From Paeniglutamicibacter sulfureus (GTDB lineage: Bacteria; Actinomycetota; Actinomycetes; Actinomycetales; Micrococcaceae), in NCBI RefSeq assembly GCF_030512175.1, contig NZ_JAULBL010000002.1, positions 804,149-868,148 of the forward strand: a stretch of 64,000 nt of DNA. The letters run 5' to 3'. Both the position numbers and the translations under genes were made by a program. Within the stretch, counting starts at the first letter, position 1; each line of letters begins with the position of its first letter. The notes under the pieces were generated by a model, which was not told the DNA's origin, made no database searches, and saw nothing but the letters and a program-made list of their open reading frames with translations. Shown here piece by piece: positions 1-64,000 of this stretch.

Positions 1-664
1 CCAGTGAGAAGATGCCCGGGTGCAGGTTCGCATCCGTGATGGCGGCGGTGATGGCCCGGCCCACGATTTCGCTGGTGCCCGGGTGGGCGTTGTGTGCCTT
101 GAAGACCACCGGGCAGCCCGCGGCCAGGGCCGAGGCCGTGTCACCGCCGGCGGTGGAGAAGGCCAGGGGGAAGTTGGACGCACCGAACACCGCGACCGGA
201 CCCACCGGGATCTTGCGCTGGCGGATGTCCACGCGCGGCATGGGCGTGCGCTCCGGCAGTGCCGGGTCGATCCGCACCCCGAGGTGGTCGCCCTGGCGGA
301 CAACCTGGGCGAAGAGCCGCAACTGGTTGCAGGTGCGCCCGCGCTCGCCGGTCAGGCGTGCCTCGGGAAGCCCTGTCTCTTCCATGGCCCGGGCAACCAG
401 CTCGGTTCCCAAGGCCTCGATGTTCGCGGCGATGGCCTCGAGGAAGGCGGCGTGGGTTTCCGGGTCAAGGGCACGGAAGGAATCGAAGGCGTCCTCGGCT
501 GCGGTCGTGGCCAGCTCCAACTGTTCGGTGTCGATCAGCGAGTAGGCCGGTTCGAGGGGCTGGTTGGTGGCGGGGTTGAAGCCGCGCACCTCTTTTCCGT
601 TGCCCGGGGTGGCGATCCCGGCCAGGATGGACTGGCCGGTGAGTTGCTGGGTATCCGTGGACAT
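1..664 (-). CDS. 2-oxoglutarate semialdehyde dehydrogenase (aldehyde dehydrogenase family), C-terminus beyond left edge
   Basis: The complement strand reads MSTDTQQLTGQSILAG and continues without a stop to the window edge, giving about 221 N-terminal residues of an NAD(P)-dependent aldehyde dehydrogenase. The region resembles the KGSADH branch that oxidises 2-oxoglutarate semialdehyde (2,5-dioxovalerate) to 2-oxoglutarate, the last step of oxidative glucarate/galactarate breakdown. The catalytic Cys and Glu lie outside the window, so the activity cannot be checked here. It sits 64 bases downstream of kdgD on the same strand, with no terminator seen between them, so the two are probably cotranscribed. 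The start is the ATG complement at 662-664. The ALDH superfamily call is firm; the substrate rests mainly on the pathway context. Confidence 0.85.
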   Translation of the reverse strand, partial: MSTDTQQLTGQSILAGIATPGNGKEVRGFNPATNQPLEPAYSLIDTEQLELATTAAEDAFDSFRALDPETHAAFLEAIAANIEALGTELVARAMEETGLPEARLTGERGRTCNQLRLFAQVVRQGDHLGVRIDPALPERTPMPRVDIRQRKIPVGPVAVFGASNFPLAFSTAGGDTASALAAGCPVVFKAHNAHPGTSEIVGRAITAAITDANLHPGIFSL

Positions 665-728
665 TGCTGCTCCTGCGTCGGAAGGTGGGTATATCGGTGA
701 AGATGTTGGTGCGTCCTGCTGGAAAGGT

Positions 729-1667
729 TTAGACGGCTGCTGCTGCAGGCATCAGGCCGGCCTGCGTCAGCAGTGCGCCCAAATCGGCCAGGTCGGCTTC
801 GGTGAGGTTCTGCAGCGGCGGGCGCACCGATCCGGCGTCGCGGCCGATGGCCTTCAGTCCACCCTTGACGATGGAGACGCCGTATCCGGACACGCGGTCG
901 CGGATGTCCAGGTAGGGAAGGACGAAGCGCTTGAGCTTTTCGGTGACGGCAGCGCGGTCCTGGTTGCGGACGTCCTGGTAGAACTCGAGGGCGAACTCCG
1001 GAACGAAGTTGTACATGGCCGAGGAGTAGGTGCTCATGCCCAGCTGCAGCAGCGGCAGGGCGAAGGTTTCGGCGGTGGGCAGGCCACCCAGGTAGAAGAG
1101 GCGGTCGCCGTTCTTGGTGTAGACCCGGGTCAGGTGCTCGATGTCCCCGGTGGCGTCCTTGAATCCAATGAAGTTCTCGTGGGTGTCGGCCAGGCGGGCC
1201 ACGGTGTCGGCCGAGTAGATGGCGTTGGCGCGGTTGTAGACGATGACGCCGGTGGAGGTTGAGGAGCAAACGGCGGAGGCGTGGGCGAACAGGCCGTCCT
1301 GGTCGCACTCGGTCAGGTACGGCGGCAGCAACAGCAGGCCCTGGGCGCCGGCGGCCTCGGAGTCCTGGGCGTTGAGGATGGCCTGCTTGGTGGAGCCTCC
1401 GGCCGAGCCGAGCACCGGCACGCGTGAGCCGGCTTCCTCGACTGCCATGCGCACCACGCGGGCGGATTCCTCCGGGGTGAGGGTGAAACCCTCGCCGGTG
1501 CCGCCGGCGGCGAAGAGGCCTGCGACGCCGAAGCTGGACTGCCAGTCGAGGTGGCGGCGGTAGGCGGCCTCGTCGATTTCCAGGTCGGCATCGAATGCGG
1601 TCACCGGGAAGGAGAGCAGCCCGTCCTTGAGCGTGGTGGCAAGTTCGGCGGGGGTGTACGTGGCCAT
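729..1667 (-). CDS. kdgD: 5-dehydro-4-deoxyglucarate dehydratase (decarboxylating)
   Basis: A 312-residue DapA/NAL-family TIM-barrel enzyme. It converts 5-dehydro-4-deoxy-D-glucarate to 2-oxoglutarate semialdehyde, CO2 and water. Family hallmarks are visible: GGTGEG near residue 56, the VYNRANA strand with the catalytic Tyr at about 144, and the Schiff-base Lys at about 170 in GFKDATGD. The start is placed at the ATG at 1667 because TAGGAG lies about 8 bases upstream. The upstream in-frame start at 1697 has no such site. The gene precedes the semialdehyde dehydrogenase and is preceded by a promoter module shared with tctC, gudD and the 2-hydroxyacid dehydrogenase. With gudD and the downstream dehydrogenase it completes a route from glucarate to 2-oxoglutarate. 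Confidence 0.93.
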   Translation of the reverse strand: MATYTPAELATTLKDGLLSFPVTAFDADLEIDEAAYRRHLDWQSSFGVAGLFAAGGTGEGFTLTPEESARVVRMAVEEAGSRVPVLGSAGGSTKQAILNAQDSEAAGAQGLLLLPPYLTECDQDGLFAHASAVCSSTSTGVIVYNRANAIYSADTVARLADTHENFIGFKDATGDIEHLTRVYTKNGDRLFYLGGLPTAETFALPLLQLGMSTYSSAMYNFVPEFALEFYQDVRNQDRAAVTEKLKRFVLPYLDIRDRVSGYGVSIVKGGLKAIGRDAGSVRPPLQNLTEADLADLGALLTQAGLMPAAAAV

Positions 1668-1745
1668 GGGGATACTCCTAAAGCTGGGCGCCTCCACGAC
1701 GACGTGGATTGGTGGCGACGGACGATGGTGTTGTTCGTTGACCTC

Positions 1746-1802
1746 AGCCTAGGTAGCACTATCGATGCATGTCCAAGCCCATATTTGTATTGACTGATAC
1801 TC
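1746..1802 (-). promoter_or_regulatory. kdgD promoter with LysR-type shared operator (copy 1 of 4)
   Basis: Read on the minus strand, a perfect dyad GTAT-N6-ATAC (1800 to 1787) is followed after exactly 10 bases by TTGGAC (1776-1771), and 19 bases later by TAGGCT (1751-1746), preceded by CC. The stretch TGGGCTTGGACATGCATC (1781-1764) is identical, base for base, to the tctC promoter copy on the other side of the lysR gene. The same geometry recurs at gudD and at the 2-hydroxyacid dehydrogenase. The predicted transcript start is near 1739. Confidence 0.8.
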
Positions 1803-1820
1803 GTTGGGTATCACAAAGCC

Positions 1821-2708
1821 TTACTCCGCGGCCCGCTCTCGGACGACTTCCAAAAGGCTCGTGATCGCAGGGTTCCGGATTTCGCGGTTCCAGATTGCGT
1901 GCATTTCCACGATGTCGCCTTCGACCCCGGCAAGCCGAAGGTAATTGACCCCGTCGATCCCCAGCGCCATGGAGGATTCGGGCACGAATGCGACCCCGCG
2001 GTTCGCCGCCACCAGCGCGATCATGGTGAGGATCTGGCTCACGGTGTGGACGACATTCTTGTGTTCGATGGCCATGTGGCGGACGGCTAGGTCGTAGAAG
2101 TATCGGGCCTGGGTGGGGGAGTGCATGATCAGCGGAGCATCGCGCAGGTCTGCTGCGGTGACGGGTCGCTTGAGTTGGTTGAGCGGGTGGTTGGTGGGTG
2201 TCGCCAGCATGAGGTTCTCGGAAAAAAGTAGTTGGGATTCGAAGATGTCGGCATCAAACGGAGGCCGGGCCAGGCCGAGATCCAGGTCCCCGTCAACCAG
2301 GGCCTGGATCTGCTCGCCGGTGACCAACTCCCGCAGATCGATGTCGATCTCCGGCATGTGCTCGGCAATCTCCGTCAGGAGGGGGCCGAGCAAGGTGTAT
2401 CCGGATGCGGCGGTGAATCCGATGCGCAGAATCCCGGCACGTCCCGCGGCAATGCGCCGGGCCATGACCGGCGCCCTGTGTGCCGACGTGATGATGCTTC
2501 GGGCCTCGGTGAGGAAGGCCTGCCCGGCCGCGGTCAGCGCAACACGGCGATTGTTGCGGTCCAGGAGCTCCGCGCCGATTTCCTTTTCCAGCTTCTGGAT
2601 TTGGCGGCTCAGAGGCGGTTGCGTCATATTCAGTCGCTCCGCCGCCCGGCCGTAGTGCAGCTCTTCTGCCACGGCGATAAAGCTGCGTGCTTGTTCCAAT
2701 GTAAACAT
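1821..2708 (-). CDS. LysR-family transcriptional regulator of aldarate genes
   Basis: A 295-residue LTTR with an N-terminal winged helix (residues about 1-60, including RAAERLNMTQPPLSRQIQKLE) and a C-terminal periplasmic-binding-protein-like effector domain. It lies between kdgD (same strand) and the divergent tctCBA operon. Copies of one promoter element flank it on both sides, and the tctC copy starts only about a dozen bases from its own start codon, which fits negative autoregulation. I infer that it senses an aldarate or its dehydration product and activates kdgD, tctC, gudD and the 2-hydroxyacid dehydrogenase. The family call is certain; the effector is inference. Confidence 0.93.
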   Translation of the reverse strand: MFTLEQARSFIAVAEELHYGRAAERLNMTQPPLSRQIQKLEKEIGAELLDRNNRRVALTAAGQAFLTEARSIITSAHRAPVMARRIAAGRAGILRIGFTAASGYTLLGPLLTEIAEHMPEIDIDLRELVTGEQIQALVDGDLDLGLARPPFDADIFESQLLFSENLMLATPTNHPLNQLKRPVTAADLRDAPLIMHSPTQARYFYDLAVRHMAIEHKNVVHTVSQILTMIALVAANRGVAFVPESSMALGIDGVNYLRLAGVEGDIVEMHAIWNREIRNPAITSLLEVVRERAAE

Positions 2709-2718
2709 GATGCCTTCC

Positions 2719-2775
2719 GGGTATCACTCAATGCAGTATTGGGCTTGGACATGCATCATACTGACTTCCTAAGCT
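2719..2775 (+). promoter_or_regulatory. tctC promoter with LysR-type shared operator (copy 2 of 4)
   Basis: A dyad-like GTAT-N6-ATGC (2721-2734) is followed by 10 bases, TTGGAC (2745-2750), 19 bases and TAAGCT (2770-2775), preceded by CC. Bases 2740-2757 are identical to the kdgD copy at 1781-1764. The predicted start is near 2782, leaving a leader of about 95 bases before tctC. The dyad also sits immediately upstream of the divergent lysR start at 2708. Confidence 0.8.
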
Positions 2776-2876
2776 CGGTGTTCTACGGGGCAGGCGTGAT
2801 GCCGTTCACATGATGAAACATCTAGGCCATCCCCCGCGGTTCCACTCGACTCAGAAAAAACGCCCAGGAGCAACTA

Positions 2877-3878
2877 ATGAAGAAGTTCCCCACTCGCCGA
2901 ACCATCCTTGGAGTCGTCGCTGCCTCCTCGCTACTGGCCATCACTGCATGTGGCGGCAACGTAGCCGGCTCAGCCAGTACGAGCGACACTTTTCCGGCAG
3001 ACCCGATCAACCTGACGGTCGGGGCGGCGCCCGGCGGATCCACCGATCTCATCGCCCGCGCCCTGGCAAACAGCGCAGGCACCGATCTCGGAGTGCCAAT
3101 GCCCGTGGTCAACAAGCCCGGTGCCAACGGCGCACTGGCCATGAAGGAGCTCGAAGGCAAGCCCGCCACCGGCTACGACCTGGCCACCCTGAACGCTTCG
3201 CTGATCACCATCACCCCACTGGCCGTGGGTGAAGCCGAAGCCGTCACCCTCGACGATGTGGACGTCCTCGTTGGCCTGTCCCAGGACGACTACGTGTTGG
3301 TGGCCAACCCTGCGGCGGGCGTCAAATCCATCAAGGATATCGTGGCGGCCGGGGACAAGTTCACCTACGGAACCACGGGCGTGGGAACAGGTTCACAGCT
3401 GGCCCAGGCGGTCCTGTTCAAGCAGGCCAAGATCGGTGGAACCGAGGTTCCTTTTGACTCCGGTGCACCGGCGGTGACTGCGGTCCTGGGCAACCAGGTC
3501 CAGCTTGCAACCGTCCAGCTTGGCGAAGCCAAGGCCCAGATCGATGCAGGAAAGCTCGTGCCGATCGTCGTGTTCTCCACCGAGCGCAACAAGTTCCTCC
3601 CGGACGTTCCCACCGCCACCGAAGAAGGCTACGACGTCCCGGTCTCTCAGTACCGCGCGGTGGTGGCACCCAAGGGTACGCCCGACGCAGTCAAGGAACG
3701 CCTCGTGAAGTCGTTCGAAGCCGCATTCAAGACCAAGGAATACCAGGACTTCAACGAAAAGAACCTGTTGACTCCGCGCGAGATCAGCGGTGAAGAGATC
3801 GTGACGGAATGGACCGCCTTGGCCAAGAAGTACAAGGCCTTGGTCGATGAACACGGAATCTCCCTTTCCGGCAAGTAG
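2877..3878 (+). CDS. tctC: Tripartite tricarboxylate transporter (TTT) substrate-binding lipoprotein
   Basis: A 333-residue extracytoplasmic solute receptor of the Bug/TctC family. It has a lipoprotein signal peptide with lipobox ITAC (Cys at about 25), then the family's N-terminal signature around GGSTDLIARALAN. An AGGAG site lies upstream of the ATG. It is the first gene of a tctCBA-usp operon and is divergent from lysR. Members bind carboxylates such as citrate or other organic acids. The shared promoter module with kdgD and gudD suggests the ligand here is an aldarate (glucarate/galactarate), although TctC residues alone do not show this. Confidence 0.92.
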   Translation: MKKFPTRRTILGVVAASSLLAITACGGNVAGSASTSDTFPADPINLTVGAAPGGSTDLIARALANSAGTDLGVPMPVVNKPGANGALAMKELEGKPATGYDLATLNASLITITPLAVGEAEAVTLDDVDVLVGLSQDDYVLVANPAAGVKSIKDIVAAGDKFTYGTTGVGTGSQLAQAVLFKQAKIGGTEVPFDSGAPAVTAVLGNQVQLATVQLGEAKAQIDAGKLVPIVVFSTERNKFLPDVPTATEEGYDVPVSQYRAVVAPKGTPDAVKERLVKSFEAAFKTKEYQDFNEKNLLTPREISGEEIVTEWTALAKKYKALVDEHGISLSGK

Positions 3879-3918
3879 AAAAACGATGCGGCAGACTCAA
3901 CATTCTTCAGGAGCGACA

Positions 3919-4464
3919 ATGACCAAAGCACCAACCTCGGAGCCGGACAACGCTCCATCCGTTGACGTTGACGATGCCCTGACACCCGAGGAACTGGCGG
4001 CGCAATGGGAGGCCGAGGCACCACCTGCGGGCGGGCGCGCCGCCAGTTTCTTCTCCACTCTGGTTGCCGTAGCCATCGGCGTGGCGGGCATGCTGCTTTC
4101 CTGGCAACTGGGACTTGGCAGCCCCGCCGAACCGGCACCGGGCATGTGGCCGTTTGCCGTCTCGGTCGCCTTGACCTTGGTCAGCCTCGCGCAGCTTGTG
4201 GCGGGCCGACAGGGCGGGGCGGGCGAAAAGTTCTCCAAGCTCTCGTGGCTTCCGCTGATTGGCATCCTGACCCTCGTGGGCATGGTCGCGCTGATGCCCG
4301 TTATCGGGTTCGAGATCCCGTCCCTGCTCCTGAGCCTCGTTTGGATGAAATTCCTCGGCGGAGAGTCCTGGCGTTCCGCGGTCCTGTATTCGCTGATCGT
4401 CGTGGCCGCCTTCTACGGCATCTTTATCCTCGCCCTCGGAACCAGCATCCCCCACCTCTTTTAG
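3919..4464 (+). CDS. tctB: TTT transporter small membrane subunit TctB
   Basis: A 181-residue protein with an acidic cytoplasmic N-terminus followed by four hydrophobic segments, the size and layout of TctB. It pairs with TctA to form the membrane part of the secondary, binding-protein-dependent carboxylate transporter. The ATG at 3919 is chosen over the upstream in-frame ATG at 3847, because CAGGAG lies 6-11 bases before it and the upstream start would overlap tctC. It is 40 bases after tctC and 24 before tctA. Confidence 0.88.
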   Translation: MTKAPTSEPDNAPSVDVDDALTPEELAAQWEAEAPPAGGRAASFFSTLVAVAIGVAGMLLSWQLGLGSPAEPAPGMWPFAVSVALTLVSLAQLVAGRQGGAGEKFSKLSWLPLIGILTLVGMVALMPVIGFEIPSLLLSLVWMKFLGGESWRSAVLYSLIVVAAFYGIFILALGTSIPHLF

Positions 4465-4488
4465 CTTCACCCGATCGAAGGTCAACCC

Positions 4489-6009
4489 ATGGATTTTTTC
4501 CAGCCAGTCTTGGATGGTTTTGGCGTAGTCCTAGACCCCACCAACCTGCTCTATTGCCTGCTCGGCGTCGTGATCGGCATGCTCATCGGCGTCCTGCCCG
4601 GGCTCGGCCCGGCGGCAACCATTGCCATCCTGCTCCCGCTGACATACGGCGTCGAGCCCGTCACGGCAATCATCATGCTCGCCGGCATCTTCTACGGTGC
4701 CCAATACGGCGGAACCATCACCTCGGTGCTGTTACGGCTTCCCGGCGAAGCCAGCTCGGTGGTCACGGTCTTTGACGGGTACATGCTCGCGAAACAAGGC
4801 AGGGCCGGCACCGCGCTGGGCATTGCTGCCATCGGTTCATTCATCGGCGGCACCGTAGGCATCATCGGCCTGACATTCTTTGCCCCCATCGTTGCCAAGT
4901 TCGCCTTGGACTTCGGCCCGCCGGAATATGCTGCGCTGGCGCTGTTGGGCATTCTGCTTGTGGCCACCATCAGCAACGGCAACAAGCTCAAGGCCGTCAT
5001 TGCCGCGGCCGTGGGGCTGTTGCTGGCAACAGCCGGACGAGACATCTTCACCGGCGCCGAGCGCTTTACATTTGGGAATCTCTCCTTGGCCGACGGCATC
5101 GACTTCGTTCCGGTGGCCATGGGACTCTTCGGCCTGGGTGAAATCCTCTACAACCTCGAGGAACGCCACCGCGCCGCCTCGGCCCCGATCGCGGTTGCCA
5201 ACGCCTGGCCGTCGCGCAAGGACCTCAAGGATGCTTCCGGTGCCATCGGGCGTGGCTCGGTGCTCGGCTTCTTCCTGGGAATCCTACCCGGCGGTGGCGC
5301 AACGATTTCGTCGTTGGCGGCATACGCAACGGAAAAGAAACGCGCCAAGGATCCCTCCCGATTCGGCAAGGGCGCCATCGAGGGCGTTGCCGGCCCGGAG
5401 ACCGCGAACAACGCGGCGGCCACAAGTTCATTCATCCCGTTGTTGACACTTGGCATCCCGGCGAACGCCACCATGGCGCTGATGTTCGGGGCGTTGCTGA
5501 TCCAGGGAGTGACACCTGGCCCGCAGTTGGTCGAGGAACACCCCGACCTTTTCTGGGGCGTGGTGAACTCGATGTACATCGGGAACATCCTGTTGCTGAT
5601 CATGTCGATCCCGTTGGTGGGCCTCTTTGTCAAGATCCTGCGCGTCCGCGCAGCCATTCTGGCCCCGATCACCGCGTTGATCACAATGCTTGGCGCCTAC
5701 ACGATCAACAACTCCATGTTTGACGTGGTGTTGGTGGTCTTCTTTGGCGGCGTTGGCTACCTGATGAAGAAGTTCGGATTCGATCCGGGCCCACTGGTCC
5801 TGGCTTTCGTGCTGGGTTCCCTGCTTGAATCCTCGATCAGGCGCTCGTTGCTGGTCCTGGACGGAAATATCGGCGGGTTCATGACCCGACCGATCTCGGC
5901 CACTCTCATCGTGGCATTCGTCATCGTGGCGGTCTGGCCCATGGTCCAGAGCGCCCTCAAAAACCGCAGAAAGTCCGTGGTTTCGGAATCAATTAAGGAA
6001 AAAGTATGA
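4489..6009 (+). CDS. tctA: TTT transporter large membrane subunit TctA
   Basis: A 506-residue, highly hydrophobic permease of about 12 membrane segments with TctA signatures: GVLPGLGPAATIAILLP near residue 35 and the second-repeat equivalent GILPGGGATISSLAAY near residue 264. It carries out Na+ or H+-coupled uptake of the carboxylate delivered by TctC. The last codons overlap the start of the universal stress protein gene by four bases (ATGA), implying translational coupling. Confidence 0.95.
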   Translation: MDFFQPVLDGFGVVLDPTNLLYCLLGVVIGMLIGVLPGLGPAATIAILLPLTYGVEPVTAIIMLAGIFYGAQYGGTITSVLLRLPGEASSVVTVFDGYMLAKQGRAGTALGIAAIGSFIGGTVGIIGLTFFAPIVAKFALDFGPPEYAALALLGILLVATISNGNKLKAVIAAAVGLLLATAGRDIFTGAERFTFGNLSLADGIDFVPVAMGLFGLGEILYNLEERHRAASAPIAVANAWPSRKDLKDASGAIGRGSVLGFFLGILPGGGATISSLAAYATEKKRAKDPSRFGKGAIEGVAGPETANNAAATSSFIPLLTLGIPANATMALMFGALLIQGVTPGPQLVEEHPDLFWGVVNSMYIGNILLLIMSIPLVGLFVKILRVRAAILAPITALITMLGAYTINNSMFDVVLVVFFGGVGYLMKKFGFDPGPLVLAFVLGSLLESSIRRSLLVLDGNIGGFMTRPISATLIVAFVIVAVWPMVQSALKNRRKSVVSESIKEKV

Positions 6010-6410
6010 GTATTCTGGTTGGCTACGTACCCACCCCCGTGGGGGAAGCCGCGGTCGATACCGCCATTGCCGAGGCAAAGCTGCGGAACGAAAAGTTGTT
6101 CGTCGTTAATTCGGCGCGTGAGGGAGTACTCGTGGACAAATCGGTTGCCTCTCCCGATGATTTGGACCGCGTCGAGAAAGCTGCCTCGGCGGCCGGAGTG
6201 GACGTCATGCTCCTGTCCTCCACCCATCGGGAGGACCTGGCCTCTGAAATCCTGGAACTGGCCGAAGAACACGATGTGTCGTTGATCGTCATTGGCTTGA
6301 GACAGCGTTCGCAGGTGGGAAAGTTCATCATGGGTTCCCACGCACAACGGATCCTCCTGCAAGCCGACCGGCCCGTCTTGGCCGTCAAGGCAAAGAATCC
6401 GGACTTCTAG
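6006..6410 (+). CDS. Universal stress protein (UspA family)
   Basis: A 134-residue single Usp domain. The nucleotide-binding C-terminal motif is visible as LRQRSQVGKFIMGSHAQRIL, matching G-2x-G-9x-G(S/T). It is translationally coupled to tctA, so it is probably an ATP-binding partner or modulator of the transporter rather than a general stress factor. A strong hairpin follows immediately and ends the operon. Confidence 0.92.
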   Translation: MSILVGYVPTPVGEAAVDTAIAEAKLRNEKLFVVNSAREGVLVDKSVASPDDLDRVEKAASAAGVDVMLLSSTHREDLASEILELAEEHDVSLIVIGLRQRSQVGKFIMGSHAQRILLQADRPVLAVKAKNPDF

Positions 6411-6421
6411 ACTCCCTGGAC

Positions 6422-6474
6422 ACAACACGGCTGTGGCCGCTTCCCTACCTGGGAGGCGGCCACAGCCGTGTTGT
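6422..6474 (+). terminator. Terminator of tctCBA-usp
   Basis: A perfect 19-bp inverted repeat (6422-6440 with 6456-6474) with a 15-base loop, starting 11 bases after the usp stop. No U-run follows, as is common for actinobacterial terminators. Confidence 0.8.
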
Positions 6475-6630
6475 CGGCACGACGCGCGGTGGATTCCCTC
6501 GCGATGTTTCTCGAAGGACGAGGCATCGAGGTTCGCGCCGGCAAGTCATGCAGGTAAAAATTGCCGGTTGCCTACGTATTCGGGCCTCGAGGAGCTGGAG
6601 TCATCGGCGCTCTCGCGAGACATCCAACGA

Positions 6631-6667
6631 CGCCTGTGGGCCCGCTGTAAGAGCGGGCCCACAGGCG
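6631..6667 (-). terminator. Terminator downstream of gudD
   Basis: A perfect 16-bp GC-rich stem (6631-6646 with 6652-6667) with loop GTAAG. It lies 57 bases past the gudD stop on the minus strand and facing the usp terminator, so the convergent operons are insulated. Confidence 0.8.
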
Positions 6668-6724
6668 TTCCAACCCAAGAACTTCTTTGCCCTCTCGGGT
6701 TGTCCTATCGAGAGCTCTATCGGG

Positions 6725-8041
6725 TCACCAGCGCGGACTTGCGAGCTCGTATTCGGGGTGCAGGCGCTGCATGTATCCGGTGTCATCCCGTTCGGTCATG
6801 CCGCAGTCCAGGTACTGCTGGTGAAGGCGTTCAAGCTGGGCTTCGTCCAGCTCGATTCCCAGCCCGGGTGCCGTGGGGACCGCAACGGAGCCGCCGCAGA
6901 ACACCAAGGCACCGGGGACGATGACGTCGTCCGCGGCGTCCTTCCATGGCCAGTGGGTGTCGCAGGCGTAGTCGAGGTTCGGGGTGGCCGCGGTCAGGTG
7001 GACCATGGCCGCCAGCGAAATGCCTAGGTGCGAGTTTGAATGCATGGAAAGTCCCAAGTTAAAAGTCTGCGCAATGCCGGCTAGGTTTTGGCTACGGCGC
7101 AGGCCTCCCCAGAAATGGTGGTCCGAGAGCACGACATCGACGGAGCCGGCCTCGATGGCCGGCGGCAAGTCGGCGAAGCTGACGACGCACATGTTCGTTG
7201 CCAGCGGAATGGAGACGCGCTTGCGGACTTCGGCCATGCCGTCGAGGCCCGGTGTAGGGTCCTCCAGGTATTCGAGAACACCATCCAGTCGCCTGCCGAT
7301 CTCAACCGAGGTCTCCACGCTCCAGGCGGCGTTGGGGTCGATGCGCAGCGGGAGATCGGGGAACTCCGCGCGCAGCGCCTCGATGGCGGCGGCTTCCTGC
7401 TCGGGGGCAAAGACCCCGCCCTTGAGCTTCAGCGCGGTGAATCCATAGCCATCGACCATGGTCCGGGCCTGGCGCACGATGCCCGCAGGGTCCAAGGCCT
7501 CGCCCCAGGCGTCGTCTTCCTGGCCGGGATGCCCGGCCCACTTGTAGAACAGGTACCCGCTGAAGGGGATGGAATCGCGCACGGCTCCTCCCAACAGTGT
7601 GCTGACCGGGACTCCCAGCAGCTTTCCTTGGATGTCCAAGGCCGCAACGTCAAAGGGCGAAAAGACGCGGTCCACGGTTGAAGACCCCGTGACCATGCCA
7701 CTCATTCCGTGGCCGCCTTTGACGCTGTCATTCTCCAGCGCCGCGGCGATGCGCCCTCGAATCACATTGATGTTGAAGGCATCGGCGCCGCGCACCGCGT
7801 CGGCCGCCAGTTTCAGGCGCTTGAGGTGTCCTGCATCCCCATACGTTTCCCCGAGGCCTGTGACGCCGGTGTCGGTATGGACCTGGATGATCGCGCGCAG
7901 CGCGAATGGCTCATGCACGCCCACGGCGTTGAGTAGCGGCGGATCGGCAAACGCGACGGGTGTGATGGTCACGTCCGTGATTGACGCGGTCTGCACCTCG
8001 GCGGAGTCAAGATCAAGTGTTTGTGCGTCGGTGCGCGGCAT
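6725..8041 (-). CDS. gudD: D-glucarate dehydratase
   Basis: A 438-residue enolase-superfamily enzyme. It dehydrates D-glucarate (and L-idarate) to 5-dehydro-4-deoxy-D-glucarate. The motifs fall where the glucarate dehydratase subgroup has them: KLKGG with Lys205 and Lys207, metal ligand Asp235 in RIDPNAAW, acidic ligand about 260 (YLED), Asn283 in ATNMC, and the His/Asp dyad in SDHHFWGG and MHSNSHLG. The start at 8041 has AGGA 8 bases upstream. It carries its own copy of the LysR-module promoter and is followed by a strong terminator, so it is a single-gene unit. Confidence 0.94.
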   Translation of the reverse strand: MPRTDAQTLDLDSAEVQTASITDVTITPVAFADPPLLNAVGVHEPFALRAIIQVHTDTGVTGLGETYGDAGHLKRLKLAADAVRGADAFNINVIRGRIAAALENDSVKGGHGMSGMVTGSSTVDRVFSPFDVAALDIQGKLLGVPVSTLLGGAVRDSIPFSGYLFYKWAGHPGQEDDAWGEALDPAGIVRQARTMVDGYGFTALKLKGGVFAPEQEAAAIEALRAEFPDLPLRIDPNAAWSVETSVEIGRRLDGVLEYLEDPTPGLDGMAEVRKRVSIPLATNMCVVSFADLPPAIEAGSVDVVLSDHHFWGGLRRSQNLAGIAQTFNLGLSMHSNSHLGISLAAMVHLTAATPNLDYACDTHWPWKDAADDVIVPGALVFCGGSVAVPTAPGLGIELDEAQLERLHQQYLDCGMTERDDTGYMQRLHPEYELASPRW

Positions 8042-8083
8042 CGATGTGTCCTATTCGTCGGAAGACCTAGTAATTCTCCTTCC

Positions 8084-8138
8084 ACGCTAGGTGCGGGTGC
8101 ATCGGGAAGTCCAAGACGAAAATGGCACCGTGTGATGC
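8084..8138 (-). promoter_or_regulatory. gudD promoter with LysR-type shared operator (copy 3 of 4)
   Basis: On the minus strand: GCAT-N6-GTGC (8138-8125), 10 bases, TTGGAC (8114-8109), 19 bases, TAGCGT (8089-8084), preceded by CC. This is the same spacing as the other three copies, although the intervening bases differ more. The predicted transcript start is near 8077, giving a leader of about 36 bases. Confidence 0.72.
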
Positions 8139-8185
8139 CGTGCGGGCATGATCGGCAGAGGCAGTTAATCCGGTCCGCGGTCCAA

Positions 8186-9664
8186 TCACCAATCCAACCG
8201 CAGGTGTCCGCCAACCTGCTCTCGCACTCGGGCTAGGGCGGCGGGGTCTGCATTCAGCTCGCTGCCCAGGTCCGGCATGTCCGTCCGCAGCGCTGCCAGC
8301 CAGGCCGGGTAGCGCTCGGGGAAGCTGCGCTTCAGCAGGTCCAGCACCAGGCCCACCGACGCAGACGCCCCGGGGGAGGCACCCAACAGTGCCGCCAAGG
8401 AACGGTCTCCGGTGAGTACGACCTCGGTGCCGAATCCGGCGATAGCCCCGGCACCATCGACACGCTTGATGACCTGGACGCGTTGCCCGGCCTTCACCAG
8501 CTTCCAGTCCTCGGCTCGCGCGTGGGGAACAAACACCCGCAGTGCCTTCAGGCGTTGTGCCGGGGTGGTGAGGATCTGTGACACCAGGTAGCGCACGAGG
8601 TCCAGGTTGGTGCGTGCGGCCGAGAGCAAGGTTGCCAGGTTTCCGCGGGTCACCGACCTGGCCAGGTCCAGCAGCCTGCCGCGCTTGAGGAAGCGCGGCG
8701 AGAACGCGCCAAACGGGCCAAACATCAGGTACTCCCGGCCGTCAAGAACCCGCAGGTCCAGGTGCGGCACGGAAATCGCGGGTTCGCCGTCGGCAGGGTG
8801 TCCGTAGACCTTGGCCCGATGCTGCTTGATGAGCTCGGCATTGTCGGTGCGCAGGAACAATCCGCTGATCGGGAATCCGCCGATGGCGGCGGTTTCGGGA
8901 AGGCGTGCGGTCTGGAGCAGCGGGAGAGTGCCGCCGCCGGCCGCGACGAAGACATACGTGGCAGTCAGCTCGCGATCGCCGTTGGCTCCCTGGGCGCGGA
9001 TCCGCCAATTTTCGGTTTCCGGGTCCCGGGAAATGCCGCGCACCCGGGTTTCCAGCTGCAGATCGACGCCAGCGGCCGTGGCATCGGCCATGAGCCGGGA
9101 GGTCAGGGAGCCGTAGTCCACATCGGTGCCCCGCATGCTGCGGGTGGCGGCAACATCATCGGTCGCCTCGCGGCCCTGGAACATCAGGGGAAGCCATTGG
9201 CGCAGGGTTTCGGGGTCATGTGTGTATTCCATGGAGTCGAACAGTCGGTGCGCGCTGAGCTCGGCATGCCTGGTGCGCAGGACCTCGGTCCATCGGCCGC
9301 GGGCAAAGCTGCAGTGGGGGACGCTGCGGATGAAGTCGGTCGGCGCACCCAGGCGTCCACGAGCCGCAAGGTGCGCCCAATATTGTGCCGAGACGAGGAA
9401 CTGTTCGTGGATGACCAAGGCATCGGCCGGATCGATGCTGCCGTCGGCCGCGGCAGGTGTGTAGTTGAATTCGCACAAGCCGGCGTGTCCGGTTCCGGCG
9501 TTGTTCCAGCCATTCGAACTCTCGGTACCGACGACCTCCAGAGCCTCAAGCACGCCTATGCGCCAGGGTTCCAGGGTGGCCAGCAGCCCGGCCGCCGTCG
9601 CCCCCATGATCCCGGCTCCAATGATGAGGACATCAAATTGATCGGTGGTTCCAGGAGTCTTCAT
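8186..9664 (-). CDS. mqo: Malate:quinone oxidoreductase
   Basis: A 492-residue FAD-dependent, membrane-associated dehydrogenase that oxidises malate to oxaloacetate and passes electrons to the quinone pool. The N-terminal Rossmann motif is DVLIIGAGIMGATAAGLL. The Mqo signatures SSNGWNNAGTGHAGLCEFNYTP (in part), FGPFGAFSPRFLK and GASPGAS are all visible. It is the last gene of a probable dehydratase-gntR-mqo operon, with gaps of about 36-39 bases. In a pathway ending at 2-oxoglutarate, extra malate-oxidising capacity would make sense. A paralogue acting on another 2-hydroxy acid cannot be excluded. Confidence 0.9.
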   Translation of the reverse strand: MKTPGTTDQFDVLIIGAGIMGATAAGLLATLEPWRIGVLEALEVVGTESSNGWNNAGTGHAGLCEFNYTPAAADGSIDPADALVIHEQFLVSAQYWAHLAARGRLGAPTDFIRSVPHCSFARGRWTEVLRTRHAELSAHRLFDSMEYTHDPETLRQWLPLMFQGREATDDVAATRSMRGTDVDYGSLTSRLMADATAAGVDLQLETRVRGISRDPETENWRIRAQGANGDRELTATYVFVAAGGGTLPLLQTARLPETAAIGGFPISGLFLRTDNAELIKQHRAKVYGHPADGEPAISVPHLDLRVLDGREYLMFGPFGAFSPRFLKRGRLLDLARSVTRGNLATLLSAARTNLDLVRYLVSQILTTPAQRLKALRVFVPHARAEDWKLVKAGQRVQVIKRVDGAGAIAGFGTEVVLTGDRSLAALLGASPGASASVGLVLDLLKRSFPERYPAWLAALRTDMPDLGSELNADPAALARVREQVGGHLRLDW

Positions 9665-9703
9665 TGGGGCTGTTTCCTTCTTACGGAGGCGGGGCCGGCC
9701 CGC

Positions 9704-10408
9704 TTAGGGAGTGGGTGTGGCAACGCCGGCTTCGACTTCGAGCCGGTGCAGCGAGTTTGCCAGGTGCACGCGCATGGCAGCGGCGGCGGCCATGGCGTTG
9801 CCCGAGGCAATGGCATGGCGGATGCCCAAATGCTCGGTCGCAACCTGCTCCAGGCGGGAGTCGGGGATGGAATCCCGTGATTTCAGGCGTTGGAGCGGCA
9901 TGGCGATCATGGCCGGACCGAGGTGTCGCACCGCATCTAGGAAATAGGGGTTGCCGCTTCCTGCCGCAACGGCGGCATGGAAGTCGAAATCGCAGCTCAT
10001 GGAACGCGAGGCATTGGTACCCGCCTTCCTGAATGCCTCGAGTGCGTCGTCGAGCGCGGATAGGGTGCCGGCGCTCGCCGTGATCGCCGCGGCCGCCGCC
10101 GCCTCGGATTCCAGACCCATCCGGAACTCGAGCAGTTGCCGGCGTTCGGCAAGGGTCCGCGGGACCCGCGCCTGCGCACCGGTCTCGGGAGGCGGGGGAG
10201 TGAGGGCAAAGCTGCCGGCACCGCGCCGCGTGTGGACTAGTCCTTCGGCCTGCAACCTGGTCAGCGCCTCGCGCACCACGGTGCGGGAGACGGCGTGCTC
10301 GGCGATCAGGGCATTCTCGCTCGGGAGCTTGTCGCCCGGGGCGATGAGTCCTGTGCTGATCTGCCCGCGCAGGTGCTCAACCAGGCCGGCCGTCAGATTG
10401 GGTTTCAT
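9704..10408 (-). CDS. GntR-family (FadR subfamily) transcriptional regulator
   Basis: A 234-residue regulator with an N-terminal winged helix (LPSENALIAEHAVSRTVVREAL, residues about 28-50) and an all-helical FCD ligand domain. The metal-site histidines are probably in FDFHAAVAAGSGNP and TEHLGIRHAI. It lies between the talarate/galactarate dehydratase and mqo genes. Two palindromes over the promoter of that operon are of the size FadR-type dimers bind, so I infer an autoregulated repressor released by an aldarate-derived ligand. Confidence 0.92.
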   Translation of the reverse strand: MKPNLTAGLVEHLRGQISTGLIAPGDKLPSENALIAEHAVSRTVVREALTRLQAEGLVHTRRGAGSFALTPPPPETGAQARVPRTLAERRQLLEFRMGLESEAAAAAAITASAGTLSALDDALEAFRKAGTNASRSMSCDFDFHAAVAAGSGNPYFLDAVRHLGPAMIAMPLQRLKSRDSIPDSRLEQVATEHLGIRHAIASGNAMAAAAAMRVHLANSLHRLEVEAGVATPTP

Positions 10409-10444
10409 AGGATGAATGCTTTCACGCGCGCCGCGGCGGGGCGA

Positions 10445-11578
10445 CTAGGCGCGGCCGAACTCGACGGTGTCGGTCGTCCAGGCGCGGGCCTGGTCGCTGA
10501 AGGTGAAGCCGAGTCCCGGGCGGTTCGGAACCAGCATGCGCCCGTCCTTGGTCTCGAGGCGCTCGTTGAACAGCGGGTCCAGCCAGTCGAAGTGCTCCAC
10601 CCAGGGTTCGCGCGGGTAGGCCGCTGCGAGGTGCAGGTGGATCTCCATGGCGAAGTGAGGTGCCAGGTCCAAGCCGGCCTGGTCGGCCAGCGTGGCCAGA
10701 CTCAGGAACTGGGTAATGCCGCCGATGCGCGGGGCGTCGGGCTGGATGATGTCGCAGGCGCGGGTGGCAATGAGGCGCTCGTGTTCGGCCACGGAGGCCA
10801 GCATCTCGCCGGTGGCAATCGGGGTGTCGAGTGCAGCGGCGAGTGCCGCGTGGCCCTCGGCGTCGTAGGCATCGAGGGGTTCCTCGATCCAGACCAGGTC
10901 GAACTCCTCGAGCTTGCGGCCCATGCGCATTGCGGTGGCGCGGTCCCACTGCTGGTTGGCGTCCACCATCATCGGCACGTCCGGGCCGATGTGCTCGCGC
11001 ACCGCGGCGACGCGGCGGAGGTCCTCGGAGGAATCGGGCAGGCCGACCTTGATCTTGATGCCGCCGATGCCTTCCTCTATTGACTGGCTGGCGCGGTCCT
11101 TGACCTCGGCAATCGAGGCGTTGAGGAAGCCGCCGGAGGTGTTGTAGGTGCGCACCGAATCGCGGTGCGAGCCGAGGAACTTGGCCAGCGGCAGGCCCGC
11201 ACGCTTGGACTTCAGGTCGTAAAGTGCGATGTCGAGGGCGGCGAGTGCCTGCGTGGCGACACCCGAGCGGCCCACCGAGGCGCCGGCCCACAAGAGCTTG
11301 GTGTAGAGCTTGGCAATGTCGTTGGGGTCCTCGCCGATCATGGTCTCGGCGACTTCCTTGGCGTGGGCGAACTGTGCCGGTCCGCCTGCACGCTTCGAGT
11401 AGGAGAAGCCCAAGCCTTCGTGGCCCTGCTCGGTCTTGATCTCGGCAAAGAGGAAGACGACCTCGGTCATGGGTTTCTGGCGCCCGGTGAAGACCTTGGC
11501 GTCCGAGATCGGGGTGGCCAGGGGCAGCCGGGCGGTGGACAGCTTGACGTGGCGAATGGCATCGGGGGTGTAGCTCAT
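10445..11578 (-). CDS. Enolase-superfamily sugar acid dehydratase, L-talarate/galactarate dehydratase-like
   Basis: A 377-residue mandelate racemase/muconate lactonizing enzyme relative. The KIKVG motif (KxK catalytic lysine), metal ligands in DANQQWD, IEEPLD and GEML, and a His in LAPHFAMEIH match the talarate/galactarate dehydratase group. That group yields 5-dehydro-4-deoxyglucarate, the substrate of KdgD in this window. The start at 11578 (MSYTP) is chosen because AGGAG lies about 12 bases upstream, and the longer in-frame start lies inside the palindromic operator region. Another acid-sugar substrate is possible; the dehydratase subgroup is likely. Confidence 0.82.
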   Translation of the reverse strand: MSYTPDAIRHVKLSTARLPLATPISDAKVFTGRQKPMTEVVFLFAEIKTEQGHEGLGFSYSKRAGGPAQFAHAKEVAETMIGEDPNDIAKLYTKLLWAGASVGRSGVATQALAALDIALYDLKSKRAGLPLAKFLGSHRDSVRTYNTSGGFLNASIAEVKDRASQSIEEGIGGIKIKVGLPDSSEDLRRVAAVREHIGPDVPMMVDANQQWDRATAMRMGRKLEEFDLVWIEEPLDAYDAEGHAALAAALDTPIATGEMLASVAEHERLIATRACDIIQPDAPRIGGITQFLSLATLADQAGLDLAPHFAMEIHLHLAAAYPREPWVEHFDWLDPLFNERLETKDGRMLVPNRPGLGFTFSDQARAWTTDTVEFGRA

Positions 11579-11628
11579 GGCGGGTCTGTGCTCCTGGGAA
11601 GGAAGTGGGGAACTGTGTCGATGAATAC

Positions 11629-11664
11629 AACTTATCGTATAAGTTGCAAACTTGTAGCACAAGT
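11629..11664 (-). promoter_or_regulatory. Two tandem palindromic operators over the dehydratase promoter
   Basis: A 17-bp palindrome AACTTAT-CGT-ATAAGTT (11629-11645) and a 15-bp palindrome ACTTGT-AGC-ACAAGT (11650-11664) have centres 20 bases apart. On the minus strand, a -35 TTGTGC (11662-11657) lies inside the second and a -10 TACGAT (11639-11634) inside the first, with a 17-base spacer. Binding would block both promoter elements. The neighbouring GntR/FadR regulator is the likely ligand. Confidence 0.78.
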
Positions 11665-11720
11665 AGTTTCGGAGAATTTTTCATCCCGGTTCCCATCCAG
11701 ACCCATGGGGAGAAAACGCC

Positions 11721-11752
11721 CGTGGCCCACCCGGAACGCCGGGTGGGCCACG
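11721..11752 (-). terminator. Terminator of the 2-hydroxyacid dehydrogenase gene
   Basis: A perfect 14-bp GC-rich stem (11721-11734 with 11739-11752) with a 4-base loop. On the minus strand it is followed by GGGCGTTTTC, so it looks like an intrinsic terminator 16 bases past the stop. Confidence 0.82.
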
Positions 11753-11767
11753 CGTGGAATGGGATGC

Positions 11768-12760
11768 CTACGAGACGGGAGTGACGAGCTCTCCGGATTC
11801 CACGTAGCTGCGCAGATTGTTCAGCGTCAACTCCGCCATGTCGGCGCGCGTCTCGTGCGTGCCGCTGCCCAGGTGCGGCAGCAGGACCACGTTGTCCAGG
11901 GCAAGGAGCTCTTCGGGAACGTGCGGTTCGCTGGCGAATACGTCCAGCCCTGCTCCGGCGATCCCGCCATTTTGGAGGGCCGCCACCAGTGCCGGTTCGT
12001 CCACGACGCTGCCGCGGGCAATGTTGATCAGGAAGCCCTTCGGGCCAATTGCCTCCAGCACCGTTGCATCGACCAACCCGGCAGATGCGGGGCCGCCTGC
12101 CGCCGCCACGATCAGCACGTCGGTGGCCGCGGCCAGGGCCGCTGCCGAGGGGTGGTAGGTGTAGGCACTGCCGTTGATTTCCGAGCGGTTGTGGTAGTGG
12201 ATTTCGCAACCGAAGGCCTCGAGCCGCTTGGCGATTGCCGCGCCGATGCGCCCCAGCCCCAGGATGCCCACGCGCTTGCCGCTGGCACGGGTGGCCAGCG
12301 GGAAGTTCGCGCCGGTTGCCCAGGTGCCGGCGCGCACGAAGCGCTCGGCGGCGCTCAGTGAGCGCAGGGTGTCAAGGTACAGGCCCAGTGCGGTGTCGGC
12401 GACGCAGTCGGTCAGAACGTCGGGGGTGTTGCTGATCGGGATGTTGCGTTCGGTGGCCTGGGCGACATCGGTGGCGTCGTAGCCGACTCCGAAGTTCACG
12501 ATGGCCTCCAAGTTTGGCAGGCGCTTCATGAGGTCGGTGTCGACGCCGATTTTCCCCGAGCACACGGCGACACGGATCGACTCGCCGTGTTCGGTCAGGA
12601 ATTCCTCGCGGGCGGCTCCGGGCTCGGGGAGCACCAGGGCGTCGTAGTCGTCAACGAGCGCCTTGGCGACCGTGGGGTTGACCGGGCCGACGCGCATGAT
12701 GGCGTTCCCGGATATGGGGCTGGGGTCGCGCCGCGTGATGGCGCTGGTATCTGCTGACAT
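11768..12760 (-). CDS. D-2-hydroxyacid dehydrogenase (glyoxylate/hydroxypyruvate/2-ketoacid reductase type)
   Basis: A 330-residue member of the D-isomer-specific 2-hydroxyacid dehydrogenase family. The Rossmann motif GILGLGRIGAAIA is followed by HNRSE, where Arg favours NADP(H). The catalytic Arg (IARGSVVDE), Glu (FASEPHVPEE) and His (LPHLGSGTHE) are present. It probably interconverts a small 2-keto acid and its 2-hydroxy acid. The promoter is the fourth copy of the aldarate LysR module, tying it to sugar acid metabolism (for example tartronate semialdehyde or 2-ketoaldonate reduction). TAGGAT is followed by six bases and the ATG, so the mRNA is probably leaderless. Confidence 0.9.
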   Translation of the reverse strand: MSADTSAITRRDPSPISGNAIMRVGPVNPTVAKALVDDYDALVLPEPGAAREEFLTEHGESIRVAVCSGKIGVDTDLMKRLPNLEAIVNFGVGYDATDVAQATERNIPISNTPDVLTDCVADTALGLYLDTLRSLSAAERFVRAGTWATGANFPLATRASGKRVGILGLGRIGAAIAKRLEAFGCEIHYHNRSEINGSAYTYHPSAAALAAATDVLIVAAAGGPASAGLVDATVLEAIGPKGFLINIARGSVVDEPALVAALQNGGIAGAGLDVFASEPHVPEELLALDNVVLLPHLGSGTHETRADMAELTLNNLRSYVESGELVTPVS

Positions 12761-12766
12761 ACCTGA

Positions 12767-12821
12767 ATCCTAGGGAGACGCAAGCATGCGCGTCCAACAC
12801 GCAGAATGCATGGATCAATAC
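12767..12821 (-). promoter_or_regulatory. 2-hydroxyacid dehydrogenase promoter with LysR-type shared operator (copy 4 of 4)
   Basis: On the minus strand: GTAT-N6-ATGC (12821-12808), 10 bases, TTGGAC (12797-12792), 19 bases, TAGGAT (12772-12767), preceded by CC. Spacing is identical to the other three copies. The -10 ends six bases before the start codon at 12760, the geometry of a leaderless transcript. Confidence 0.75.
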
Positions 12822-13042
12822 CGTTGGGGCATTGGTTCCCCGTCAGCCGCGTGATGTAGCGGAAGTCACAATGCGCATCGAAAGCCGATCGGAACCAACC
12901 GTCCCAGAACCGCGAGTTCATGCGGAAGCGGACCCTTGACGGGCCTTGGTTCCGGCGTCAAGGCTATGGGGACACGACCGGCAGATCCCCTCGCATTGGT
13001 CGTTCACACTCGTCCACTTCGCTCACCGCAGAGGAAACACCG

Positions 13043-14644
13043 ATGTTTTTTTCCAGCAAGGCAACGACCCCCGTGACCCGCACCCGTCGACTCTCCATGG
13101 CCGTGGCCGCCGGCGCCCTTCTGGGCGTCACGGCACTGTCCGGCTGCTCCGTGGCCAACTCCTCGGGGGCCGCGGGTTCCTCGGGAGCCGGCGCACCGGC
13201 GGCCGGTGACACCCTGCGCGTGGTCCTGCAGCAGGAGCCCCCGACGCTGGAGGCCTGCGAATCGAACCTCACCAGCACCGGCGTCGTGGTGCGTTCGACC
13301 ATCACCGAACCGCTGATCGAACGCAACCCCACCACCGGTGAGCTTGAGCCCAAGCTGGCCACCGAATGGACCAGCACGGACGACACCATCTGGACCCTGA
13401 AGCTGCGTGAAGGCGTGAAGTTCCACGACGGATCCGAATTCACCGCCGAGGACGCCGCGGCAACCATTGACCGAGCCGTCAACGGCAAGCTCGGCTGCAA
13501 CGTCGAGGGCTACGTCTTTGGCGACGACGACCTGAAGGTCAAGGTCGTCGACGACACTACCCTGACGGTCACCGCCCCGAAGGCCGACCCCATCCTGCCG
13601 CTTCGCCTCTCCTTCCTGGAGGTCGTGCCCGCCGAGACCTCCACCACCGAAAAGGTGCGCGAACCGATCGGCACCGGCCCCTACAAGCTCGACAAGTGGG
13701 ACGCCGGCCAGAGCATCAATGCTTCGGCTTTCGCCGACTACTGGGGCGAGGCCCCCGCCTTCCCGAAAGCCAACTACCAGTGGAGGAGCGAGGGCAGCGT
13801 CCGCGCCGCCATGATCACCTCGGGCGAGGCCGACATCGCCACCGGCCTGAGCCCGGAAGACAACATCGGGGACCTGGGCGTTTCCTACCCCAACAACGAA
13901 ACCGTAGCCCTGCGCATGCACGCCGACAAGGCGCCCTTCACCGACATCAGGGTCCGCCAGGCCGTGAACTACGCCATCGACAAGGAAGCCATCGTCGCCT
14001 CCCTCTACGGCGGACGCGACAAGGCCGCTGCCCAGCTGGTACCCGAGGGCGTCGTGGGGCACAGCGAGTCCCTCCCGGTCTGGCCGTACGATCCGGAAAA
14101 GGCCAAGGCCCTGGTCGAAGAGGCCAAGGCAGCCGGCGCTGACACCTCGGCCCAGATCAGCCTGGTCGTGCGCTCCGCACAGTTCCCGAAGATCGAGGAG
14201 CTGGGCCAGGTCATCCAGGAGCAGCTGACGCAGGCAGGACTGAACGTGAAGCTGAAGATGCTCGAGACCAGCCAGCACCTGACCTACCAGGTCCGCCCGT
14301 TCCCCACGGATGACGAGGGTGCCATCATGCTGATGACCCAGCACGGCAACCAGGCCGGCGACGCCGCCTTCACCGTCGACCAGTACATGATGACCAAGGG
14401 AGCCCAGTCCGCCTTCGGCACCCCGGAGCTCGACAAGCTCATCACCACGGCCGATGCCGCCACCGGCGAAGACCGCCAAGGCGCTTTCGAGAAGGTCTTC
14501 TCCTACCAGAACGACAACGTGGTGCAGTTCGCCCACATCGCCCACCAGACCGGCATGCTCGGCGTGGCAGGCACCGTGAGCTACGAGCCGAACTCCTCCT
14601 CGGGTGACGAACTGCGCCTGGCCGAAGTCACCAAGGGCCAGTAG
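13043..14644 (+). CDS. ABC transporter substrate-binding lipoprotein (peptide/nickel family 5)
   Basis: A 533-residue DppA/OppA-type extracytoplasmic binding protein with a lipoprotein signal (lipobox LSGC, Cys at about 35). The family-5 core includes the sequence beginning LKLREGVKFHDGSEFTAEDA. The start at 13043 is preferred over the in-frame ATG at 12920 because GAGGAAA lies just upstream and a signal peptide then begins at the N-terminus. It heads a five-gene Dpp-type operon. The substrate is not readable from sequence: peptides, nickel chelates, glycosides or opine-like compounds all use this family. Confidence 0.92.
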   Translation: MFFSSKATTPVTRTRRLSMAVAAGALLGVTALSGCSVANSSGAAGSSGAGAPAAGDTLRVVLQQEPPTLEACESNLTSTGVVVRSTITEPLIERNPTTGELEPKLATEWTSTDDTIWTLKLREGVKFHDGSEFTAEDAAATIDRAVNGKLGCNVEGYVFGDDDLKVKVVDDTTLTVTAPKADPILPLRLSFLEVVPAETSTTEKVREPIGTGPYKLDKWDAGQSINASAFADYWGEAPAFPKANYQWRSEGSVRAAMITSGEADIATGLSPEDNIGDLGVSYPNNETVALRMHADKAPFTDIRVRQAVNYAIDKEAIVASLYGGRDKAAAQLVPEGVVGHSESLPVWPYDPEKAKALVEEAKAAGADTSAQISLVVRSAQFPKIEELGQVIQEQLTQAGLNVKLKMLETSQHLTYQVRPFPTDDEGAIMLMTQHGNQAGDAAFTVDQYMMTKGAQSAFGTPELDKLITTADAATGEDRQGAFEKVFSYQNDNVVQFAHIAHQTGMLGVAGTVSYEPNSSSGDELRLAEVTKGQ

Positions 14645-14708
14645 TTCCCCTTCCAAAGCCTTCGCAAGGCATTGGCAATCAAGAATTCGACGGAAAGCAA
14701 CCTGGATA

Positions 14709-15728
14709 ATGCTCACCTATTTGCGTAAACGGATTATCTCCTCCGCACTGCCGCTGGTGGTTGTGGTGGTGGGTGTCTTCGCCCTGGCCCGGATGACCGG
14801 AAACCCGGCAAGCCTCTACCTGCCACTGAACGCCACCGACGCGATTCGCGCGGACTTCATTGCCAAGAACGGCCTGGACCAACCCGTCCTTCTCCAGATG
14901 GCCGACTACTTCGGTGGTCTCTTGCGATTGGATTTTGGAACCTCGCTGCGTACCGGGGAGGATGCCGCAGCCATGGCGCTGCGCGCCTTCCCGGCCACGC
15001 TGCAACTTGCCGCGATGACCATGGTGATCGCCATCGTGTTGGCGATCATCGTGGGCTCCGCGGCCGCCCTGAAGCCCAACGGGGTGCTGGACCGCTTCGC
15101 GTCCTTCGTCTCCATGGCCGCCGCTTCGATCCCCGACTTCTGGCTGGCCATCGTGGGCATCTGGGTCTTCGCCATCTACTTGGGCTGGCTGCCCACCTCC
15201 GGCGTCATGGGCGCCGCCGCCTGGGTGCTGCCCGTGGCGACCCTGGTGATGAGGCCCTTCGGGGCGCTCGTGCAGGTGATCCGCGGAGCCATGGTCACCT
15301 CCCTCTCCGAGCCCTACATCAAACTCGCCCGCTCCAAGGGCGCCACCGAATACCGGGTGGTGACCGGCCACGCCCTGCGCAACGCCGCGGCCCCGGCACT
15401 GACCGTGGCCGGGGACCTCACGGTCGGGCTGATCAATGGGGCCGTGGTGGTCGAGACCATCTTCGGCTGGCCGGGCATCGGCAAGCTGATGATCGACTCG
15501 ATCCTGCAGCGCGACTTCGCCGTCCTCCAGGCCTGCGTGCTGCTCACGGCCCTGGCGATCTTCGTGCTCAACATCGTGATCGATGTGGGCTACGCGCTGC
15601 TGGACCCGCGGGTCCGTCCCACCGCGGGGGCCAGGGCACGGCGCAAGGCACGGGACCTCACTCCCGGGCCCGATTCCACCACCCCCAGTGAAACCAACGT
15701 CCCTGCCGCCGCCGGCGCGAACGTCTAG
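14709..15728 (+). CDS. ABC transporter permease (DppB-like)
   Basis: A 339-residue inner-membrane permease with about six helices and the BPD_transp_1 domain. The EAA-type loop is seen around AMVTSLSEPYIKLARSKGATE. It is 64 bases after the binding protein gene. The start at 14709 (MLTYLRKRI) gives the canonical N-terminus of the DppB family. It forms a heterodimer with the next gene. Confidence 0.92.
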   Translation: MLTYLRKRIISSALPLVVVVVGVFALARMTGNPASLYLPLNATDAIRADFIAKNGLDQPVLLQMADYFGGLLRLDFGTSLRTGEDAAAMALRAFPATLQLAAMTMVIAIVLAIIVGSAAALKPNGVLDRFASFVSMAAASIPDFWLAIVGIWVFAIYLGWLPTSGVMGAAAWVLPVATLVMRPFGALVQVIRGAMVTSLSEPYIKLARSKGATEYRVVTGHALRNAAAPALTVAGDLTVGLINGAVVVETIFGWPGIGKLMIDSILQRDFAVLQACVLLTALAIFVLNIVIDVGYALLDPRVRPTAGARARRKARDLTPGPDSTTPSETNVPAAAGANV

Positions 15729-15736
15729 GAAAGACC

Positions 15737-16711
15737 ATGACACAGACACTGAATGCGCCCAAGCTGCGCGACCGCGGGCCCCGGCCCAAGAAGGCACGGC
15801 TCGGTGGTCCGAGCATGTTCCGGATGCTGCTGCGCGACAAGTTCGCCTCCGTCGGAGCGGTGGTTCTGGGCCTCGTGGTCCTGGTGGCCATCTTCGGCCC
15901 CGCGCTCATGGGCGAACTGGCCACCAAGCAAAACCTGATGTTCATGAACAAGGCGCCCTTCGACCCGGCCAACGGGTGGGCCTACGTGCTGGGCTCCGAC
16001 TCCCTGGGCCGTTCGGTGCTCGCCCGCCTGGTCGTTGCCACCCGCACGACCCTCATGGTCGCGGTCCCCGCGGTCCTGGTGGCCCTGCTCATCGGCTCCC
16101 TCTGGGGCGTCTGGGCCGGCTTCCACCGCGGGCGGCGCGAGAACATCTCGATGCGCATCGCCGACATCATCATGTCCTTCCCCTCCCTGCTGCTGGCCGT
16201 CGTGGTCCTCTACGTCTTCAGCCCCTCGGTTGCGAACATCGTGCTGATCCTGGCCGTGACCCGCATCCCGATCTACATGCGCACCGCGCGGGCTGAATCC
16301 GCCGAACTGCAGTCGCGCACCTTCGTGGACGCTGCACGCACCTTTGGCACCAAGCCCAACTCCATCATCGCCATGCACGTGATCCCGGTGGTCACCCCGA
16401 CCCTGCTGACCCTGGCCACGCTGGAATTCTGCTACGTCATGCTCGCCGAATCCTCGCTGTCCTTCCTGGGCATCGGTATCCAGCCGCCCGACGTGAGCTG
16501 GGGGCTGATGGTGGCCCAGGGGCGCCAATACCTGCAGACCGCCTGGTGGCTCTCGATCCTTCCCGGCCTGGCCATTGTCATCACCGCGATCGCCGCGAAC
16601 CTGTTGGCGGCCTGGCTGCGCATCGCCACCGACCCGGCCCAGCGCTGGCGCCTGACCCTCGAACGTCCGGCCAAAAAGGCCCTGAAGACCGCAGCCAAGG
16701 AGGCAAAGTGA
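15737..16711 (+). CDS. ABC transporter permease (DppC-like)
   Basis: A 324-residue second permease with the typical DppC start (basic N-terminus, first helix, GSDSLGRSVLARLV) and BPD_transp_1 domain. It starts 8 bases after the preceding stop. Its TGA overlaps the next gene's ATG by one base, so the operon is translationally coupled. Confidence 0.92.
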   Translation: MTQTLNAPKLRDRGPRPKKARLGGPSMFRMLLRDKFASVGAVVLGLVVLVAIFGPALMGELATKQNLMFMNKAPFDPANGWAYVLGSDSLGRSVLARLVVATRTTLMVAVPAVLVALLIGSLWGVWAGFHRGRRENISMRIADIIMSFPSLLLAVVVLYVFSPSVANIVLILAVTRIPIYMRTARAESAELQSRTFVDAARTFGTKPNSIIAMHVIPVVTPTLLTLATLEFCYVMLAESSLSFLGIGIQPPDVSWGLMVAQGRQYLQTAWWLSILPGLAIVITAIAANLLAAWLRIATDPAQRWRLTLERPAKKALKTAAKEAK

Positions 16712-17802
16712 TGATGGAAGTACTTGATCCCCAAACCAGCGAGGCGGCCACCGCCGAGGCCGTCCTGGCCGTCACCGGGCTCGACGTGGACATCCGCACC
16801 CCCACGGGCACCGTGCGCGTGGTGGGCAACGTTTCCTTCACCGCCTATCAGGGCCAGACCCTGGCGCTGCTGGGCGAATCCGGCTGCGGAAAGTCCATGA
16901 CCGCCAAGGCCATCGCCGGCCTGCTGGATCCCGTCGCCTCCGTGGCCGGGGGAACCGTGGAGCTCGAGGGCAGGGACCTGAACGCGATGACCCCGCGCCA
17001 GCGCCGCGAGGTCGCCGGGCCCGGTCTGGGCATCGTCTTCCAAGACGCGCTGACGGCACTGAACCCCGTCTACACCGTGGGCGCGCAGCTCGGAGAGGCC
17101 TTTAGGATCCACCGCGGCATGAACAAGAAGCAAGCCCGTGCCCAGGCCATCGAATTGATGCGCCGGGTCGGCATCCCGGAGCCCGAGGTGCGGGTCGCTG
17201 CCTACCCCCACCAGTTCTCCGGCGGCATGCGCCAGCGCATCCTGATCGCCATGGCCGTGGCGCTGGGCCCGCGGCTACTGATCGCCGATGAGCCCACCAC
17301 CGCACTGGATGTCACGGTGCAGGCGCAGATCATGGCGCTGCTGCGCCGGCTACGCGAGGAAGAGGACATGGCGGTCGTGCTGATCACCCACGACTTGGCG
17401 GTGGTGGCCGAGGAAGCCGACGACGTGTGCATCATGTACGCGGGCAACGTGGTCGAAAGCGGGCCGGTGGCCACGGTGTTTTCCACCCCCACCCATCCGT
17501 ACACCAAGGGCCTGCTCGAGTCGGTGCCCACCCACGCGCGGCGCGGGGACGACCTGTCCTCGATCCCGGGCAGTCCGCCGGAGCTCAAGAACATCCCGTC
17601 CGGCTGCGTCTACGCGGACCGCTGCCCGATGGCCGCGGCGATCTGCCGCCAGGAGCGGCCGGAGCTGCGCCCCACCGGTGCGAACCAGTTCTCCGCCTGC
17701 CACTTCTCCGAATCCCTGCGCGCCGACACCAGCGCAACACCGGCCGCCGAATCCGTTGCCTCGCCGGAAACCACGTCGACCCTGCTGGAGGAAAACCGAT
17801 GA
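16711..17802 (+). CDS. ABC transporter ATPase (DppD-like)
   Basis: A 363-residue nucleotide-binding subunit. Walker A is GESGCGKS, the signature is FSGGMRQR, Walker B is [12 protein letters not shown] and the H-loop is LITHD. The C-terminal oligopeptide/dipeptide extension contains the Cys-rich stretch [21 protein letters not shown] sits 7 bases before the start. The end overlaps the next ATPase gene by four bases. Confidence 0.94.
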
Positions 17803-18878
17803 GCACCCACGACACCCAGGCACCCAGGCAAAACGTCCTCGAGGTCCAGGAACTGTCCAAGTCCTTCACCGTCTCCGCCGGCTCCGGCGGATCGCGGAAG
17901 CTCAAGGCCCTGGACGGGATCAGCCTGTCGGTGGGCAAGGGGGAGACCCTGGGCCTGGTGGGCGAGTCCGGCTGCGGAAAATCCACGCTGGCCCGCACGC
18001 TGATGATGCTCGAGATCCCCGATTCCGGCACCGTGCGCTTCGACGGTCAGGACCCGTTTGCGCTCAAGGGCAAGGAGCTGCTGGCCTGGCGCCGGCGGGT
18101 GCAGATGGTCTTCCAGGACCCTTTCGCCTCGCTGAACGCGCGCATGAGCGCCGGGCAGATCATCTCCGAGCCCTTCGCCACGCACAAGGACCTGTACCGG
18201 GGCTCCGCGGCCCGTTCCAAGCGCCTGAACGAGCTGCTGGATTTGGTGGGGTTGCGCAGCACCGACGCGTACAAGACGCCGCAGGAGTTCTCCGGCGGCC
18301 AGCGCCAGCGCATCGGCATCGCCCGCGCCCTGGCCCTGGACCCGGACTTGATCATCCTCGACGAACCGGTCTCCGCGCTGGACCTCTCGGTGCAGGCGCA
18401 GGTGCTGAACCTGCTCAACGAGCTGCAGCAGCAGCTGGGGGTCAGCTACATCTTCATCTCCCACGACCTCTCGGTGGTCCGCCACGTGACCGACCGGGTC
18501 GCGGTGATGTACCTGGGCCGGATCATCGAAACCGGAGTGACCGAGGATGTCTTTGACCGGCCGCTGCACCCGTACACCGCGTCCTTGATGTCGGCTTCGC
18601 CCAAGCTCGACCCTGCAATGCGCCCGGCAAAGCGGATCGTGCTGAATGGTGAGCTGCCCTCGCCGCTGGATCCGCCCAGCGGTTGCAGGTTCCGCACCCG
18701 ATGCTGGAAGGCCCAGGACATCTGTGCCTCGCGCCGACCCGAGGCCTCGGGGCCGGCCGCGGACGGGACGATCTCGCTGGGGATGCCCGCCATTGGACCG
18801 GCCGAGCGCGCCCACATGGCCGAATGCCACTTCCCGATTTCCAGCCCGGCCGAGGCGGGGCTGGTTCCCGCGGGCTGA
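17799..18878 (+). CDS. ABC transporter ATPase (DppF-like)
   Basis: A 359-residue partner ATPase. Walker A is GESGCGKS, signature FSGGQRQR, Walker B LIILDEPVSALD and H-loop FISHD. The C-terminal extension has CRFRTRCWKAQDIC. It overlaps dppD by ATGA, so the two ATPases are made in equal amounts. It is the last gene of the transporter operon and is followed by a hairpin. Confidence 0.94.
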   Translation: MSTHDTQAPRQNVLEVQELSKSFTVSAGSGGSRKLKALDGISLSVGKGETLGLVGESGCGKSTLARTLMMLEIPDSGTVRFDGQDPFALKGKELLAWRRRVQMVFQDPFASLNARMSAGQIISEPFATHKDLYRGSAARSKRLNELLDLVGLRSTDAYKTPQEFSGGQRQRIGIARALALDPDLIILDEPVSALDLSVQAQVLNLLNELQQQLGVSYIFISHDLSVVRHVTDRVAVMYLGRIIETGVTEDVFDRPLHPYTASLMSASPKLDPAMRPAKRIVLNGELPSPLDPPSGCRFRTRCWKAQDICASRRPEASGPAADGTISLGMPAIGPAERAHMAECHFPISSPAEAGLVPAG

Positions 18879-18904
18879 GCCGCCCGGAAAAGTTGGCGAC
18901 CAAG

Positions 18905-18935
18905 GCCGCACCCCGGAGAGCCACGGCGGTGCGGC
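18905..18935 (+). terminator. Possible terminator after the first ABC operon
   Basis: An 8-bp inverted repeat (GCCGCACC at 18905-18912 with GGTGCGGC at 18928-18935) and a 15-base loop, 26 bases after the last ATPase stop. The stem is short, so this is only suggestive. Confidence 0.4.
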
Positions 18936-18960
18936 ATGGGCAGTTGCAGGGGACGGCCCC

Positions 18961-18988
18961 TTGTTCGTCATGGCCGCGCTTGTAGGCT
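18961..18988 (+). promoter_or_regulatory. Possible promoter of the PEP mutase family gene
   Basis: TTGTTC (18961-18966) and TAGGCT (18983-18988) are separated by 16 bases, about 40 bases upstream of the start at 19031. They fit actinobacterial housekeeping promoter spacing but could arise by chance. Confidence 0.35.
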
Positions 18989-19030
18989 GGGGGAATCCTG
19001 CAAATGGCTTGACCCGGGACGGAAAAAACC

Positions 19031-19816
19031 ATGGCCACGTTTCACGAACTCCACCACCAAGATGCGCCACTCTTGTTGCCCAACGCCTGGGACGTGGGCT
19101 CGGCACTGGCCTTTGCGGCGGCGGGCTACCCGGCAGTCGGCACCACCAGCTTCGGCATCGCTGCAAGCGCCGGCATGCCTGATGGCTACGGGGCCAGCAA
19201 GGGTGCAACCCTTGCGCTCGCGGCGCAGCTTGTCCGCTTGCCCCTGCACGTCACCACCGACATCGAGGACGGCTACTCCGAGGACCCCACCGAGGTCGCC
19301 GAGTTCGTCGCCGAACTGGCAATACTGGGCGTGGCCGGGATCAACCTTGAGGACAGCCGGGACGGGCACCTGGTGGATCCCGCAAGGGTTGCCGCCAAGA
19401 TCGCCGCCATCAGGCAACGCAGCCCCGGGGTATTCATCAACGCCCGGGTGGACAACTTCTGGTTCTCCGAGCAGGCCACGGTGGATGCCGTCCTGCTCCG
19501 CGCCACTGCCTATGCCGACGCCGGCGCCGACGGGATCTTTGCCCCCGGGGTTGTGGCCGCGGACGACATCCGCGGCATCACCGACGGGATCGGGCTGCCG
19601 GTCAATGTGTTGGCCCATCACACGCTGGGCGTTGCCGAACTGGGGAAGCTGGGCGTGCGTCGTGTCAGCTCCGGATCCTTGCCGTACCGCGCCGCGGTGG
19701 ACGCCGCAGTGGAGAGTGTCAGCGCCCTGCGCGACGGCATGCCGATCCCGGCCGCCACGCCGTATTGGGAAATGCAGGCACGCCTGGAGGCCTTCCAGCT
19801 GGACTCCGCCGGCTAA
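19031..19816 (+). CDS. Isocitrate lyase/phosphoenolpyruvate mutase family protein
   Basis: A 261-residue TIM-barrel enzyme of the PEPM/ICL superfamily. Visible features are an early TTSFGIAASAG segment, the Mg-binding acidic motif DIEDGY, GINLEDS, and a late SSGSLPYRA strand. The KKCGH-type catalytic loop of isocitrate and methylisocitrate lyase is not seen, so it is not a true ICL. Relatives act as oxaloacetate decarboxylases, C-P or C-C lyases on 2-hydroxy/keto diacids, or have no known role. It is 152 bases after the ABC operon and may be transcribed separately. Confidence 0.85.
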   Translation: MATFHELHHQDAPLLLPNAWDVGSALAFAAAGYPAVGTTSFGIAASAGMPDGYGASKGATLALAAQLVRLPLHVTTDIEDGYSEDPTEVAEFVAELAILGVAGINLEDSRDGHLVDPARVAAKIAAIRQRSPGVFINARVDNFWFSEQATVDAVLLRATAYADAGADGIFAPGVVAADDIRGITDGIGLPVNVLAHHTLGVAELGKLGVRRVSSGSLPYRAAVDAAVESVSALRDGMPIPAATPYWEMQARLEAFQLDSAG

Positions 19817-19889
19817 ATCCCCGCACGGCCCGACAGCATTTTCCGGTTGCCCCACGGTGACGCCGGTGGGTTTGCGGTCGGGCGCGCGT

Positions 19890-20345
19890 ATCAATGCCAA
19901 ATTTCACCGCTCGCCCGGTTCGCGGGACATTGCGGGACCACATCGCCCGCTGTAGCGCGGCCGGACAAGCGATGAATCTTGGGCCGGCCTTGGATCGGTC
20001 CCACTGCCGGATGATCGCCGTCCGCCCGTCAGGGTGGGCTTCCAGATACCAGCACCATGTGGCGGCATGCAACCATGGCGACGGTGCGGCTACCCGTTCG
20101 GGCCCATGCCGCTATCGGGACTGCGGGTCGTGCCCGCCGAGGTCTTACGTGGCATCCCGGAAGGGGACCTCGATCCTCCAGCGTGCAACATGACGAGAGA
20201 GGACGTGTGCCGCGCTGGCAGTGAGATCGGTGGTGAAAAAAGCAGTCATCGGGATCTGCGCCCTGAGGGGTCCTGCACGATTATGAGACCCACCTGCCCG
20301 GCTTTGTTCACCCGGTACCACAACTCACTTCGTCGTGGATCTGGC
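19890..20345 (-). pseudogene. Decayed DDE-type transposase (C-terminal half)
   Basis: On the minus strand, fragments of an insertion-sequence transposase can be read across frames. One is LWYRVNKAGQVGLIIV then DPSGRR. After a frame change comes FFTTDLTASAAHVL then ARWRIEVPFRDA, then DLGGHDPQ and HAATWCWYLEAHPDG. The sequence LxRWxIEVxFRDxKQDLGxxDPQ is typical of a DDE transposase family. At least one frameshift and two in-frame stops (after RDAT and before RHGPE) show that it is dead. The N-terminal half is missing or unrecognisable. It marks the left border of the lower-GC block that follows. Confidence 0.75.
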
Positions 20346-20544
20346 GTTCTCCGATGGTGACACGGCTATCGGCCTCAGTGGTGTTCCAGCTCGTGGGCGA
20401 TATGGCTGCGGAGAAAACCCGAATGAAGGGGCCGACCACAGGACGGTTCACGGTGCAGATCATTGTTGGCTGCCGACATGTACTTCCGATGTCCCGGACG
20501 ATCAAGAATTTTGGATGGAAACCAACCCCCAGGCCCTGCCTACT

Positions 20545-20574
20545 TTTCATTTACCGCGACTGCGGTAAATGAAA
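20545..20574. repeat. Perfect 13-bp inverted repeat upstream of the second ABC operon
   Basis: TTTCATTTACCGC (20545-20557) pairs with GCGGTAAATGAAA (20562-20574) around a GACT loop. It lies between the transposase remnant and the binding-protein gene. It could be a terminator, an operator or an end of the dead element. Apart from this and a weak promoter-like TACTCT, the 311 bases from 20346 to 20656 show nothing I recognise. Confidence 0.6.
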
Positions 20575-20656
20575 CGGGTGTCACATTCGAAACCCCCTAC
20601 TCTGATTGAACCCCACTCGCGGGCTCCCCACCTGGAATTTATTGAAAGGCTGCGCC

Positions 20657-22222
20657 ATGATTTCGAAACGTAGTGCTGTGAAGATCGGCACTCTGCTCTG
20701 TGCCGCAATGGCACTCTCTGCCTGCGGCGGCGGACCAAGCTCGGATGCTGCTGCCGGATCCAGCGAACCGGTTACCGGTGGTGAGCTTGTCGTTGCATCA
20801 CTCCCAGCGATGATCGACCCATATGTAACGACCTCGCGGTCGAACTGGATGGTTGCAGCCTCAACGTGCGAGGGCCTCTTTGCCAACGCAGCGAACACCA
20901 CGGTGGACAACGGGCTTGCCGAAAGCTACGAGTATGACGAACAGACCGGTGTTTACACCATCAAGATTCGTGAAGGCGTCAAATTCCATGGCGGCGGCGA
21001 ACTGACGGCAGCTGATGTGGTCGCCTCGCTGGAGCGTTATGGCAGCGGGGATGCCGGTGAGCTGTTCAGCTCGTTGACCAAGGAAATTTCCGCGGCTGGC
21101 CCGCTGGCCGTTTCGATCTCCACGAACCAACCGTCGGGTGCCATCCCAGCGCTGCTGGCAACACCGGACACTGGTGCCTACATCATGTCAGCCGCTTCAT
21201 TGGAAGCGGCCGGTTCAAGGGACCTGACCTCACTGGATTGCACCGGTCCCTACAAGCTGGACAGCTTCGCGACCGACCAGCAAGCCGTGATCTCGCGTTT
21301 TGACGACTACGCCGCACGCAGCGAAAAAGCAGATGGTGCAACCGGGGCCAAGACAGCCTATGCGGACACGATTAAGTTCATCCCCTTTAACGACGCCAAT
21401 GCCCTGAACCAAGTTCGTACCGGTCAGGCGCACATCGTTCCACAGTTCATGAGCATGGATCAGCTTTCTGTCTATGAGGCGGACCCATCACTGGAACCAG
21501 TGGTGAGTGAGGGCGCTGGATTCTCGCTGCTGCAGCTGAACAACAAATCCGGACTGATGGCAGATCTGAAAATGCGCCAGGCGGTATTGAACTCCGTAGA
21601 TCCGGTAGCGATTGCCACCCAGCAACTTGGCGGGACCGAGTACTTTGCTGATGACTCGAGCCTGTTCCCCAAGGGCTCGCCATGGTATTCGGATGCCGGT
21701 GCAGACATTTACAAGAACAGAAGTGTTGATGCCGGTAAGGCTTTGCTTCAAGAGGCAGGATATGACGGCACTCCGGTCCGTGTGCTCTACCGTCCCGACT
21801 CCGATGGCTACGGCCCCCTGCTCAAGCAGCAGCTGGAAGGCATCGGTTTTGTAGTGGACCTGCAGGCCATGGATGCGGCCACCTTCGGCTCCGCCCGCAC
21901 TGATCCCTCTAAGTGGGATATTTTCCTTGCCGGCGGTACCGCCTATTCGGATCCGCTGACAGTAGTGTTCCTCAACGACGATTTCCCGGGATGGTGGACC
22001 ACGGATGAAAAGAAGTCGTTGATGGCTGATGTCACTGCGGGCAAAAACATCGAAGCCCGTCTGCCTGCCTGGAATGAAATGCAACAGCTGATCTGGGACG
22101 AGCTGCCATTTGTGAAGCTCGGGCACGAACCGCGGTTGAGCGTCATCGGAGCCAGTATCGGTGGGTTTGAACCGACGCAAGGGACTGTGCGCGGCTTCTA
22201 TAACGTATGGATCGGCAACTAA
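20657..22222 (+). CDS. ABC transporter substrate-binding lipoprotein (family 5), second system
   Basis: A 521-residue DppA/OppA-type binding protein with lipobox LSAC (Cys at about 23) and the core IREGVKFHGGGELTAADV. GAAAGG 7 bases upstream supports the ATG at 20657 over the in-frame ATG at 20606. It differs clearly from the binding protein at 13.0 kb, so this is an independent transporter. The gene order binding protein-DppC-DppB-DppD-DppF differs from the first operon, where DppB precedes DppC. Confidence 0.92.
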   Translation: MISKRSAVKIGTLLCAAMALSACGGGPSSDAAAGSSEPVTGGELVVASLPAMIDPYVTTSRSNWMVAASTCEGLFANAANTTVDNGLAESYEYDEQTGVYTIKIREGVKFHGGGELTAADVVASLERYGSGDAGELFSSLTKEISAAGPLAVSISTNQPSGAIPALLATPDTGAYIMSAASLEAAGSRDLTSLDCTGPYKLDSFATDQQAVISRFDDYAARSEKADGATGAKTAYADTIKFIPFNDANALNQVRTGQAHIVPQFMSMDQLSVYEADPSLEPVVSEGAGFSLLQLNNKSGLMADLKMRQAVLNSVDPVAIATQQLGGTEYFADDSSLFPKGSPWYSDAGADIYKNRSVDAGKALLQEAGYDGTPVRVLYRPDSDGYGPLLKQQLEGIGFVVDLQAMDAATFGSARTDPSKWDIFLAGGTAYSDPLTVVFLNDDFPGWWTTDEKKSLMADVTAGKNIEARLPAWNEMQQLIWDELPFVKLGHEPRLSVIGASIGGFEPTQGTVRGFYNVWIGN

Positions 22223-22242
22223 GCACACCCGAGGGTGTGGGC

Positions 22243-22285
22243 GGGTGGTTCCGTCTCCGTGTGATTCAAGATGACGGAACCACCC
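22243..22285 (+). terminator. Intra-operon hairpin between binding protein and permease
   Basis: A 13-bp perfect stem GGGTGGTTCCGTC (22243-22255) with GACGGAACCACCC (22273-22285) and a 17-base loop. Located 20 bases after the binding-protein stop and 53 before the first permease, it probably lowers downstream expression or stabilises the upstream mRNA, as is common between binding protein and permease genes. Confidence 0.7.
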
Positions 22286-22338
22286 CCAGCCTGCGCAAGA
22301 AATCTCGCTGTTGATCGTTCGCGGATAAGAAGAGAAAC

Positions 22339-23223
22339 ATGAAACCAACATTAAAGGCCCTGCTAAGGGACCCCTCAGCGATGACGGGTGCAGTCATCAT
22401 TTTGCTGGTGGCCTGCCTAGCCCTGTTAGCGCCGGTTCTTGGCGGGGACCCAAATTTTGTCGATCCGGTAAACCGGCTGAAAGCGCCCCAAGCGGCATTC
22501 CCGCTGGGTACTGATGACCAAGGGCGCGACATGTGGACCATGCTGCTCTTTGGTGCCCAAACTGCCCTCGGAATCTCCGCGCTTTGTACGGTCCTGGCCA
22601 TAGTCATCGGTTACCTGATCGGAATCATCTGCGGGTACTTCCCAAAGGTTGATGCAGTGGTCATGCGCATCATCGATGGGATGATGTCGTTCCCAAACAT
22701 CATTTTGGTTATGAGCCTGGTTGGCGTTCTAGGCCGGGGCGTAGGGCCGGTGGTCTTCGGACTAACAGTGGTCTTGATTCCCCCGATTGCGCGCGTGGTT
22801 CGTTCGGCATCACTCAGCGTGAAATCGACTCCCATGGTCGAATCCGCCCGGGCAATGGGTGCCAAGGACTCTTGGATTCTGTCCAAATATGTTGCCCCAG
22901 AAGCCGTCTCCGTCCTGATCGTTCAAGCAACAATGGGTTTCGCTGCAACTGTGCTCTCCATCGCCGCCTTGAGCTTCTTGGGCATCGGAATCCCACCCGA
23001 AGTACCGAGCTGGGGTGCCAGCCTCTCGGCCGCGCAGAAATACATCGCCGTTGCCTGGTGGATCGGCGTCTTCCCCGGTGCGGCCATTTTGGTTACGGTG
23101 CTGGGCCTCATTCTCCTAGGTGACGGGCTGCGAGACTCCATGGATCCTCGAGCACGCCGCATCGCGGGCCTCGCAAAACTCAAGCCACTTGCCAAGGTCA
23201 CGTCAAAGGAAGGACAGCACTAA
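22339..23223 (+). CDS. ABC transporter permease (DppC-like), second system
   Basis: A 294-residue permease with a short basic N-terminus, GTDDQGRDMWTMLLFGAQ near residue 55 and a BPD_transp_1 domain ending in GDGLRDSMDPRARR, as in DppC proteins. Its stop overlaps the next start by one base (TAATG). Confidence 0.92.
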   Translation: MKPTLKALLRDPSAMTGAVIILLVACLALLAPVLGGDPNFVDPVNRLKAPQAAFPLGTDDQGRDMWTMLLFGAQTALGISALCTVLAIVIGYLIGIICGYFPKVDAVVMRIIDGMMSFPNIILVMSLVGVLGRGVGPVVFGLTVVLIPPIARVVRSASLSVKSTPMVESARAMGAKDSWILSKYVAPEAVSVLIVQATMGFAATVLSIAALSFLGIGIPPEVPSWGASLSAAQKYIAVAWWIGVFPGAAILVTVLGLILLGDGLRDSMDPRARRIAGLAKLKPLAKVTSKEGQH

Positions 23224-24176
23224 TGCTCAATTACATTCTCAAGCGCCTATTGGCGTTGCTGCCAACCATCGCCGTGCCCATGGTTCTGCTCTTCGTATTG
23301 CTGCGGCTGACTCCCGGAGACCCCGCCGCGGTCATCCTTGGCGAAGAAGCCACTGCTACTGACATTGAAAAGCTTCGAGAAGAGATGGGACTCAACGAGC
23401 CCATCATCCTTCAATTCATTGTCTGGCTCGGACGTATGGTGCGATTCGATTTCGGGGACTCGATATTTCTCCGGGCCCCGGTGAGCGAGCTAGTACTTGC
23501 TGCAGCCACAGTGACTGCCCAACTTGCCGTTCTGGCATTGATTGTTGCCGTCTTGCTTGGACCACTTCTGGGAGCGATTGCGGCATCAACCACATCAAAG
23601 ATCACGGATAAGGCCATGGTCGTTGGTTCGGCGGTCGGCATTGCCATGCCGACGTTCTGGCTGGCCATCTTGATGGTCTTGGTGTTCGGTGTGATCTTAC
23701 GATGGTTCCCTGTCGCCGGCTATGTGGCCCCAACGGAAAACTTCGTTCAGTTTCTCTCCTTCATGGCGATGCCGGCCCTGGCGCTGGGCGTTCTGGAGGC
23801 GGCCACGCTCTTCAGGTATTCACGTAATGGCGTCCTGGATGCGAAATTCCAGCCTTTCGTCAATACCGCGCGTGCTCAGGGCCTTGGCGAGAAGACCATT
23901 ACTGGAAAGTATGTGTTCCGCGCGGCGCTGGTACCGGTCGTTACGGTGGTTGGGCTTTCCATGGCTTCATTGCTCGGAGGCGCAGTAGTTACCGAAAACG
24001 TCTTCTCGCTTCCAGGATTGGGCAAGCTCCTGCTCACAGCCGTAGATCGCCGTGACTACCCGCTCATTGAAGGATGCATTTTCCTCATTGCCATCATCTT
24101 TGTGTTGGTGAATCTCTTGGTGGATGTGGTCTGTGCACTGATCGATCCGCGTATCCGTATAGACAGCAAGGACTAG
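23223..24176 (+). CDS. ABC transporter permease (DppB-like), second system
   Basis: A 317-residue permease with the DppB start (MLNYILKRLLALLPTI), LRLTPGDPAAVILG and the cytoplasmic loop FVNTARAQGLGEKTI. It pairs with the preceding DppC-like subunit. It is four bases from the next ATPase gene. Confidence 0.92.
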   Translation: MLNYILKRLLALLPTIAVPMVLLFVLLRLTPGDPAAVILGEEATATDIEKLREEMGLNEPIILQFIVWLGRMVRFDFGDSIFLRAPVSELVLAAATVTAQLAVLALIVAVLLGPLLGAIAASTTSKITDKAMVVGSAVGIAMPTFWLAILMVLVFGVILRWFPVAGYVAPTENFVQFLSFMAMPALALGVLEAATLFRYSRNGVLDAKFQPFVNTARAQGLGEKTITGKYVFRAALVPVVTVVGLSMASLLGGAVVTENVFSLPGLGKLLLTAVDRRDYPLIEGCIFLIAIIFVLVNLLVDVVCALIDPRIRIDSKD

Positions 24177-24180
24177 CGCC

Positions 24181-25035
24181 ATGCGCGTAGGTGAAAAAGT
24201 GTTACTCGAAGTTTGCGACCTGAACGTCGACATCCTCAAGCCAGAAGGTCCAAGCAGAGTCGTTCATTCGCTGAGCTTCTCGCTTGAAGCGGGGAAGACA
24301 CTGGGCGTTGTCGGCGAATCCGGTTCCGGAAAATCCATGACTGCCACCGCGATCATGGGGATCCTGCCGGATGTAGCGGTTGCTTCGGGCAAAATCTTGT
24401 ACAAGGGCAAGGATCTGCTCACAGCGACTCATGCAGAACGGCGCAAACTAAGCGGTTCCGAGATCGGCTTCATTTTTCAAGAACCAATGAGTGCGCTGCA
24501 CCCGACGATGACTATTGGCGAGCAAATGATTCGTCCCATGCGTATGCACTTGGGCCTGGACAAAAAACAGGCACATAATCGCGCCAGTGAGCTGCTGGAT
24601 CTCGTGGGGATTCCTCCGACGCGAGGTGTACTGGGATCCTGTGTTCACCAGCTCTCCGGGGGCATGCGACAACGCGTCATGATCGCAATGAGTATTTCTT
24701 GCAACCCGGCCCTGCTGCTCGCAGATGAACCGACAACCGCCCTGGACGCCACTATTCAAAAACAGATCCTGGATTTGCTGCTGAAATTGCGCGATGACCT
24801 CGACCTGGCATTGGTCCTGATCAGTCACGACCTTGGTTTGGTGTCGCAATATACCGACGACGTCGTCGTCATGCTGGATGGATACGAAATGGAGCAGGGC
24901 GCTACCCAAGAAGTCATTACCAACCCGAAATCTGGTTACACCCAAGGCCTTTTGGAAGCGGCGCCGCGGCTGGGCCGTCAACCACACCGACTCCCGGTGA
25001 TCGATAAGTCCATCTATTCAAAGGTGACGCCATGA
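24181..25035 (+). CDS. ABC transporter ATPase (DppD-like), second system
   Basis: A 284-residue ATPase: Walker A GESGSGKS, signature LSGGMRQR, Walker [13 protein letters not shown] and H-loop LISHD. It is shorter than the first system's DppD and lacks the Cys-rich C-terminal extension. It overlaps the next gene by ATGA. Confidence 0.92.
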
Positions 25036-25835
25036 AAACGGATCAGCTCGAAACCCAAAACGACCTCGTCCTGGAGCTTACCAACGTCAGCAAAGAGTTC
25101 AAGGTTGGCGGCATGTTCAAGCGTTCCAAGCACGTCGCCGTAGACAACGCCTCGCTTTCGGTCAAACGAAATCAAGTCGTGGGGCTGGTCGGCGAATCCG
25201 GATCCGGAAAGTCCACCCTGGGTCGAATCTCCATTGGGCTCATCAAACCGACCTCTGGATCTGTCCGCGTTCTGGGCCAAGACATTTTCGCCTTGGGCAA
25301 AGACGAATTGCGTTTGTACCGTCGCAAGATGCAGATGATCTTTCAGGATTCATCAAATTCGCTGAATCCGCGGATGAGTTTGCAAGAGCTCATTGAAGAG
25401 CCGATGCGCGTACAGAATCTATATTCTGCCGAGGAACGTCGCATACGGGCTCGAGCCCTTGCAGATGAAGTGCAGCTGGCCGAGGGCTGGTTGGGACGCT
25501 ACGCGCATGAGTTCTCAGGTGGCCAGCGGCAACGTATATCTATTGCGCGCGGTTTGGCACTCGAACCGGAACTTATCGTTGCTGACGAACCGGTTTCCGC
25601 GCTGGATGTTTCGGTTCAGGCACGCGTCTTGAACCTGCTCAAGGACATCCAAGAATCGCGAAGCCTCTCGATGATCTTCGTGAGCCACGATATGGCCGTC
25701 GTGGAATTCATGAGTGATCAGGTAGCGGTGCTTTACAACGGGAAAATTATGGAAAACGGGTCAGCGGAAGACGTTTTCGCTAACCCGAAAAGCGCATACA
25801 CGCGTACATTGCTGGACTCTTCGCCCAGTCTTTAG
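25032..25835 (+). CDS. ABC transporter ATPase (DppF-like), second system
   Basis: A 267-residue ATPase: Walker A GESGSGKS, signature FSGGQRQR, Walker B LIVADEPVSALD and H-loop FVSHD. Like its partner it ends soon after the core domain. It is 46 bases upstream of the alpha/beta hydrolase gene, so that gene is probably in the same operon. Confidence 0.92.
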   Translation: MKTDQLETQNDLVLELTNVSKEFKVGGMFKRSKHVAVDNASLSVKRNQVVGLVGESGSGKSTLGRISIGLIKPTSGSVRVLGQDIFALGKDELRLYRRKMQMIFQDSSNSLNPRMSLQELIEEPMRVQNLYSAEERRIRARALADEVQLAEGWLGRYAHEFSGGQRQRISIARGLALEPELIVADEPVSALDVSVQARVLNLLKDIQESRSLSMIFVSHDMAVVEFMSDQVAVLYNGKIMENGSAEDVFANPKSAYTRTLLDSSPSL

Positions 25836-25881
25836 CGCGCTCTCTCGCTGGCATTTGGCTTCAAAACAGGAGATTTAGAAC

Positions 25882-27246
25882 ATGACCACCTCACAGACCC
25901 TAGTTCCGTGCGCCCAAATTTCGGGCCCGATCCCGGAAACCGAAGGAAATCGAGCCGTTGTGCTCGAATCCTACGGAACCGAACGAATGCCCTCATATGG
26001 ATACATCCAGGAAGAATATTTTGTCTCGGGTAACGCAGCCGAGGCACCATTTCTCACACGCATCTTGGTTCGACGGCCTGAAGACATGGGCAAATTCAAT
26101 GGTCGAACGCTCACGGAGGTAAGTCATATCTGGGGAGGAACCTCGGTCTGGCGCGCCTACAACCGTGCGCTGATGCGTGATGGGTACATGTGGATAGAAA
26201 TTGACTCACAGGCTCCGTCGGCGCTGGACCTGATCCAGGGCGGCAATCCCGAACGGTATCGGGACATGGTGTTTACGGCGGGGGAGCTGGCAAGCGACTT
26301 CGCAGGATCGATTCCCTTCACAGAGAACCCAAGCCCCGAGATTCTTGCTGAACAATACGATGCGTTCAAGGAACGATGGTGGAAGGCGACACCCCAGTCA
26401 TTTGAAATCATTGCACAAGTCGCACACGCACTTCGTGGAGGTCTGCCGGGAATCAGGAATTCGGAAGTCAAGACCCTTCTCTTCGCCGGGATATCCCAAA
26501 CCGGCGGTGTGGTTCGTCGCTTTGTTGAGCAACACCACGATGCCATGCGCCGGGCGGATGGAGGGCCCCTCTTTGACGGATACCTGCCTGGAGCCTCAGG
26601 CGGTGAAGCACTACCGGATATAGATGTTCCGGTGATTGAGGTATTGGGTGAAGCGGAATTCCAGTCCGTTCGCTGGGATTGCGGGGTATCTGGGCAGGTT
26701 CGCGGACTGAGCCATCGCCGAGCAGATTCCGAAACATTCCGCCTTTACGAGATCGCAGGGATGGCACATCGGGAAACACGCCATATGAGTCAGAAGGATG
26801 TACTTAGACTCAAGGACTGCCCGCTGCCTCCCGGAGCACACTGGTCGACCTTCCCGAATTCCCATATTTACGGAGCACTACTGGGACTGCTTGCAGATTG
26901 GGCTGAGGGAAAGCTAGTGCCGCCTCCCTCCCAATTACTCGAAACCGAGGGGCACACCGATACCATTTCGCGTGATCAGTGGGGCAACGCTCTTGGAGGT
27001 GTGCGAAGCACCTACACCGATGCGCCGACGTCGACCCTGGTAGCTGCGACGCCCATGGGTCGGCCCTCGTGGTACCACGGCAATGAGACACCGTTTGATG
27101 GACAGCGCTTGCAAGAGATCTATGGCGATATTGATAGCTACCGTCGTGTCCTTGCTCGAGTTATTGACCGTCTGATGTTGCAAGGGTTTTTGCACCGTGT
27201 TGATGCTGAAGAGCTGCGGCTTTCTGCAGAGGAATTGCGCTTCTAA
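25882..27246 (+). CDS. Alpha/beta hydrolase domain protein (Abhydrolase_10-like)
   Basis: A 454-residue hydrolase with no signal peptide. The nucleophile elbow is GISQTGG with Ser at about 205, and a candidate catalytic His is in IAGMAHRE near residue 295. The overall layout resembles the alpha/beta hydrolase domain family PF20091, whose members are mostly uncharacterised esterases or amidases. Placed directly after a family-5 ABC importer, it probably cleaves the imported compound in the cytoplasm. The substrate is unknown. Confidence 0.8.
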   Translation: MTTSQTLVPCAQISGPIPETEGNRAVVLESYGTERMPSYGYIQEEYFVSGNAAEAPFLTRILVRRPEDMGKFNGRTLTEVSHIWGGTSVWRAYNRALMRDGYMWIEIDSQAPSALDLIQGGNPERYRDMVFTAGELASDFAGSIPFTENPSPEILAEQYDAFKERWWKATPQSFEIIAQVAHALRGGLPGIRNSEVKTLLFAGISQTGGVVRRFVEQHHDAMRRADGGPLFDGYLPGASGGEALPDIDVPVIEVLGEAEFQSVRWDCGVSGQVRGLSHRRADSETFRLYEIAGMAHRETRHMSQKDVLRLKDCPLPPGAHWSTFPNSHIYGALLGLLADWAEGKLVPPPSQLLETEGHTDTISRDQWGNALGGVRSTYTDAPTSTLVAATPMGRPSWYHGNETPFDGQRLQEIYGDIDSYRRVLARVIDRLMLQGFLHRVDAEELRLSAEELRF

Positions 27247-27311
27247 ATGCGGTTGTTGCCTTGGGGTTGTGATGCACCTTGTCGCTAGCCGAGGTCAGCT
27301 AAGCTCGTCTC

Positions 27312-28409
27312 ATGCCGATCATCTTTGACCTGACCGACGTCGAACCAGCGAACGTTACTGTCAGGGTTTCAGAGATGGCCGAGATGATGGCCATGCTCCA
27401 CTGCATTGCGGAGCCTGGCCATCATCTTGAACTCTCGCGAGAACTCAAAGCGATTGATGCCGAAATATCCGCTCAGTTGAGACGGACCATGCGTTCGTTC
27501 TCACCGCTGTGGGCGCGATTCAGATTCCGCGCATTAATGCCATTGAACTCTAGGGCCAGCCAAGGCTTTGATTCTGAGCTGGCAAGCGTCGCAGCGCTGC
27601 CTCTCGAAGCATTTGTGCAGATGAGCGTTCAAGCGATCATCGGTGGTCGATCCGACCGTACCCTGGACATCATGAACGACAGCAGCGACCGTGCTGATTT
27701 TATAGAGATCTGCCGGACACGGAGTGAAGAGCGCGAAGAGCTAGGGGCTCGTTTGGCTCGCGATCCCGAGCTCTTCCGTCAGGTCCTGACTGCGTTTCTG
27801 CGAACTTTCCATGACACCTGCTTTCACTCGCGCTGGGAATCTGGTTCCGCACGGCTTAAAGCCAGCGAAGTTGAAGTCCAACGACGGCTGGCCGGGGGAT
27901 CCGCTTCGATGGTGCTGGCCTCTTTGACTCCAGGCGCACATTTCTTTCCTCAGACCTCTCAGGTCGCTTATGACAAACTTCAGAATGCCTTCGTCAATGG
28001 CAGCGGCCGCAAATTCGTCCTTGTCCCAAGTAACCTGACGAAGCCTCACGTGGTCGTGAAGTACGACGACGAGTACGCGGGCTACGAGATCCCCATCATT
28101 GTGCAATTCCCGATCTCTGACATGGGAACCGTCAACAGAAGCATCCACGAAATCCAAAATCAAATGGCAGTCCTAGCCGATAGCGCCCGTTTGGAGCTGT
28201 GTCGGCACCTCGTAAACGAATATTGCACCACCAGCGATCTATCGAGACGACTTGGCATTGGAGCTCCGCAGGTATCGCGCCATCTCCGGAAACTCAGAGA
28301 AGCAGAACTTCTTGAATCGATACGGGATGGAAAAATGGTGAAGCATCGTCTTCGAATGAATGTTGTCTATTCCATAGGCTACGAATTTTTGACTCGAATC
28401 GTGAAGTAG
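27312..28409 (+). CDS. DUF5937/ArsR-type helix-turn-helix regulator
   Basis: A 365-residue protein. Its N-terminal part, with HCIAEPGHH near residue 37, resembles DUF5937. The C-terminal part is an ArsR-like winged helix (SDLSRRLGIGAPQVSRHLRK, residues about 305-325, then DGKMVKHRL). It is 65 bases after the hydrolase gene and is probably the local regulator of the second ABC/hydrolase operon. The gene is strikingly AT-rich: by direct count, 25 of 60 bases in 28321-28380 are G or C. Confidence 0.8.
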   Translation: MPIIFDLTDVEPANVTVRVSEMAEMMAMLHCIAEPGHHLELSRELKAIDAEISAQLRRTMRSFSPLWARFRFRALMPLNSRASQGFDSELASVAALPLEAFVQMSVQAIIGGRSDRTLDIMNDSSDRADFIEICRTRSEEREELGARLARDPELFRQVLTAFLRTFHDTCFHSRWESGSARLKASEVEVQRRLAGGSASMVLASLTPGAHFFPQTSQVAYDKLQNAFVNGSGRKFVLVPSNLTKPHVVVKYDDEYAGYEIPIIVQFPISDMGTVNRSIHEIQNQMAVLADSARLELCRHLVNEYCTTSDLSRRLGIGAPQVSRHLRKLREAELLESIRDGKMVKHRLRMNVVYSIGYEFLTRIVK

Positions 28410-28413
28410 GCCC

Positions 28414-28438
28414 AAACATTGAAAAACATTGAATGTTT
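28414..28438. repeat. Triple AACATT half-site cluster
   Basis: AACATTG occurs at 28414-28420 and again at 28425-28431, and the second copy forms a perfect palindrome AAACATT-G-AATGTTT (28424-28438). It lies just after the DUF5937 regulator gene and upstream of the lysR gene at 28588. It could be an operator or a weak terminator; no U-run is present. Confidence 0.45.
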
Positions 28439-28587
28439 CGTGCAAGGGGTGCCAGATTGAGGTCCGGTCATTGTGTGGCTGGGACACCGCCAGGCGGCAT
28501 CTGGAGTATATTTGCACGGAAATCTGCGAATCTCGATCAAACAGGGGTGGCTTACTCAAAAGTGCGAAACTCCTCCATAATGCACTC

Positions 28588-29517
28588 ATGAGCAAATCCT
28601 TCACGCTGGTGCAGTTGCGCTACTTCGGAGCGGTGGCCCGGCTGGAGAACATGACAGCGGCCGCGGCCGAGCTGAACGTCACCCAGTCCACGCTTTCCTC
28701 GGCCATCGCCCGGCTCGAGGAGGAGTTCGGCGCGTCCCTGTTCACCCGGCTCTCCAGCAAGGGGCTGCGGCTGACCCCTTCGGGCAAGCGCCTGCTGCTG
28801 GGATCCCAGGCTTTTCTGGAGGAGGCCGACCTGCTCTACCAAGCGGTCCTCGACGAGGGCGAAGCGCTCGCCGGGGAGCTGGTGGTCGGCATGTACTCGC
28901 CGCTGGCGCCGTTCAAGGCCCCCGTCATCCTGCAGGAATTCGAGGCCGCGCACCCCAACGTGAAGGTCAGTTTCCAGGGGGACCAAGAGTCGCTGCGCCA
29001 GGCGCTGCTCGACGGGGTCTGCGAGCTGGCGCTGATGTACGACCAGGGGGTGGGTGCCGAGTTCGACCGGCGGGTCCTGGAGCGGATCCCGCCGCACGTC
29101 CTGGTCCCGGCCAACCACCCCCGGGCAGCCACCCCGAATATGCCCGTCAGCCTGCGGGACTTCGCCGACGAGCCGTTGATCCTGCTGGATGCCAAACACA
29201 CCCGCGAGTACTACCTGGACATGTTCAGCCAGCTCGGAATCCGTCCATCCATCCGCCACGTGGTCTCCGGCTACGAGACGGTCCGCTCCTATGTGGCCCG
29301 CGGCCACGGGTATTCGCTGCTGAACCAGCGGCTGACCAACGAATTGACCTATGCCGGCGGCTCCGTGGTTCCGCTGGACATCATCGAGAACCTGCCGCCG
29401 ATCGAGATGTCGCTGGTCCGCCCCGTCGGAGCCAAGCCGACGCGCAAATCGCTCGCGTTCGAGCAGGTCTGCATCGGGCTCTACGGGTCTGTCTCCGGTG
29501 AAGCGGCCTCCGCCTGA
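28588..29517 (+). CDS. LysR-family transcriptional regulator
   Basis: A 309-residue LTTR with an N-terminal HTH (AAAAELNVTQSTLSSAIARLEEEFG) and an effector-binding domain. ATG 28588 is the natural LTTR start; the in-frame upstream ATG at 28429 adds unrelated residues. It lies 149 bases upstream of an MFS transporter, M20 hydrolase and amidase, all on the same strand, and probably controls them. GC content jumps here (41 of 60 bases in 28621-28680), marking the right edge of the low-GC block. Confidence 0.93.
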   Translation: MSKSFTLVQLRYFGAVARLENMTAAAAELNVTQSTLSSAIARLEEEFGASLFTRLSSKGLRLTPSGKRLLLGSQAFLEEADLLYQAVLDEGEALAGELVVGMYSPLAPFKAPVILQEFEAAHPNVKVSFQGDQESLRQALLDGVCELALMYDQGVGAEFDRRVLERIPPHVLVPANHPRAATPNMPVSLRDFADEPLILLDAKHTREYYLDMFSQLGIRPSIRHVVSGYETVRSYVARGHGYSLLNQRLTNELTYAGGSVVPLDIIENLPPIEMSLVRPVGAKPTRKSLAFEQVCIGLYGSVSGEAASA

Positions 29518-29666
29518 CCGAGCTCCAATCGATTCGCTCGATGGGCCTAACCGAAATTATTCGTTAGACCCATGTGACGGCAATCACCACAATGGTTCCA
29601 AGGGTAAACATCAAAAGCCGCCGCTTGAGTCAATGAGTCGAGCGGACCGCACACTCAGGAGCGTCG

Positions 29667-30998
29667 ATGAAGACCGAGATCCATTCACCACAGCCCCAGG
29701 CAGTGCTCCAACGAGAGCGCAACGCCGCCAACGGCATGCAAAAGCGGGTGCTCGCCGGCGGCAGCATCGGCCAGTTCATCGAATTCTACGACTTCACCCT
29801 CTATGGTCTCTCCGCGGTGGTGCTCTCCCAGCTCTTCTTCCCCGGCACCAGTGCACTGGCCGGGCTCTTGGCCACCTTCGCGACCTTCGGCGTCGCCTTC
29901 CTGGTTCGCCCGCTGGGCGGACTGTTCTTCGGGGCACTGGGGGACAAGATCGGGCGCCGCAAGGTCCTGTTTATCACCCTGCTGTCCATCGGCTCGGCCA
30001 CCGCATTGATCGGCCTGCTGCCCACGCACGCGGCCATCGGCGCGGCTGCGCCCATCTTGCTCGTCCTCTGCCGGATGATCCAGGGGTTCTCCGCCGGCGG
30101 CGAATCGGTCGGGGCCCCGGCCTTCGTCTTCGAACACGCACCGATCAACAAGCGCGGCTTCTGGCTGAACATCACCCTGGCCGCCACCGCGTTGCCCTCG
30201 GTCTTCGGCGGCACGCTGATCCTGGTGCTCTCCAGCTCCATGTCCTCCGAGGCATTCATGTCCTGGGGCTGGCGCATCCCGTTCCTCTTGGCCCTGCCCA
30301 TGGCCTTCTTCGGCCTGTGGATCCGCGCCAAGACCGAGGAATCCGAGGCCTTCAAGGCCGTGCTTGCCAAGGAAAAATCCAAGGAATACAGCCCCATCCG
30401 CGAGGCCTTCGCCGAGAACAAGGTCCGCATGTTGCAGGTCATCTTCGTGATGGGACTGACCGCCATGGGCTTCTATTTCCTCTCGGGCTACTTCGTGTCC
30501 TACGTACAGGTCACCGGAAACCTCAGCCGTGACCAGTCGCTGCTGGCCAACGCCGCGGCCATGCTTTTCTACGCGCTGCTGCTGCCCGTCGGCGGGATCA
30601 TCGGCGACAAGGTGGGCCGCAAGCCGATGTTGATCGCGGGCTCCGCGGCACTGGCCCTGCTGTCCATTCCGTGCTTCATGCTCGTCACCTCCGGCTCGCT
30701 GCCGCTGGCCATTGCCGGCCAGCTGCTCTTCGTGGTCCCGATGTGCATCTACGGCGGCGGCTGCTACACCTTCTTCGTCGAAATCTTCACCACCCGCACC
30801 CGCTTCACCTCGGCCGCGATCAGCTACAACGTCGGCTACGCGATCTTCGGTGGATCAGCCCCCTTTGTCGGAACCTTCCTGGTTTCCCAGACCGGGCTGA
30901 GCGCCGCACCGGGCTACTACATGGCGGGAGCAGCGGTGATCGTGTTCCTGCTGCTGACCCTCACCAAGGTCCCGGAGACTCACCACCGCGTCGGCTGA
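29667..30998 (+). CDS. MFS transporter, metabolite:H+ symporter (MHS) type
   Basis: A 443-residue, 12-helix major facilitator. GQFIEFYDFTLYG in helix 1 and GALGDKIGRRKVL in the loop between helices 2 and 3 are typical of the MHS (ProP/ShiA/KgtP) group, which imports organic acids or zwitterions with protons. It is followed after 56 bases by two amide-bond hydrolases, suggesting that the imported solute is an N-carbamoyl, ureido or amide compound. Confidence 0.92.
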   Translation: MKTEIHSPQPQAVLQRERNAANGMQKRVLAGGSIGQFIEFYDFTLYGLSAVVLSQLFFPGTSALAGLLATFATFGVAFLVRPLGGLFFGALGDKIGRRKVLFITLLSIGSATALIGLLPTHAAIGAAAPILLVLCRMIQGFSAGGESVGAPAFVFEHAPINKRGFWLNITLAATALPSVFGGTLILVLSSSMSSEAFMSWGWRIPFLLALPMAFFGLWIRAKTEESEAFKAVLAKEKSKEYSPIREAFAENKVRMLQVIFVMGLTAMGFYFLSGYFVSYVQVTGNLSRDQSLLANAAAMLFYALLLPVGGIIGDKVGRKPMLIAGSAALALLSIPCFMLVTSGSLPLAIAGQLLFVVPMCIYGGGCYTFFVEIFTTRTRFTSAAISYNVGYAIFGGSAPFVGTFLVSQTGLSAAPGYYMAGAAVIVFLLLTLTKVPETHHRVG

Positions 30999-31054
30999 CC
31001 ACTTCCCGACACCCCCAGGCGAACCACCGAACCACTGCAAGGAGCAACCACCCC

Positions 31055-32332
31055 ATGAGCGATGCAACATTCCTCACCGACTTCCACCACGTTGCCGGAA
31101 TCGGGGCGACCGAGAACAACGGCGTCGAGCGCCAGGCCGCCACCGAGGCCGACAAAGCAACCCGCGACTGGTTTGCCGCCTTCGCGCGGACGCGGAACTG
31201 GGAGGTGCGCGTCGACGGGATCGGGAACATGTTCGCTTTGATCGAGCTGGTCCCCGGTGCCCCGTATATCCTGCTCGGATCCCACCTGGATTCCCAGCCG
31301 CTGGGCGGACGCTTCGACGGGGCCTACGGGGTGCTGGCGGGCCTACACGCCGCCGAGCGCGTGGCCGATTCCCTGGCTGCCACGGACACCACCCCGGTCT
31401 TCAACCTGGCCGTGGTCAACTGGTTCAACGAGGAGGGCGGCCGCTTTGCCCCCTCCATCATGGGTTCCTCGGTCTTCGCCGGGCTGATGGACCAGGAGAA
31501 GATGCTCGCCGTCAAGGACCTGGCCGGGACCACCGTCGCGCAGGCACTGGAAGCCATCGGCTACCTGGGCACCGACGAACGCCCGGACCTTGCCGGCTAT
31601 GCGGAGATCCACATCGAGCAGGGCAGGATCCTGGAACGTGAGGGCATCACCCTGGGAGCAGTCGATTACTCCTGGCACACCCAGAAACTCGACATCGAGG
31701 TGCTCGGCGAGCAGTCGCACACCGGGGCCACGGCCATGGCCGACCGCCACGACGCGCTGGTGGCCGCCTCCAAGGTCGTGCTGCTGGTCCACGACGTTAC
31801 GGCGAAATTCGCCCCGGAGGCGCTGGTGTCCTCGGTCGGGCAGCTGACCCTGGAACCGAACTCCCCGATCGTGGTGGCCCGCCGGGTGCACCTGGTCGCC
31901 GACCTGCGTTCGGCAAGCCCGGAAATCGTCGCCGAGGCCCGGGCGTCCCTGCTGGCCGACATTGCGCAGATCGCCAAGGACCACGACATCCGCATCAACG
32001 TCAACGACTTCGACGTGCGCGGCATCCAGTACTACCCCGAGGACGGGCTGGAACTGACCGAGAAGGTCGCCGCGAACCTGGGGCTTTCGGTGCGCCGGAT
32101 CCGCACCATGGCCGGACACGACTCGGTGGCCATGAACCGCATCGTCCCCACCGTGATGATGTTCATTCCCTCGGTGGACGGGGTCAGCCACTGCGAACGC
32201 GAGTTCACCACCGATGCCGACATGGTGGCCGGGGTGAAGGCGCTGGAATCCGTGGCCTGGGAAATGGTCAACGGCGCGCTGGCGGCAAACGACCCGACCG
32301 AACGCGAGCTCTCGAAGGCAGGTTCCCGATGA
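31055..32332 (+). CDS. M20-family Zn hydrolase, N-carbamoyl-L-amino acid hydrolase / allantoate amidohydrolase type
   Basis: A 425-residue dinuclear zinc amidohydrolase. The first metal motif is GSHLDSQPLGGRFDGAYGV, and NEEGGRF supplies the bridging/base Glu. HIEQG and the late GHDSVAMNR are further family signatures. AAGGAG lies upstream of ATG 31055. The group removes carbamoyl or ureido groups from amino acids or ureides. It overlaps the amidase gene by four bases. Confidence 0.9.
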   Translation: MSDATFLTDFHHVAGIGATENNGVERQAATEADKATRDWFAAFARTRNWEVRVDGIGNMFALIELVPGAPYILLGSHLDSQPLGGRFDGAYGVLAGLHAAERVADSLAATDTTPVFNLAVVNWFNEEGGRFAPSIMGSSVFAGLMDQEKMLAVKDLAGTTVAQALEAIGYLGTDERPDLAGYAEIHIEQGRILEREGITLGAVDYSWHTQKLDIEVLGEQSHTGATAMADRHDALVAASKVVLLVHDVTAKFAPEALVSSVGQLTLEPNSPIVVARRVHLVADLRSASPEIVAEARASLLADIAQIAKDHDIRINVNDFDVRGIQYYPEDGLELTEKVAANLGLSVRRIRTMAGHDSVAMNRIVPTVMMFIPSVDGVSHCEREFTTDADMVAGVKALESVAWEMVNGALAANDPTERELSKAGSR

Positions 32333-33795
32333 TCTCCACGACGGCAGCGCCCAAGCCGGAGACCTCGCTGGCACACATTTCGGCCACCGACGCGCTGGCG
32401 GGTTTCCGGTCGTTGGAACTTTCGCCCGTAGAGGTCCTCGAGGCCCAGATCCAGCGGATCGAGGAGCATAACGGGGACCGGGAGACCGGCATCAATGCCT
32501 TCACCGAGACGCTCTTCGACTCCGCCCGCGCACAGGCACGTGTCGCGGCGGATGAATACGTGCGCCTGGCGCGGGATGGCGGGGGAGCCCCTGCATTGCT
32601 CGGCCTGACGGTGGCCACCAAGGAAAAGCACGGGATCGCCGGGCTCAAACTCGAACAGGGCCTGGCTGCCCACCGCGGACGCGTTGCCCCGGTCGACCAC
32701 CCGGTGGTGGAACGGCTGAGAGCAGCGGGCGGGATCGTCCACGCCCGCACCACGAGTCCCGAATTCAGCTGTGCCACGACCACGCATTCGCCCATGTGGG
32801 GGATCACCAGGAACCCGTGGAACAAACAGGCCACGCCCGGGGGATCCTCCGGCGGTGCCGGGGCCGCATTGGCCGCCGGGTTCACCACGCTTGCCACCGC
32901 ATCGGACATCGCCGGGTCCACCCGCATTCCGGCCGGGTTCACCGGGACCGTGGGCTACAAGGCGCCCTATGGCCGGATCCCGGGTGCCGGCGCGCTGGCC
33001 GCCGACTGGTATCGCGGCGACGGGCCGATGGGACGCACCGTTGCGGACACCGCGCTGCTGGCCGGCGTCATGTCCGGACGCCACCACACCGACCACGGAT
33101 CCTGGGGCGAGAACGGCATCAACCCGCTCGCCGCAGGTGACGTTGCGGGGTTGCGCATCGGGCTCTCGCTCACGCTGGGCAACTACCCCGTGGCAGCGGA
33201 GATCGTCGAAAACACCGTCAGGGTCGCCCGGGCACTGGAAGCCGCAGGGGCCGTGGTCGTGCCGGTTGACTTGCCTTGGACCACCGCGCGGATCACTGAG
33301 ACGACCTTCGCCCACTTCGGGCACATCCTGGGCCCGGCCATGGCAACCGAAACCGCAGGGACGGAGTCGGAATTGGCGGCCTACACGGCCCGGTTCATCA
33401 AGGACGCCGCAGCCGCCGCAAACCGGCACACCCTGGTGGAATCCCTGGCCATGGACCATGCGCTCCAGGCCGAGCTGGCCGCGGCGATGGCGGGGCTGGA
33501 TGCGCTGCTGTGCCCGACCTCGGCGGTGGCCTCGCTGGTTGCCGACGGCAACTACCTGGACGGGATCGAGACCTCCGAGGGGCATCTGGGCCATTATTGG
33601 GAGGCGCACCTGACCAGCCCCTTCAATGTCGCCAACCGCTGCCCGGTCGTTGCGGTTCCCAGCGGGCTGTCCTGCGACTCGGTGCCCACCGGCGTGCAGG
33701 TCGTTGGCCACCCCCTTGACGAGGCCATGGCCTTCCGCGTTGCCGCGGCAGTGGAGAACCTCGTCCCCGGACCCGGCTTCCCGCTGCTGGGGTAG
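32329..33795 (+). CDS. Amidase (amidase signature family)
   Basis: A 488-residue AS-family hydrolase. The Ser-cisSer-Lys triad is visible: Lys in ATKEKHGIAG, the glycine-rich GGSSGGAGAALAAG and the nucleophile Ser in SDIAGSTRIPAGFTG. It is translationally coupled to the M20 hydrolase. The two enzymes probably act in sequence on one imported compound. The stop lies three bases from the end of the convergent UPF0158 gene. Confidence 0.92.
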   Translation: MISTTAAPKPETSLAHISATDALAGFRSLELSPVEVLEAQIQRIEEHNGDRETGINAFTETLFDSARAQARVAADEYVRLARDGGGAPALLGLTVATKEKHGIAGLKLEQGLAAHRGRVAPVDHPVVERLRAAGGIVHARTTSPEFSCATTTHSPMWGITRNPWNKQATPGGSSGGAGAALAAGFTTLATASDIAGSTRIPAGFTGTVGYKAPYGRIPGAGALAADWYRGDGPMGRTVADTALLAGVMSGRHHTDHGSWGENGINPLAAGDVAGLRIGLSLTLGNYPVAAEIVENTVRVARALEAAGAVVVPVDLPWTTARITETTFAHFGHILGPAMATETAGTESELAAYTARFIKDAAAAANRHTLVESLAMDHALQAELAAAMAGLDALLCPTSAVASLVADGNYLDGIETSEGHLGHYWEAHLTSPFNVANRCPVVAVPSGLSCDSVPTGVQVVGHPLDEAMAFRVAAAVENLVPGPGFPLLG

Positions 33796-33798
33796 CCC

Positions 33799-34248
33799 CT
33801 ACGCCTGCTCGTTTCCGAAGGTGTCGTTGGAATCGGGGTCCTCAATGGCCTCGATTCCGACCAGCCACCGGATGACGACTGCACGCATGGCCTCGTCCTT
33901 GAACCTGTACCAGGCTTCGCGTTCCTCCGGGAAGGTGCCCAGCACGTCCCTGAAATGCCGGAACGGCTTGCTGCGGATCAGTGTCTGCTCGATTTTTGTG
34001 CGGGCCTCGCCCTCGGGCAGCGCGTAGGCAAAGTCCTCCATGTGCCGAAACGACTCGTAGGACTCGAGGTGGTCAATCGAGGCGTAGTTGCCCTCCTGAA
34101 TGTCCGACATGTCCAGGTCCTCCTCGAATCCGGGGAGCACCACGTCCCCGGTGTCCAGGTTCAGGTAGAACTCGGCCCCCAGGGAACCGTCGTCCTGCAT
34201 GGCCCAGGCAATCCGTTCCAGGTCGAGGTCCTCGAGCTTTAGCATCAT
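33799..34248 (-). CDS. UPF0158 family protein
   Basis: A 149-residue acidic protein beginning MMLKLEDLDLERIAWAMQ and containing YYLD-like (EFYLNLDTGDVVL) and FRDVLGTFPEEREAWYRFKDEAM segments characteristic of UPF0158. Its function is unknown. It is a single gene convergent with the amidase. Confidence 0.85.
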   Translation of the reverse strand: MMLKLEDLDLERIAWAMQDDGSLGAEFYLNLDTGDVVLPGFEEDLDMSDIQEGNYASIDHLESYESFRHMEDFAYALPEGEARTKIEQTLIRSKPFRHFRDVLGTFPEEREAWYRFKDEAMRAVVIRWLVGIEAIEDPDSNDTFGNEQA

Positions 34249-34516
34249 GCTTCCTTGCCGCGCGTCGGTGTAGTGTCACCACCAGCCTTGCGCCACTCGA
34301 TCCATCGCGCAAGGCCATACGGGCATGGGCGACGATTCAGGCGTTATGGTCCCCACTTCATCCTTGACCATCCCCGTGCCGCGGGGTTAGCTGAAGGCGG
34401 TGACCCTCGCGCCGTTGCGCCTTACGTGCGGATCGCCGCAGTTGTGCGGGATATGGAGCCCACGCTTCCACCGGGCACGTACCCTCCTTCATTCTCCTAG
34501 ACCCGAAGGGAAAACC

Positions 34517-35614
34517 ATGAAGACGAGAGCAGCAGTGGCCATTGCCCCCGAAACCGACCTGGAAATTCGCGAGATCGAGGTTGACGACCCGCGCGCCGAC
34601 GAACTGCGGGTGAGGATGGTTGCCTCCGGGGTTTGCCATACCGATGCCATCATCCGCGACCAGTGGTACCCGGTTCCGCTGCCGGTGGTCCTGGGCCACG
34701 AGGGTGCCGGGATCGTCGAGGCCGTTGGCTCGGACGTGCAGGGATTCGCCGAGGGTGACAAGGTCGTTATCGGCCCGGCCTTCTGCGGTCGCTGCGAGCA
34801 ATGCCTCGCCGGGCATCCAATGTATTGCGTGAACTTCTACGACCGGAACTTCGGAGTCCAGCGCCCGGATGGCTCGAAGTCCTTTTCCGACGCGCAGGGA
34901 CCGATCGGGTCGCACTTCTTCGGCCAGTCGTCCTTTGCCGAGCTCACTAACGTGGTGGCCCACGGGGCGGTCAAGGTCCCCGATGGCGTGCCGCTGGAGA
35001 TCCTTGGCCCCCTGGGCTGCGGCATCATGACCGGTTCCGGGGCCGTGCTCAATGTCCTGCAGCCGCAGCCCGGTTCCTCCATCGCGGTGTTCGGCACCGG
35101 AGCGGTGGGCATGGCCGGCATGCTGGCAGCCAAGGCCGCCGGCGCGACGACGATCATCATGGTGGACATCGTCCCCGAACGCCTGGACTTTGCCAAGGAG
35201 CTGGGAGCCACCCACACCGTGAACTCCAAGGAGACCGACCCGGTCGAGGCGATCAAGGAAATCACCGGTGGAGGCGCCAACTTCGCGCTGGACACCACCG
35301 GGGTGCCCCCGGTGTTCTCCCAGATGACACAGTCATTGGCCACCCGGGGCCACGGTGCCTTGGTCGGCGCCGCCAAGCTGGGGACCGAGGCGCCGTTCGC
35401 CATCGGCAACCTGCTGCTGACCGGGATCAAGGTTTCCATGGTCATCGAGGGCGACGCGGTGCCCAAGGAATTCATTCCCCGGCTGGTCAGCCTGCACGCC
35501 AGGGGCCTGTTCCCATTCGACAAGCTGATTAAGAAGTACCCGTTCGAGGACATCAACCGGGCCTTCGCCGATTCCGCGGACGGCTCGACGCTGAAGCCGG
35601 TCATCGTGTTCTGA
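34517..35614 (+). CDS. Zinc-dependent aryl/alkyl alcohol dehydrogenase (MDR family)
   Basis: A 365-residue medium-chain dehydrogenase. The catalytic zinc site is Cys in GVCHTD with the GHEGAG histidine. The structural-zinc loop (CGRCEQCLAGHPMYC) and the NAD site GTGAVGMAGM followed by an acidic residue in VDIVPERL (NAD preference) are visible. The long loop after MYCVNFYDRNFG and the overall length match benzyl/aryl-alcohol dehydrogenases. The start at 34517 follows GAAGGGAAA. It is an apparent monocistronic gene ended by a strong hairpin. Confidence 0.9.
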   Translation: MKTRAAVAIAPETDLEIREIEVDDPRADELRVRMVASGVCHTDAIIRDQWYPVPLPVVLGHEGAGIVEAVGSDVQGFAEGDKVVIGPAFCGRCEQCLAGHPMYCVNFYDRNFGVQRPDGSKSFSDAQGPIGSHFFGQSSFAELTNVVAHGAVKVPDGVPLEILGPLGCGIMTGSGAVLNVLQPQPGSSIAVFGTGAVGMAGMLAAKAAGATTIIMVDIVPERLDFAKELGATHTVNSKETDPVEAIKEITGGGANFALDTTGVPPVFSQMTQSLATRGHGALVGAAKLGTEAPFAIGNLLLTGIKVSMVIEGDAVPKEFIPRLVSLHARGLFPFDKLIKKYPFEDINRAFADSADGSTLKPVIVF

Positions 35615-35636
35615 CGCCATCGGATCCGGAGTACTG

Positions 35637-35674
35637 GGTGGGCGGACATTTCACGGGGAGCATGTCCGCCCACC
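35637..35674. terminator. Bidirectional terminator between ADH and enoyl-CoA hydratase genes
   Basis: A perfect 13-bp stem (35637-35649 with 35662-35674) and a 12-base loop, between two convergent genes. Confidence 0.8.
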
Positions 35675-35700
35675 GTTCCCGCGAGGCAACGGCTTCGGGC

Positions 35701-36513
35701 TCAGCCGCCCCAGGTGAAGCGCGGCCTTTCGCCCTCCAGGAACGCGCGTTGGCCCACGGCGAAGTCCTCGCTGGCCGGCAGCTTCGCCCATTCCGCGCGC
35801 CACAGCTCGTCCTCCGCACTGCTCCCGGAAACCATGGAATCGATCAGCGACTTCATGGTGTGGATCGAATATTGCGAGCGCATGGCCATGCGGGAGACCA
35901 GACCCTGGCTCAGGACCTCGAACTCGTCCTCCGGGACCACGTCCGTCAACAGCCCCCAGGCCGCTGCCTTCTGCGCCGGGATCAGGTCCGCGCTGAACAG
36001 CACGTACTTCGCCTTGTCCGCGCCCAGCCGCTGAACCAGGCGTTCAATGCCGGAACGCGGATAGATGATGCCCAACTTGGACGGGGTGACCGCAAGCCTG
36101 ACGGTGTCGGCGGCAATGCTCATGTCGCAGGCCGAGGCAATCTGCCAGCCTCCGCCCATGCACGTCCCGCGCACCAGTGCGACTGTTGGCTTGCGCGCCG
36201 CGCAGATCGCCGCATCGGCGGCACTGAGGTGGTCTATGGCTTCCCCGTTCGCGCCCTCGTCGAACAAGACCCGGCCGAGTTCGTTGATGGCGGCACCGGC
36301 CGAAAAGTCGTCTCCGCAGCCACGCAGCGTGATGACCTTGACCTGGGGGTCGGCATCGAGCAGGCGCACCTGTGCGGCGAGGTCGATGCACATGTTCCGG
36401 GTCAGGGCATTGCGCTGGCTCGGGTTCTCAATCACAATCTCGCCGATGTCGCCCTTGATTGCACTGGAGATGCGACCTGCCACCGTTTGGGCTGCCGCCG
36501 TCGTTGCGCTCAT
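35701..36513 (-). CDS. Enoyl-CoA hydratase/isomerase family protein
   Basis: A 270-residue crotonase-fold enzyme. An oxyanion-hole segment is seen in LRGCGDDFSAGAAINEL, and the second in VRGTCMGGGWQIASACDMSIAA. The usual second catalytic Glu position reads IYPRSGIERLV. It hydrates or isomerises an acyl-CoA. It overlaps the CoA-transferase gene by four bases, so it probably acts on the CoA ester made by that enzyme. Confidence 0.9.
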   Translation of the reverse strand: MSATTAAAQTVAGRISSAIKGDIGEIVIENPSQRNALTRNMCIDLAAQVRLLDADPQVKVITLRGCGDDFSAGAAINELGRVLFDEGANGEAIDHLSAADAAICAARKPTVALVRGTCMGGGWQIASACDMSIAADTVRLAVTPSKLGIIYPRSGIERLVQRLGADKAKYVLFSADLIPAQKAAAWGLLTDVVPEDEFEVLSQGLVSRMAMRSQYSIHTMKSLIDSMVSGSSAEDELWRAEWAKLPASEDFAVGQRAFLEGERPRFTWGG

Positions 36514-37763
36514 GCCGTCGCTCCGCTCGGGGCCAGGACGGCAGGCTCCCTCACGATGCCCTCCGCCATCAGGCGGTTGATCTGTTCATCGTCGAGTCCC
36601 ATGTCGGAGAGGATCTCGCGGCTGTGCTCGCCCAGGGCGGGCGGTGCCTGGCGCACCGGCGTGGGCACGCGGTCGATGCTCACGGGGCCGCGCAGCACGC
36701 GCAGCTGGGTTCCGTCGGCGCGCCGGGTTTCGGCAATCAGTCCCAGCGCGCGGGCCTGGTCGCTGCTGACCGCCTGCACATAGTCGAACACGGGACCGCT
36801 GGGGATCCCCACGCCATTGAGCTCCTCGATCCATGCGGTGGCCGGCCGGGTCGACAACTCCCGGGTGATCAGATCGTTGAGTTCTTCGCGGTGCAGTGCC
36901 CGGTCCCGGCCGGTGGCGAAGCGTGGCTCCTCGGCCAGGTCGATTCGCCCGATCACCGAGCAGAATGCTGCCCACTGGGATTCGGTGGCCACCGCCACCA
37001 CGATGTCGTCGCTGGCCGTGGCGAAGGCCCCGTAGGGCGCGATGGTCGGATGGTTGTTGCCCTGGGGTTCCGGCGCGCGATCCAGCGTCAGCGCGGTTTG
37101 CCCCTGGAAGGCGGAGAGTCCCAGCGCGGTCTCGAACAGCGAGGTGGAGACGTTGTGGGCGTCCCCTCCCCGTGCCCTGGCGTAGAGCGCACTGACCAGC
37201 GCGAAAGCGGAGACCATGCCGGTGGTGATGTCGACGATCGGAATGCCCACGCGGTAGGTCTCCTCCGCGCTTCTGCCGGTGACCGAGGTCAGCCCGGAGG
37301 TCGCCTGGATGACCTGGTCCAGACCGGCACGGTCCTTCCAGGGTCCGGCCGTGCCGTAGCCGGTAATCGAGGACACGATCAGCCGTGGATTGATGGCACG
37401 CAGCCGCTCGGCCGCAAGCCCCATCTTTTCCATGGTTCCGGGCTTGAAGTTCTCCACGAGCGCATCGGCGTCGGCCAGCAGCCCGGCGAGCAGTTCCCGT
37501 CCGGCATCGCTGTAGAGATCCAGCGAGATCGACTTCTTGTTCCGGTTGGTGGAATCGAAGTACAGGCTGTGGTCCCCATCGAACGGCGGCCAGGACCGCG
37601 AGGAGTCCCCGCCGGTGACGGTCTCGATCTTGATGACGTCCGCACCCATGTCCGCGAGCAATGCGGTGCAGTAGGGGCCGGCCAGCGCGCGGCTGAGGTC
37701 GATGACGCGAATACCGCTCAAGGGCAGCAAGGGGTTCTCCTTCTGGGGAAATGAATCTGACAT
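36510..37763 (-). CDS. Class III CoA-transferase (CaiB/BaiF family)
   Basis: A 417-residue family III CoA-transferase. Hallmarks are GIRVIDLSRALAGPYCTALLADMGADVIKIE, given here only in outline, and the catalytic Asp in GRSAEETYRVGIPIVDITTGM, with Asp in VDITTG. The start at 37763 (MSDSFPQ) is favoured because the upstream open frame is antisense-type shadow of the transporter gene. It lies 11 bases after the MatC-like carrier gene in the same operon. Confidence 0.9.
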   Translation of the reverse strand: MSDSFPQKENPLLPLSGIRVIDLSRALAGPYCTALLADMGADVIKIETVTGGDSSRSWPPFDGDHSLYFDSTNRNKKSISLDLYSDAGRELLAGLLADADALVENFKPGTMEKMGLAAERLRAINPRLIVSSITGYGTAGPWKDRAGLDQVIQATSGLTSVTGRSAEETYRVGIPIVDITTGMVSAFALVSALYARARGGDAHNVSTSLFETALGLSAFQGQTALTLDRAPEPQGNNHPTIAPYGAFATASDDIVVAVATESQWAAFCSVIGRIDLAEEPRFATGRDRALHREELNDLITRELSTRPATAWIEELNGVGIPSGPVFDYVQAVSSDQARALGLIAETRRADGTQLRVLRGPVSIDRVPTPVRQAPPALGEHSREILSDMGLDDEQINRLMAEGIVREPAVLAPSGATA

Positions 37764-37774
37764 GGCCGTGGTTC

Positions 37775-39160
37775 CTAGAACATGGTGGGCAGCACGAGCG
37801 CCCCGACCAGGCCCAGCGGGCCGATCACGACCATGGACATGCCCCACCGGGTCAACAGCTTGTTGATGCGCGGGCGCTCGTCTTCCTCGACGGTGGCCAC
37901 TAGCGTGGCCCCCACGGTGGAGAACGGGGAGACATCCACGATCGAGGAGCAGACACCGAGCGCGGCGATCAGGGCCCAGCCGGCAATGTCGCCGGATGCC
38001 ACCAACGGGATGGCCAGCGGCACCAGGGCCGCGAGCATTCCGGTGGTGGAGGCGAAGGCCGAGACCAGGCCGCCAATCAGGCAGATGACCAGGGCCGCGA
38101 CAATCGGGGCGCCGATCCGGCTGGCCGCCTCGCCCAGCAGCTCGACGGCTCCCATTTTCTGCAGCACGCCGACGAAGGTGATGATGCCGCCGACCATCAG
38201 GACCGTGGACCAGTCGATCTTGGCCACTGCGGTCTTTCCGGTCTTCGGGTCGACCAAGGTCATGACCGAGGCGAAGGCGAAACACAGGATGCCGATGTCC
38301 GGGTCCAGTCCGCACATTGCCAGGACGATGACGCTGGTGAGCAGTCCGAGCATGCACAGCACGGTGACCAATTGGGTGGTGTTCATCCTCGTGCGCACGG
38401 CCGGCGCGGCGTCGGCCTTCTCCAGGGTCTGCAGGCTGCTGCGTGCAGCCTCGGCGCTGCGGCGGGTCAGTCCCTCGCGCTCGAACGGGTGGGCGGGAAG
38501 CGGTCCGCGGCCCGCAAAGCGCGGTGCTGCCGAGGGGCTGAAGGACCCGCTCGCCCGCGACTTGAGCAACCCGAAACCGCCGAACATGGCGTAGGCGGCG
38601 ATCATCAGCACGAGGTTGGCGCCAAGCGCGACGCCGAAGAGCAGCAGCGGGTTCAGCGGGATTCCCACCGAGTGGGCGGTCCCATAGGTCACGATGCCGA
38701 AGAGGCTGGTCGGGGCGAATCCTCCGGCGCTCAGGCCGCAGCCGATGGCAAGTCCCATCAGCATCCGGTCGATGCCGTACTTCTTGGCCAGCGGCATGCC
38801 GATGGGGGTCAGCACGAGGCCCGCCAGCGGGGAGCCCATGGCCGATATGCCGACGGACAATGCGAAGAAGACGATGGGGAGAACAAAGGCGTTGTCGCCG
38901 ACCTTGGCAATGGCGGATTCGATGATCCTGTCGACGGTCCCGTTCTCCTGGGCGATGGCGAAGAAATAGGTCACCCCCACGAGCAGCACGAGGATGGAGA
39001 CGGGGAAGCCCCCGATCACCTGCTTCATTTCCAGGTCGGCCAGCCAAATGCCGACACCGGCGGCCGCGGCGAACATGATGACACCGAGGTGCACCTTGCG
39101 AAGCGTGGCCACGGCAAAGATTCCCACGAAGATCAACAAGGCAATGATTTGAGAACTCAC
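37775..39160 (-). CDS. MatC-like dicarboxylate carrier (SLC13/ion transporter superfamily)
   Basis: A 461-residue permease. Its N-terminal half (LRKVHLGVIMFAAAAGVGIWL, GGFPVSILVLLVGVTYFF) resembles the MatC N-terminal family of malonate/dicarboxylate carriers. A soluble central loop of about 60 residues (around 210-265) separates two membrane bundles. It is the first gene of an operon with CoA-transferase and enoyl-CoA hydratase, which points to uptake of a dicarboxylate that is activated with CoA. The gene is divergent from an IclR regulator. Confidence 0.85.
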   Translation of the reverse strand: MSSQIIALLIFVGIFAVATLRKVHLGVIMFAAAAGVGIWLADLEMKQVIGGFPVSILVLLVGVTYFFAIAQENGTVDRIIESAIAKVGDNAFVLPIVFFALSVGISAMGSPLAGLVLTPIGMPLAKKYGIDRMLMGLAIGCGLSAGGFAPTSLFGIVTYGTAHSVGIPLNPLLLFGVALGANLVLMIAAYAMFGGFGLLKSRASGSFSPSAAPRFAGRGPLPAHPFEREGLTRRSAEAARSSLQTLEKADAAPAVRTRMNTTQLVTVLCMLGLLTSVIVLAMCGLDPDIGILCFAFASVMTLVDPKTGKTAVAKIDWSTVLMVGGIITFVGVLQKMGAVELLGEAASRIGAPIVAALVICLIGGLVSAFASTTGMLAALVPLAIPLVASGDIAGWALIAALGVCSSIVDVSPFSTVGATLVATVEEDERPRINKLLTRWGMSMVVIGPLGLVGALVLPTMF

Positions 39161-39186
39161 GCTCGTCCTTTCACTTGCACATCCTG

Positions 39187-39213
39187 CGGTTCACTAGTTG
39201 AACCGACGGTTCA
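39187..39213. promoter_or_regulatory. Three-half-site operator between matC-like and iclR genes
   Basis: CGGTTCA (39187-39193), its inverse TGAACCG (39199-39205) and CGGTTCA again (39207-39213) occur in 27 bases. The last two form a perfect palindrome TGAACCG-A-CGGTTCA. Three repeats with two in palindrome is the arrangement described for IclR-family PcaU-type operators. It lies 27 bases upstream of the carrier start and 71 upstream of the regulator start. Confidence 0.78.
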
Positions 39214-39283
39214 TTTTCGGAATTCGGATGTAAGCTATATCACAACAGGGTGTTGGTCAAGGGAAGGAACGGGTATATCCACG

Positions 39284-40036
39284 GTGAGTACGCAAAGCGT
39301 GAAGACGGCAATCCAGGTCATTGAGACAATCTCGCTGCACCAGCCCATCGGGCTTTCGGACATTGCCAAGCGGACCGGAGGGTCAAAGGCCACGGTCCTA
39401 CGCATGCTCGCGACACTCAAGGAGATGAATTGGGTGCAGCAAAGCGATACGCGGGATGCGGCCTGGTCGCTCTCGTTTCACGCGTATGCAGTGACCGCCC
39501 GTGCTGGCCTAGGCGTTGACCTGCGGGACATTGCCATTGGCCCGATGAACGGCCTGCAACTGGACACCCGGGAAACGGTGCACTTGTGTGTCCCCGACGG
39601 CAAGTCGCTGGTTGTCATCGAGCGGCTCGACACCCCGCACGTGCTGCGCGCGTTTCTGGCGCTGGGAACCCCCATTCCCCTGCACGCCTCGGCAACCGGG
39701 TTAGCCTTCCTGGGAGCGTCCGCCGACGAGTTTGTCCGCGACGTCCTTGCCGGTCCGCTGGAGGGCGTCAGTGAGCAAACTGTCACCGACCCCGAGTCCG
39801 TGTGGAAACTGGTGCGCGAAACGCGGGAGCGCGGCTACGCCATCAACGAGGAGGGGTTGAGCAGCGGCATCACGTCGCTGGGGGCGCCCATCGTGAATTC
39901 CGCGGGAGTGCCGGTCGGCAGCGTGTCGATTTCCGGGCCCTCGAGCCGCATCGAGCCAGCAAAGTATGAAGAGTACGGCACCGCCGTCGTGCGAACCGCG
40001 GGCGAAATCAGCGCGCTGTTGCGCGGTAGCCGCTAA
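39284..40036 (+). CDS. IclR-family transcriptional regulator
   Basis: A 250-residue regulator with an N-terminal winged helix (GLSDIAKRTGGSKATVLRMLATL) and an IclR effector domain ending GSVSISGPSSRI. The start is taken as GTG 39284 (VSTQSVKTAIQVIE), since the upstream open frame is antisense to the carrier's region and no ATG begins the domain. The assignment of start is moderate. It probably controls the divergent carrier/CoA-transferase/hydratase operon through the three-half-site operator. Confidence 0.9.
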   Translation: MSTQSVKTAIQVIETISLHQPIGLSDIAKRTGGSKATVLRMLATLKEMNWVQQSDTRDAAWSLSFHAYAVTARAGLGVDLRDIAIGPMNGLQLDTRETVHLCVPDGKSLVVIERLDTPHVLRAFLALGTPIPLHASATGLAFLGASADEFVRDVLAGPLEGVSEQTVTDPESVWKLVRETRERGYAINEEGLSSGITSLGAPIVNSAGVPVGSVSISGPSSRIEPAKYEEYGTAVVRTAGEISALLRGSR

Positions 40037-40080
40037 GGGCCCCTGCACGCGCACGGTTCCGTCGAAAGCCCGTATATATG

Positions 40081-40119
40081 CCTCCGGCCAGGCCTTCGGT
40101 AAGAAGACCTGGCCGGAGG
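40081..40119. terminator. Bidirectional terminator between iclR and M20 amidohydrolase genes
   Basis: A perfect 12-bp stem (40081-40092 with 40108-40119) between two convergent genes, 45 bases after the iclR stop and 15 before the amidohydrolase stop. Confidence 0.78.
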
Positions 40120-40133
40120 ATTGAAGGTCTTCG

Positions 40134-41366
40134 CTACTTGCCGAGCTTCGAGTACAGGGCGCGGACAGCCGCCTCGACGCCGGTGCTCAGTGTCGGTTCC
40201 ATGACCGGGGCGAAGAACGGCGAGTGGTTTGCCGGCGGGTGGCCGGCGGCCAGGGTCTTGGCGTCATTTCCGCCGAAGAACCAGAACACCGAGGGCACGC
40301 CGATCGCCGCGGCCAGCGCACCGAAGTCCTCGCTGCCCATGACCGGCGAACCCTGCAGGACCCGCTCCTCGCCGAACTCGGCGCGGAATTCCTCGGCCAG
40401 CTTTTCGGTTTCGGCCGGGTCGTTGTAGAGCGGCGGGAAGTTGGAGATGTCCTCGATCAGCGGCTCGGGCGCGCCGGAGGCCTCTGCCTCGGCGGCAATG
40501 ATGCGCCGGATCGAGGTGAGGACGATGTCCCTGACCTCCGGCTCGAAGGTGCGCACATTGATGGTGAACACGGCGCGGTCGGGGATGACGTTTTCCTTGA
40601 GCCCGGCGTGGAACGACCCGATGGTCAGCACGGCCGCGGACTGCGGGGCGACCTGGCGCGAGACGATGGTCTGCAGGCGCAGCACCATGGACGCGCCGAG
40701 CACGATCGGGTCGATGGAGTGCTCGGGCATCGAGCCGTGGGAGCCCTGTCCGAAGACGGTGACCTTGAAGGAGTCTGCGGTGGTCATGGCCGCTCCGCCC
40801 AACAGCGAGACCGTGCCGGTGAGCCCGTTCATCACATGCTGGCCGAACATGATCTCCGGCTTGGGCGCCTTGCCCCAGAGCCCGTCCTCAACCATGGCGC
40901 GGGCGCCGGCGGCGGTTTCCTCGCCTGGCTGCAGCACGAACACGACGGTCCCGGCCCAGGCATCGGTGGCACCGGCGTAGAGCTCGGCGGTCTTCAGCGC
41001 AGTGGCCATGTGAGTGTCGTGGCCGCAGGCGTGCATGGTCGGGACCTCGGTGCCGTCATCCAGGGAACCTGTCGCGGTGCTGGCATAGTCGAGGCCGGTG
41101 TCCTCGAGCACTGGCAGCCCGTCGGTGTCGGCGCGCATGCCGATGACTGGTCCCTCGCCGTTGCGCAGCACGCCGACCACGCCGGTGCCGCCGCAGCGGA
41201 ACACCTCAAGCCCCAAATCCTCGAGCCGCTTGGCCAGGTAGTCTGCGGTCTTGTGTTCCTGCATGGACAGCTCGGGGGTGGCATGCAGGTACTTGTAGGT
41301 CTCGCCCATTTCGGCCGCCGAGGCCGCGGACATTTTCAGGGACTGGGGAATCGTGGTGTTGGCCAT
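40134..41366 (-). CDS. M20-family amidohydrolase (hippurate hydrolase/N-acyl amino acid amidohydrolase type)
   Basis: A 410-residue metallo-amidohydrolase. HACGHDTHM carries the metal ligands, QPGEETAAGA the catalytic Glu, FGQHVM a His ligand, and GSEDFG and a late His in PPANHSPFF complete the site. The group hydrolyses N-acyl amino acids, including hippurate (benzoylglycine). It is the third gene behind a glycine riboswitch, with two membrane proteins upstream. A reaction that releases or consumes a glycine conjugate is therefore the most economical guess. Confidence 0.88.
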   Translation of the reverse strand: MANTTIPQSLKMSAASAAEMGETYKYLHATPELSMQEHKTADYLAKRLEDLGLEVFRCGGTGVVGVLRNGEGPVIGMRADTDGLPVLEDTGLDYASTATGSLDDGTEVPTMHACGHDTHMATALKTAELYAGATDAWAGTVVFVLQPGEETAAGARAMVEDGLWGKAPKPEIMFGQHVMNGLTGTVSLLGGAAMTTADSFKVTVFGQGSHGSMPEHSIDPIVLGASMVLRLQTIVSRQVAPQSAAVLTIGSFHAGLKENVIPDRAVFTINVRTFEPEVRDIVLTSIRRIIAAEAEASGAPEPLIEDISNFPPLYNDPAETEKLAEEFRAEFGEERVLQGSPVMGSEDFGALAAAIGVPSVFWFFGGNDAKTLAAGHPPANHSPFFAPVMEPTLSTGVEAAVRALYSKLGK

Positions 41367-41479
41367 GGGGCTGGGGGTTCCTTGCTTTGGGTTGGCGGCG
41401 GCACCGCAGGGTGCCGCCGCCGGTCAGTATTTTTGCAGTGAGTGTTTTAGCGGGTCGGTACGGTTGCCGGGGGTGCCGG

Positions 41480-42223
41480 TCAGTACACCGGGCCCTCGGG
41501 GGTGGCGTCCACCGGGACGTCTTCCGGGGTGCCCAGGGTTTTGCGGTCGCGGAACACCCAGGCGAGGACGGCCGTGGAAATCACGGCAACGGCGGTGGAG
41601 AACAGTCCGAAGGGCTTGTAAAGCTGGGCGAAGAAGACCACGATGACCGAGACCACCAGTGCGATCACTGCCGATCGAGGGGCCTTCTGGCTCACGATGG
41701 CCTGAACGACCACCGCGCCCATGACGGTCGGCAGGATATAGAACTGGACGGTTTGGATGATGTCGACCGGAATCACGCTGACCAGCCAGGTGCCCAGCAG
41801 GCCCACGAAGATGAACAGGGACGACAGGTGGACGGCTGCCGCGCCGCAGATGGCGGCGACCGAGGCCAGTTCGCCCTTGCGGGTGCCCGGCTTCACGCCG
41901 ATGGTCGCCTGGGCGATCATCGCCGCCGGCAGCAGCTTGTTGGAGATGTTGCCGATCATGAAAGCCTGGTACATGGAGGAGGCGCCGAGGATCGGGAAGT
42001 AGGTCAACGGCTCGACGATCCAGATGACGCCGAAGACCGCGGCAAGGGCGGCGAAGGCCGTGATGATGCCGGCGATTTCGATGTCGAGGCCGGCGAAAAA
42101 GACCAGGTAGGCAGGGGCGGCCAGGGAGAAGAACAGGCCAATGATCATGGTGATCCGGCCCCAGCGGGAAGTGGTCTTGTCAAAGGCGCCGAGCGCCTGG
42201 TGGATTTCTGTTGCATTGCTCAT
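41480..42223 (-). CDS. Membrane protein of unknown function, partner of DUF5058 protein
   Basis: A 247-residue integral membrane protein with about seven hydrophobic helices after a short polar N-terminus (MSNATEIHQALGAFDKTT). I do not recognise a named family. The start at 42223 is chosen because the longer frame reads through the preceding gene. It is 28 bases after the DUF5058 gene and 113 before the M20 gene, all in the riboswitch-controlled operon. It probably forms a two-component transporter with the DUF5058 protein. Confidence 0.75.
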   Translation of the reverse strand: MSNATEIHQALGAFDKTTSRWGRITMIIGLFFSLAAPAYLVFFAGLDIEIAGIITAFAALAAVFGVIWIVEPLTYFPILGASSMYQAFMIGNISNKLLPAAMIAQATIGVKPGTRKGELASVAAICGAAAVHLSSLFIFVGLLGTWLVSVIPVDIIQTVQFYILPTVMGAVVVQAIVSQKAPRSAVIALVVSVIVVFFAQLYKPFGLFSTAVAVISTAVLAWVFRDRKTLGTPEDVPVDATPEGPVY

Positions 42224-42251
42224 GATGTGCTCCTGGAAATCTTGGCGGCGG

Positions 42252-43001
42252 CTAGAGGCGGGTGGCGGCGTAGGTGATGGCCAAGGCAAGGATGATGGCA
42301 ATGCCCAGCGCCCATTCCTTGATCCACGGCCTGTTGACCCGTTTCGCGATGACCATCAGGATGGTCATGATCGCCGCCGAGGACACGAAGGCGACAACGT
42401 GCAGCCACGACTTGGGCAGTTCGCCGATGCCCAGCACCATGAAGGCCGCAACCATGGCGGCACCCGGGACGACCAGCATGATGGCCGGGTTGACCTTGCG
42501 CAGGGCGGAATCGCCGCGCTTGAGGAGCGGGGTGAGGATGAGGGTGGCGATCATCCACATGGCACCGCCAAGGCTCATTGCGGCCAAGGCCAGGCCGAAG
42601 ACCGCCTGGGTGTAGGTGGGGCCGCCGAGTTCCGCGCCGGCCGTGTTGGCGGCAATGGCGGCGGCGGCGGTTTCGTAGGACACCGAACCGATCAGGCCGA
42701 TGCGCACCAAGACCGCGGGTGTGCCGAAGATCGTGAGCAGGGCAACGGCGACAAGGACCACGGCAAGCGAGGGGCCCAAGGCTGAAACGGCGCCGGCGCG
42801 GAAGCTTGTCTTCAGCTCGGCCTGGGTCATCCCAACATGGGGTGCGGCAATCTTGGCTGCCTTCATGTAGATGACGGACTGGACGATGATGACCAGGAAG
42901 ACACCGATGGCGCAGGCCCAGAGGACCGGTGAATTGGCGACGGCGAGGATGTCCGTGGAGTTGCTGTCCGCAACGGCGGGCAATATGGCAGGTATTTGCA
43001 T
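42252..43001 (-). CDS. DUF5058 family membrane protein
   Basis: A 249-residue membrane protein that I match to DUF5058: NSPVLWACAIGVFLVIIVQS near the N-terminus, then a GPSLAVVL segment and RIGLIGSVSYETAAA. It has about six to seven helices. No biochemical role is established for the family as far as I know. It is the first gene behind a tandem glycine riboswitch, which makes glycine (or a glycine derivative) a strong candidate solute. No clear Shine-Dalgarno site is seen before ATG 43001. Confidence 0.82.
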   Translation of the reverse strand: MQIPAILPAVADSNSTDILAVANSPVLWACAIGVFLVIIVQSVIYMKAAKIAAPHVGMTQAELKTSFRAGAVSALGPSLAVVLVAVALLTIFGTPAVLVRIGLIGSVSYETAAAAIAANTAGAELGGPTYTQAVFGLALAAMSLGGAMWMIATLILTPLLKRGDSALRKVNPAIMLVVPGAAMVAAFMVLGIGELPKSWLHVVAFVSSAAIMTILMVIAKRVNRPWIKEWALGIAIILALAITYAATRL

Positions 43002-43075
43002 GGGGGAGTTCTACCGTTCATCGAAGGGTTCAGTGCGGTGGGAGCGGGCGTATGTTGTTGCCAGGTGCCACCGTG

Positions 43076-43260
43076 CCCGCTCTGTCCTGAACCTGAAAGT
43101 GAAACCGGTGCCCCATGGCACCGGCGTGCTTCGTCGGTGAGCCACCCGTCCCGGCGGCTGCTCTCCAGAGTTTCCTCACGCGGCTGTTCTTGGTACCTGA
43201 GAGATTGCGGGTGCTTGCCCCTTCGGTGCCCGAGTGGTGTCCGGGACTCTCCAGCCGCGC
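43076..43260 (-). promoter_or_regulatory. Tandem glycine riboswitch
   Basis: On the minus strand, aptamer 1 runs from CTGGAGAGTCCC through ACCGAAGGGGCAAGC to AATCTCTCAGGTACC (about 43260 to 43184). The short linker leads into aptamer 2, which has AACTCTGGAGAG (about 43172-43161), CACCGACGAAGCAC, and ends CTTTCAGGTTCAGGACAGAG (43100-43081). These are the conserved core strings of the glycine riboswitch, including its kissing two-aptamer form. It precedes the DUF5058 gene by 75 bases. GAGCGGGC at the 3' edge (43082-43075) can pair with GCCCGCTC (43049-43042), a plausible expression-platform stem. Confidence 0.93.
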
Positions 43261-43608
43261 GTGATCGGAAGACTATTCAGTTGTCGGCGGCTGCTTGTCC
43301 GCTGGAAGCCAACATTACTTGACGTGGGTCACAGCGGCACTCTTTATTTCAGCCGACCGAACGGTCATGAATTTCTTTTTTCCGATCCGACAAGGAATGG
43401 CCTAGGGAGTGAGGGTGATTCCAGCTCGACGCGGGGTTTCACAACGACTTGGTTCCACTACGGGAGAGTGTTCCCATCCGTCCGCGCCAGTGGTTAGCCT
43501 TGGGAATCGGCAGGCCTGCGCCCGTGGCCCGAGCTGTTGGACAGCGGGTGCCCGTTCCGCCCCTGCCGCCCATCAACGCGCCACACAGGATTCCCGGAGG
43601 TTCCATCC
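43261..43608. other. Intergenic region, presumed divergent promoters
   Basis: About 350 bases between the riboswitch and the SnoaL-like gene. It should contain the riboswitch promoter (minus strand; a TAGTCT near 43270 is the only -10-like hexamer I note) and the promoter of the SnoaL-like gene. No ORF or repeat convinced me. Confidence 0.3.
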
Positions 43609-43974
43609 ATGTCGGCAAACAAGGACACCGTCAGGAAGTACATCGACGGATTCAACAAGTCAGATCATGCCCAGATCCTTTCCTGTCTCACCGAGGACAT
43701 CGAATGGACGGTCTTCGGCCACTTCCGGCTCAGCGGCAAGGATGCCTACGACGGGGCGATCGAAAGCCCGGACTTCAGTGGGCCGCCGGTCCTGGAAATC
43801 GTGCGCCTGGTCGAGGAAGACGACGTCGTCATGGCCGAACTCTCCGGCGAGGCACACCGTGCCAACGGTGCGACCATGCGCATGACCATGGCAGAGGTCT
43901 TCGTGATGCGCGATGCGTTAATCACCGAACGCCGCGCCTTCGTCATCGAGCTGACCGAGAACGACTACAAATAG
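43609..43974 (+). CDS. SnoaL-like/NTF2-fold protein
   Basis: A 121-residue protein of the nuclear transport factor 2 fold: KYIDGFNKSDHAQILSCL, EDIEWTVFGHFRLSGKDA, and alternating strands to the end, as in SnoaL-like and ketosteroid isomerase-like proteins. GGAGG 8 bases before ATG 43609 fixes the start. Members include small cyclases, isomerases and many proteins of unknown role. It is 110 bases upstream of the giant helicase gene and probably independent of it. Confidence 0.82.
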   Translation: MSANKDTVRKYIDGFNKSDHAQILSCLTEDIEWTVFGHFRLSGKDAYDGAIESPDFSGPPVLEIVRLVEEDDVVMAELSGEAHRANGATMRMTMAEVFVMRDALITERRAFVIELTENDYK

Positions 43975-44084
43975 GCGGCGGCGATTGGCCTGCGCCTCGA
44001 GTGACGGGCCGCCGCTGCGCATCTGGGATAGGTTCTTAGGAGGGAAGCGGCACCCTTGATCGGGTTGCCCGGCGATCAACGGGG

Positions 44085-47000
44085 ATGGGCAACTGGATGA
44101 GACTGCGTGAATACGTCGGTGCGGCACTGGACATCGTTTCGGGTGCACTGACTCCATTCATGGCCGACCACCTTGCCCGGCAGAACCAAACCGCCGGCTG
44201 GACAGGTCTGCTGGACCGGCTTGAGAATGCGTTGGGGGCCGAACCACCGACCGTCCCCGCGGCATTGCCCGCGCAGTTGGGCAGGCTAATGGCAACTCCC
44301 GGAGCAGCGGGGCACGTGATCATGCTTTCGGCCGGGCAAGAGCAGCTGGCCGCGAGGCTGCGCGACGTGGCCAACGACTGGGAATTGGGTGCCGGCTTTA
44401 GTGCCGCTGCCGTCCAGCGGAACCTGGCGACCTGTGCCCAATTTCTCCGGGCCCTGGGCCTGGAACATCCGGCACGGCGCGTGGACGAGCTGGCCCGGGC
44501 CGCCGCGGAACACGTCGAAGACCCGGAGGCCACGGAGGAATCCACCGTCGATGCGGCGCCTGCAGGGAACGGTGGACGCGTCCGGATCGACATCGCGCAC
44601 GGTCCTTCCATCAACTACGCCTCGGCCCACACCCATGCCCGAATCCTTGAACGCGTGGTACTGGAGAACCCCCGCCCGGAACCATTGTCGATCCTGGTGA
44701 CGGCCGTGGTGATGGCAGGCAACCTGCCGGTCTCCGCGGTGGCCGAGAGCCGCCTGGAACTCCCGCCGGGTCTGAGCACGCTCCATGACCTGGACGTGGC
44801 GCTGGACCCGGCGGCCTTCGCCTTGATCGACACCCGCCGCCCGGGCAGGCTCATTGTCAGGGTGGCCGAGAACGGAAAACTTGTCGCCGAGGAATCGGGC
44901 GCGGTCGAGCTGCTTCCGGCCGGTTACTGGCCGGGTGCAGGCACGCAGGCCAATGCCGAACTTTTGGCCGCGTTCGTGCAGCCGCAGCATCCGCAGCTCA
45001 CCGGGATCCTCTCCGAGGCCGGGGACCTGTTCCGGGCGCGCACCGGGACCGACTCGCTCGACGCCCGCCAGGGCGGCGCCCAGCGGGTTGACCAGTCCGT
45101 CGAATGCATCTTTGAGGTGTTGCGCGCCCGTGGCATCCGGCTCGGCAATCTGCCCGCAAATTGGGACCTGGCCGATCTCGGGGGACAACACGTCCGCGCA
45201 GCCCAGGAGGTCCTCACCGAACGGCTCGGAACCGCCCTGGACACCACACTGCTGATGTCCGCGCTACTCGAGCGAGTGGCCATCAACTCGGTCATCTGGC
45301 TGGTGTGCGGCCATGCGTTCCTGGCCTATTGGCGCACCCCGGACGGCGCGCTGCCCAGCAGCAGCCTCGATGCCGAGGGAGCCCGGTCACTGGCGAACCT
45401 TGTAGACGCCGACCACCTGCGCATCGTCGAGACCACCGCGATCACCACCGACGGGCGCCCGCCCATGGCGGAAGCCGCAGCCGCGACCAAACTGGCCCAC
45501 GCACAACTTCCGTCGGCAGCCGGGTCGATGGTCTACGCCATCGACATCCGCCAGGCGCGGCGCAGCGGCATCAGTCCGCTGCCGGCCCGCGGCATCTCGG
45601 AGTTCGGCAAGCCCGTCGTGGTCGAGTACCGGGCAGCGGCGCCCGACACCCTCGAGCGCTTTTTCCGGGAAAGGACAGAACGCCGCCAGGCAGCCCCGGC
45701 CCCCACCGTCCAGGCGGCGCCGCCGCGCATCACGGCGTGGAAGAACGGGCTGCTGGATCTCTCCCTGCGCAACCGCCTGCTGAACTTCACCGAGCGTTCC
45801 CGGCTCCCGCTGGCGATCCCCGACTCCGTTCTCGCCGGACTTGAGGACCTGGTCAACCACGGGCGGAGCATCGAGTTGCTGCCCGCCGACGAGATCGGCG
45901 CGCTCGAGAAGGAGAGATACACCTCGGGGCCGTTGCTGCCGGTCGAACGCCGGATCGAGTTGCTGCTGACCCGCGGCCGGGCCTATACGAAGCTCGAGTC
46001 GGGAACCTACCTCACCCGGCTGCGCCGCCTGGCCAGCCAGGCCAAGCGGATCATTGACGAGAGCGGCGCCAACAACCTCTATCTGGCACTGGGCTCACTG
46101 AGCTGGTCGATGGACGGACGCGCCCTGCGCTCGCCGCTGTTCCTGGTGCCCGTCACCCTTCGGCCGGCGGGACGCGGCAAGCACTTCCGCCTGGAAATCG
46201 ACGAGACCGGCGCCTCCGCCCCGAACTATTGCCTGAGCGAGAAGCTGCACGAGCAATTCAACCTGCGCATCCCCGGATTCGAGGATCCGGTGCGCGACGG
46301 GTCGGGAATCGACCTCGAATCCGCCCTGGGCGCGCTGCGCGCCGCTCTGGCGGACGCCGACCTGCCCTTCCATGTGGAGGGCACCGTCGATCTGGCGATC
46401 CTGCAATTCGCCAAGTTCCGGATGTGGCGGGACCTGGACGAAAACTGGGAAACCTTCATGTCCGCGCCGCTGGTGCGACACCTGGTGGACACGCCGACCA
46501 GCGAATTCACCGACCCCGCCGGAACCGGCACCGGGCAGGGCGTTGACCTGGACCAGCTCGCCGCCAGGCTCCCGGTCCCGGCGGATGCCTCCCAGCTGGA
46601 GGCGGTCGCCGCCGCGCACGCCGGGCACACCTTCGTCCTGGAGGGCCCGCCGGGCACCGGCAAGTCGCAAACCATCACCAACCTGCTGGCCCATGCCATG
46701 GCCTCCGGGCAGCGGGTGCTGTTCGTGGCCGAAAAACGGGCGGCGCTCGAGGTGGTGAGCAAGCGGCTGAACGAGGTGGGCCTGGGCGAGTTCGCCCTGG
46801 ACCTGCATGACAAGGGCTCCTCGCCAAACGCGGTGCGCGCCCAGATCAAGGCATCCCTTGACCACCTGGTCTTCGCCGACACGGCGGGGATGGAATTGGC
46901 CTCCACCGACCTGTCCTCCTCCGTCCACCGATTGGCCGGGTATGCGCGGGACCTCCACGAGGAAAACCCCGCCGGCTACTCCACCTATGCGGCGTACAAC

Positions 47001-50000
47001 ACCGTCCTGTCCATGGATCCGGCCATTGCCACATTGCCCATCCCCGAACGCTTTGCCGCGCAGGCCGTCCCCGCCGCAGTTGACGAGGTGCGCCAGGCGC
47101 TGGTGCGGCTCCCGGACACCGCGGGTCCGACCAGGCCGCGGGACGAGCATCCCTGGGGATTCATTGGCGGACCGTTGGGTGGTGAACTGCAACAGGCAGT
47201 ACTCGATGCGGTGCAGGCCCTCGACCTGGCCCTGCACGGCGCCGGCACCCTGACGCGCGATCCGGGCGTGGCCTCCCTGGTGGAACGTGCCCCGGAACCC
47301 CAGGACCTGCGCGCCCTGGCCCGGCTGCTGAAAGCCGGGGTCCCGCTGCCGGTTCTCGATGCCGCGGCAACGGTGGAGTGGCGCTCGCGCAGCGGGGCGC
47401 TGCTGACCGAAGCGACCGCGCTGGTCCAGGAGATGGCCTGGCTGCCGGAGCTCGTGGAGCCGTCGGTGCTTCGAATGGATCTTGCCCCGGTTCACGAGGC
47501 AGCCACGCTTGCCAACAGGTTCGGTTTCCTGGGGATCGGCCGGAAGAGGCGGCGCCTGCAGGTCATCGCCGAGCACTTCGGCCAGCGCTGGATCGGCGGC
47601 GAGGACACGGCGCAACATCTCGTGGCCAGTGTGGAGGGCATGATCGAGGCGCGGGCGCAGTGCGCCAAACTCGTCGCGGGCCTGGGCTCCCTGGCCGGAA
47701 TCACCCTGTCCGGGAACTGGAACCCCTTTGTCGACGGCGACATCGAATGGCTCGCGCGGCGGCGGGAGAACCTGGTCCAGCTGGCGGACCTGCTCGCACC
47801 TGCCGGGCGGGACCGGGAGTACGCGGCGCTGCTGCGCGAGGTCCTTGGACAAAACACCCCCGCAGATCCGGCGCGTGCCGGGGAACTGGAGCGGGTCGCC
47901 GCAGCGTGGGACGCGTTGCGGGAGGCCATTGCGCCCGAACCGCGCGCCGGGCAGGCCTGGCCCGACACCGCTGGCTTCCTGGGCAGGTACCGGCGCACCG
48001 GCCAGGACCGGGTCACCGGGCGCGACGCCGAGCGCGGGCTCGAACGCTGGGTCGCATTTGTCGAGGCGCTTGAACCGCTGAAGGACCACGGCCTCGGTGC
48101 GGCCTGGACGCAACTTGCCACTGGCGCGATCCCGGCCGAGAACGCCCTGCGCGGGTTCTTGCGCGGCACCGCCGAGTCGGCCCTGGCCGAACGGCTTGCC
48201 ACCCACGGATTCGATGAATTCAGCACCGCTGCCCAGGAGCGCGCCATCGCGCGATTCACCGACTCGTCGCGCCGGCTGCGCCGGCACGTGGCCAAGTCCC
48301 TGCCCGAGGCGATCACCCGCCAGCGTGCGCAGAAGCTGAAGCAGGCCGAGAGCCGCGTGGGGGAGCTGGCCCGCCAACTCGAACGCCGGCGCGGAGGGCT
48401 CAGCGTGCGCCAGCTCATGGACTCCTACGGGGACCTGGTCACCACCATCCTGCCCTGCGTGCTGGTCAGCCCCGACTCCGCCGCCCGGTTCTTCCCGCCG
48501 CGGGCCGGCGAATTCGACATCGTGGTCTTCGACGAGGCCTCGCAGATCCGCGTGGCCGACGCCATTGGCACCCTGGGCCGGGCCAGGTCCGCGGTCATCG
48601 TGGGGGATTCGAAGCAGATGCCGCCGAGCTCCTTCGCCGAGGTCTCCGTCGAGCCGGACGAGGATCCGGAATCGGGGCTGCTGGTCGCCGACGAGGAATC
48701 GATCCTGTCCGAGGCGGTCATGGCCAGGGTGGCCCGCCGCTGGCTGTCCTGGCACTACCGCAGCCAGGACGAATCGCTGATCGCCTTCAGCAACCGGCAC
48801 TACTATGACGGCAAGCTCTCATCCTTCCCGTCCCCGCGCCACGGTGCCGCGCACGCGGGTCCTGACGGCTACGGCATTTCCCTGGTGCGGGTCGATGGCA
48901 CCTTCCACCGCACGGGGCCCGCCGAGGTGCTGCGCACCAACCCGGTGGAGGCCGGGCGCATCGTCGCGGAAATCAAGGAACGATTCGATGCCTCCCCAAT
49001 GTCCACGCCGTCCATCGGGGTGGTCACCTTCAACGCGCCGCAACGCGATTTGATTGAGGGCCTGCTGCGTGATGACCCGGACGAGCGCCTGGGTGCCGCG
49101 CTGGAAACGGACGACGAGGGATTGTTCGTGAAGAACCTGGAGAACGTGCAGGGCGACGAACGCGACGTGATCCTGTTTTCCACCGCCTTCAGCGCCAACG
49201 CACGCGGGAGGCTGCCGCTGAACTTCGGCCCGCTGAACAATGTCGGCGGCGAGCGCCGGCTGAACGTGGCCATCACCCGTGCACGGCGCCAGGTCGTGGT
49301 GTTCTCCAGCTTCGACCCCGCGGACCTGCGGGCAGAGGACTCCTCGGCCCTGGGCATCAAGCACCTGCGCGCCTACCTTGACCTTGCCGCAGAGGGCACC
49401 CGCACGCTGGAAAACGGGTCGGATTCGGCCGTGGCGCGGGACCGGCACCGCGAGCAGGTGGCGGCGGCGCTGAAGGAGCGCGGCCATGCGGTGGCGACGA
49501 ATGTGGGACTCTCGGACTTCAGGATCGATCTGACGGTTGCGAATCCCGCCCGCCCGACCGAGCCGTTGCTGGCGATCCTGTTGGACAACGGGCCGTGGGC
49601 GCGGCGCCGGACCGTGGGGGACCGCGACGGCCTGCCGCAGGAAATCCTGCGCGGCCTGCTCGGTTGGGAATCGGTCGCGCGGATCTGGCTTCCGGCCTGG
49701 CTGCAGGATGCAGGGGCCGTCCTGGACTCCCTCGATGCCGCGGTGGAAAAGGCAGGCAAGGCGCGGGCGGCGCGGGAAGCGGCTCCGGCCGCCGTGAAGT
49801 CCCCGGGCGAAGGCCAGGCATGGCGTGGCAGCCGGGACGGCGCGGCGGATGGGCGACCGGAAGCCTACCCGGGCAAGGCCACCGCGTACACGCCGTGGGA
49901 CGCGCGCACGGCGGGGACGCTCGGCGACCTTGACGAACTCAGGAGCGCTGCCGGCAAGAAGAAGGCCGCCGCGCTGCTGGGCGACATCGCGGGGGCGGAA

Positions 50001-50429
50001 TGGCCGATCCACGAAACAAGGCTGGCACGATTGGCCATCGGCGCCCACGAATCCGGCAGGATGTCCGCGGCGCGGGAGAAGTCCATGCTGGCGGCACTGC
50101 CGCGGAAGTCCTACACGGTTGATGCGGAGGGCTTCATTTGGCCCTCCAAGCAGGACCCTGCCCGGTGGGTCGATTACCGCACCGGCTTCGCGTCACACGG
50201 TCTGGACATTGAGGACATCTGCCTCCGGGAAATCGCCAACGTGATGTGCGCCCGGGCGTCGCTGGCCGGGGAGTCCGGGGTCGACGAGCTCAAGCGCGAG
50301 GCCATGAGTGTCCTGGGATACGGACGCATGACGCAGAAGGTTTCCGCGCGCCTGCAACAGGGCCTGGAACTGGCGGTCCGCGAACAGCGCCTGGAATCCG
50401 TCGCCGGCAGGATCCGCCTGGCTGGCTAG
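44085..50429 (+). CDS. Giant DUF4011 superfamily 1 helicase with C-terminal nuclease-like and DUF3320-like domains
   Basis: A 2114-residue cytoplasmic protein. Residues about 1-130 resemble a Swt1-type HEPN domain, although the expected R-N-x-x-x-H reads RDVANDWELG, lacking the His. DUF4011 begins near 548 (LLDLSLRNRLLNF). Helicase motifs follow: Walker A GPPGTGKS near 855, Walker B VFDEASQ near 1482, GDSKQMPPSSF near 1507, HYRSQDESLIAFSN near 1557, NVQGDERDVI near 1687 and RRLNVAITRARRQ near 1724. Residues about 1786-1880 resemble a Vsr/PD-(D/E)xK-like nuclease domain (DFRIDLTV, LLDNGPW, WLPAWL). A DUF3320-like domain is near 1980-2025. Such proteins are candidates for nucleic-acid defence or repair; the role here is unknown. 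ATG 44097 is an alternative start. Confidence 0.85.
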   Translation: MGNWMRLREYVGAALDIVSGALTPFMADHLARQNQTAGWTGLLDRLENALGAEPPTVPAALPAQLGRLMATPGAAGHVIMLSAGQEQLAARLRDVANDWELGAGFSAAAVQRNLATCAQFLRALGLEHPARRVDELARAAAEHVEDPEATEESTVDAAPAGNGGRVRIDIAHGPSINYASAHTHARILERVVLENPRPEPLSILVTAVVMAGNLPVSAVAESRLELPPGLSTLHDLDVALDPAAFALIDTRRPGRLIVRVAENGKLVAEESGAVELLPAGYWPGAGTQANAELLAAFVQPQHPQLTGILSEAGDLFRARTGTDSLDARQGGAQRVDQSVECIFEVLRARGIRLGNLPANWDLADLGGQHVRAAQEVLTERLGTALDTTLLMSALLERVAINSVIWLVCGHAFLAYWRTPDGALPSSSLDAEGARSLANLVDADHLRIVETTAITTDGRPPMAEAAAATKLAHAQLPSAAGSMVYAIDIRQARRSGISPLPARGISEFGKPVVVEYRAAAPDTLERFFRERTERRQAAPAPTVQAAPPRITAWKNGLLDLSLRNRLLNFTERSRLPLAIPDSVLAGLEDLVNHGRSIELLPADEIGALEKERYTSGPLLPVERRIELLLTRGRAYTKLESGTYLTRLRRLASQAKRIIDESGANNLYLALGSLSWSMDGRALRSPLFLVPVTLRPAGRGKHFRLEIDETGASAPNYCLSEKLHEQFNLRIPGFEDPVRDGSGIDLESALGALRAALADADLPFHVEGTVDLAILQFAKFRMWRDLDENWETFMSAPLVRHLVDTPTSEFTDPAGTGTGQGVDLDQLAARLPVPADASQLEAVAAAHAGHTFVLEGPPGTGKSQTITNLLAHAMASGQRVLFVAEKRAALEVVSKRLNEVGLGEFALDLHDKGSSPNAVRAQIKASLDHLVFADTAGMELASTDLSSSVHRLAGYARDLHEENPAGYSTYAAYNTVLSMDPAIATLPIPERFAAQAVPAAVDEVRQALVRLPDTAGPTRPRDEHPWGFIGGPLGGELQQAVLDAVQALDLALHGAGTLTRDPGVASLVERAPEPQDLRALARLLKAGVPLPVLDAAATVEWRSRSGALLTEATALVQEMAWLPELVEPSVLRMDLAPVHEAATLANRFGFLGIGRKRRRLQVIAEHFGQRWIGGEDTAQHLVASVEGMIEARAQCAKLVAGLGSLAGITLSGNWNPFVDGDIEWLARRRENLVQLADLLAPAGRDREYAALLREVLGQNTPADPARAGELERVAAAWDALREAIAPEPRAGQAWPDTAGFLGRYRRTGQDRVTGRDAERGLERWVAFVEALEPLKDHGLGAAWTQLATGAIPAENALRGFLRGTAESALAERLATHGFDEFSTAAQERAIARFTDSSRRLRRHVAKSLPEAITRQRAQKLKQAESRVGELARQLERRRGGLSVRQLMDSYGDLVTTILPCVLVSPDSAARFFPPRAGEFDIVVFDEASQIRVADAIGTLGRARSAVIVGDSKQMPPSSFAEVSVEPDEDPESGLLVADEESILSEAVMARVARRWLSWHYRSQDESLIAFSNRHYYDGKLSSFPSPRHGAAHAGPDGYGISLVRVDGTFHRTGPAEVLRTNPVEAGRIVAEIKERFDASPMSTPSIGVVTFNAPQRDLIEGLLRDDPDERLGAALETDDEGLFVKNLENVQGDERDVILFSTAFSANARGRLPLNFGPLNNVGGERRLNVAITRARRQVVVFSSFDPADLRAEDSSALGIKHLRAYLDLAAEGTRTLENGSDSAVARDRHREQVAAALKERGHAVATNVGLSDFRIDLTVANPARPTEPLLAILLDNGPWARRRTVGDRDGLPQEILRGLLGWESVARIWLPAWLQDAGAVLDSLDAAVEKAGKARAAREAAPAAVKSPGEGQAWRGSRDGAADGRPEAYPGKATAYTPWDARTAGTLGDLDELRSAAGKKKAAALLGDIAGAEWPIHETRLARLAIGAHESGRMSAAREKSMLAALPRKSYTVDAEGFIWPSKQDPARWVDYRTGFASHGLDIEDICLREIANVMCARASLAGESGVDELKREAMSVLGYGRMTQKVSARLQQGLELAVREQRLESVAGRIRLAG

Positions 50430-50549
50430 TGCGCTGGTGCCGGAGCCGGTGAGGAAGTTGCGGTACGGCACCAGGTGAGACGGCGAAGGACCCGGGAGCA
50501 ATCCGCGTCAGTGGCGGTTGCGAAACACCGGGGATGTCGTGCACATGAA

Positions 50550-50598
50550 AACGCGTCCCGGTGGGGGCTTCATCTCGAAGCCCCCACCGGGACGCGTT
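50550..50598. terminator. Strong bidirectional terminator
   Basis: A perfect 21-bp stem (50550-50570 with 50578-50598) and a 7-base loop, between the convergent helicase and ptsH genes. On the minus strand it is followed by TTCATGTG. Confidence 0.88.
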
Positions 50599-50626
50599 GT
50601 AGAGAAGTATGTCGAAGCAGCGAACC

Positions 50627-50902
50627 CTAGGCGTCGTGGTCCGTTTCCAGGATCGCGGCCAGGGTCTCGAGGACCGATTCGGCGCCTTCGCCGTCGGCGC
50701 GCAGCACGACCTTGGTGCCGTGCTCGGCGCCCAGGCCCATCAGCGAGAGGATGCTCGAGGCGTCCATCGCTTCATCGGCCGGCTCGCCCTCGCGGGCGAT
50801 GGTGACCTCGAGGTCTTCGTTGCCGGCTGCCTCGGCGAAGATGGCTGCCGGACGGGCGTGCAGGCCGACGCGGCTGGCGATGGTTGCAATACGTTCTGCC
50901 AT
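50627..50902 (-). CDS. ptsH: Phosphocarrier protein HPr
   Basis: A 91-residue HPr with the phosphorylation site His15 in GLHARPAAIF and the Ser46-region helix DASSILSLMGLG. It receives phosphate from enzyme I and passes it to EIIA-type domains. It is the last gene of the fructose PTS operon, 58 bases after fruA. Enzyme I is not in the window. Confidence 0.95.
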   Translation of the reverse strand: MAERIATIASRVGLHARPAAIFAEAAGNEDLEVTIAREGEPADEAMDASSILSLMGLGAEHGTKVVLRADGEGAESVLETLAAILETDHDA

Positions 50903-50960
50903 GGGGGGTTCTCCTTGGATTGAGCTGGTTTTTTGTGTGGAAGTTTGTCGGGCGGGGTGT

Positions 50961-53003
50961 TTAGGCCGCGACGGGAGCTGCCTCTTCGACGGCGACCGCC
51001 TGCGGGGTGGCCTTGCGGACGAACTTCTTCAGCACGATCACCAGGATGGCCGAAACCAGCGTTCCGACGATCGTGGACACCAGGAACATCGGCCAGGTGT
51101 TGTTCATGGCGAAGAAGACGAAGATGCCGCCGTGCGGGGCCTGCGACAGGACGTGGAAGCCCATGATCATGGCCCCGGTGATGCCGCCGCCGACCATGGA
51201 GGCAGGGATGACGCGCAGCGGGTCCGAGGCGGCGAACGGGATGGCACCCTCGGAGATGAACGAGGCGCCCAGCAGCCAGGCGGCCTTGCCGTTCTCGCGC
51301 TCGGCACCGGTGAAGAGCTTCGGCGAAATGACGGTGGCCAGGGCCATGGCCAGCGGAGGCACCATGCCGGCGGCCATGACCGCTGCCATGATCATCAGCG
51401 GAGCCGGGTTCTCGGCGATGGATGCGGCGCCCAGGCCCGCGACGGCGAAGGAGTAGGCGACCTTGTTCACCGGCCCGCCCAGGTCCACCGCCATCATGAG
51501 TCCCAGGATCAATCCCAGGGCCACGGCTGCAGTGCCGGTCATGCCCGAGAGCCAGCCGTTCAGTCCCTCGGTCAGCTTGGCGATGGGCCCGCCCAGGAGC
51601 AGGAACATGAGCCCGGAGGCGATGATCGAGCCCAGCAGCGGCACGATGACCACCGGCATCAGCCCGCGCAGCCAGCGCGGGACCTTCCACGAGGTGATCC
51701 AGCGGGCTGCCAGGCCGGCCAGCAGGCCGCCCACGATGCCGCCGAGGAATCCGGCGTCCATGAACACGGCAACGGCACCGGCGGTGAAGCCCGGGGCGAT
51801 GCCCGGCCGGTCGGCGTAGGCATAGGCGATGTAGCCCGCCAGCGCCGGGACCAGGAAGGACATCGACAGGTTGCCGATCTTGAACGCCGCGGCGCCCAGG
51901 TACGCGGCAAGACCCGCGTCGGGGAGGTTGAAGAGCGTGTTTTCGGCCAGATAGGTGTCGGCGACCTCGGTGATCGCGTAGCCGCCGAGCAGGAAGCCCA
52001 GCGCCATGAGCAGCCCGCCGCCGGCGACGAACGGGATCATGTAGGACACACCGGTGAGCAGGGCGCGCTTGAGCCCGCGGCCGAAGGATTCCTTGGACGT
52101 GGACTCGGATGTCTCCTCGGCCCCGGTGCCTGCCGGGACGCGGCGGGCCTTCGGGTCCCTGGAAGCGGCGATGGCGTCGTTGATGAGCTTGGCGGGTTCG
52201 TCGATGCCGCGCTTGACCGGGACCTGGATCAGCGGCTTGCCGGCGAAGCGGGAGCGGTCGCGGACGTCCACGTCCACGGCGAAGATCACGGCGTCGGCGG
52301 CGTCGATGACTGCCTTGGACAGCGGGGTGGAGCCCGAGGAGCCCTGGGTTTCCACGGCGAACTCGACTCCGAGTTCCTCGGCGGTCTGGGCCAGGGAGTC
52401 GGCTGCCATATAGGTGTGGGCGATGCCGGTGGGGCAGGCGGTGACGGCGACGATGCGGGGCTTGCGTTCCGGGGCGGCTGCCTCGGCGGCCGGAGCAGCA
52501 GCTGGTGCCGCGGGTGCGCTCGAGGCAACGGCCGCAGCGGCGACCGCCGGGTCGTCGGAGAGCACGGCGGAAACCAGCTCCACGATCTTGTCTTCGGTGG
52601 TGGCGGCGCGCAGGGCGGCGGTGAAGGACTTCTTGACCAGCGCGCGGGCCAGCTTGGAGAGCAGCTTGAGGTGTGCCTGGTCGGCGCCTTCCGGTGCGGC
52701 AATGAAGAACACCAGGTCAGCCGGGCCGTCCTTGGCTCCGAAGTCCACGGCCGGGGCCAGCCGGGCCATGGCCAGGGTCGGTTCGAGCACCGCGGTGGAG
52801 CGGCAATGCGGGATTGCGATGCCGCCTGGTACGCCGGTGGCGGTCTTGGCCTCGCGGGCCTTGCCGTCCGCGGCCAGCGCGTCGGCGTCGGTGGTGCGGC
52901 CGGCGGCCGCGACCATGGCGGCCAGGTGCTCGATGACCTCGGTGGTGCTGGCGCCCAGGTTGGCGTCGAGGCTGACAAGACCGCGATTAATGAGTTCGAT
53001 CAT
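50961..53003 (-). CDS. fruA: Fructose-specific PTS EIIABC component
   Basis: A 680-residue fused permease. EIIA is at residues about 1-150 with His66 in GIAIPHCRS. A Pro/Ala-rich linker leads to EIIB with the phosphocysteine at about 190 in VTACPTGIAHTYMAA. EIIC begins near 300 (GRGLKRALLTGVSYMIPFVAGG). It imports fructose as fructose 1-phosphate, which FruK then phosphorylates. The start overlaps the fruK stop by four bases. Confidence 0.95.
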   Translation of the reverse strand: MIELINRGLVSLDANLGASTTEVIEHLAAMVAAAGRTTDADALAADGKAREAKTATGVPGGIAIPHCRSTAVLEPTLAMARLAPAVDFGAKDGPADLVFFIAAPEGADQAHLKLLSKLARALVKKSFTAALRAATTEDKIVELVSAVLSDDPAVAAAAVASSAPAAPAAAPAAEAAAPERKPRIVAVTACPTGIAHTYMAADSLAQTAEELGVEFAVETQGSSGSTPLSKAVIDAADAVIFAVDVDVRDRSRFAGKPLIQVPVKRGIDEPAKLINDAIAASRDPKARRVPAGTGAEETSESTSKESFGRGLKRALLTGVSYMIPFVAGGGLLMALGFLLGGYAITEVADTYLAENTLFNLPDAGLAAYLGAAAFKIGNLSMSFLVPALAGYIAYAYADRPGIAPGFTAGAVAVFMDAGFLGGIVGGLLAGLAARWITSWKVPRWLRGLMPVVIVPLLGSIIASGLMFLLLGGPIAKLTEGLNGWLSGMTGTAAVALGLILGLMMAVDLGGPVNKVAYSFAVAGLGAASIAENPAPLMIMAAVMAAGMVPPLAMALATVISPKLFTGAERENGKAAWLLGASFISEGAIPFAASDPLRVIPASMVGGGITGAMIMGFHVLSQAPHGGIFVFFAMNNTWPMFLVSTIVGTLVSAILVIVLKKFVRKATPQAVAVEEAAPVAA

Positions 53004-53980
53004 GACATCGTCCTTGGGATCAGGGTCAGCTCTTCGACGCTCACGGCGTCGGGAGCCAGTTGGGTGGGAGTGGGAATTGCGGAGCCCGGAAGGGAAGCTG
53101 CCGCTGACCCGTAGGCAACGGCGCGGGCCAGCCGCCCGGGAGCGGTTTCACCCGTTTCATCTGCCAGAAGGTATCCGGCCAGTGCCGAATCTCCCGCGCC
53201 AACGGTGCTGCGCGGGGTGATCGGTGTGTGGGTTGCGTGCCAGGCACCGTCGGCGTTGACCAGCACCGCGCCATTGGCGCCGAGAGTGGCCAGCACGGTG
53301 CCGACCCCTCGGTCCAGCAACGCCCGGGCCGCCGCGGCGGTGGCGGTGGGCGAATCCTCGAAGGCATCGGCCGAGCCCTGGCCGGAGAGCTCGGCAAGTT
53401 CCTCGGCGTTGGGCTTGATGAGGTCCGGGAGCTGGTGCACGTGCGGCGCGAACAACGCCCGAAGCGGTGCCTCGGAGGTGTCCACGGCGATTTTCGGGGC
53501 CGCATCGCCCAGGGTTTCGCGCACCGTGGCCACCAGGTCCGCGTAGAAGCTTGGGTCCGCGCCCGGCGGCAGCGAGCCGGCCAACACGAGCCACGAGGCG
53601 GAGCGGGAAACGTTCACGACGACGCGCACGATCTCCTCGAGCACCGCGGCGTTCAGAGCCGGGCCCTGTTCGTTGATCTTGGTGGTGGTGCCGTCGGGAT
53701 CGGTGAGCGTGATGTTGGTGCGCAGCAGCGCGCCGATGTGCACCGAGCGGTGCTCCAGGTCATCGGCCACCAGCCGGCGCAGCAGCGGATCGGTTTCCGC
53801 GCCGGGCAGCACCGCGAGGGTCTTCACGCCCGCGTGGGCGATGGCGCGGGAGACGTTGACGCCCTTGCCGGCGGCCTGGGTGTGGCTGCCCAGGGAGCGC
53901 TGGACGCCTCCGTGGGCCAGCGGGGCACCGAGTTCGATCGTGGTGTCCAGCGCCGGGTTCATGGTCAAGGTGACGATCAT
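53000..53980 (-). CDS. fruK: 1-phosphofructokinase
   Basis: A 326-residue PfkB-family kinase converting fructose 1-phosphate to fructose 1,6-bisphosphate. The N-terminal MIVTLTMNPALDTTI with GGKGVN-like AAGKGVNVSRAI, and the C-terminal catalytic STVGAGDSALAGYLLA (Asp of GAGDS), are visible. It overlaps both neighbours by four bases in the fruR-fruK-fruA order. Confidence 0.95.
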   Translation of the reverse strand: MIVTLTMNPALDTTIELGAPLAHGGVQRSLGSHTQAAGKGVNVSRAIAHAGVKTLAVLPGAETDPLLRRLVADDLEHRSVHIGALLRTNITLTDPDGTTTKINEQGPALNAAVLEEIVRVVVNVSRSASWLVLAGSLPPGADPSFYADLVATVRETLGDAAPKIAVDTSEAPLRALFAPHVHQLPDLIKPNAEELAELSGQGSADAFEDSPTATAAAARALLDRGVGTVLATLGANGAVLVNADGAWHATHTPITPRSTVGAGDSALAGYLLADETGETAPGRLARAVAYGSAAASLPGSAIPTPTQLAPDAVSVEELTLIPRTMS

Positions 53981-54753
53981 GCCAGCACCACCTCCACGTC
54001 CGCCGCCTCCAGGGCCGCGGCGAGTTCGCCGGTCGGTGCGGCGTCGGTGACCAGGGTGTCGATCGCATCGATCTTCGCGAATTGCACGAGGGTGAGCCTT
54101 TCGAATTTGGAGGAGTCGGCCAGCACGACGACGCGTTGGGCGCTGGCGGCCATGGCGGTCTTAACCGTGGCTTCCAGGGGGTCCGGGGTGCTGAGACCGA
54201 AGGTGGAATGCAGGGCGTTGGTGCCGAGGAACGCAATGTCGGCGCTGAGGCGGGAGAACTGTTCGACGGTTCCGGCGCCGGTGGCGGCGCTGGTCAATCC
54301 ACGGACGCGGCCGCCGATGAGCTCCAGGGAGATCTGGGGGTTTGCGGCGATGCGAGCGGCGATGGGAAGTGCGTGGGTGATCACCAGCGAGGGGGTATTG
54401 GCGGAGTTCTGCGCGATCAGCCCGGCCAGGATCTCGGTGCTGGTTCCCGCGTCGAGCATGACCGAGACGCCGTCGCCGGGCAGCAGCCGGTGGGCGGCCT
54501 GGGCAATGCGGGCCTTGGCCTCGGCGTGGATGGTGCTGCGTTCGCTGTGGCTTTCCTCCCGCGTGCTGGCGGCAAGGGTTGAGACCGCGCCGCCGTGGAC
54601 GCGGCGCAGCGTGCCCTCGGACTCGAGCTGGGCCAAATCCCGCCGCACGGTCTCGCGGGTGATGTCGAAGCGTGCCGAGAGCTCGGCAACGGTGACCTTC
54701 CCGTTGCCGGCGATCATCTCGGTGATCAGGCGGTGCCGCTCTTCGGCAAACAT
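53977..54753 (-). CDS. fruR: DeoR-family regulator of the fructose operon
   Basis: A 258-residue DeoR regulator. The HTH is TVAELSARFDITRETVRRDLAQLE (residues about 20-43), followed by RRVHGGA. The sugar-phosphate sensing domain has LDAGTST and ADSSKFER. ATG 54753 is chosen over 54789 because GAGGAAGC lies 6 bases upstream. The first gene of the operon, it presumably represses its own promoter until fructose 1-phosphate binds. Confidence 0.93.
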   Translation of the reverse strand: MFAEERHRLITEMIAGNGKVTVAELSARFDITRETVRRDLAQLESEGTLRRVHGGAVSTLAASTREESHSERSTIHAEAKARIAQAAHRLLPGDGVSVMLDAGTSTEILAGLIAQNSANTPSLVITHALPIAARIAANPQISLELIGGRVRGLTSAATGAGTVEQFSRLSADIAFLGTNALHSTFGLSTPDPLEATVKTAMAASAQRVVVLADSSKFERLTLVQFAKIDAIDTLVTDAAPTGELAAALEAADVEVVLA

Positions 54754-54802
54754 TGCTTCCTCGCATCCAGTGACATGACACACATGCATCTGTGTTTGAA
54801 TG

Positions 54803-54832
54803 ACTTTATGCCCGTTTGTGTGGCAACGTCAA
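54803..54832 (-). promoter_or_regulatory. Promoter of the fructose operon
   Basis: On the minus strand TTGACG (54832-54827), an 18-base spacer and TAAAGT (54808-54803). CAAAC occurs in the spacer and again just downstream, and ACACA-N6-TGTGT is centred near 54788. These may be DeoR operator parts. Confidence 0.6.
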
Positions 54833-54995
54833 GTGGTTTGCGCCGTAAATGTGGACTTGCCTGGCGATGGACTCACGATTCTCGCGGAACCGACGTGAGT
54901 GGGGTTCCGTTGTCGGTCGGACATCGAAGCCATGGTGCGGGTGCGGGCGGCACTCGGGAAGCTCACCAATCGCCGGCATCCGGGCCTCGAGTACC

Positions 54996-55934
54996 TCAAA
55001 CCGTCCGGGTCCGGGGACGGGATGTGGCCAGTCCCCGCACGGAAACGAAGATGTTGCTCAGGACAATCAGCGCGACTCCCAGCCATTCGTTGGGCTGCAA
55101 GGCTTGGTGGAGCATGACCCATCCGGCGAGAACCGCCCACACCGGACTCAGACTGGTGAAGATCCCGAAAATCCTGGCCGGAACCCGCCGCAGGGCCTGC
55201 AGATCGGAAACGGCGGGGACGACCGAGGACAGCAGGCCGCAGGCTGCGGCCAGTCCGAGGGCGCCGATGCTCGGCACGTGGGCGAGGAACCAGAGGATCG
55301 CGATGGGCACCCACATGCCGGCCGTGACGATGCTCGCCGCGGCGGTTCCCTGCAGGCCCGGCAACCGTTGCCCCAAGGTGCGGTTCAGCAGGATGTAGGA
55401 ACCCCACCCCGCGGCGGCAACCAGGCCCAGTGCGATTCCCAAGATGTCGGTAGCCGGACCGGGGTTGATAAGGACAATGACCCCGACACCCGCGAGCAGC
55501 GCACAGGCGACGTCAAACGGCCGGCGGGAAAAGGCGATGGCGACGCCGAGCGGACCCAGGAACTCCAGGGTGACGGCCAGGCCGAGCCCGATGCGGTCGA
55601 TCGCGGCGTAAAGGGAAAGGTTCATCATGCTGAACACCAGCGCCAGGCCCAGGATCGGCAGCCACCGATCCTTGCGCAGTGCGCGCAGCCGGGGGCGCAC
55701 GACCGGAGCCAGGACGAGTGCCGTGACGAGCTGTCGCACGGCTAAGACGCCGACCGGCCCGATAACCGGAAACGCCATGGACCCCAGGGCCGCACCGGCC
55801 TGGTTCGAGACCGAGCTGGCCAGCATCAGTGCGAACCCGGTTCCGCGCCGACGCCCGGTGGCGGCCGTGGCGCGCAACGGCGCGACGGCGACGGGAGCAT
55901 TCTGCCGGCGATCTGCGGCGTCAAGGGGTTTCAT
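54996..55934 (-). CDS. EamA-family (DMT) transporter, RhtA-like
   Basis: A 312-residue, ten-helix drug/metabolite transporter with two EamA repeats and FMLASSVSNQAGAALG-type first helix near residue 37, typical of amino acid/metabolite exporters of the RhtA/YedA kind. Start is taken as ATG 55934 (MKPLDAADRR); GAGG is close upstream. The frame can extend to 55991. It is divergent from a LysR gene with about 70 bases between them, a common exporter/regulator pair. Confidence 0.87.
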   Translation of the reverse strand: MKPLDAADRRQNAPVAVAPLRATAATGRRRGTGFALMLASSVSNQAGAALGSMAFPVIGPVGVLAVRQLVTALVLAPVVRPRLRALRKDRWLPILGLALVFSMMNLSLYAAIDRIGLGLAVTLEFLGPLGVAIAFSRRPFDVACALLAGVGVIVLINPGPATDILGIALGLVAAAGWGSYILLNRTLGQRLPGLQGTAAASIVTAGMWVPIAILWFLAHVPSIGALGLAAACGLLSSVVPAVSDLQALRRVPARIFGIFTSLSPVWAVLAGWVMLHQALQPNEWLGVALIVLSNIFVSVRGLATSRPRTRTV

Positions 55935-56002
55935 GTCCTCACCGTAGGTTCCCCTACGGCATAATCCCAGTGCATGTTTTGGGTCTGCCATACACTTTGG
56001 TT

Positions 56003-56866
56003 ATGGACTGGAATCTTCGGGAATTGAGGTACTTCGTCACTGCGGCCGAGGAAGGATCCTTCACCGATGCCGCTGCACGGCTCTTCGTCTCGCAGGCCGC
56101 AGTCTCACGCACCATCGCGGGACTGGAGAAGAGCGTGGGGGAGAGGCTGCTGCGCCGGGTGCCGCGAGGATGTGAGCTCACCAGCACCGGTCAGCAGGTG
56201 TTGCCCCAGGCCCGCAAGGTGCTCGCCGAGGCGGTACGGTTCACCAGATTCCTGGACAGTCGCCACGGCGTCTTGCGGCTGGGGTACGCCTGGGCGGCGC
56301 TCGGGCGGCACACCGCCCGCCTGCAGCGTGACTGGGACCGTGGCCACGAGGCCATCGAGCTCCAACTGGTCAGGCAGAACCTGCCCACTTCCGGCTTGGC
56401 CGAGGGGCTCTGCGATGTGGCGGTGATGCGCGGACCCGCCGATGCACGGCGCTTCGATTCGGTGGTGGTGGGACTGGAACGCCGAGTGGTCGCCTTCGCC
56501 TCTGACGACGCACAGTGGGTGCGGCGCCGCCAGGTGAGCATGGCCGAGGTCGCGCAGCGCACCGTGGTCATCGACCCCCGTGCAGGGACCACCAACAGCC
56601 ACCTGTGGAGCGGTGGTGCGGGCCAACAACCCACGTTCATCAAAACCACCGACGTCGACAGCTGGCTGGACTCCATTGCCGCGGGCCGCGGTGTGGGAAC
56701 CACGGCCGAGGCCACGGCACACCACCATCCACGCCCTGGCGTCACCTATCGCCCCATCAAGGACGGCCCCCGGATCGAAGTACGGCTGGTGTGGTGGCGG
56801 GACGAACCTCCCGGCGGGCTCAGCGACCTCGTTGACGCCGTGACCCGCCTCTATGCCGATAGTTAG
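56003..56866 (+). CDS. LysR-family transcriptional regulator
   Basis: A 287-residue LTTR with N-terminal HTH (DAAARLFVSQAAVSRTIAGLE) and effector domain. ATG 56003 (MDWNLRELRYFV) is the natural family start; the upstream open frame lies in the divergent gene's territory. It presumably controls the neighbouring EamA exporter. Its stop overlaps the end of the thiolase remnant. Confidence 0.92.
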   Translation: MDWNLRELRYFVTAAEEGSFTDAAARLFVSQAAVSRTIAGLEKSVGERLLRRVPRGCELTSTGQQVLPQARKVLAEAVRFTRFLDSRHGVLRLGYAWAALGRHTARLQRDWDRGHEAIELQLVRQNLPTSGLAEGLCDVAVMRGPADARRFDSVVVGLERRVVAFASDDAQWVRRRQVSMAEVAQRTVVIDPRAGTTNSHLWSGGAGQQPTFIKTTDVDSWLDSIAAGRGVGTTAEATAHHHPRPGVTYRPIKDGPRIEVRLVWWRDEPPGGLSDLVDAVTRLYADS

Positions 56867-57085
56867 GCGCGCTCCAGGAGCATTGAGGTTCCCAGGTCCA
56901 CGCCGACACACATGGTGGCCAAGCCACGGTTGGAGTCTTCATTTTCCATCCGACCCATCAGCGTCACCACCAGGCGCGAACCGCCGGAGCCCAGCGGGTG
57001 GCCCGGCGCAATGGCGCCGCCGTCGTTGTTGACGATGCCCGCATCGAGCTTCAGTTCACGCATCGCGGCCAGCGACTGCGTGGCA
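56863..57085 (-). pseudogene. Acetyl-CoA C-acyltransferase (thiolase), C-terminal remnant
   Basis: The minus strand encodes only the last 75 or so residues of a thiolase: FATQSLAAMRELKLD, NNDGGAIAPGHPLGSGGSR with the active-site His, and LATMCVGVDLGTS with the active-site Cys. Full thiolases are about 390-400 residues. Homology stops near 57085, and upstream sequence is unrelated. The usual C-x-G-x-G-Q-G reads CVGVDLG, consistent with decay. An in-frame ATG at 57138 exists but would give no functional enzyme. Confidence 0.8.
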
Positions 57086-57138
57086 AATCTCGTTGGCCTC
57101 AGCGCCGGATTCCCCGCGCAGTTGCGAAGGGTGTACAT

Positions 57139-57179
57139 GCGACCGGGGTGGCACCGGAATTCGGTGCCACCCCGGTCGC
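57139..57179 (-). terminator. Hairpin after the tctA remnant
   Basis: A perfect 18-bp stem (57139-57156 with 57162-57179) and a 5-base loop, 41 bases past the stop of the TctA remnant on the minus strand. It looks like the original terminator of that operon. Confidence 0.75.
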
Positions 57180-57219
57180 TGTCAATTGCGGGTATCGCGG
57201 AGTCTCGGGCAGGCCCGGA

Positions 57220-57540
57220 TTACACGTCCTGGCGTGCGCGGGAGTTGACCTTGCGCCACACCGTGTAAGCCAGCACCAGGATCAGCACCCCGTAGAGGGT
57301 GAGCGTGATCGGCGATTCGACCAGGATCGAGGCGTCGCCGCCAGAGGACATCATGGCGTTGCGCAGGCTGGTTTCGGCCAGCGGCCCCAGGACCACGCCG
57401 ATCATGATCGGCGCTAGCGGGAACCCATAGCGGCGCAGTGCAAAACCGAGCACGCCAATGAGGAGCACGATCACCAGATCCGTCACCGCGGCACTGGTGG
57501 CGTAGACGCCCAGTGCGCAGAAGACGGTGATGCCGCGGGA
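57220..57540 (-). pseudogene. TctA permease, C-terminal remnant
   Basis: On the minus strand about 105 residues match the C-terminus of a TTT large permease: ITVFCALGVYATSAAVTDLV, GVLGFALRRYGFPLAPIMIG, VLGPLAETSLRNAMM. A complete TctA has about 500 residues. Homology begins abruptly near 57540, next to the Vsr terminator. It is not a duplicate of the intact tctA at 4.5-6.0 kb, because residues differ widely. A second carboxylate transporter has been lost here. Confidence 0.8.
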
Positions 57541-57547
57541 TCATGTC

Positions 57548-57574
57548 GGCTCGCAGGCAGCTCGCCTGCGAGCC
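57548..57574 (-). terminator. Terminator of the vsr gene
   Basis: A perfect 11-bp stem (57548-57558 with 57564-57574) and loop AGCTC, directly after the vsr stop on the minus strand. Confidence 0.75.
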
Positions 57575-57575
57575 C

Positions 57576-58076
57576 TCACATTCCGTCGATATCCTTGTCC
57601 CGTGCGGGAGGGCCCAGAAAATGGGCGAGCGTTTCGAGCGTGGCCTTCGGATCCCGCAGCTCACATTCCCACACCACGATGGTCTCCCAGCCGAGGGCCC
57701 GTAGGGTTTCGATCGCTTGCCTATCTCGTTCGTGGGTGCGGTTGCGCTTGTCCGCCCAGAATTGGGCATTTGTCGCCGGTGCATGTTGCCCGGCGGGGCA
57801 ATCATGTCGGTGCCAGAAGCATCCATTGATGAAGACAGCCTGATGGCGGGCGGGAAAGACGATGTCGGGAGAGCCGGGAAGCTTGCCGCCGCGCAGGCGC
57901 ACCTCCGGGTATTGGCGATTCAACTTCTCGAGTGTTCCACGTGGAATGCGACCGTGAAGCCGGTAGCGGTATCCCGCTGCATGCAGCAGTTGGCGCACGA
58001 ACAGCTCGGGCTTAGTATCCTTGCCGCGGATCTTGCCCATGAGTTGTGAACGCGCTTGTTCGGACATGCTGTCCAT
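57576..58076 (-). CDS. vsr: Very short patch repair endonuclease Vsr
   Basis: A 166-residue Vsr endonuclease, which nicks next to T:G mismatches formed by deamination of 5-methylcytosine. The catalytic Asp is in GSPDIVF (about 71), and the zinc and catalytic cluster is in NGCFWHRHDC (86-93). The region before it carries a longer loop (GRIPRGTLEKLNRQYPE) than the E. coli enzyme. ATG 58076 is used; 58067 is an alternative. No cytosine-5 methyltransferase gene is in the window, so it is an orphan here. Confidence 0.92.
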   Translation of the reverse strand: MDSMSEQARSQLMGKIRGKDTKPELFVRQLLHAAGYRYRLHGRIPRGTLEKLNRQYPEVRLRGGKLPGSPDIVFPARHQAVFINGCFWHRHDCPAGQHAPATNAQFWADKRNRTHERDRQAIETLRALGWETIVVWECELRDPKATLETLAHFLGPPARDKDIDGM

Positions 58077-58549
58077 GTCTCGATTGTGCACCCGCTGCCC
58101 CGGAAAGCGCACGATCAATAGTTAGGGTGAGATTTTTACGTTGCCGCCACCGCCTACGTTGCCGCCGAGTTCCTTCACATTCCTGGAACGGGCTCATGAT
58201 GCAATTTGGATTCGCGACTTCGGCCAAACGTGAACGCGGGCACGCCCTGCATTCTGTGGCGTGAGTCCCGAGACGGGGCAAGTTGCAGAAAAGCGGGAGG
58301 TGTCGATGACGAACCTGCTCGTGGGTAATCCTTCAAGTTTTGTCTCTGATTCGTTTCATAAATTTCCATGGTCCAGAATATTCGGTCCCGAAGATGGTAG
58401 CCAAAAGTCTATAGTCACTCTTTGAAGCATGTGTTTGACTGTTGTGCACCAGTGCCTCGGCACCCACTTTTGAAGGTGACAACGGGGTCACCGGACAGGA
58501 AGAAAACGTGCAAGCAACGTACGTAAGTCACCACCCCAAGGGCAAAACC
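58077..58549. other. Intergenic region between vsr and protease genes
   Basis: About 470 bases, moderately AT-rich from 58300 on. It must hold the vsr and protease promoters, but I saw no convincing ORF, hairpin or repeat. A GTG at 58508 with AGGAAGA 5-7 bases before it is an alternative start for the protease. Confidence 0.3.
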
Positions 58550-59497
58550 ATGAGCAGGACGGTAGCTGCGCTTCTTCTCGCGGGCGCCCTGATCGGCGGA
58601 ACCGCATCCACGGCAACTTCGGCCCCGCGGTCCGAAACCGATGCGGTCGACACGAAGAAGATCTCTTCGACGCAGGCTGAAGCGGCAATGTCCTATTGGA
58701 CTCCCCAGCGAATGAAAGACGCCAAGCCCGCCGATAGCCTTACCCGCGGCAAATCGGCGTCGAATGCTCCGCTGGATATCGGTGAATCAACCAAGATTGC
58801 CGGGCGCAGCGCAAGTAAAGCAAAAACGACTGCAGGTAAACCGACCAAGAACGTGGCCGAAACACCCGTGTCCCACATCGGCAAAGTGTTCTTCACCTTG
58901 GGTGGCGCGAACTACGTATGCTCCGGTAACGCAGTTGTCGCCGCAAATGAGGCAACCGTCTCTACTGCGGGCCACTGCGTCAACGAGGGGCCGGGTGCCT
59001 TCGCGACTCGTTGGGTCTTTGTCCCTGCCTATGAAAACGGCAGCGCTCCCTACGGGTCCTTTGCCGCAACCGAACTCGTCGCTCCGACACAATGGACGCA
59101 AGGTGGAGACATCACCTATGACACGGCCTTCGCCGTGGTCTCGGACCAGAGTGGCGTGAGCCTAGCAGATCAGGTCGGAGCCTCTGGCGTCGCCTTCAAC
59201 CAAGCCCGGGGTCTGACCTACACGGCATTCGGTTATCCGGCGGCACGGCCATTTGACGGAGAGACGCTGCAATCATGCAGTGGGGCCGCGAGCGACGATC
59301 CGTATGGGCAGACGCAGTCGCAGGGAATTCCGTGCGACATGACCGGTGGCTCTTCCGGAGGGCCATGGTTCCTCGGTGGATCGGATGGCTTCCAGAACTC
59401 AGTGAACAGCTTCGGCTACGGAGGCATCCGCAATACGATGTTCGGCCCATACTGGGGCTCGGTCATCGAACAGGCCTACCAGGCAGCACAAAACTAG
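58550..59497 (+). CDS. Secreted trypsin-like serine protease (glutamyl endopeptidase/V8-like)
   Basis: A 315-residue exported protease. A signal peptide (MSRTVAALLLAGALIGG, cleavage near TSA) is followed by a propeptide of about 100 residues and an S1 domain with catalytic His in STAGHC, Asp in YDTAFAVV and Ser in TGGSSGGPW. Cys pairs (VCSGN/GHC and SCSG/PCD) suggest disulfides outside the cell. The ATG at 58550 has AAGGG upstream; GTG 58508 with AGGAAGA is equally plausible and adds 14 residues. A strong hairpin follows the gene. Confidence 0.9.
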   Translation: MSRTVAALLLAGALIGGTASTATSAPRSETDAVDTKKISSTQAEAAMSYWTPQRMKDAKPADSLTRGKSASNAPLDIGESTKIAGRSASKAKTTAGKPTKNVAETPVSHIGKVFFTLGGANYVCSGNAVVAANEATVSTAGHCVNEGPGAFATRWVFVPAYENGSAPYGSFAATELVAPTQWTQGGDITYDTAFAVVSDQSGVSLADQVGASGVAFNQARGLTYTAFGYPAARPFDGETLQSCSGAASDDPYGQTQSQGIPCDMTGGSSGGPWFLGGSDGFQNSVNSFGYGGIRNTMFGPYWGSVIEQAYQAAQN

Positions 59498-59507
59498 TAG
59501 TCCAAGC

Positions 59508-59542
59508 GGTGGGTGGAATGCCATGATGGCATTCCACCCACC
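59508..59542 (+). terminator. Terminator of the protease gene
   Basis: A perfect 16-bp stem (59508-59523 with 59527-59542) and a 3-base loop, then GTCGTTT. It begins 11 bases after the protease stop. Confidence 0.85.
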
Positions 59543-59561
59543 GTCGTTTAGGAGGTGCAAA

Positions 59562-59735
59562 GTGAAATCCAGCGACAGCGCGAAAAACGAATCGCAGGGC
59601 GTTGAACCATCAGTCTTCAAACTGAATGAGACGCCCGAGGAACAACTTGAATATTTCACGGTGGAACGACGAAGAACTGCGGTGCCCCGGGAAATCGAAT
59701 TGCCGGATCCGGATAATTTGAACGACGAAGATTGA
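59562..59735 (+). CDS. Small acidic protein of unknown function (57 aa)
   Basis: GTG 59562 is preceded by a full AGGAGG 6 bases upstream and opens a 57-residue frame, VKSSDSAKNESQGVEP through ELPDPDNLNDED. The protein is hydrophilic, lacks Cys and a signal peptide, and ends in an acidic tail. The longer frame from 59523 would begin inside the protease terminator and is unlikely. I recognise no family. It lies just downstream of the secreted protease and could be a small partner or unrelated. Confidence 0.55.
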   Translation: MKSSDSAKNESQGVEPSVFKLNETPEEQLEYFTVERRRTAVPREIELPDPDNLNDED

Positions 59736-59788
59736 CCCGCCTCGTGAATCGACCTGTGCAGAATCACGGATTGCGTCATTAAAGGTTT

Positions 59789-59839
59789 GAGCACCGGCCG
59801 GAAGATTCGGGGGACAAATCGTGTTTCCAGCCGGTGCTC
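59789..59839 (+). terminator. Possible terminator after the 57-aa ORF
   Basis: GAGCACCGGC (59789-59798) pairs with GCCGGTGCTC (59830-59839) across a 31-base loop. This is a long-loop stem and therefore weaker evidence. Confidence 0.45.
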
Positions 59840-59947
59840 GCATCACTCGCACCTTCATGAGGTAGTAATGACTCTATGGTCCGAGGCTATGGATTTGATG
59901 TGTCTGGCCATGACGTTGGGTGTGAAGGCCGTTCGCGGCGGCCGGTC

Positions 59948-61465
59948 TCAGCGACGGTGAATCGACTTGTAGCTCAAATAGGCGGCCAGGCCTTCGGGGC
60001 CGTACTCGGTGCCGAGCCCAGAATCGTTGCGACCGCCAAACGGCGCCGCGTGGTTGGAGGCGAAGAAGTTGATGCCAACGCTGCCGGTATCCATGCGGTC
60101 GGCCGCTGCCTGTGCGGCATCGGTGTCGGCGCCAAAGACCAGACCGCCCAAACCGAACTCGGTGTTGTTCGCCAGTGCGATCCCCTCATCGATTCCGTCG
60201 TAGCGAAGAATTGAAACCACCGGCCCGAAGATCTCCTCCCGGGAAATCCGCATCCCGGGCAACACCTCCGCAAACACGGTGGGGGCGACAAAGTAACCGG
60301 CGTCCAGGTCGCCGCCCAGTTGCGCCTTGTGCCCGCCTGTGGTGGCACGGGCACCTTCGGCGTGTCCCGACTCGATGTACTCGAGCACGGTCCGATATTG
60401 GCTGGCGGTGGCCGACGGGCCAAAGACCGTCGCCGGATCCAGTGGGTCCCCCTGTGGTGCAGTGGCAATGGTGGACGTGACCAGGTCCACGACCTCGTCG
60501 TAGCGCTCGGACGGGGCCAGGATGCGCGTGGAAATGTAGCAGGTCTGCCCGGTGTTGCGCATGCAGGAACGGATGAGGGTGTCGCCCATGGCGCCCAGGT
60601 CCGCATCCGGCAGCACCAACGCACTCGACTTGCCTCCCAGCTCGAGGGTGACGGGGCGCAGCAGCTCACCGCAGGCGGCGGCGATCTTGCGACCCACCGG
60701 CGTGGAGCCGGTGAAGGCGACCTTGTTGATCTTGGGATGGCGCACCAGCGCGTCTCCCAGGCGGCCGGATCCGGTGACCAGGTTGGCCACGCCTGCCGGA
60801 ACACCGGCAGCAGCCAGCGCATCCATGATGATCCTGAATGACAGCGGCGTGGGGGAGGCCGGCTTCATCACCACGGTGCACCCGGCCAACAAAGCGGGTG
60901 CCAGCTTGATGACCATCAGGTTGATCGGGAAGTTCCACGGGGCAATCAACCCGCACACGCCCACCGGGTCCCGGCGCACCAGGGACTCGCCCAGGCCGTT
61001 AGGGAAGGGACGGACGTCCTCTGATTCCAGTAGCGGGGCCAGCGAGGCAAAGTAGCGGAAGATGCTGGCGGCATTTGCCGCCGCGCCCTTGGTCTCGGAG
61101 ACCGGGGAGCCGTTTTCCAACGTGTTGGTCAGCGACAGCTCGGTGGAGCGCACCTCGATCTGATCGGCAATGCGCAACAGCACAGCCGCCCGCTGGGAGG
61201 GCGACAGCCGCGGCCAGGGGCCCGAGTCGAAGGCAGTTCGCGCCGCGTTCACCGCCTGCTCAAGGTCCTCGGTGGTGCCGTCGGCGACCGAACCCCACAC
61301 CAATCCGGTGGCCGGGTCGGTGACGTTGTTGCGGGCGTTGCCCGTTGAGGCAACCCAGGCACCGCCGATGAAGTGGGTGTCGACGTGGCGGTATGGCAGA
61401 GCCAGGGCAGCGCGCGCGGCAGCGGCGCCTGGCTGATGCTGGAGGTGTTGCTGTTGCGTGCTCAT
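59948..61465 (-). CDS. NAD(P)-dependent aldehyde dehydrogenase
   Basis: A 505-residue ALDH. The cofactor site is IAPWNFP and FTGSTPVGRKIA, the catalytic Glu is in LELGGKSS and the catalytic Cys in RNTGQTCYIS. It oxidises an aldehyde to the acid. It overlaps the HD-domain gene by four bases and is the last gene of the SDR-ferredoxin-reductase-HD operon. It probably finishes oxidation of an alcohol or aldehyde generated by an oxygenase. Confidence 0.92.
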   Translation of the reverse strand: MSTQQQHLQHQPGAAAARAALALPYRHVDTHFIGGAWVASTGNARNNVTDPATGLVWGSVADGTTEDLEQAVNAARTAFDSGPWPRLSPSQRAAVLLRIADQIEVRSTELSLTNTLENGSPVSETKGAAANAASIFRYFASLAPLLESEDVRPFPNGLGESLVRRDPVGVCGLIAPWNFPINLMVIKLAPALLAGCTVVMKPASPTPLSFRIIMDALAAAGVPAGVANLVTGSGRLGDALVRHPKINKVAFTGSTPVGRKIAAACGELLRPVTLELGGKSSALVLPDADLGAMGDTLIRSCMRNTGQTCYISTRILAPSERYDEVVDLVTSTIATAPQGDPLDPATVFGPSATASQYRTVLEYIESGHAEGARATTGGHKAQLGGDLDAGYFVAPTVFAEVLPGMRISREEIFGPVVSILRYDGIDEGIALANNTEFGLGGLVFGADTDAAQAAADRMDTGSVGINFFASNHAAPFGGRNDSGLGTEYGPEGLAAYLSYKSIHRR

Positions 61466-62166
61466 CGCAGCACCGCCGTCTGCAGCAGGGCGCGGGAGCG
61501 ATCCAGGTCGGTGGTTGCCATGTCCACGGCGGCGGCGGTGATGAGCTCGGGGATGATCTCGGTCTCCAGCCGGTCCGTGTACACGGCGGGGTTCTGCGAG
61601 AACCAGCCCGCGGCCAGCGCGATGCCGGCGTGGTCAAAGCGCCAGAGCCGGTCGGCGTCGCGCATCAGCGCATCCTCCAGGGAATGGGCCACCGGGCGGG
61701 TATCGTGCCCGTCGATGATGGCGCAAACCGCCTCGATGAATTCGGGTTCGTACCCCAGCGAAGGCAGCACACGGCGGGCCACATCGCAGCCCAGGCGCTC
61801 GTGCTCAAAGCGGATGCCGGCCTTGCGCCAGTCGCCGCGGAAGCCCTCGGAGATGATCTTGGATTCATCCACGTGGGCCCACCCGGTGTCGTGCAGCAAG
61901 GTGGCCACGAGCACAAGCTCGCGGTTTGCGTCCGGGTAGGCGTCGCACAGGCGGCGGGCGAAGGCCAGGGAAATGGGCAGGTGGATGTCGTTGCCGCGGG
62001 CCCGGGTCTCGGGAACCACCGCGGCCCAGAGCGGGAGTAGGTCCGCCTCGATGCCCGGGGTGAGGCAAATCGGGCTGGTGTCCACATTCCCGGGAGCGGG
62101 AATGGGGCGTTGTGGATAGGCAGCGGCGAAGGCGGCGCCGGGATCGGTGTCGGTCAGGGTGTTCAT
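61462..62166 (-). CDS. HD-domain protein (predicted metal-dependent hydrolase)
   Basis: A 234-residue HD-superfamily protein. A metal site is suggested by HDTGWAHVD near residue 130-140, an earlier His in FARRL-flanked helices, and IIDGHDTRP plus MRDADRLWRFD later. The fold fits small-molecule HD hydrolases, such as cyanamide hydratase-like enzymes, more than nucleotide phosphohydrolases, but no substrate can be named. Tight coupling to aldehyde dehydrogenase and ferredoxin reductase genes makes it a catabolic enzyme rather than a signalling protein. Confidence 0.78.
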   Translation of the reverse strand: MNTLTDTDPGAAFAAAYPQRPIPAPGNVDTSPICLTPGIEADLLPLWAAVVPETRARGNDIHLPISLAFARRLCDAYPDANRELVLVATLLHDTGWAHVDESKIISEGFRGDWRKAGIRFEHERLGCDVARRVLPSLGYEPEFIEAVCAIIDGHDTRPVAHSLEDALMRDADRLWRFDHAGIALAAGWFSQNPAVYTDRLETEIIPELITAAAVDMATTDLDRSRALLQTAVLR

Positions 62167-62214
62167 GGCGCGTGCGGCTCCTTGCGTCAGGGAAGAGTAT
62201 GTGGGAGAGGGCGG

Positions 62215-63513
62215 CTAGGCAATGAGGGACTTGAGCATGGTGCCCGGATCGGCGGCCCGTTCCGGGTCGATGGACTTGCCGGCGGCCAGGGCCTGCTTGA
62301 CGGCCATGAAGTCCAGCGGGGCGTTGACGGCGTCGGCGGCAATGATGCGCCCGCCGCGGTAGTAGAGGACGGTGAACTTCCCCTTGTCGGGGTCGCGGCG
62401 GATGACCGTGGATTCGAAGCCGGTGGACAGGCCGGCGATCTGGAGTTTCATGTCCGCCTGGTTGGACCAGAACCACGGGATGCCGGCGTATTCCTCGCTG
62501 CGTCCCATGAGCGAGTAGGCGGCGACCTTGGCGTGCTCAATGGCGTTGTTCACCGACTCGAGGCGGATGCGCTCACCGGCCGGTGCGCCGGGAACGGGGT
62601 TGGGCATGTTGGCCACGTCGCCGACGACGATGGTGGTGCCGTCGGAGGCGAGCGCCCCGGCGTCCACGACGATGCCGTTGTTGATTTCCAGCCCGAGGGA
62701 TTCGCCGAGCTCGGTATTGGGGATGACCCCGATGCCGACCAAGACGATCTGGGCCGTGATCCGGGACCCGTCTTCGAGGCGCACCGCGCCCACGGCGCCG
62801 TTGCCGTCGTCGAGGATCTGCTCGATGCGCGCCCCGATGCGGATGTCCAGGCCGCGCTTGCGGTGTTCGGTGAGAAAGTAGTCGCTGGTTTCGGTGCCCA
62901 CGGCCCGGCCGACGAGGCGCTGCCCGTATTCCAGGACGGTGACGCGCTTGCCCATGGCGGCCAGTGAGCTGGCGGCCTCCAAGCCGATGAACCCGCCGCC
63001 GACCACGACCACGTCGGTGGTGGCGGGGGCAAGTTCCTTCAGCCGCAGCGCGTCGTCCGCGTTGCGCAGGTAGACCACCCCGTCCAGCTCGGCGCCGGGG
63101 GCCTCGAGGTGCCGCGGGCGGGCTCCGACAGTCAAGGCCAGACGCTGATAGGGGTAGGTGGCACCGGAGGTGCCGCGGGCGGTTCCGCTGCCGTCGGCGT
63201 TTGAGTGCACGGACTCGATCCGCTCGCCCTTGATGAGGGTGATGTTGTGTTCGATCCAGTAGTCGTTGGTGCGGAAGATCAGGGATTCGGAACCGACCTT
63301 GTCCTGCAGGAACTCCTTGGACAGGGCCGGGCGCTGGTAGGGTCGGTGGTCCTCGTCGCCCAGCAGCGTGATGTGCTCGGTGTAGCCCAGGGCGCGCAGC
63401 GAGATGGCCAGCTGCACACCGGACTGGGAGGCTCCGATGATCAGCAGGCCGGTGGCGGTACCCGACTCTTGTGCGCCGGCCCCGGCACGGGAGGGAACGG
63501 TGGCGGTGTCCAT
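62215..63513 (-). CDS. FAD-dependent ferredoxin reductase (rhodocoxin/putidaredoxin reductase type)
   Basis: A 432-residue NAD(P)H:ferredoxin reductase. It has an N-terminal FAD Rossmann site (LIIGASQSGVQLAISLR), an NAD site (VVVGGGFIGLEAASSLA) and the second FAD motif in VVDAGALASDGTTIVVGDVA. It reduces the [2Fe-2S] ferredoxin encoded next to it, which is typical of class I bacterial P450 or Rieske oxygenase systems. It is preceded by the ferredoxin gene at a distance of three bases. Confidence 0.92.
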   Translation of the reverse strand: MDTATVPSRAGAGAQESGTATGLLIIGASQSGVQLAISLRALGYTEHITLLGDEDHRPYQRPALSKEFLQDKVGSESLIFRTNDYWIEHNITLIKGERIESVHSNADGSGTARGTSGATYPYQRLALTVGARPRHLEAPGAELDGVVYLRNADDALRLKELAPATTDVVVVGGGFIGLEAASSLAAMGKRVTVLEYGQRLVGRAVGTETSDYFLTEHRKRGLDIRIGARIEQILDDGNGAVGAVRLEDGSRITAQIVLVGIGVIPNTELGESLGLEINNGIVVDAGALASDGTTIVVGDVANMPNPVPGAPAGERIRLESVNNAIEHAKVAAYSLMGRSEEYAGIPWFWSNQADMKLQIAGLSTGFESTVIRRDPDKGKFTVLYYRGGRIIAADAVNAPLDFMAVKQALAAGKSIDPERAADPGTMLKSLIA

Positions 63514-63516
63514 GTC

Positions 63517-63837
63517 CTAGACCTGCGTTTCGGGGGTGGTGACGTGGAGTTCCTGGTCCTCGCAGAGCCGGATCTGGCAGGAGAGCCGGGAGTTGTCCTC
63601 GCGGTCAACGGCGGTGCCGTAGAGCATCTCGTCCTCCATCTCGCCCATGGGCTCCAGGCTCGGCAGGTCGGCCTCGGCGACGAAGACGTGGCAGGTGGCG
63701 CAGGAGAGCGAGCCGCCGCATTCGGCGACGATGGCGGAGACGCCGTTGCGCACCGCGGTCTCCATGACCGAGTCCCCGGTGTTGGCGTTGATGGTGGTGG
63801 TGGCACCGGCTGCATCGGTGAAGTGGACTGTAGGCAT
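63517..63837 (-). CDS. [2Fe-2S] ferredoxin (rhodocoxin/adrenodoxin type)
   Basis: A 106-residue ferredoxin. The cluster ligands are visible as ECGGSLSCATCHVF (C-x5-C-x2-C) and the distant LSCQIRL cysteine, the vertebrate-type spacing used by P450 partners. The start is taken as ATG 63837; a TTG at 63846 is an alternative, close behind AAAGG. Together with the adjacent reductase it forms an electron-transfer chain to an oxygenase not in this window. Confidence 0.93.
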   Translation of the reverse strand: MPTVHFTDAAGATTTINANTGDSVMETAVRNGVSAIVAECGGSLSCATCHVFVAEADLPSLEPMGEMEDEMLYGTAVDREDNSRLSCQIRLCEDQELHVTTPETQV

Positions 63838-63855
63838 GATGATCAATCGACCTTT

Positions 63856-64000
<145 letters not shown>

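Follow-up and report, generated by a model that had tools for sequence, protein, structure and literature searches.

What does a glycine riboswitch control when it stands ahead of two membrane proteins and an amidohydrolase? In the 64,000 nucleotides of DNA from the soil bacterium Paeniglutamicibacter sulfureus analysed here (the window), three genes on the minus strand form an operon under a tandem glycine riboswitch, running from DUF5058 through a membrane partner to an M20 amidohydrolase (Table 1). These genes fall outside the riboswitch target classes named in an excerpt of PMC3766115 (glycine metabolism, glycine transporters and serine metabolism), and the term "DUF5058" did not occur in the literature searched.

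Table 1. Features of the DUF5058 operon and its leader, in window coordinates
Feature	Coordinates	Strand	Evidence
Glycine riboswitch aptamer 1	43174..43264	-	RF00504 68.4 bits, E 4e-12
Glycine riboswitch aptamer 2, weaker	43080..43170	-	RF00504 29.8 bits (local scan)
Leader from aptamer 2 to start codon, putative expression platform	43002..43079	-	position
DUF5058 membrane protein, 249 aa	42252..43001	-	PF16481 E 1.1e-61
Partner membrane protein, 247 aa, without a named family	41480..42223	-	pairing with DUF5058
Perfect 12-bp hairpin between partner and M20	41394..41421	.	repeat search
M20 amidohydrolase, 410 aa	40134..41366	-	PF01546, PF07687, TIGR01891
Inverted repeat, 17-nt arms, 94% complementary	40081..40119	.	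repeat search

Aptamer 1, whose E-value was computed over the whole window, is the window's sole Rfam match at gathering (a score of 32 for RF00504). Aptamer 2 fell just below that cut-off in the local scan and rose above it, at 38.7 bits, in a whole-genome search that set its ends differently. This is thus a tandem whose second aptamer is the weaker one, and by sequence the leader RNA belongs to the RF00504 tandem glycine riboswitches, with glycine binding predicted. A terminator search of the leader returned one candidate against 1.0 expected by chance, and this was the P3b hairpin of aptamer 2 itself. The preliminary description had read a tandem glycine aptamer upstream of DUF5058, a second membrane protein and an M20 amidohydrolase; RF00504 matches to both aptamers bear out the RNA, and the three genes are confirmed too. 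Its placement of the riboswitch also holds, although its end coordinate (43260) lies 4 bases short of the end of the Rfam match. It places no glycine cleavage genes here, and tblastn of the 64-kb window (E 1e-6) gave no match to gcvP, gcvT, gcvH, lipA or glyA, and an lpdA query found one weak match (32%, E 1e-7, at 62569-62991).

DUF5058 matches PF16481 over its full length (208.8 bits against a curated cut-off of 28.2; profile positions 1-222 of 222), and the M20 enzyme scores 256.8 bits against TIGR01891, above the curated cut-off of 153.75. At E 0.1, neither Pfam nor NCBIfam matched the membrane partner. A simple hydropathy scan gave both membrane proteins 6 hydrophobic segments, and an alignment of 11 actinobacterial, Paracoccus and haloarchaeal rows, not all of full length, left E71, P72, Y75, P77, L79, G80, Y85, F88, G91, N92, I93, N95, P99 and five more residues of the partner invariant. 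The two proteins showed no detectable homology to each other (hhalign probability 0.5%), and in the PDB the best sequence match to the partner profile had E 0.82. AlphaFold models of DUF5058 and the partner, built from alignments of 36 and 40 rows, were middling (pLDDT 74.8 and 75.4, pTM 0.59 and 0.51): Foldseek found no PDB match to them at E 0.001, and VIA-align reached at best Z 5.2 with DUF5058 and Z 7.2 with the partner, whose match was a BAR-domain helical bundle. As predictions, these models are too weak to place the fold of either protein. Beyond the operon, where M20 and an IclR gene converge, the inverted repeat between their ends is a likely two-way terminator.

The company kept by these genes was surveyed in 80 named actinobacterial DUF5058 loci (L046-L125) with flanks of up to 6 kb; L007-L043 overlap them in species and were left out of the 80. 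The partner comes after DUF5058 in 79 of the 80, the one exception being a contig end, and in 72 there is an M20 gene no more than 4 kb away on the same strand. Six loci (L078, L084, L106, L108, L113 and L114) had room for M20 and gave no M20 match. At a further locus, L162, the place of M20 is taken by a TIGR01891 enzyme of another kind, to which the window's M20 showed no match at E 1e-10, so the amidohydrolase role is kept while the gene differs.

A glycine riboswitch stands directly upstream of DUF5058 in 9 of the 80 loci, and further such loci occur in G031 (L039/L171), G015 (L038/L170) and G126 (L126/L162). Its carriers include near relatives of the window, Nesterenkonia (L099) and a MAG titled Rhodococcus (L096), and Rfam, which is independent of our in-house model, confirms it in L126, L096, L099 and L170 at 59.8-70.5 bits. 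A weak R1 match in L150 (29.7 bits, on the strand opposite DUF5058) found no Rfam confirmation at gathering and was dropped. In L052, L053, L054, L055 and L021, near relatives included, the riboswitch has decayed and the operon genes remain. In a DUF5058 tree of 100 rows, from which L151 (broken DUF5058 frame) and L153 and L155 (the same records as L161 and L160) were omitted, riboswitch rows stand at four places. L096 and L126 make up one each, and the other two, L099 with L038 and the clade of the window, fall within one well-supported clade of 21 rows. L096, L126 and L038 sit on long branches of unsure placement. The riboswitch label changes 5 times on the tree, 4 of them forced, but this count was scored against decayed and gcv rows only, leaving out 77 unlabelled rows, so part of it is decay, and we rely on the four places in its stead.

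Links to glycine genes recur, although not across the family. Among actinobacteria, gcv genes lie beside the DUF5058 operon at three loci. Two of these sets come with a riboswitch of their own, gcvH-gcvT-gcvP in L071 and gcvP in L096, where lipA and an lpdA-like gene are also present; the third is gcvT-gcvH-gcvP in L162. The gcvT-like genes of L085 (35%) and L175 (27%) and a glyA-like gene at the edge of L060 (48%) were not counted, and two gcv neighbours among the 80 named loci are, taken alone, weak evidence. In haloarchaea, gcv genes are annotated near the trio, in differing gene order, in five of six plasmid records, which make up the whole haloarchaeal sample and are related to one another; the glycine riboswitch was not found in these records. 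The flanks fetched for 66 of the 80 named loci held no glycine trace, so glycine does not unite the DUF5058 family as a whole, and an amidase relative in 41 of the 80 points to a range of compounds beyond glycine. Lrp/AsnC-type regulators are also recurrent, in clusters of 45 and 9 loci (one protein per kind checked by Pfam). The survey proposed in the preliminary description cuts both ways: the constant partner, the usual M20 and the riboswitches of other lineages agree with it, and the glycine link reappears, without the RNA, on haloarchaeal plasmids, but most of the 80 loci lack that link, which tells in part against the reading given there.

For the direction of switching, we compared in eight leaders the unpaired probability of the start codon with P1 of aptamer 2 forced or free. 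Forcing P1 raised it in the window (0.69 to 0.83), L046 (0.37 to 0.82) and L047 (0.14 to 0.79). In L048, L049 and L171 it stayed roughly the same, and in L050 (0.87 to 0.74) and L051 (0.94 to 0.61) it fell; the Shine-Dalgarno value for L048 was excluded, as the wrong motif had been scored. This folding outcome is mixed and gives no switch direction. Criteria quoted in an excerpt of PMC13104608 assign to the ON type three G-C pairs in the pocket of aptamer 1 (or of both aptamers) and a frequent P5 pseudoknot, and to the OFF type a conserved aptamer 2; the same excerpt gives the Bacillus subtilis gcvT ON switch three G-C pairs in aptamer 1 and two in aptamer 2. Read manually, pocket helix P3a of the window's aptamer 1 holds three G-C pairs plus a G-U pair, and the pocket helix of aptamer 2 holds two G-C pairs. 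Of two further tandem glycine switches in this genome, one precedes gcvP and the other a CycA-type permease, and in the latter both pockets are intact by manual reading, so the G-C pocket rule does not separate ON from OFF cleanly here. We lean modestly towards glycine turning the operon on.

The reading that we favour, tentatively and with a little less than even confidence, is that the membrane pair imports a glycine conjugate from which the M20 enzyme frees glycine for the glycine cleavage system. DUF5058 and its partner would most probably be the two subunits of a membrane transporter that brings in an amide-linked, glycine-containing compound, whether an N-acylglycine or a peptide-like conjugate that ends in glycine. 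In the cytoplasm, the M20 amidohydrolase would split the amide, and in the window's branch the freed glycine would join the glycine pool and be burned by the glycine cleavage system, with glycine the somewhat favoured inducer of the operon. This reading draws on the riboswitch as recognised by sequence, the membrane-protein pairing, the usual company of M20 and the repeated links to glycine genes.

Alternatively, the pair might move free glycine, probably exporting it to relieve the cell when concentrations are high, with M20 doing a side job: high glycine is toxic according to an excerpt of PMC11477304, which would fit glycine-induced export if the switch is of the ON type, the three-plus-two G-C pockets match the B. 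subtilis gcvT pattern quoted in PMC13104608, and a haloarchaeal gcv neighbourhood suits detoxification too. A plain exporter, however, would need neither the M20 found in most loci nor the substitute enzyme of L162, and many relatives accompany amidases, not glycine genes; we consider such export unlikely. Slightly less likely still is an importer of glycine or a glycine conjugate that glycine represses through an OFF switch, in the manner of Na/alanine symporters. The tandem riboswitch of the CycA-type permease in the same genome offers a parallel, whereas the window conserves aptamer 1 and not aptamer 2, the conserved aptamer of the OFF type in the excerpt of PMC13104608, a rule that nonetheless separates poorly here. 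Marginally below this we place the handling of another amide compound: glycine would be just one of the products of its breakdown or would signal nitrogen in general, and a few lineages would have recruited the riboswitch. The many loci without a glycine trace, the amidase relatives, the Lrp/AsnC-type regulators and the riboswitches decayed beside retained genes all fit, but the gcv clustering in haloarchaea, where the riboswitch was not found, does not.

Far less probable is that M20 is an N-acyl-glutamine aminoacylase of the N-AGA type and the pair its missing acyl-glutamine uptake system. The nearest solved structure to M20 is that of N-AGA, a body-odour enzyme (6slf; 43% identity over 378 columns, E 3.7e-89), and the zinc ligands (Cys, three His and Glu) are conserved. 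Excerpts of PMC7209930 and PMC12609316 state that the uptake protein for N-AGA substrates is unknown, and for these two reasons we examined the neighbourhood of N-AGA-like genes. N-AGA queries of 381 residues were run against 345, 298 and 251 genomes; the 298 gave no match at E 1e-100, and the best match overall was 52% identical, so the sample did not include true N-AGA orthologues. DUF5058 or its partner lay beside none of the 17 best-scoring relatives (L133-L142 and L143-L149; 1.5-kb flanks, less for L149). Lower-scoring matches do adjoin DUF5058 by position, in G000 (two), G044, G141, G343, G417 and G469, and at 43-46% identity these are the operon M20s themselves. The neighbourhood thus gives the N-AGA lead no support, which is evidence against it and not proof. 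Of the residues that read the glutamine side chain (Asp301, Asn191 and Asp340 in an excerpt of PMC7209930), two of three are replaced in M20 (Ser308 and Ser199), and Asp340 is kept as Asp347. Operon M20s carry Ser, Tyr, Asn, Thr, Gly or Asp at the Asp301 position, a variety that gives no specific indication of glycine and counts against our favoured reading.

Beyond the window, and marginally more tentatively than for the operon, we suggest that DUF5058 and its partner constitute an undescribed transporter family of actinobacteria, proteobacteria and haloarchaea that, with M20, delivers conjugate glycine to the glycine cleavage system, wired to a glycine riboswitch in some bacteria and placed in or beside a gcv cluster in archaea. 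If so, a function would follow for DUF5058 and for a membrane family without a Pfam or NCBIfam model, a conjugate-degrading route would be added to the outputs of glycine riboswitches, and bacteria and archaea would share one supply line to the glycine cleavage system. The import of a glycine conjugate also yields a concrete, testable set of substrates, and should the substrate prove different, the riboswitch would still name a metabolite touched in the window's branch.

Several known systems resemble parts of this operon. PF03458 "Gly_transporter" proteins, annotated as TRIC cation channels, occur near the trio in four of the six haloarchaeal records (Pfam confirmed one, to which the others are 68-74% identical), but PF03458 is a separate Pfam family, without a match in the DUF5058 and partner proteins scanned. 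N-AGA shares with the window's enzyme the M20 family, the zinc ligands and the substrate-carboxylate holders Asn251 and Arg264, and differs at Asp301 and Asn191 and in gene neighbourhood over the 17 loci examined. The RF00504 regulons of gcv operons and CycA/AGCS permeases have the same RNA family and the same tandem architecture as the window. In Clostridioides difficile, an excerpt of PMC11477304 describes a YfcC transporter and an M20D enzyme under a lysine riboswitch: the riboswitch class and the transporter family differ from those of the window, but in both cases a membrane transporter (here a predicted one) and an M20D amidohydrolase apparently share an operon under riboswitch control.

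A tandem glycine aptamer, proposed from the sequence to precede two membrane proteins and an amidohydrolase, is present in that order, as coordinates and bit scores confirm. The operon is real, recurrent and glycine-linked, and it carries an unnamed two-protein membrane system. DUF5058 and its partner are 28 bases apart, while the 113 bases between partner and M20 contain a perfect 12-bp G+C-rich hairpin that may let M20 be expressed at a different level from the transporter. An inverted repeat found by repeat search probably marks the operon end.

Features of the riboswitch-DUF5058 operon (window coordinates)
Feature	Position	Strand	Score
Glycine riboswitch aptamer 1	43264-43174	minus	68.4 bits
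Glycine riboswitch aptamer 2	43170-43080	minus	29.8 bits locally; 38.7 bits in whole-genome search
DUF5058	43001-42252	minus	
Membrane partner	42223-41480	minus	
Hairpin in partner-M20 gap	41394-41421		
M20 amidohydrolase	41366-40134	minus	
Inverted repeat after M20	40081-40119		

The three genes travel together. Among 80 named loci, which are biased to near relatives because they are the best 80 of 281 matches to the DUF5058 profile (the top six, from Paeniglutamicibacter and Arthrobacter records, are 91-96% identical), the partner is present in 79, the exception (L121) stopping at a contig edge. Of these loci, 72 have a same-strand M20 gene no more than 4 kb away; of the other eight, L063 and L121 are cut short by a contig end, and L078, L084, L106, L108, L113 and L114 have no M20 match at E 1e-10 in the fetched DNA. 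The pair is also plasmid-borne, with an amidohydrolase, in Paracoccus and six haloarchaeal records; a Paenarthrobacter plasmid has a partial partner and no M20 match, and in a Vibrio plasmid DUF5058 is apparently broken and surrounded by insertion sequences. In an alignment of 11 rows drawn from actinobacteria, Paracoccus and haloarchaea, some partial (e.g., L130 and L150 for the partner), 18 partner residues (13 within E71-P99) and 26 residues of DUF5058 show no variation.

Riboswitches directly upstream of DUF5058, correctly oriented and within about 300 bases, were counted with R1, a covariance model made from some of the counted sequences, and checked with the independent Rfam model. R1 found them in 9 of the 80 named loci (L046-L051, L053, L096 and L099, the core of L053 being damaged), in 14 of 37 loci of a second set that partly repeats the same species (L013 and L021 damaged), and in L126. 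Rfam at its gathering score confirms L014-L020, L022-L024, L038 and L039 among the 37, as well as L126, L096, L099 and L170. On a 100-row tree with unsettled bootstrap and long branches on L096, L126 and L038, intact switches occupy four places (L096; L126; L099 with L038; the window's clade), the last two sharing one well-supported 21-row clade that includes switchless Kocuria rows. Three or four gains could account for this pattern, as could a smaller number of gains combined with many losses. In L052, L054 and L055 (Arthrobacter, Glutamicibacter), L053 and L021 the leader can still be recognized, with its aptamer core disrupted or half missing: the switch has been lost there and the operon retained. 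These decaying leaders amount to a small natural record of riboswitch loss. L056 has a riboswitch some 3.8 kb downstream of DUF5058, where it precedes a permease that by eye closely resembles that of locus L002.

According to PMC13104608, a pocket of three G-C pairs is conserved in aptamer 1, or in both aptamers, of ON switches and in aptamer 2 of OFF switches, the Bacillus subtilis gcvT ON switch having three and two G-C pairs. Read by sequence, the window switch likewise has three pairs in aptamer 1 and two in aptamer 2, and both aptamers of L170, L099 and L096 have three, so the window switch leans toward the ON type. The rule is indecisive here, however, because a permease switch in the same genome keeps both pockets intact. 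Leader folding gave a mixed outcome, and a terminator search found no outstanding intrinsic terminator in the leader.

That permease switch is one of two further tandem glycine riboswitches in the genome, the other preceding gcvP. The permease, cut off by the locus end, best matches the NCBIfam D-serine/D-alanine/glycine transporter model at 607.7 bits, below the cut-off of 732. The genome also carries a second DUF5058-partner-M20 operon (L009), which has no riboswitch by Rfam.

Glycine cleavage genes adjoin the trio in several lineages. Two of the 80 named loci carry gcvP in their fetched flanks (6 kb at most): L071, where gcvH, gcvT and gcvP under their own riboswitch are followed by an AsnC-type regulator and a divergent DUF5058, and L096, where gcvP under its own riboswitch, lipA and an lpdA-like gene precede the riboswitch and trio. 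In L162 (G126), gcvT-gcvH-gcvP converge with riboswitch, DUF5058, partner and amidohydrolase, the DUF5058 and partner positions coming from overlapping L126. Five of the six haloarchaeal plasmid records have annotated gcv genes (flanks of 7 to 15 kb), four with full gcvT, gcvH, gcvPA and gcvPB sets and KLK7 with gcvPA and gcvPB at its edge; order and strand vary, most records have lpdA, and several have glyA and lipA. Halalkalicoccus, the sixth record, lacks annotated gcv genes within 15 kb. A relative of PF03458 'Gly_transporter', annotated as a TRIC cation channel, lies near the trio in four of the six (L153/L161, L155/L160, L157 and L158), including Halalkalicoccus; three of these four have gcv genes alongside, a glycine gene island on megaplasmids. 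No glycine riboswitch was detected in five haloarchaeal records or Paracoccus (Rfam) or in the sixth haloarchaeal record (R1), and the archaeal glycine link is therefore independent of the RNA.

The preliminary description's link between DUF5058 and glycine does not extend to the whole family: 66 of the 80 named loci show no riboswitch, recognized decayed leader (sought by eye in L052, L054, L055 and L056 only), gcvP or riboswitch-borne permease within flanks of up to 6 kb. Amidase relatives occur in 41 of the 80, and regulators of the Lrp/AsnC type turn up repeatedly, in clusters of 45 and 9 loci with one protein checked per kind. The family thus seems to serve amide compounds more generally, with glycine the theme of some branches. 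In Nesterenkonia (L099, 1422-5677), genes for LamB/YcsF and biotin carboxylase proteins, a 5-oxoprolinase-like set, precede the riboswitch-DUF5058 operon and might hint at glutathione-type substrates.

Around the window's operon, a protein distantly related (31%, E 2e-26) to the amidase accompanying many other DUF5058 loci is encoded at 32416-33759, about 6 kb beyond the M20 end. The adjoining region (35701-40036) encodes a MatC/CitMHS-type transporter, a family III CoA-transferase, an enoyl-CoA hydratase and an IclR regulator; 18 of the 80 named loci have a protein cluster resembling CoA-transferase III, judged from its representative. The 2114-aa protein encoded at 44085-50429 combines DUF4011, AAA_11/AAA_12 and MTES_1575 nuclease domains and matches the PADLOC candidate defence model PDC-S37 (865.2 bits).

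In the likeliest mechanism, a glycine-containing amide would be imported by DUF5058 and its partner and then cleaved by M20. Neither 'DUF5058' nor 'glycine riboswitch' together with 'hippurate' was found in the literature searched, which covered few subscription papers and no preprints; the operon is absent from passages of some of its papers that mention both glycine riboswitches and amidohydrolases, and from the output classes named in PMC3766115. Its novelty holds only against that literature.

The best solved relative of the window's M20 is N-acyl-glutamine aminoacylase (N-AGA, 6slf), at 43% identity over 378 columns. Four M20 enzymes of the genome match N-AGA at E 1e-80 or better (G000:C9:512742, 665011, 844315 and 2400654), and the nearest (48%) is not the window's. 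At the position of N-AGA Asp301, the window's branch has Ser, the four aligned haloarchaeal rows have Gly, Paracoccus has Asp, and the other actinobacterial rows have Tyr, Asn, Ser or Thr; this variation argues for differing amino-acid specificities and does not single out glycine. By the residue roles assigned in the N-AGA structure (PMC7209930), the window's M20 keeps the zinc ligands and carboxylate-holding residues but not two of the glutamine-reading residues.
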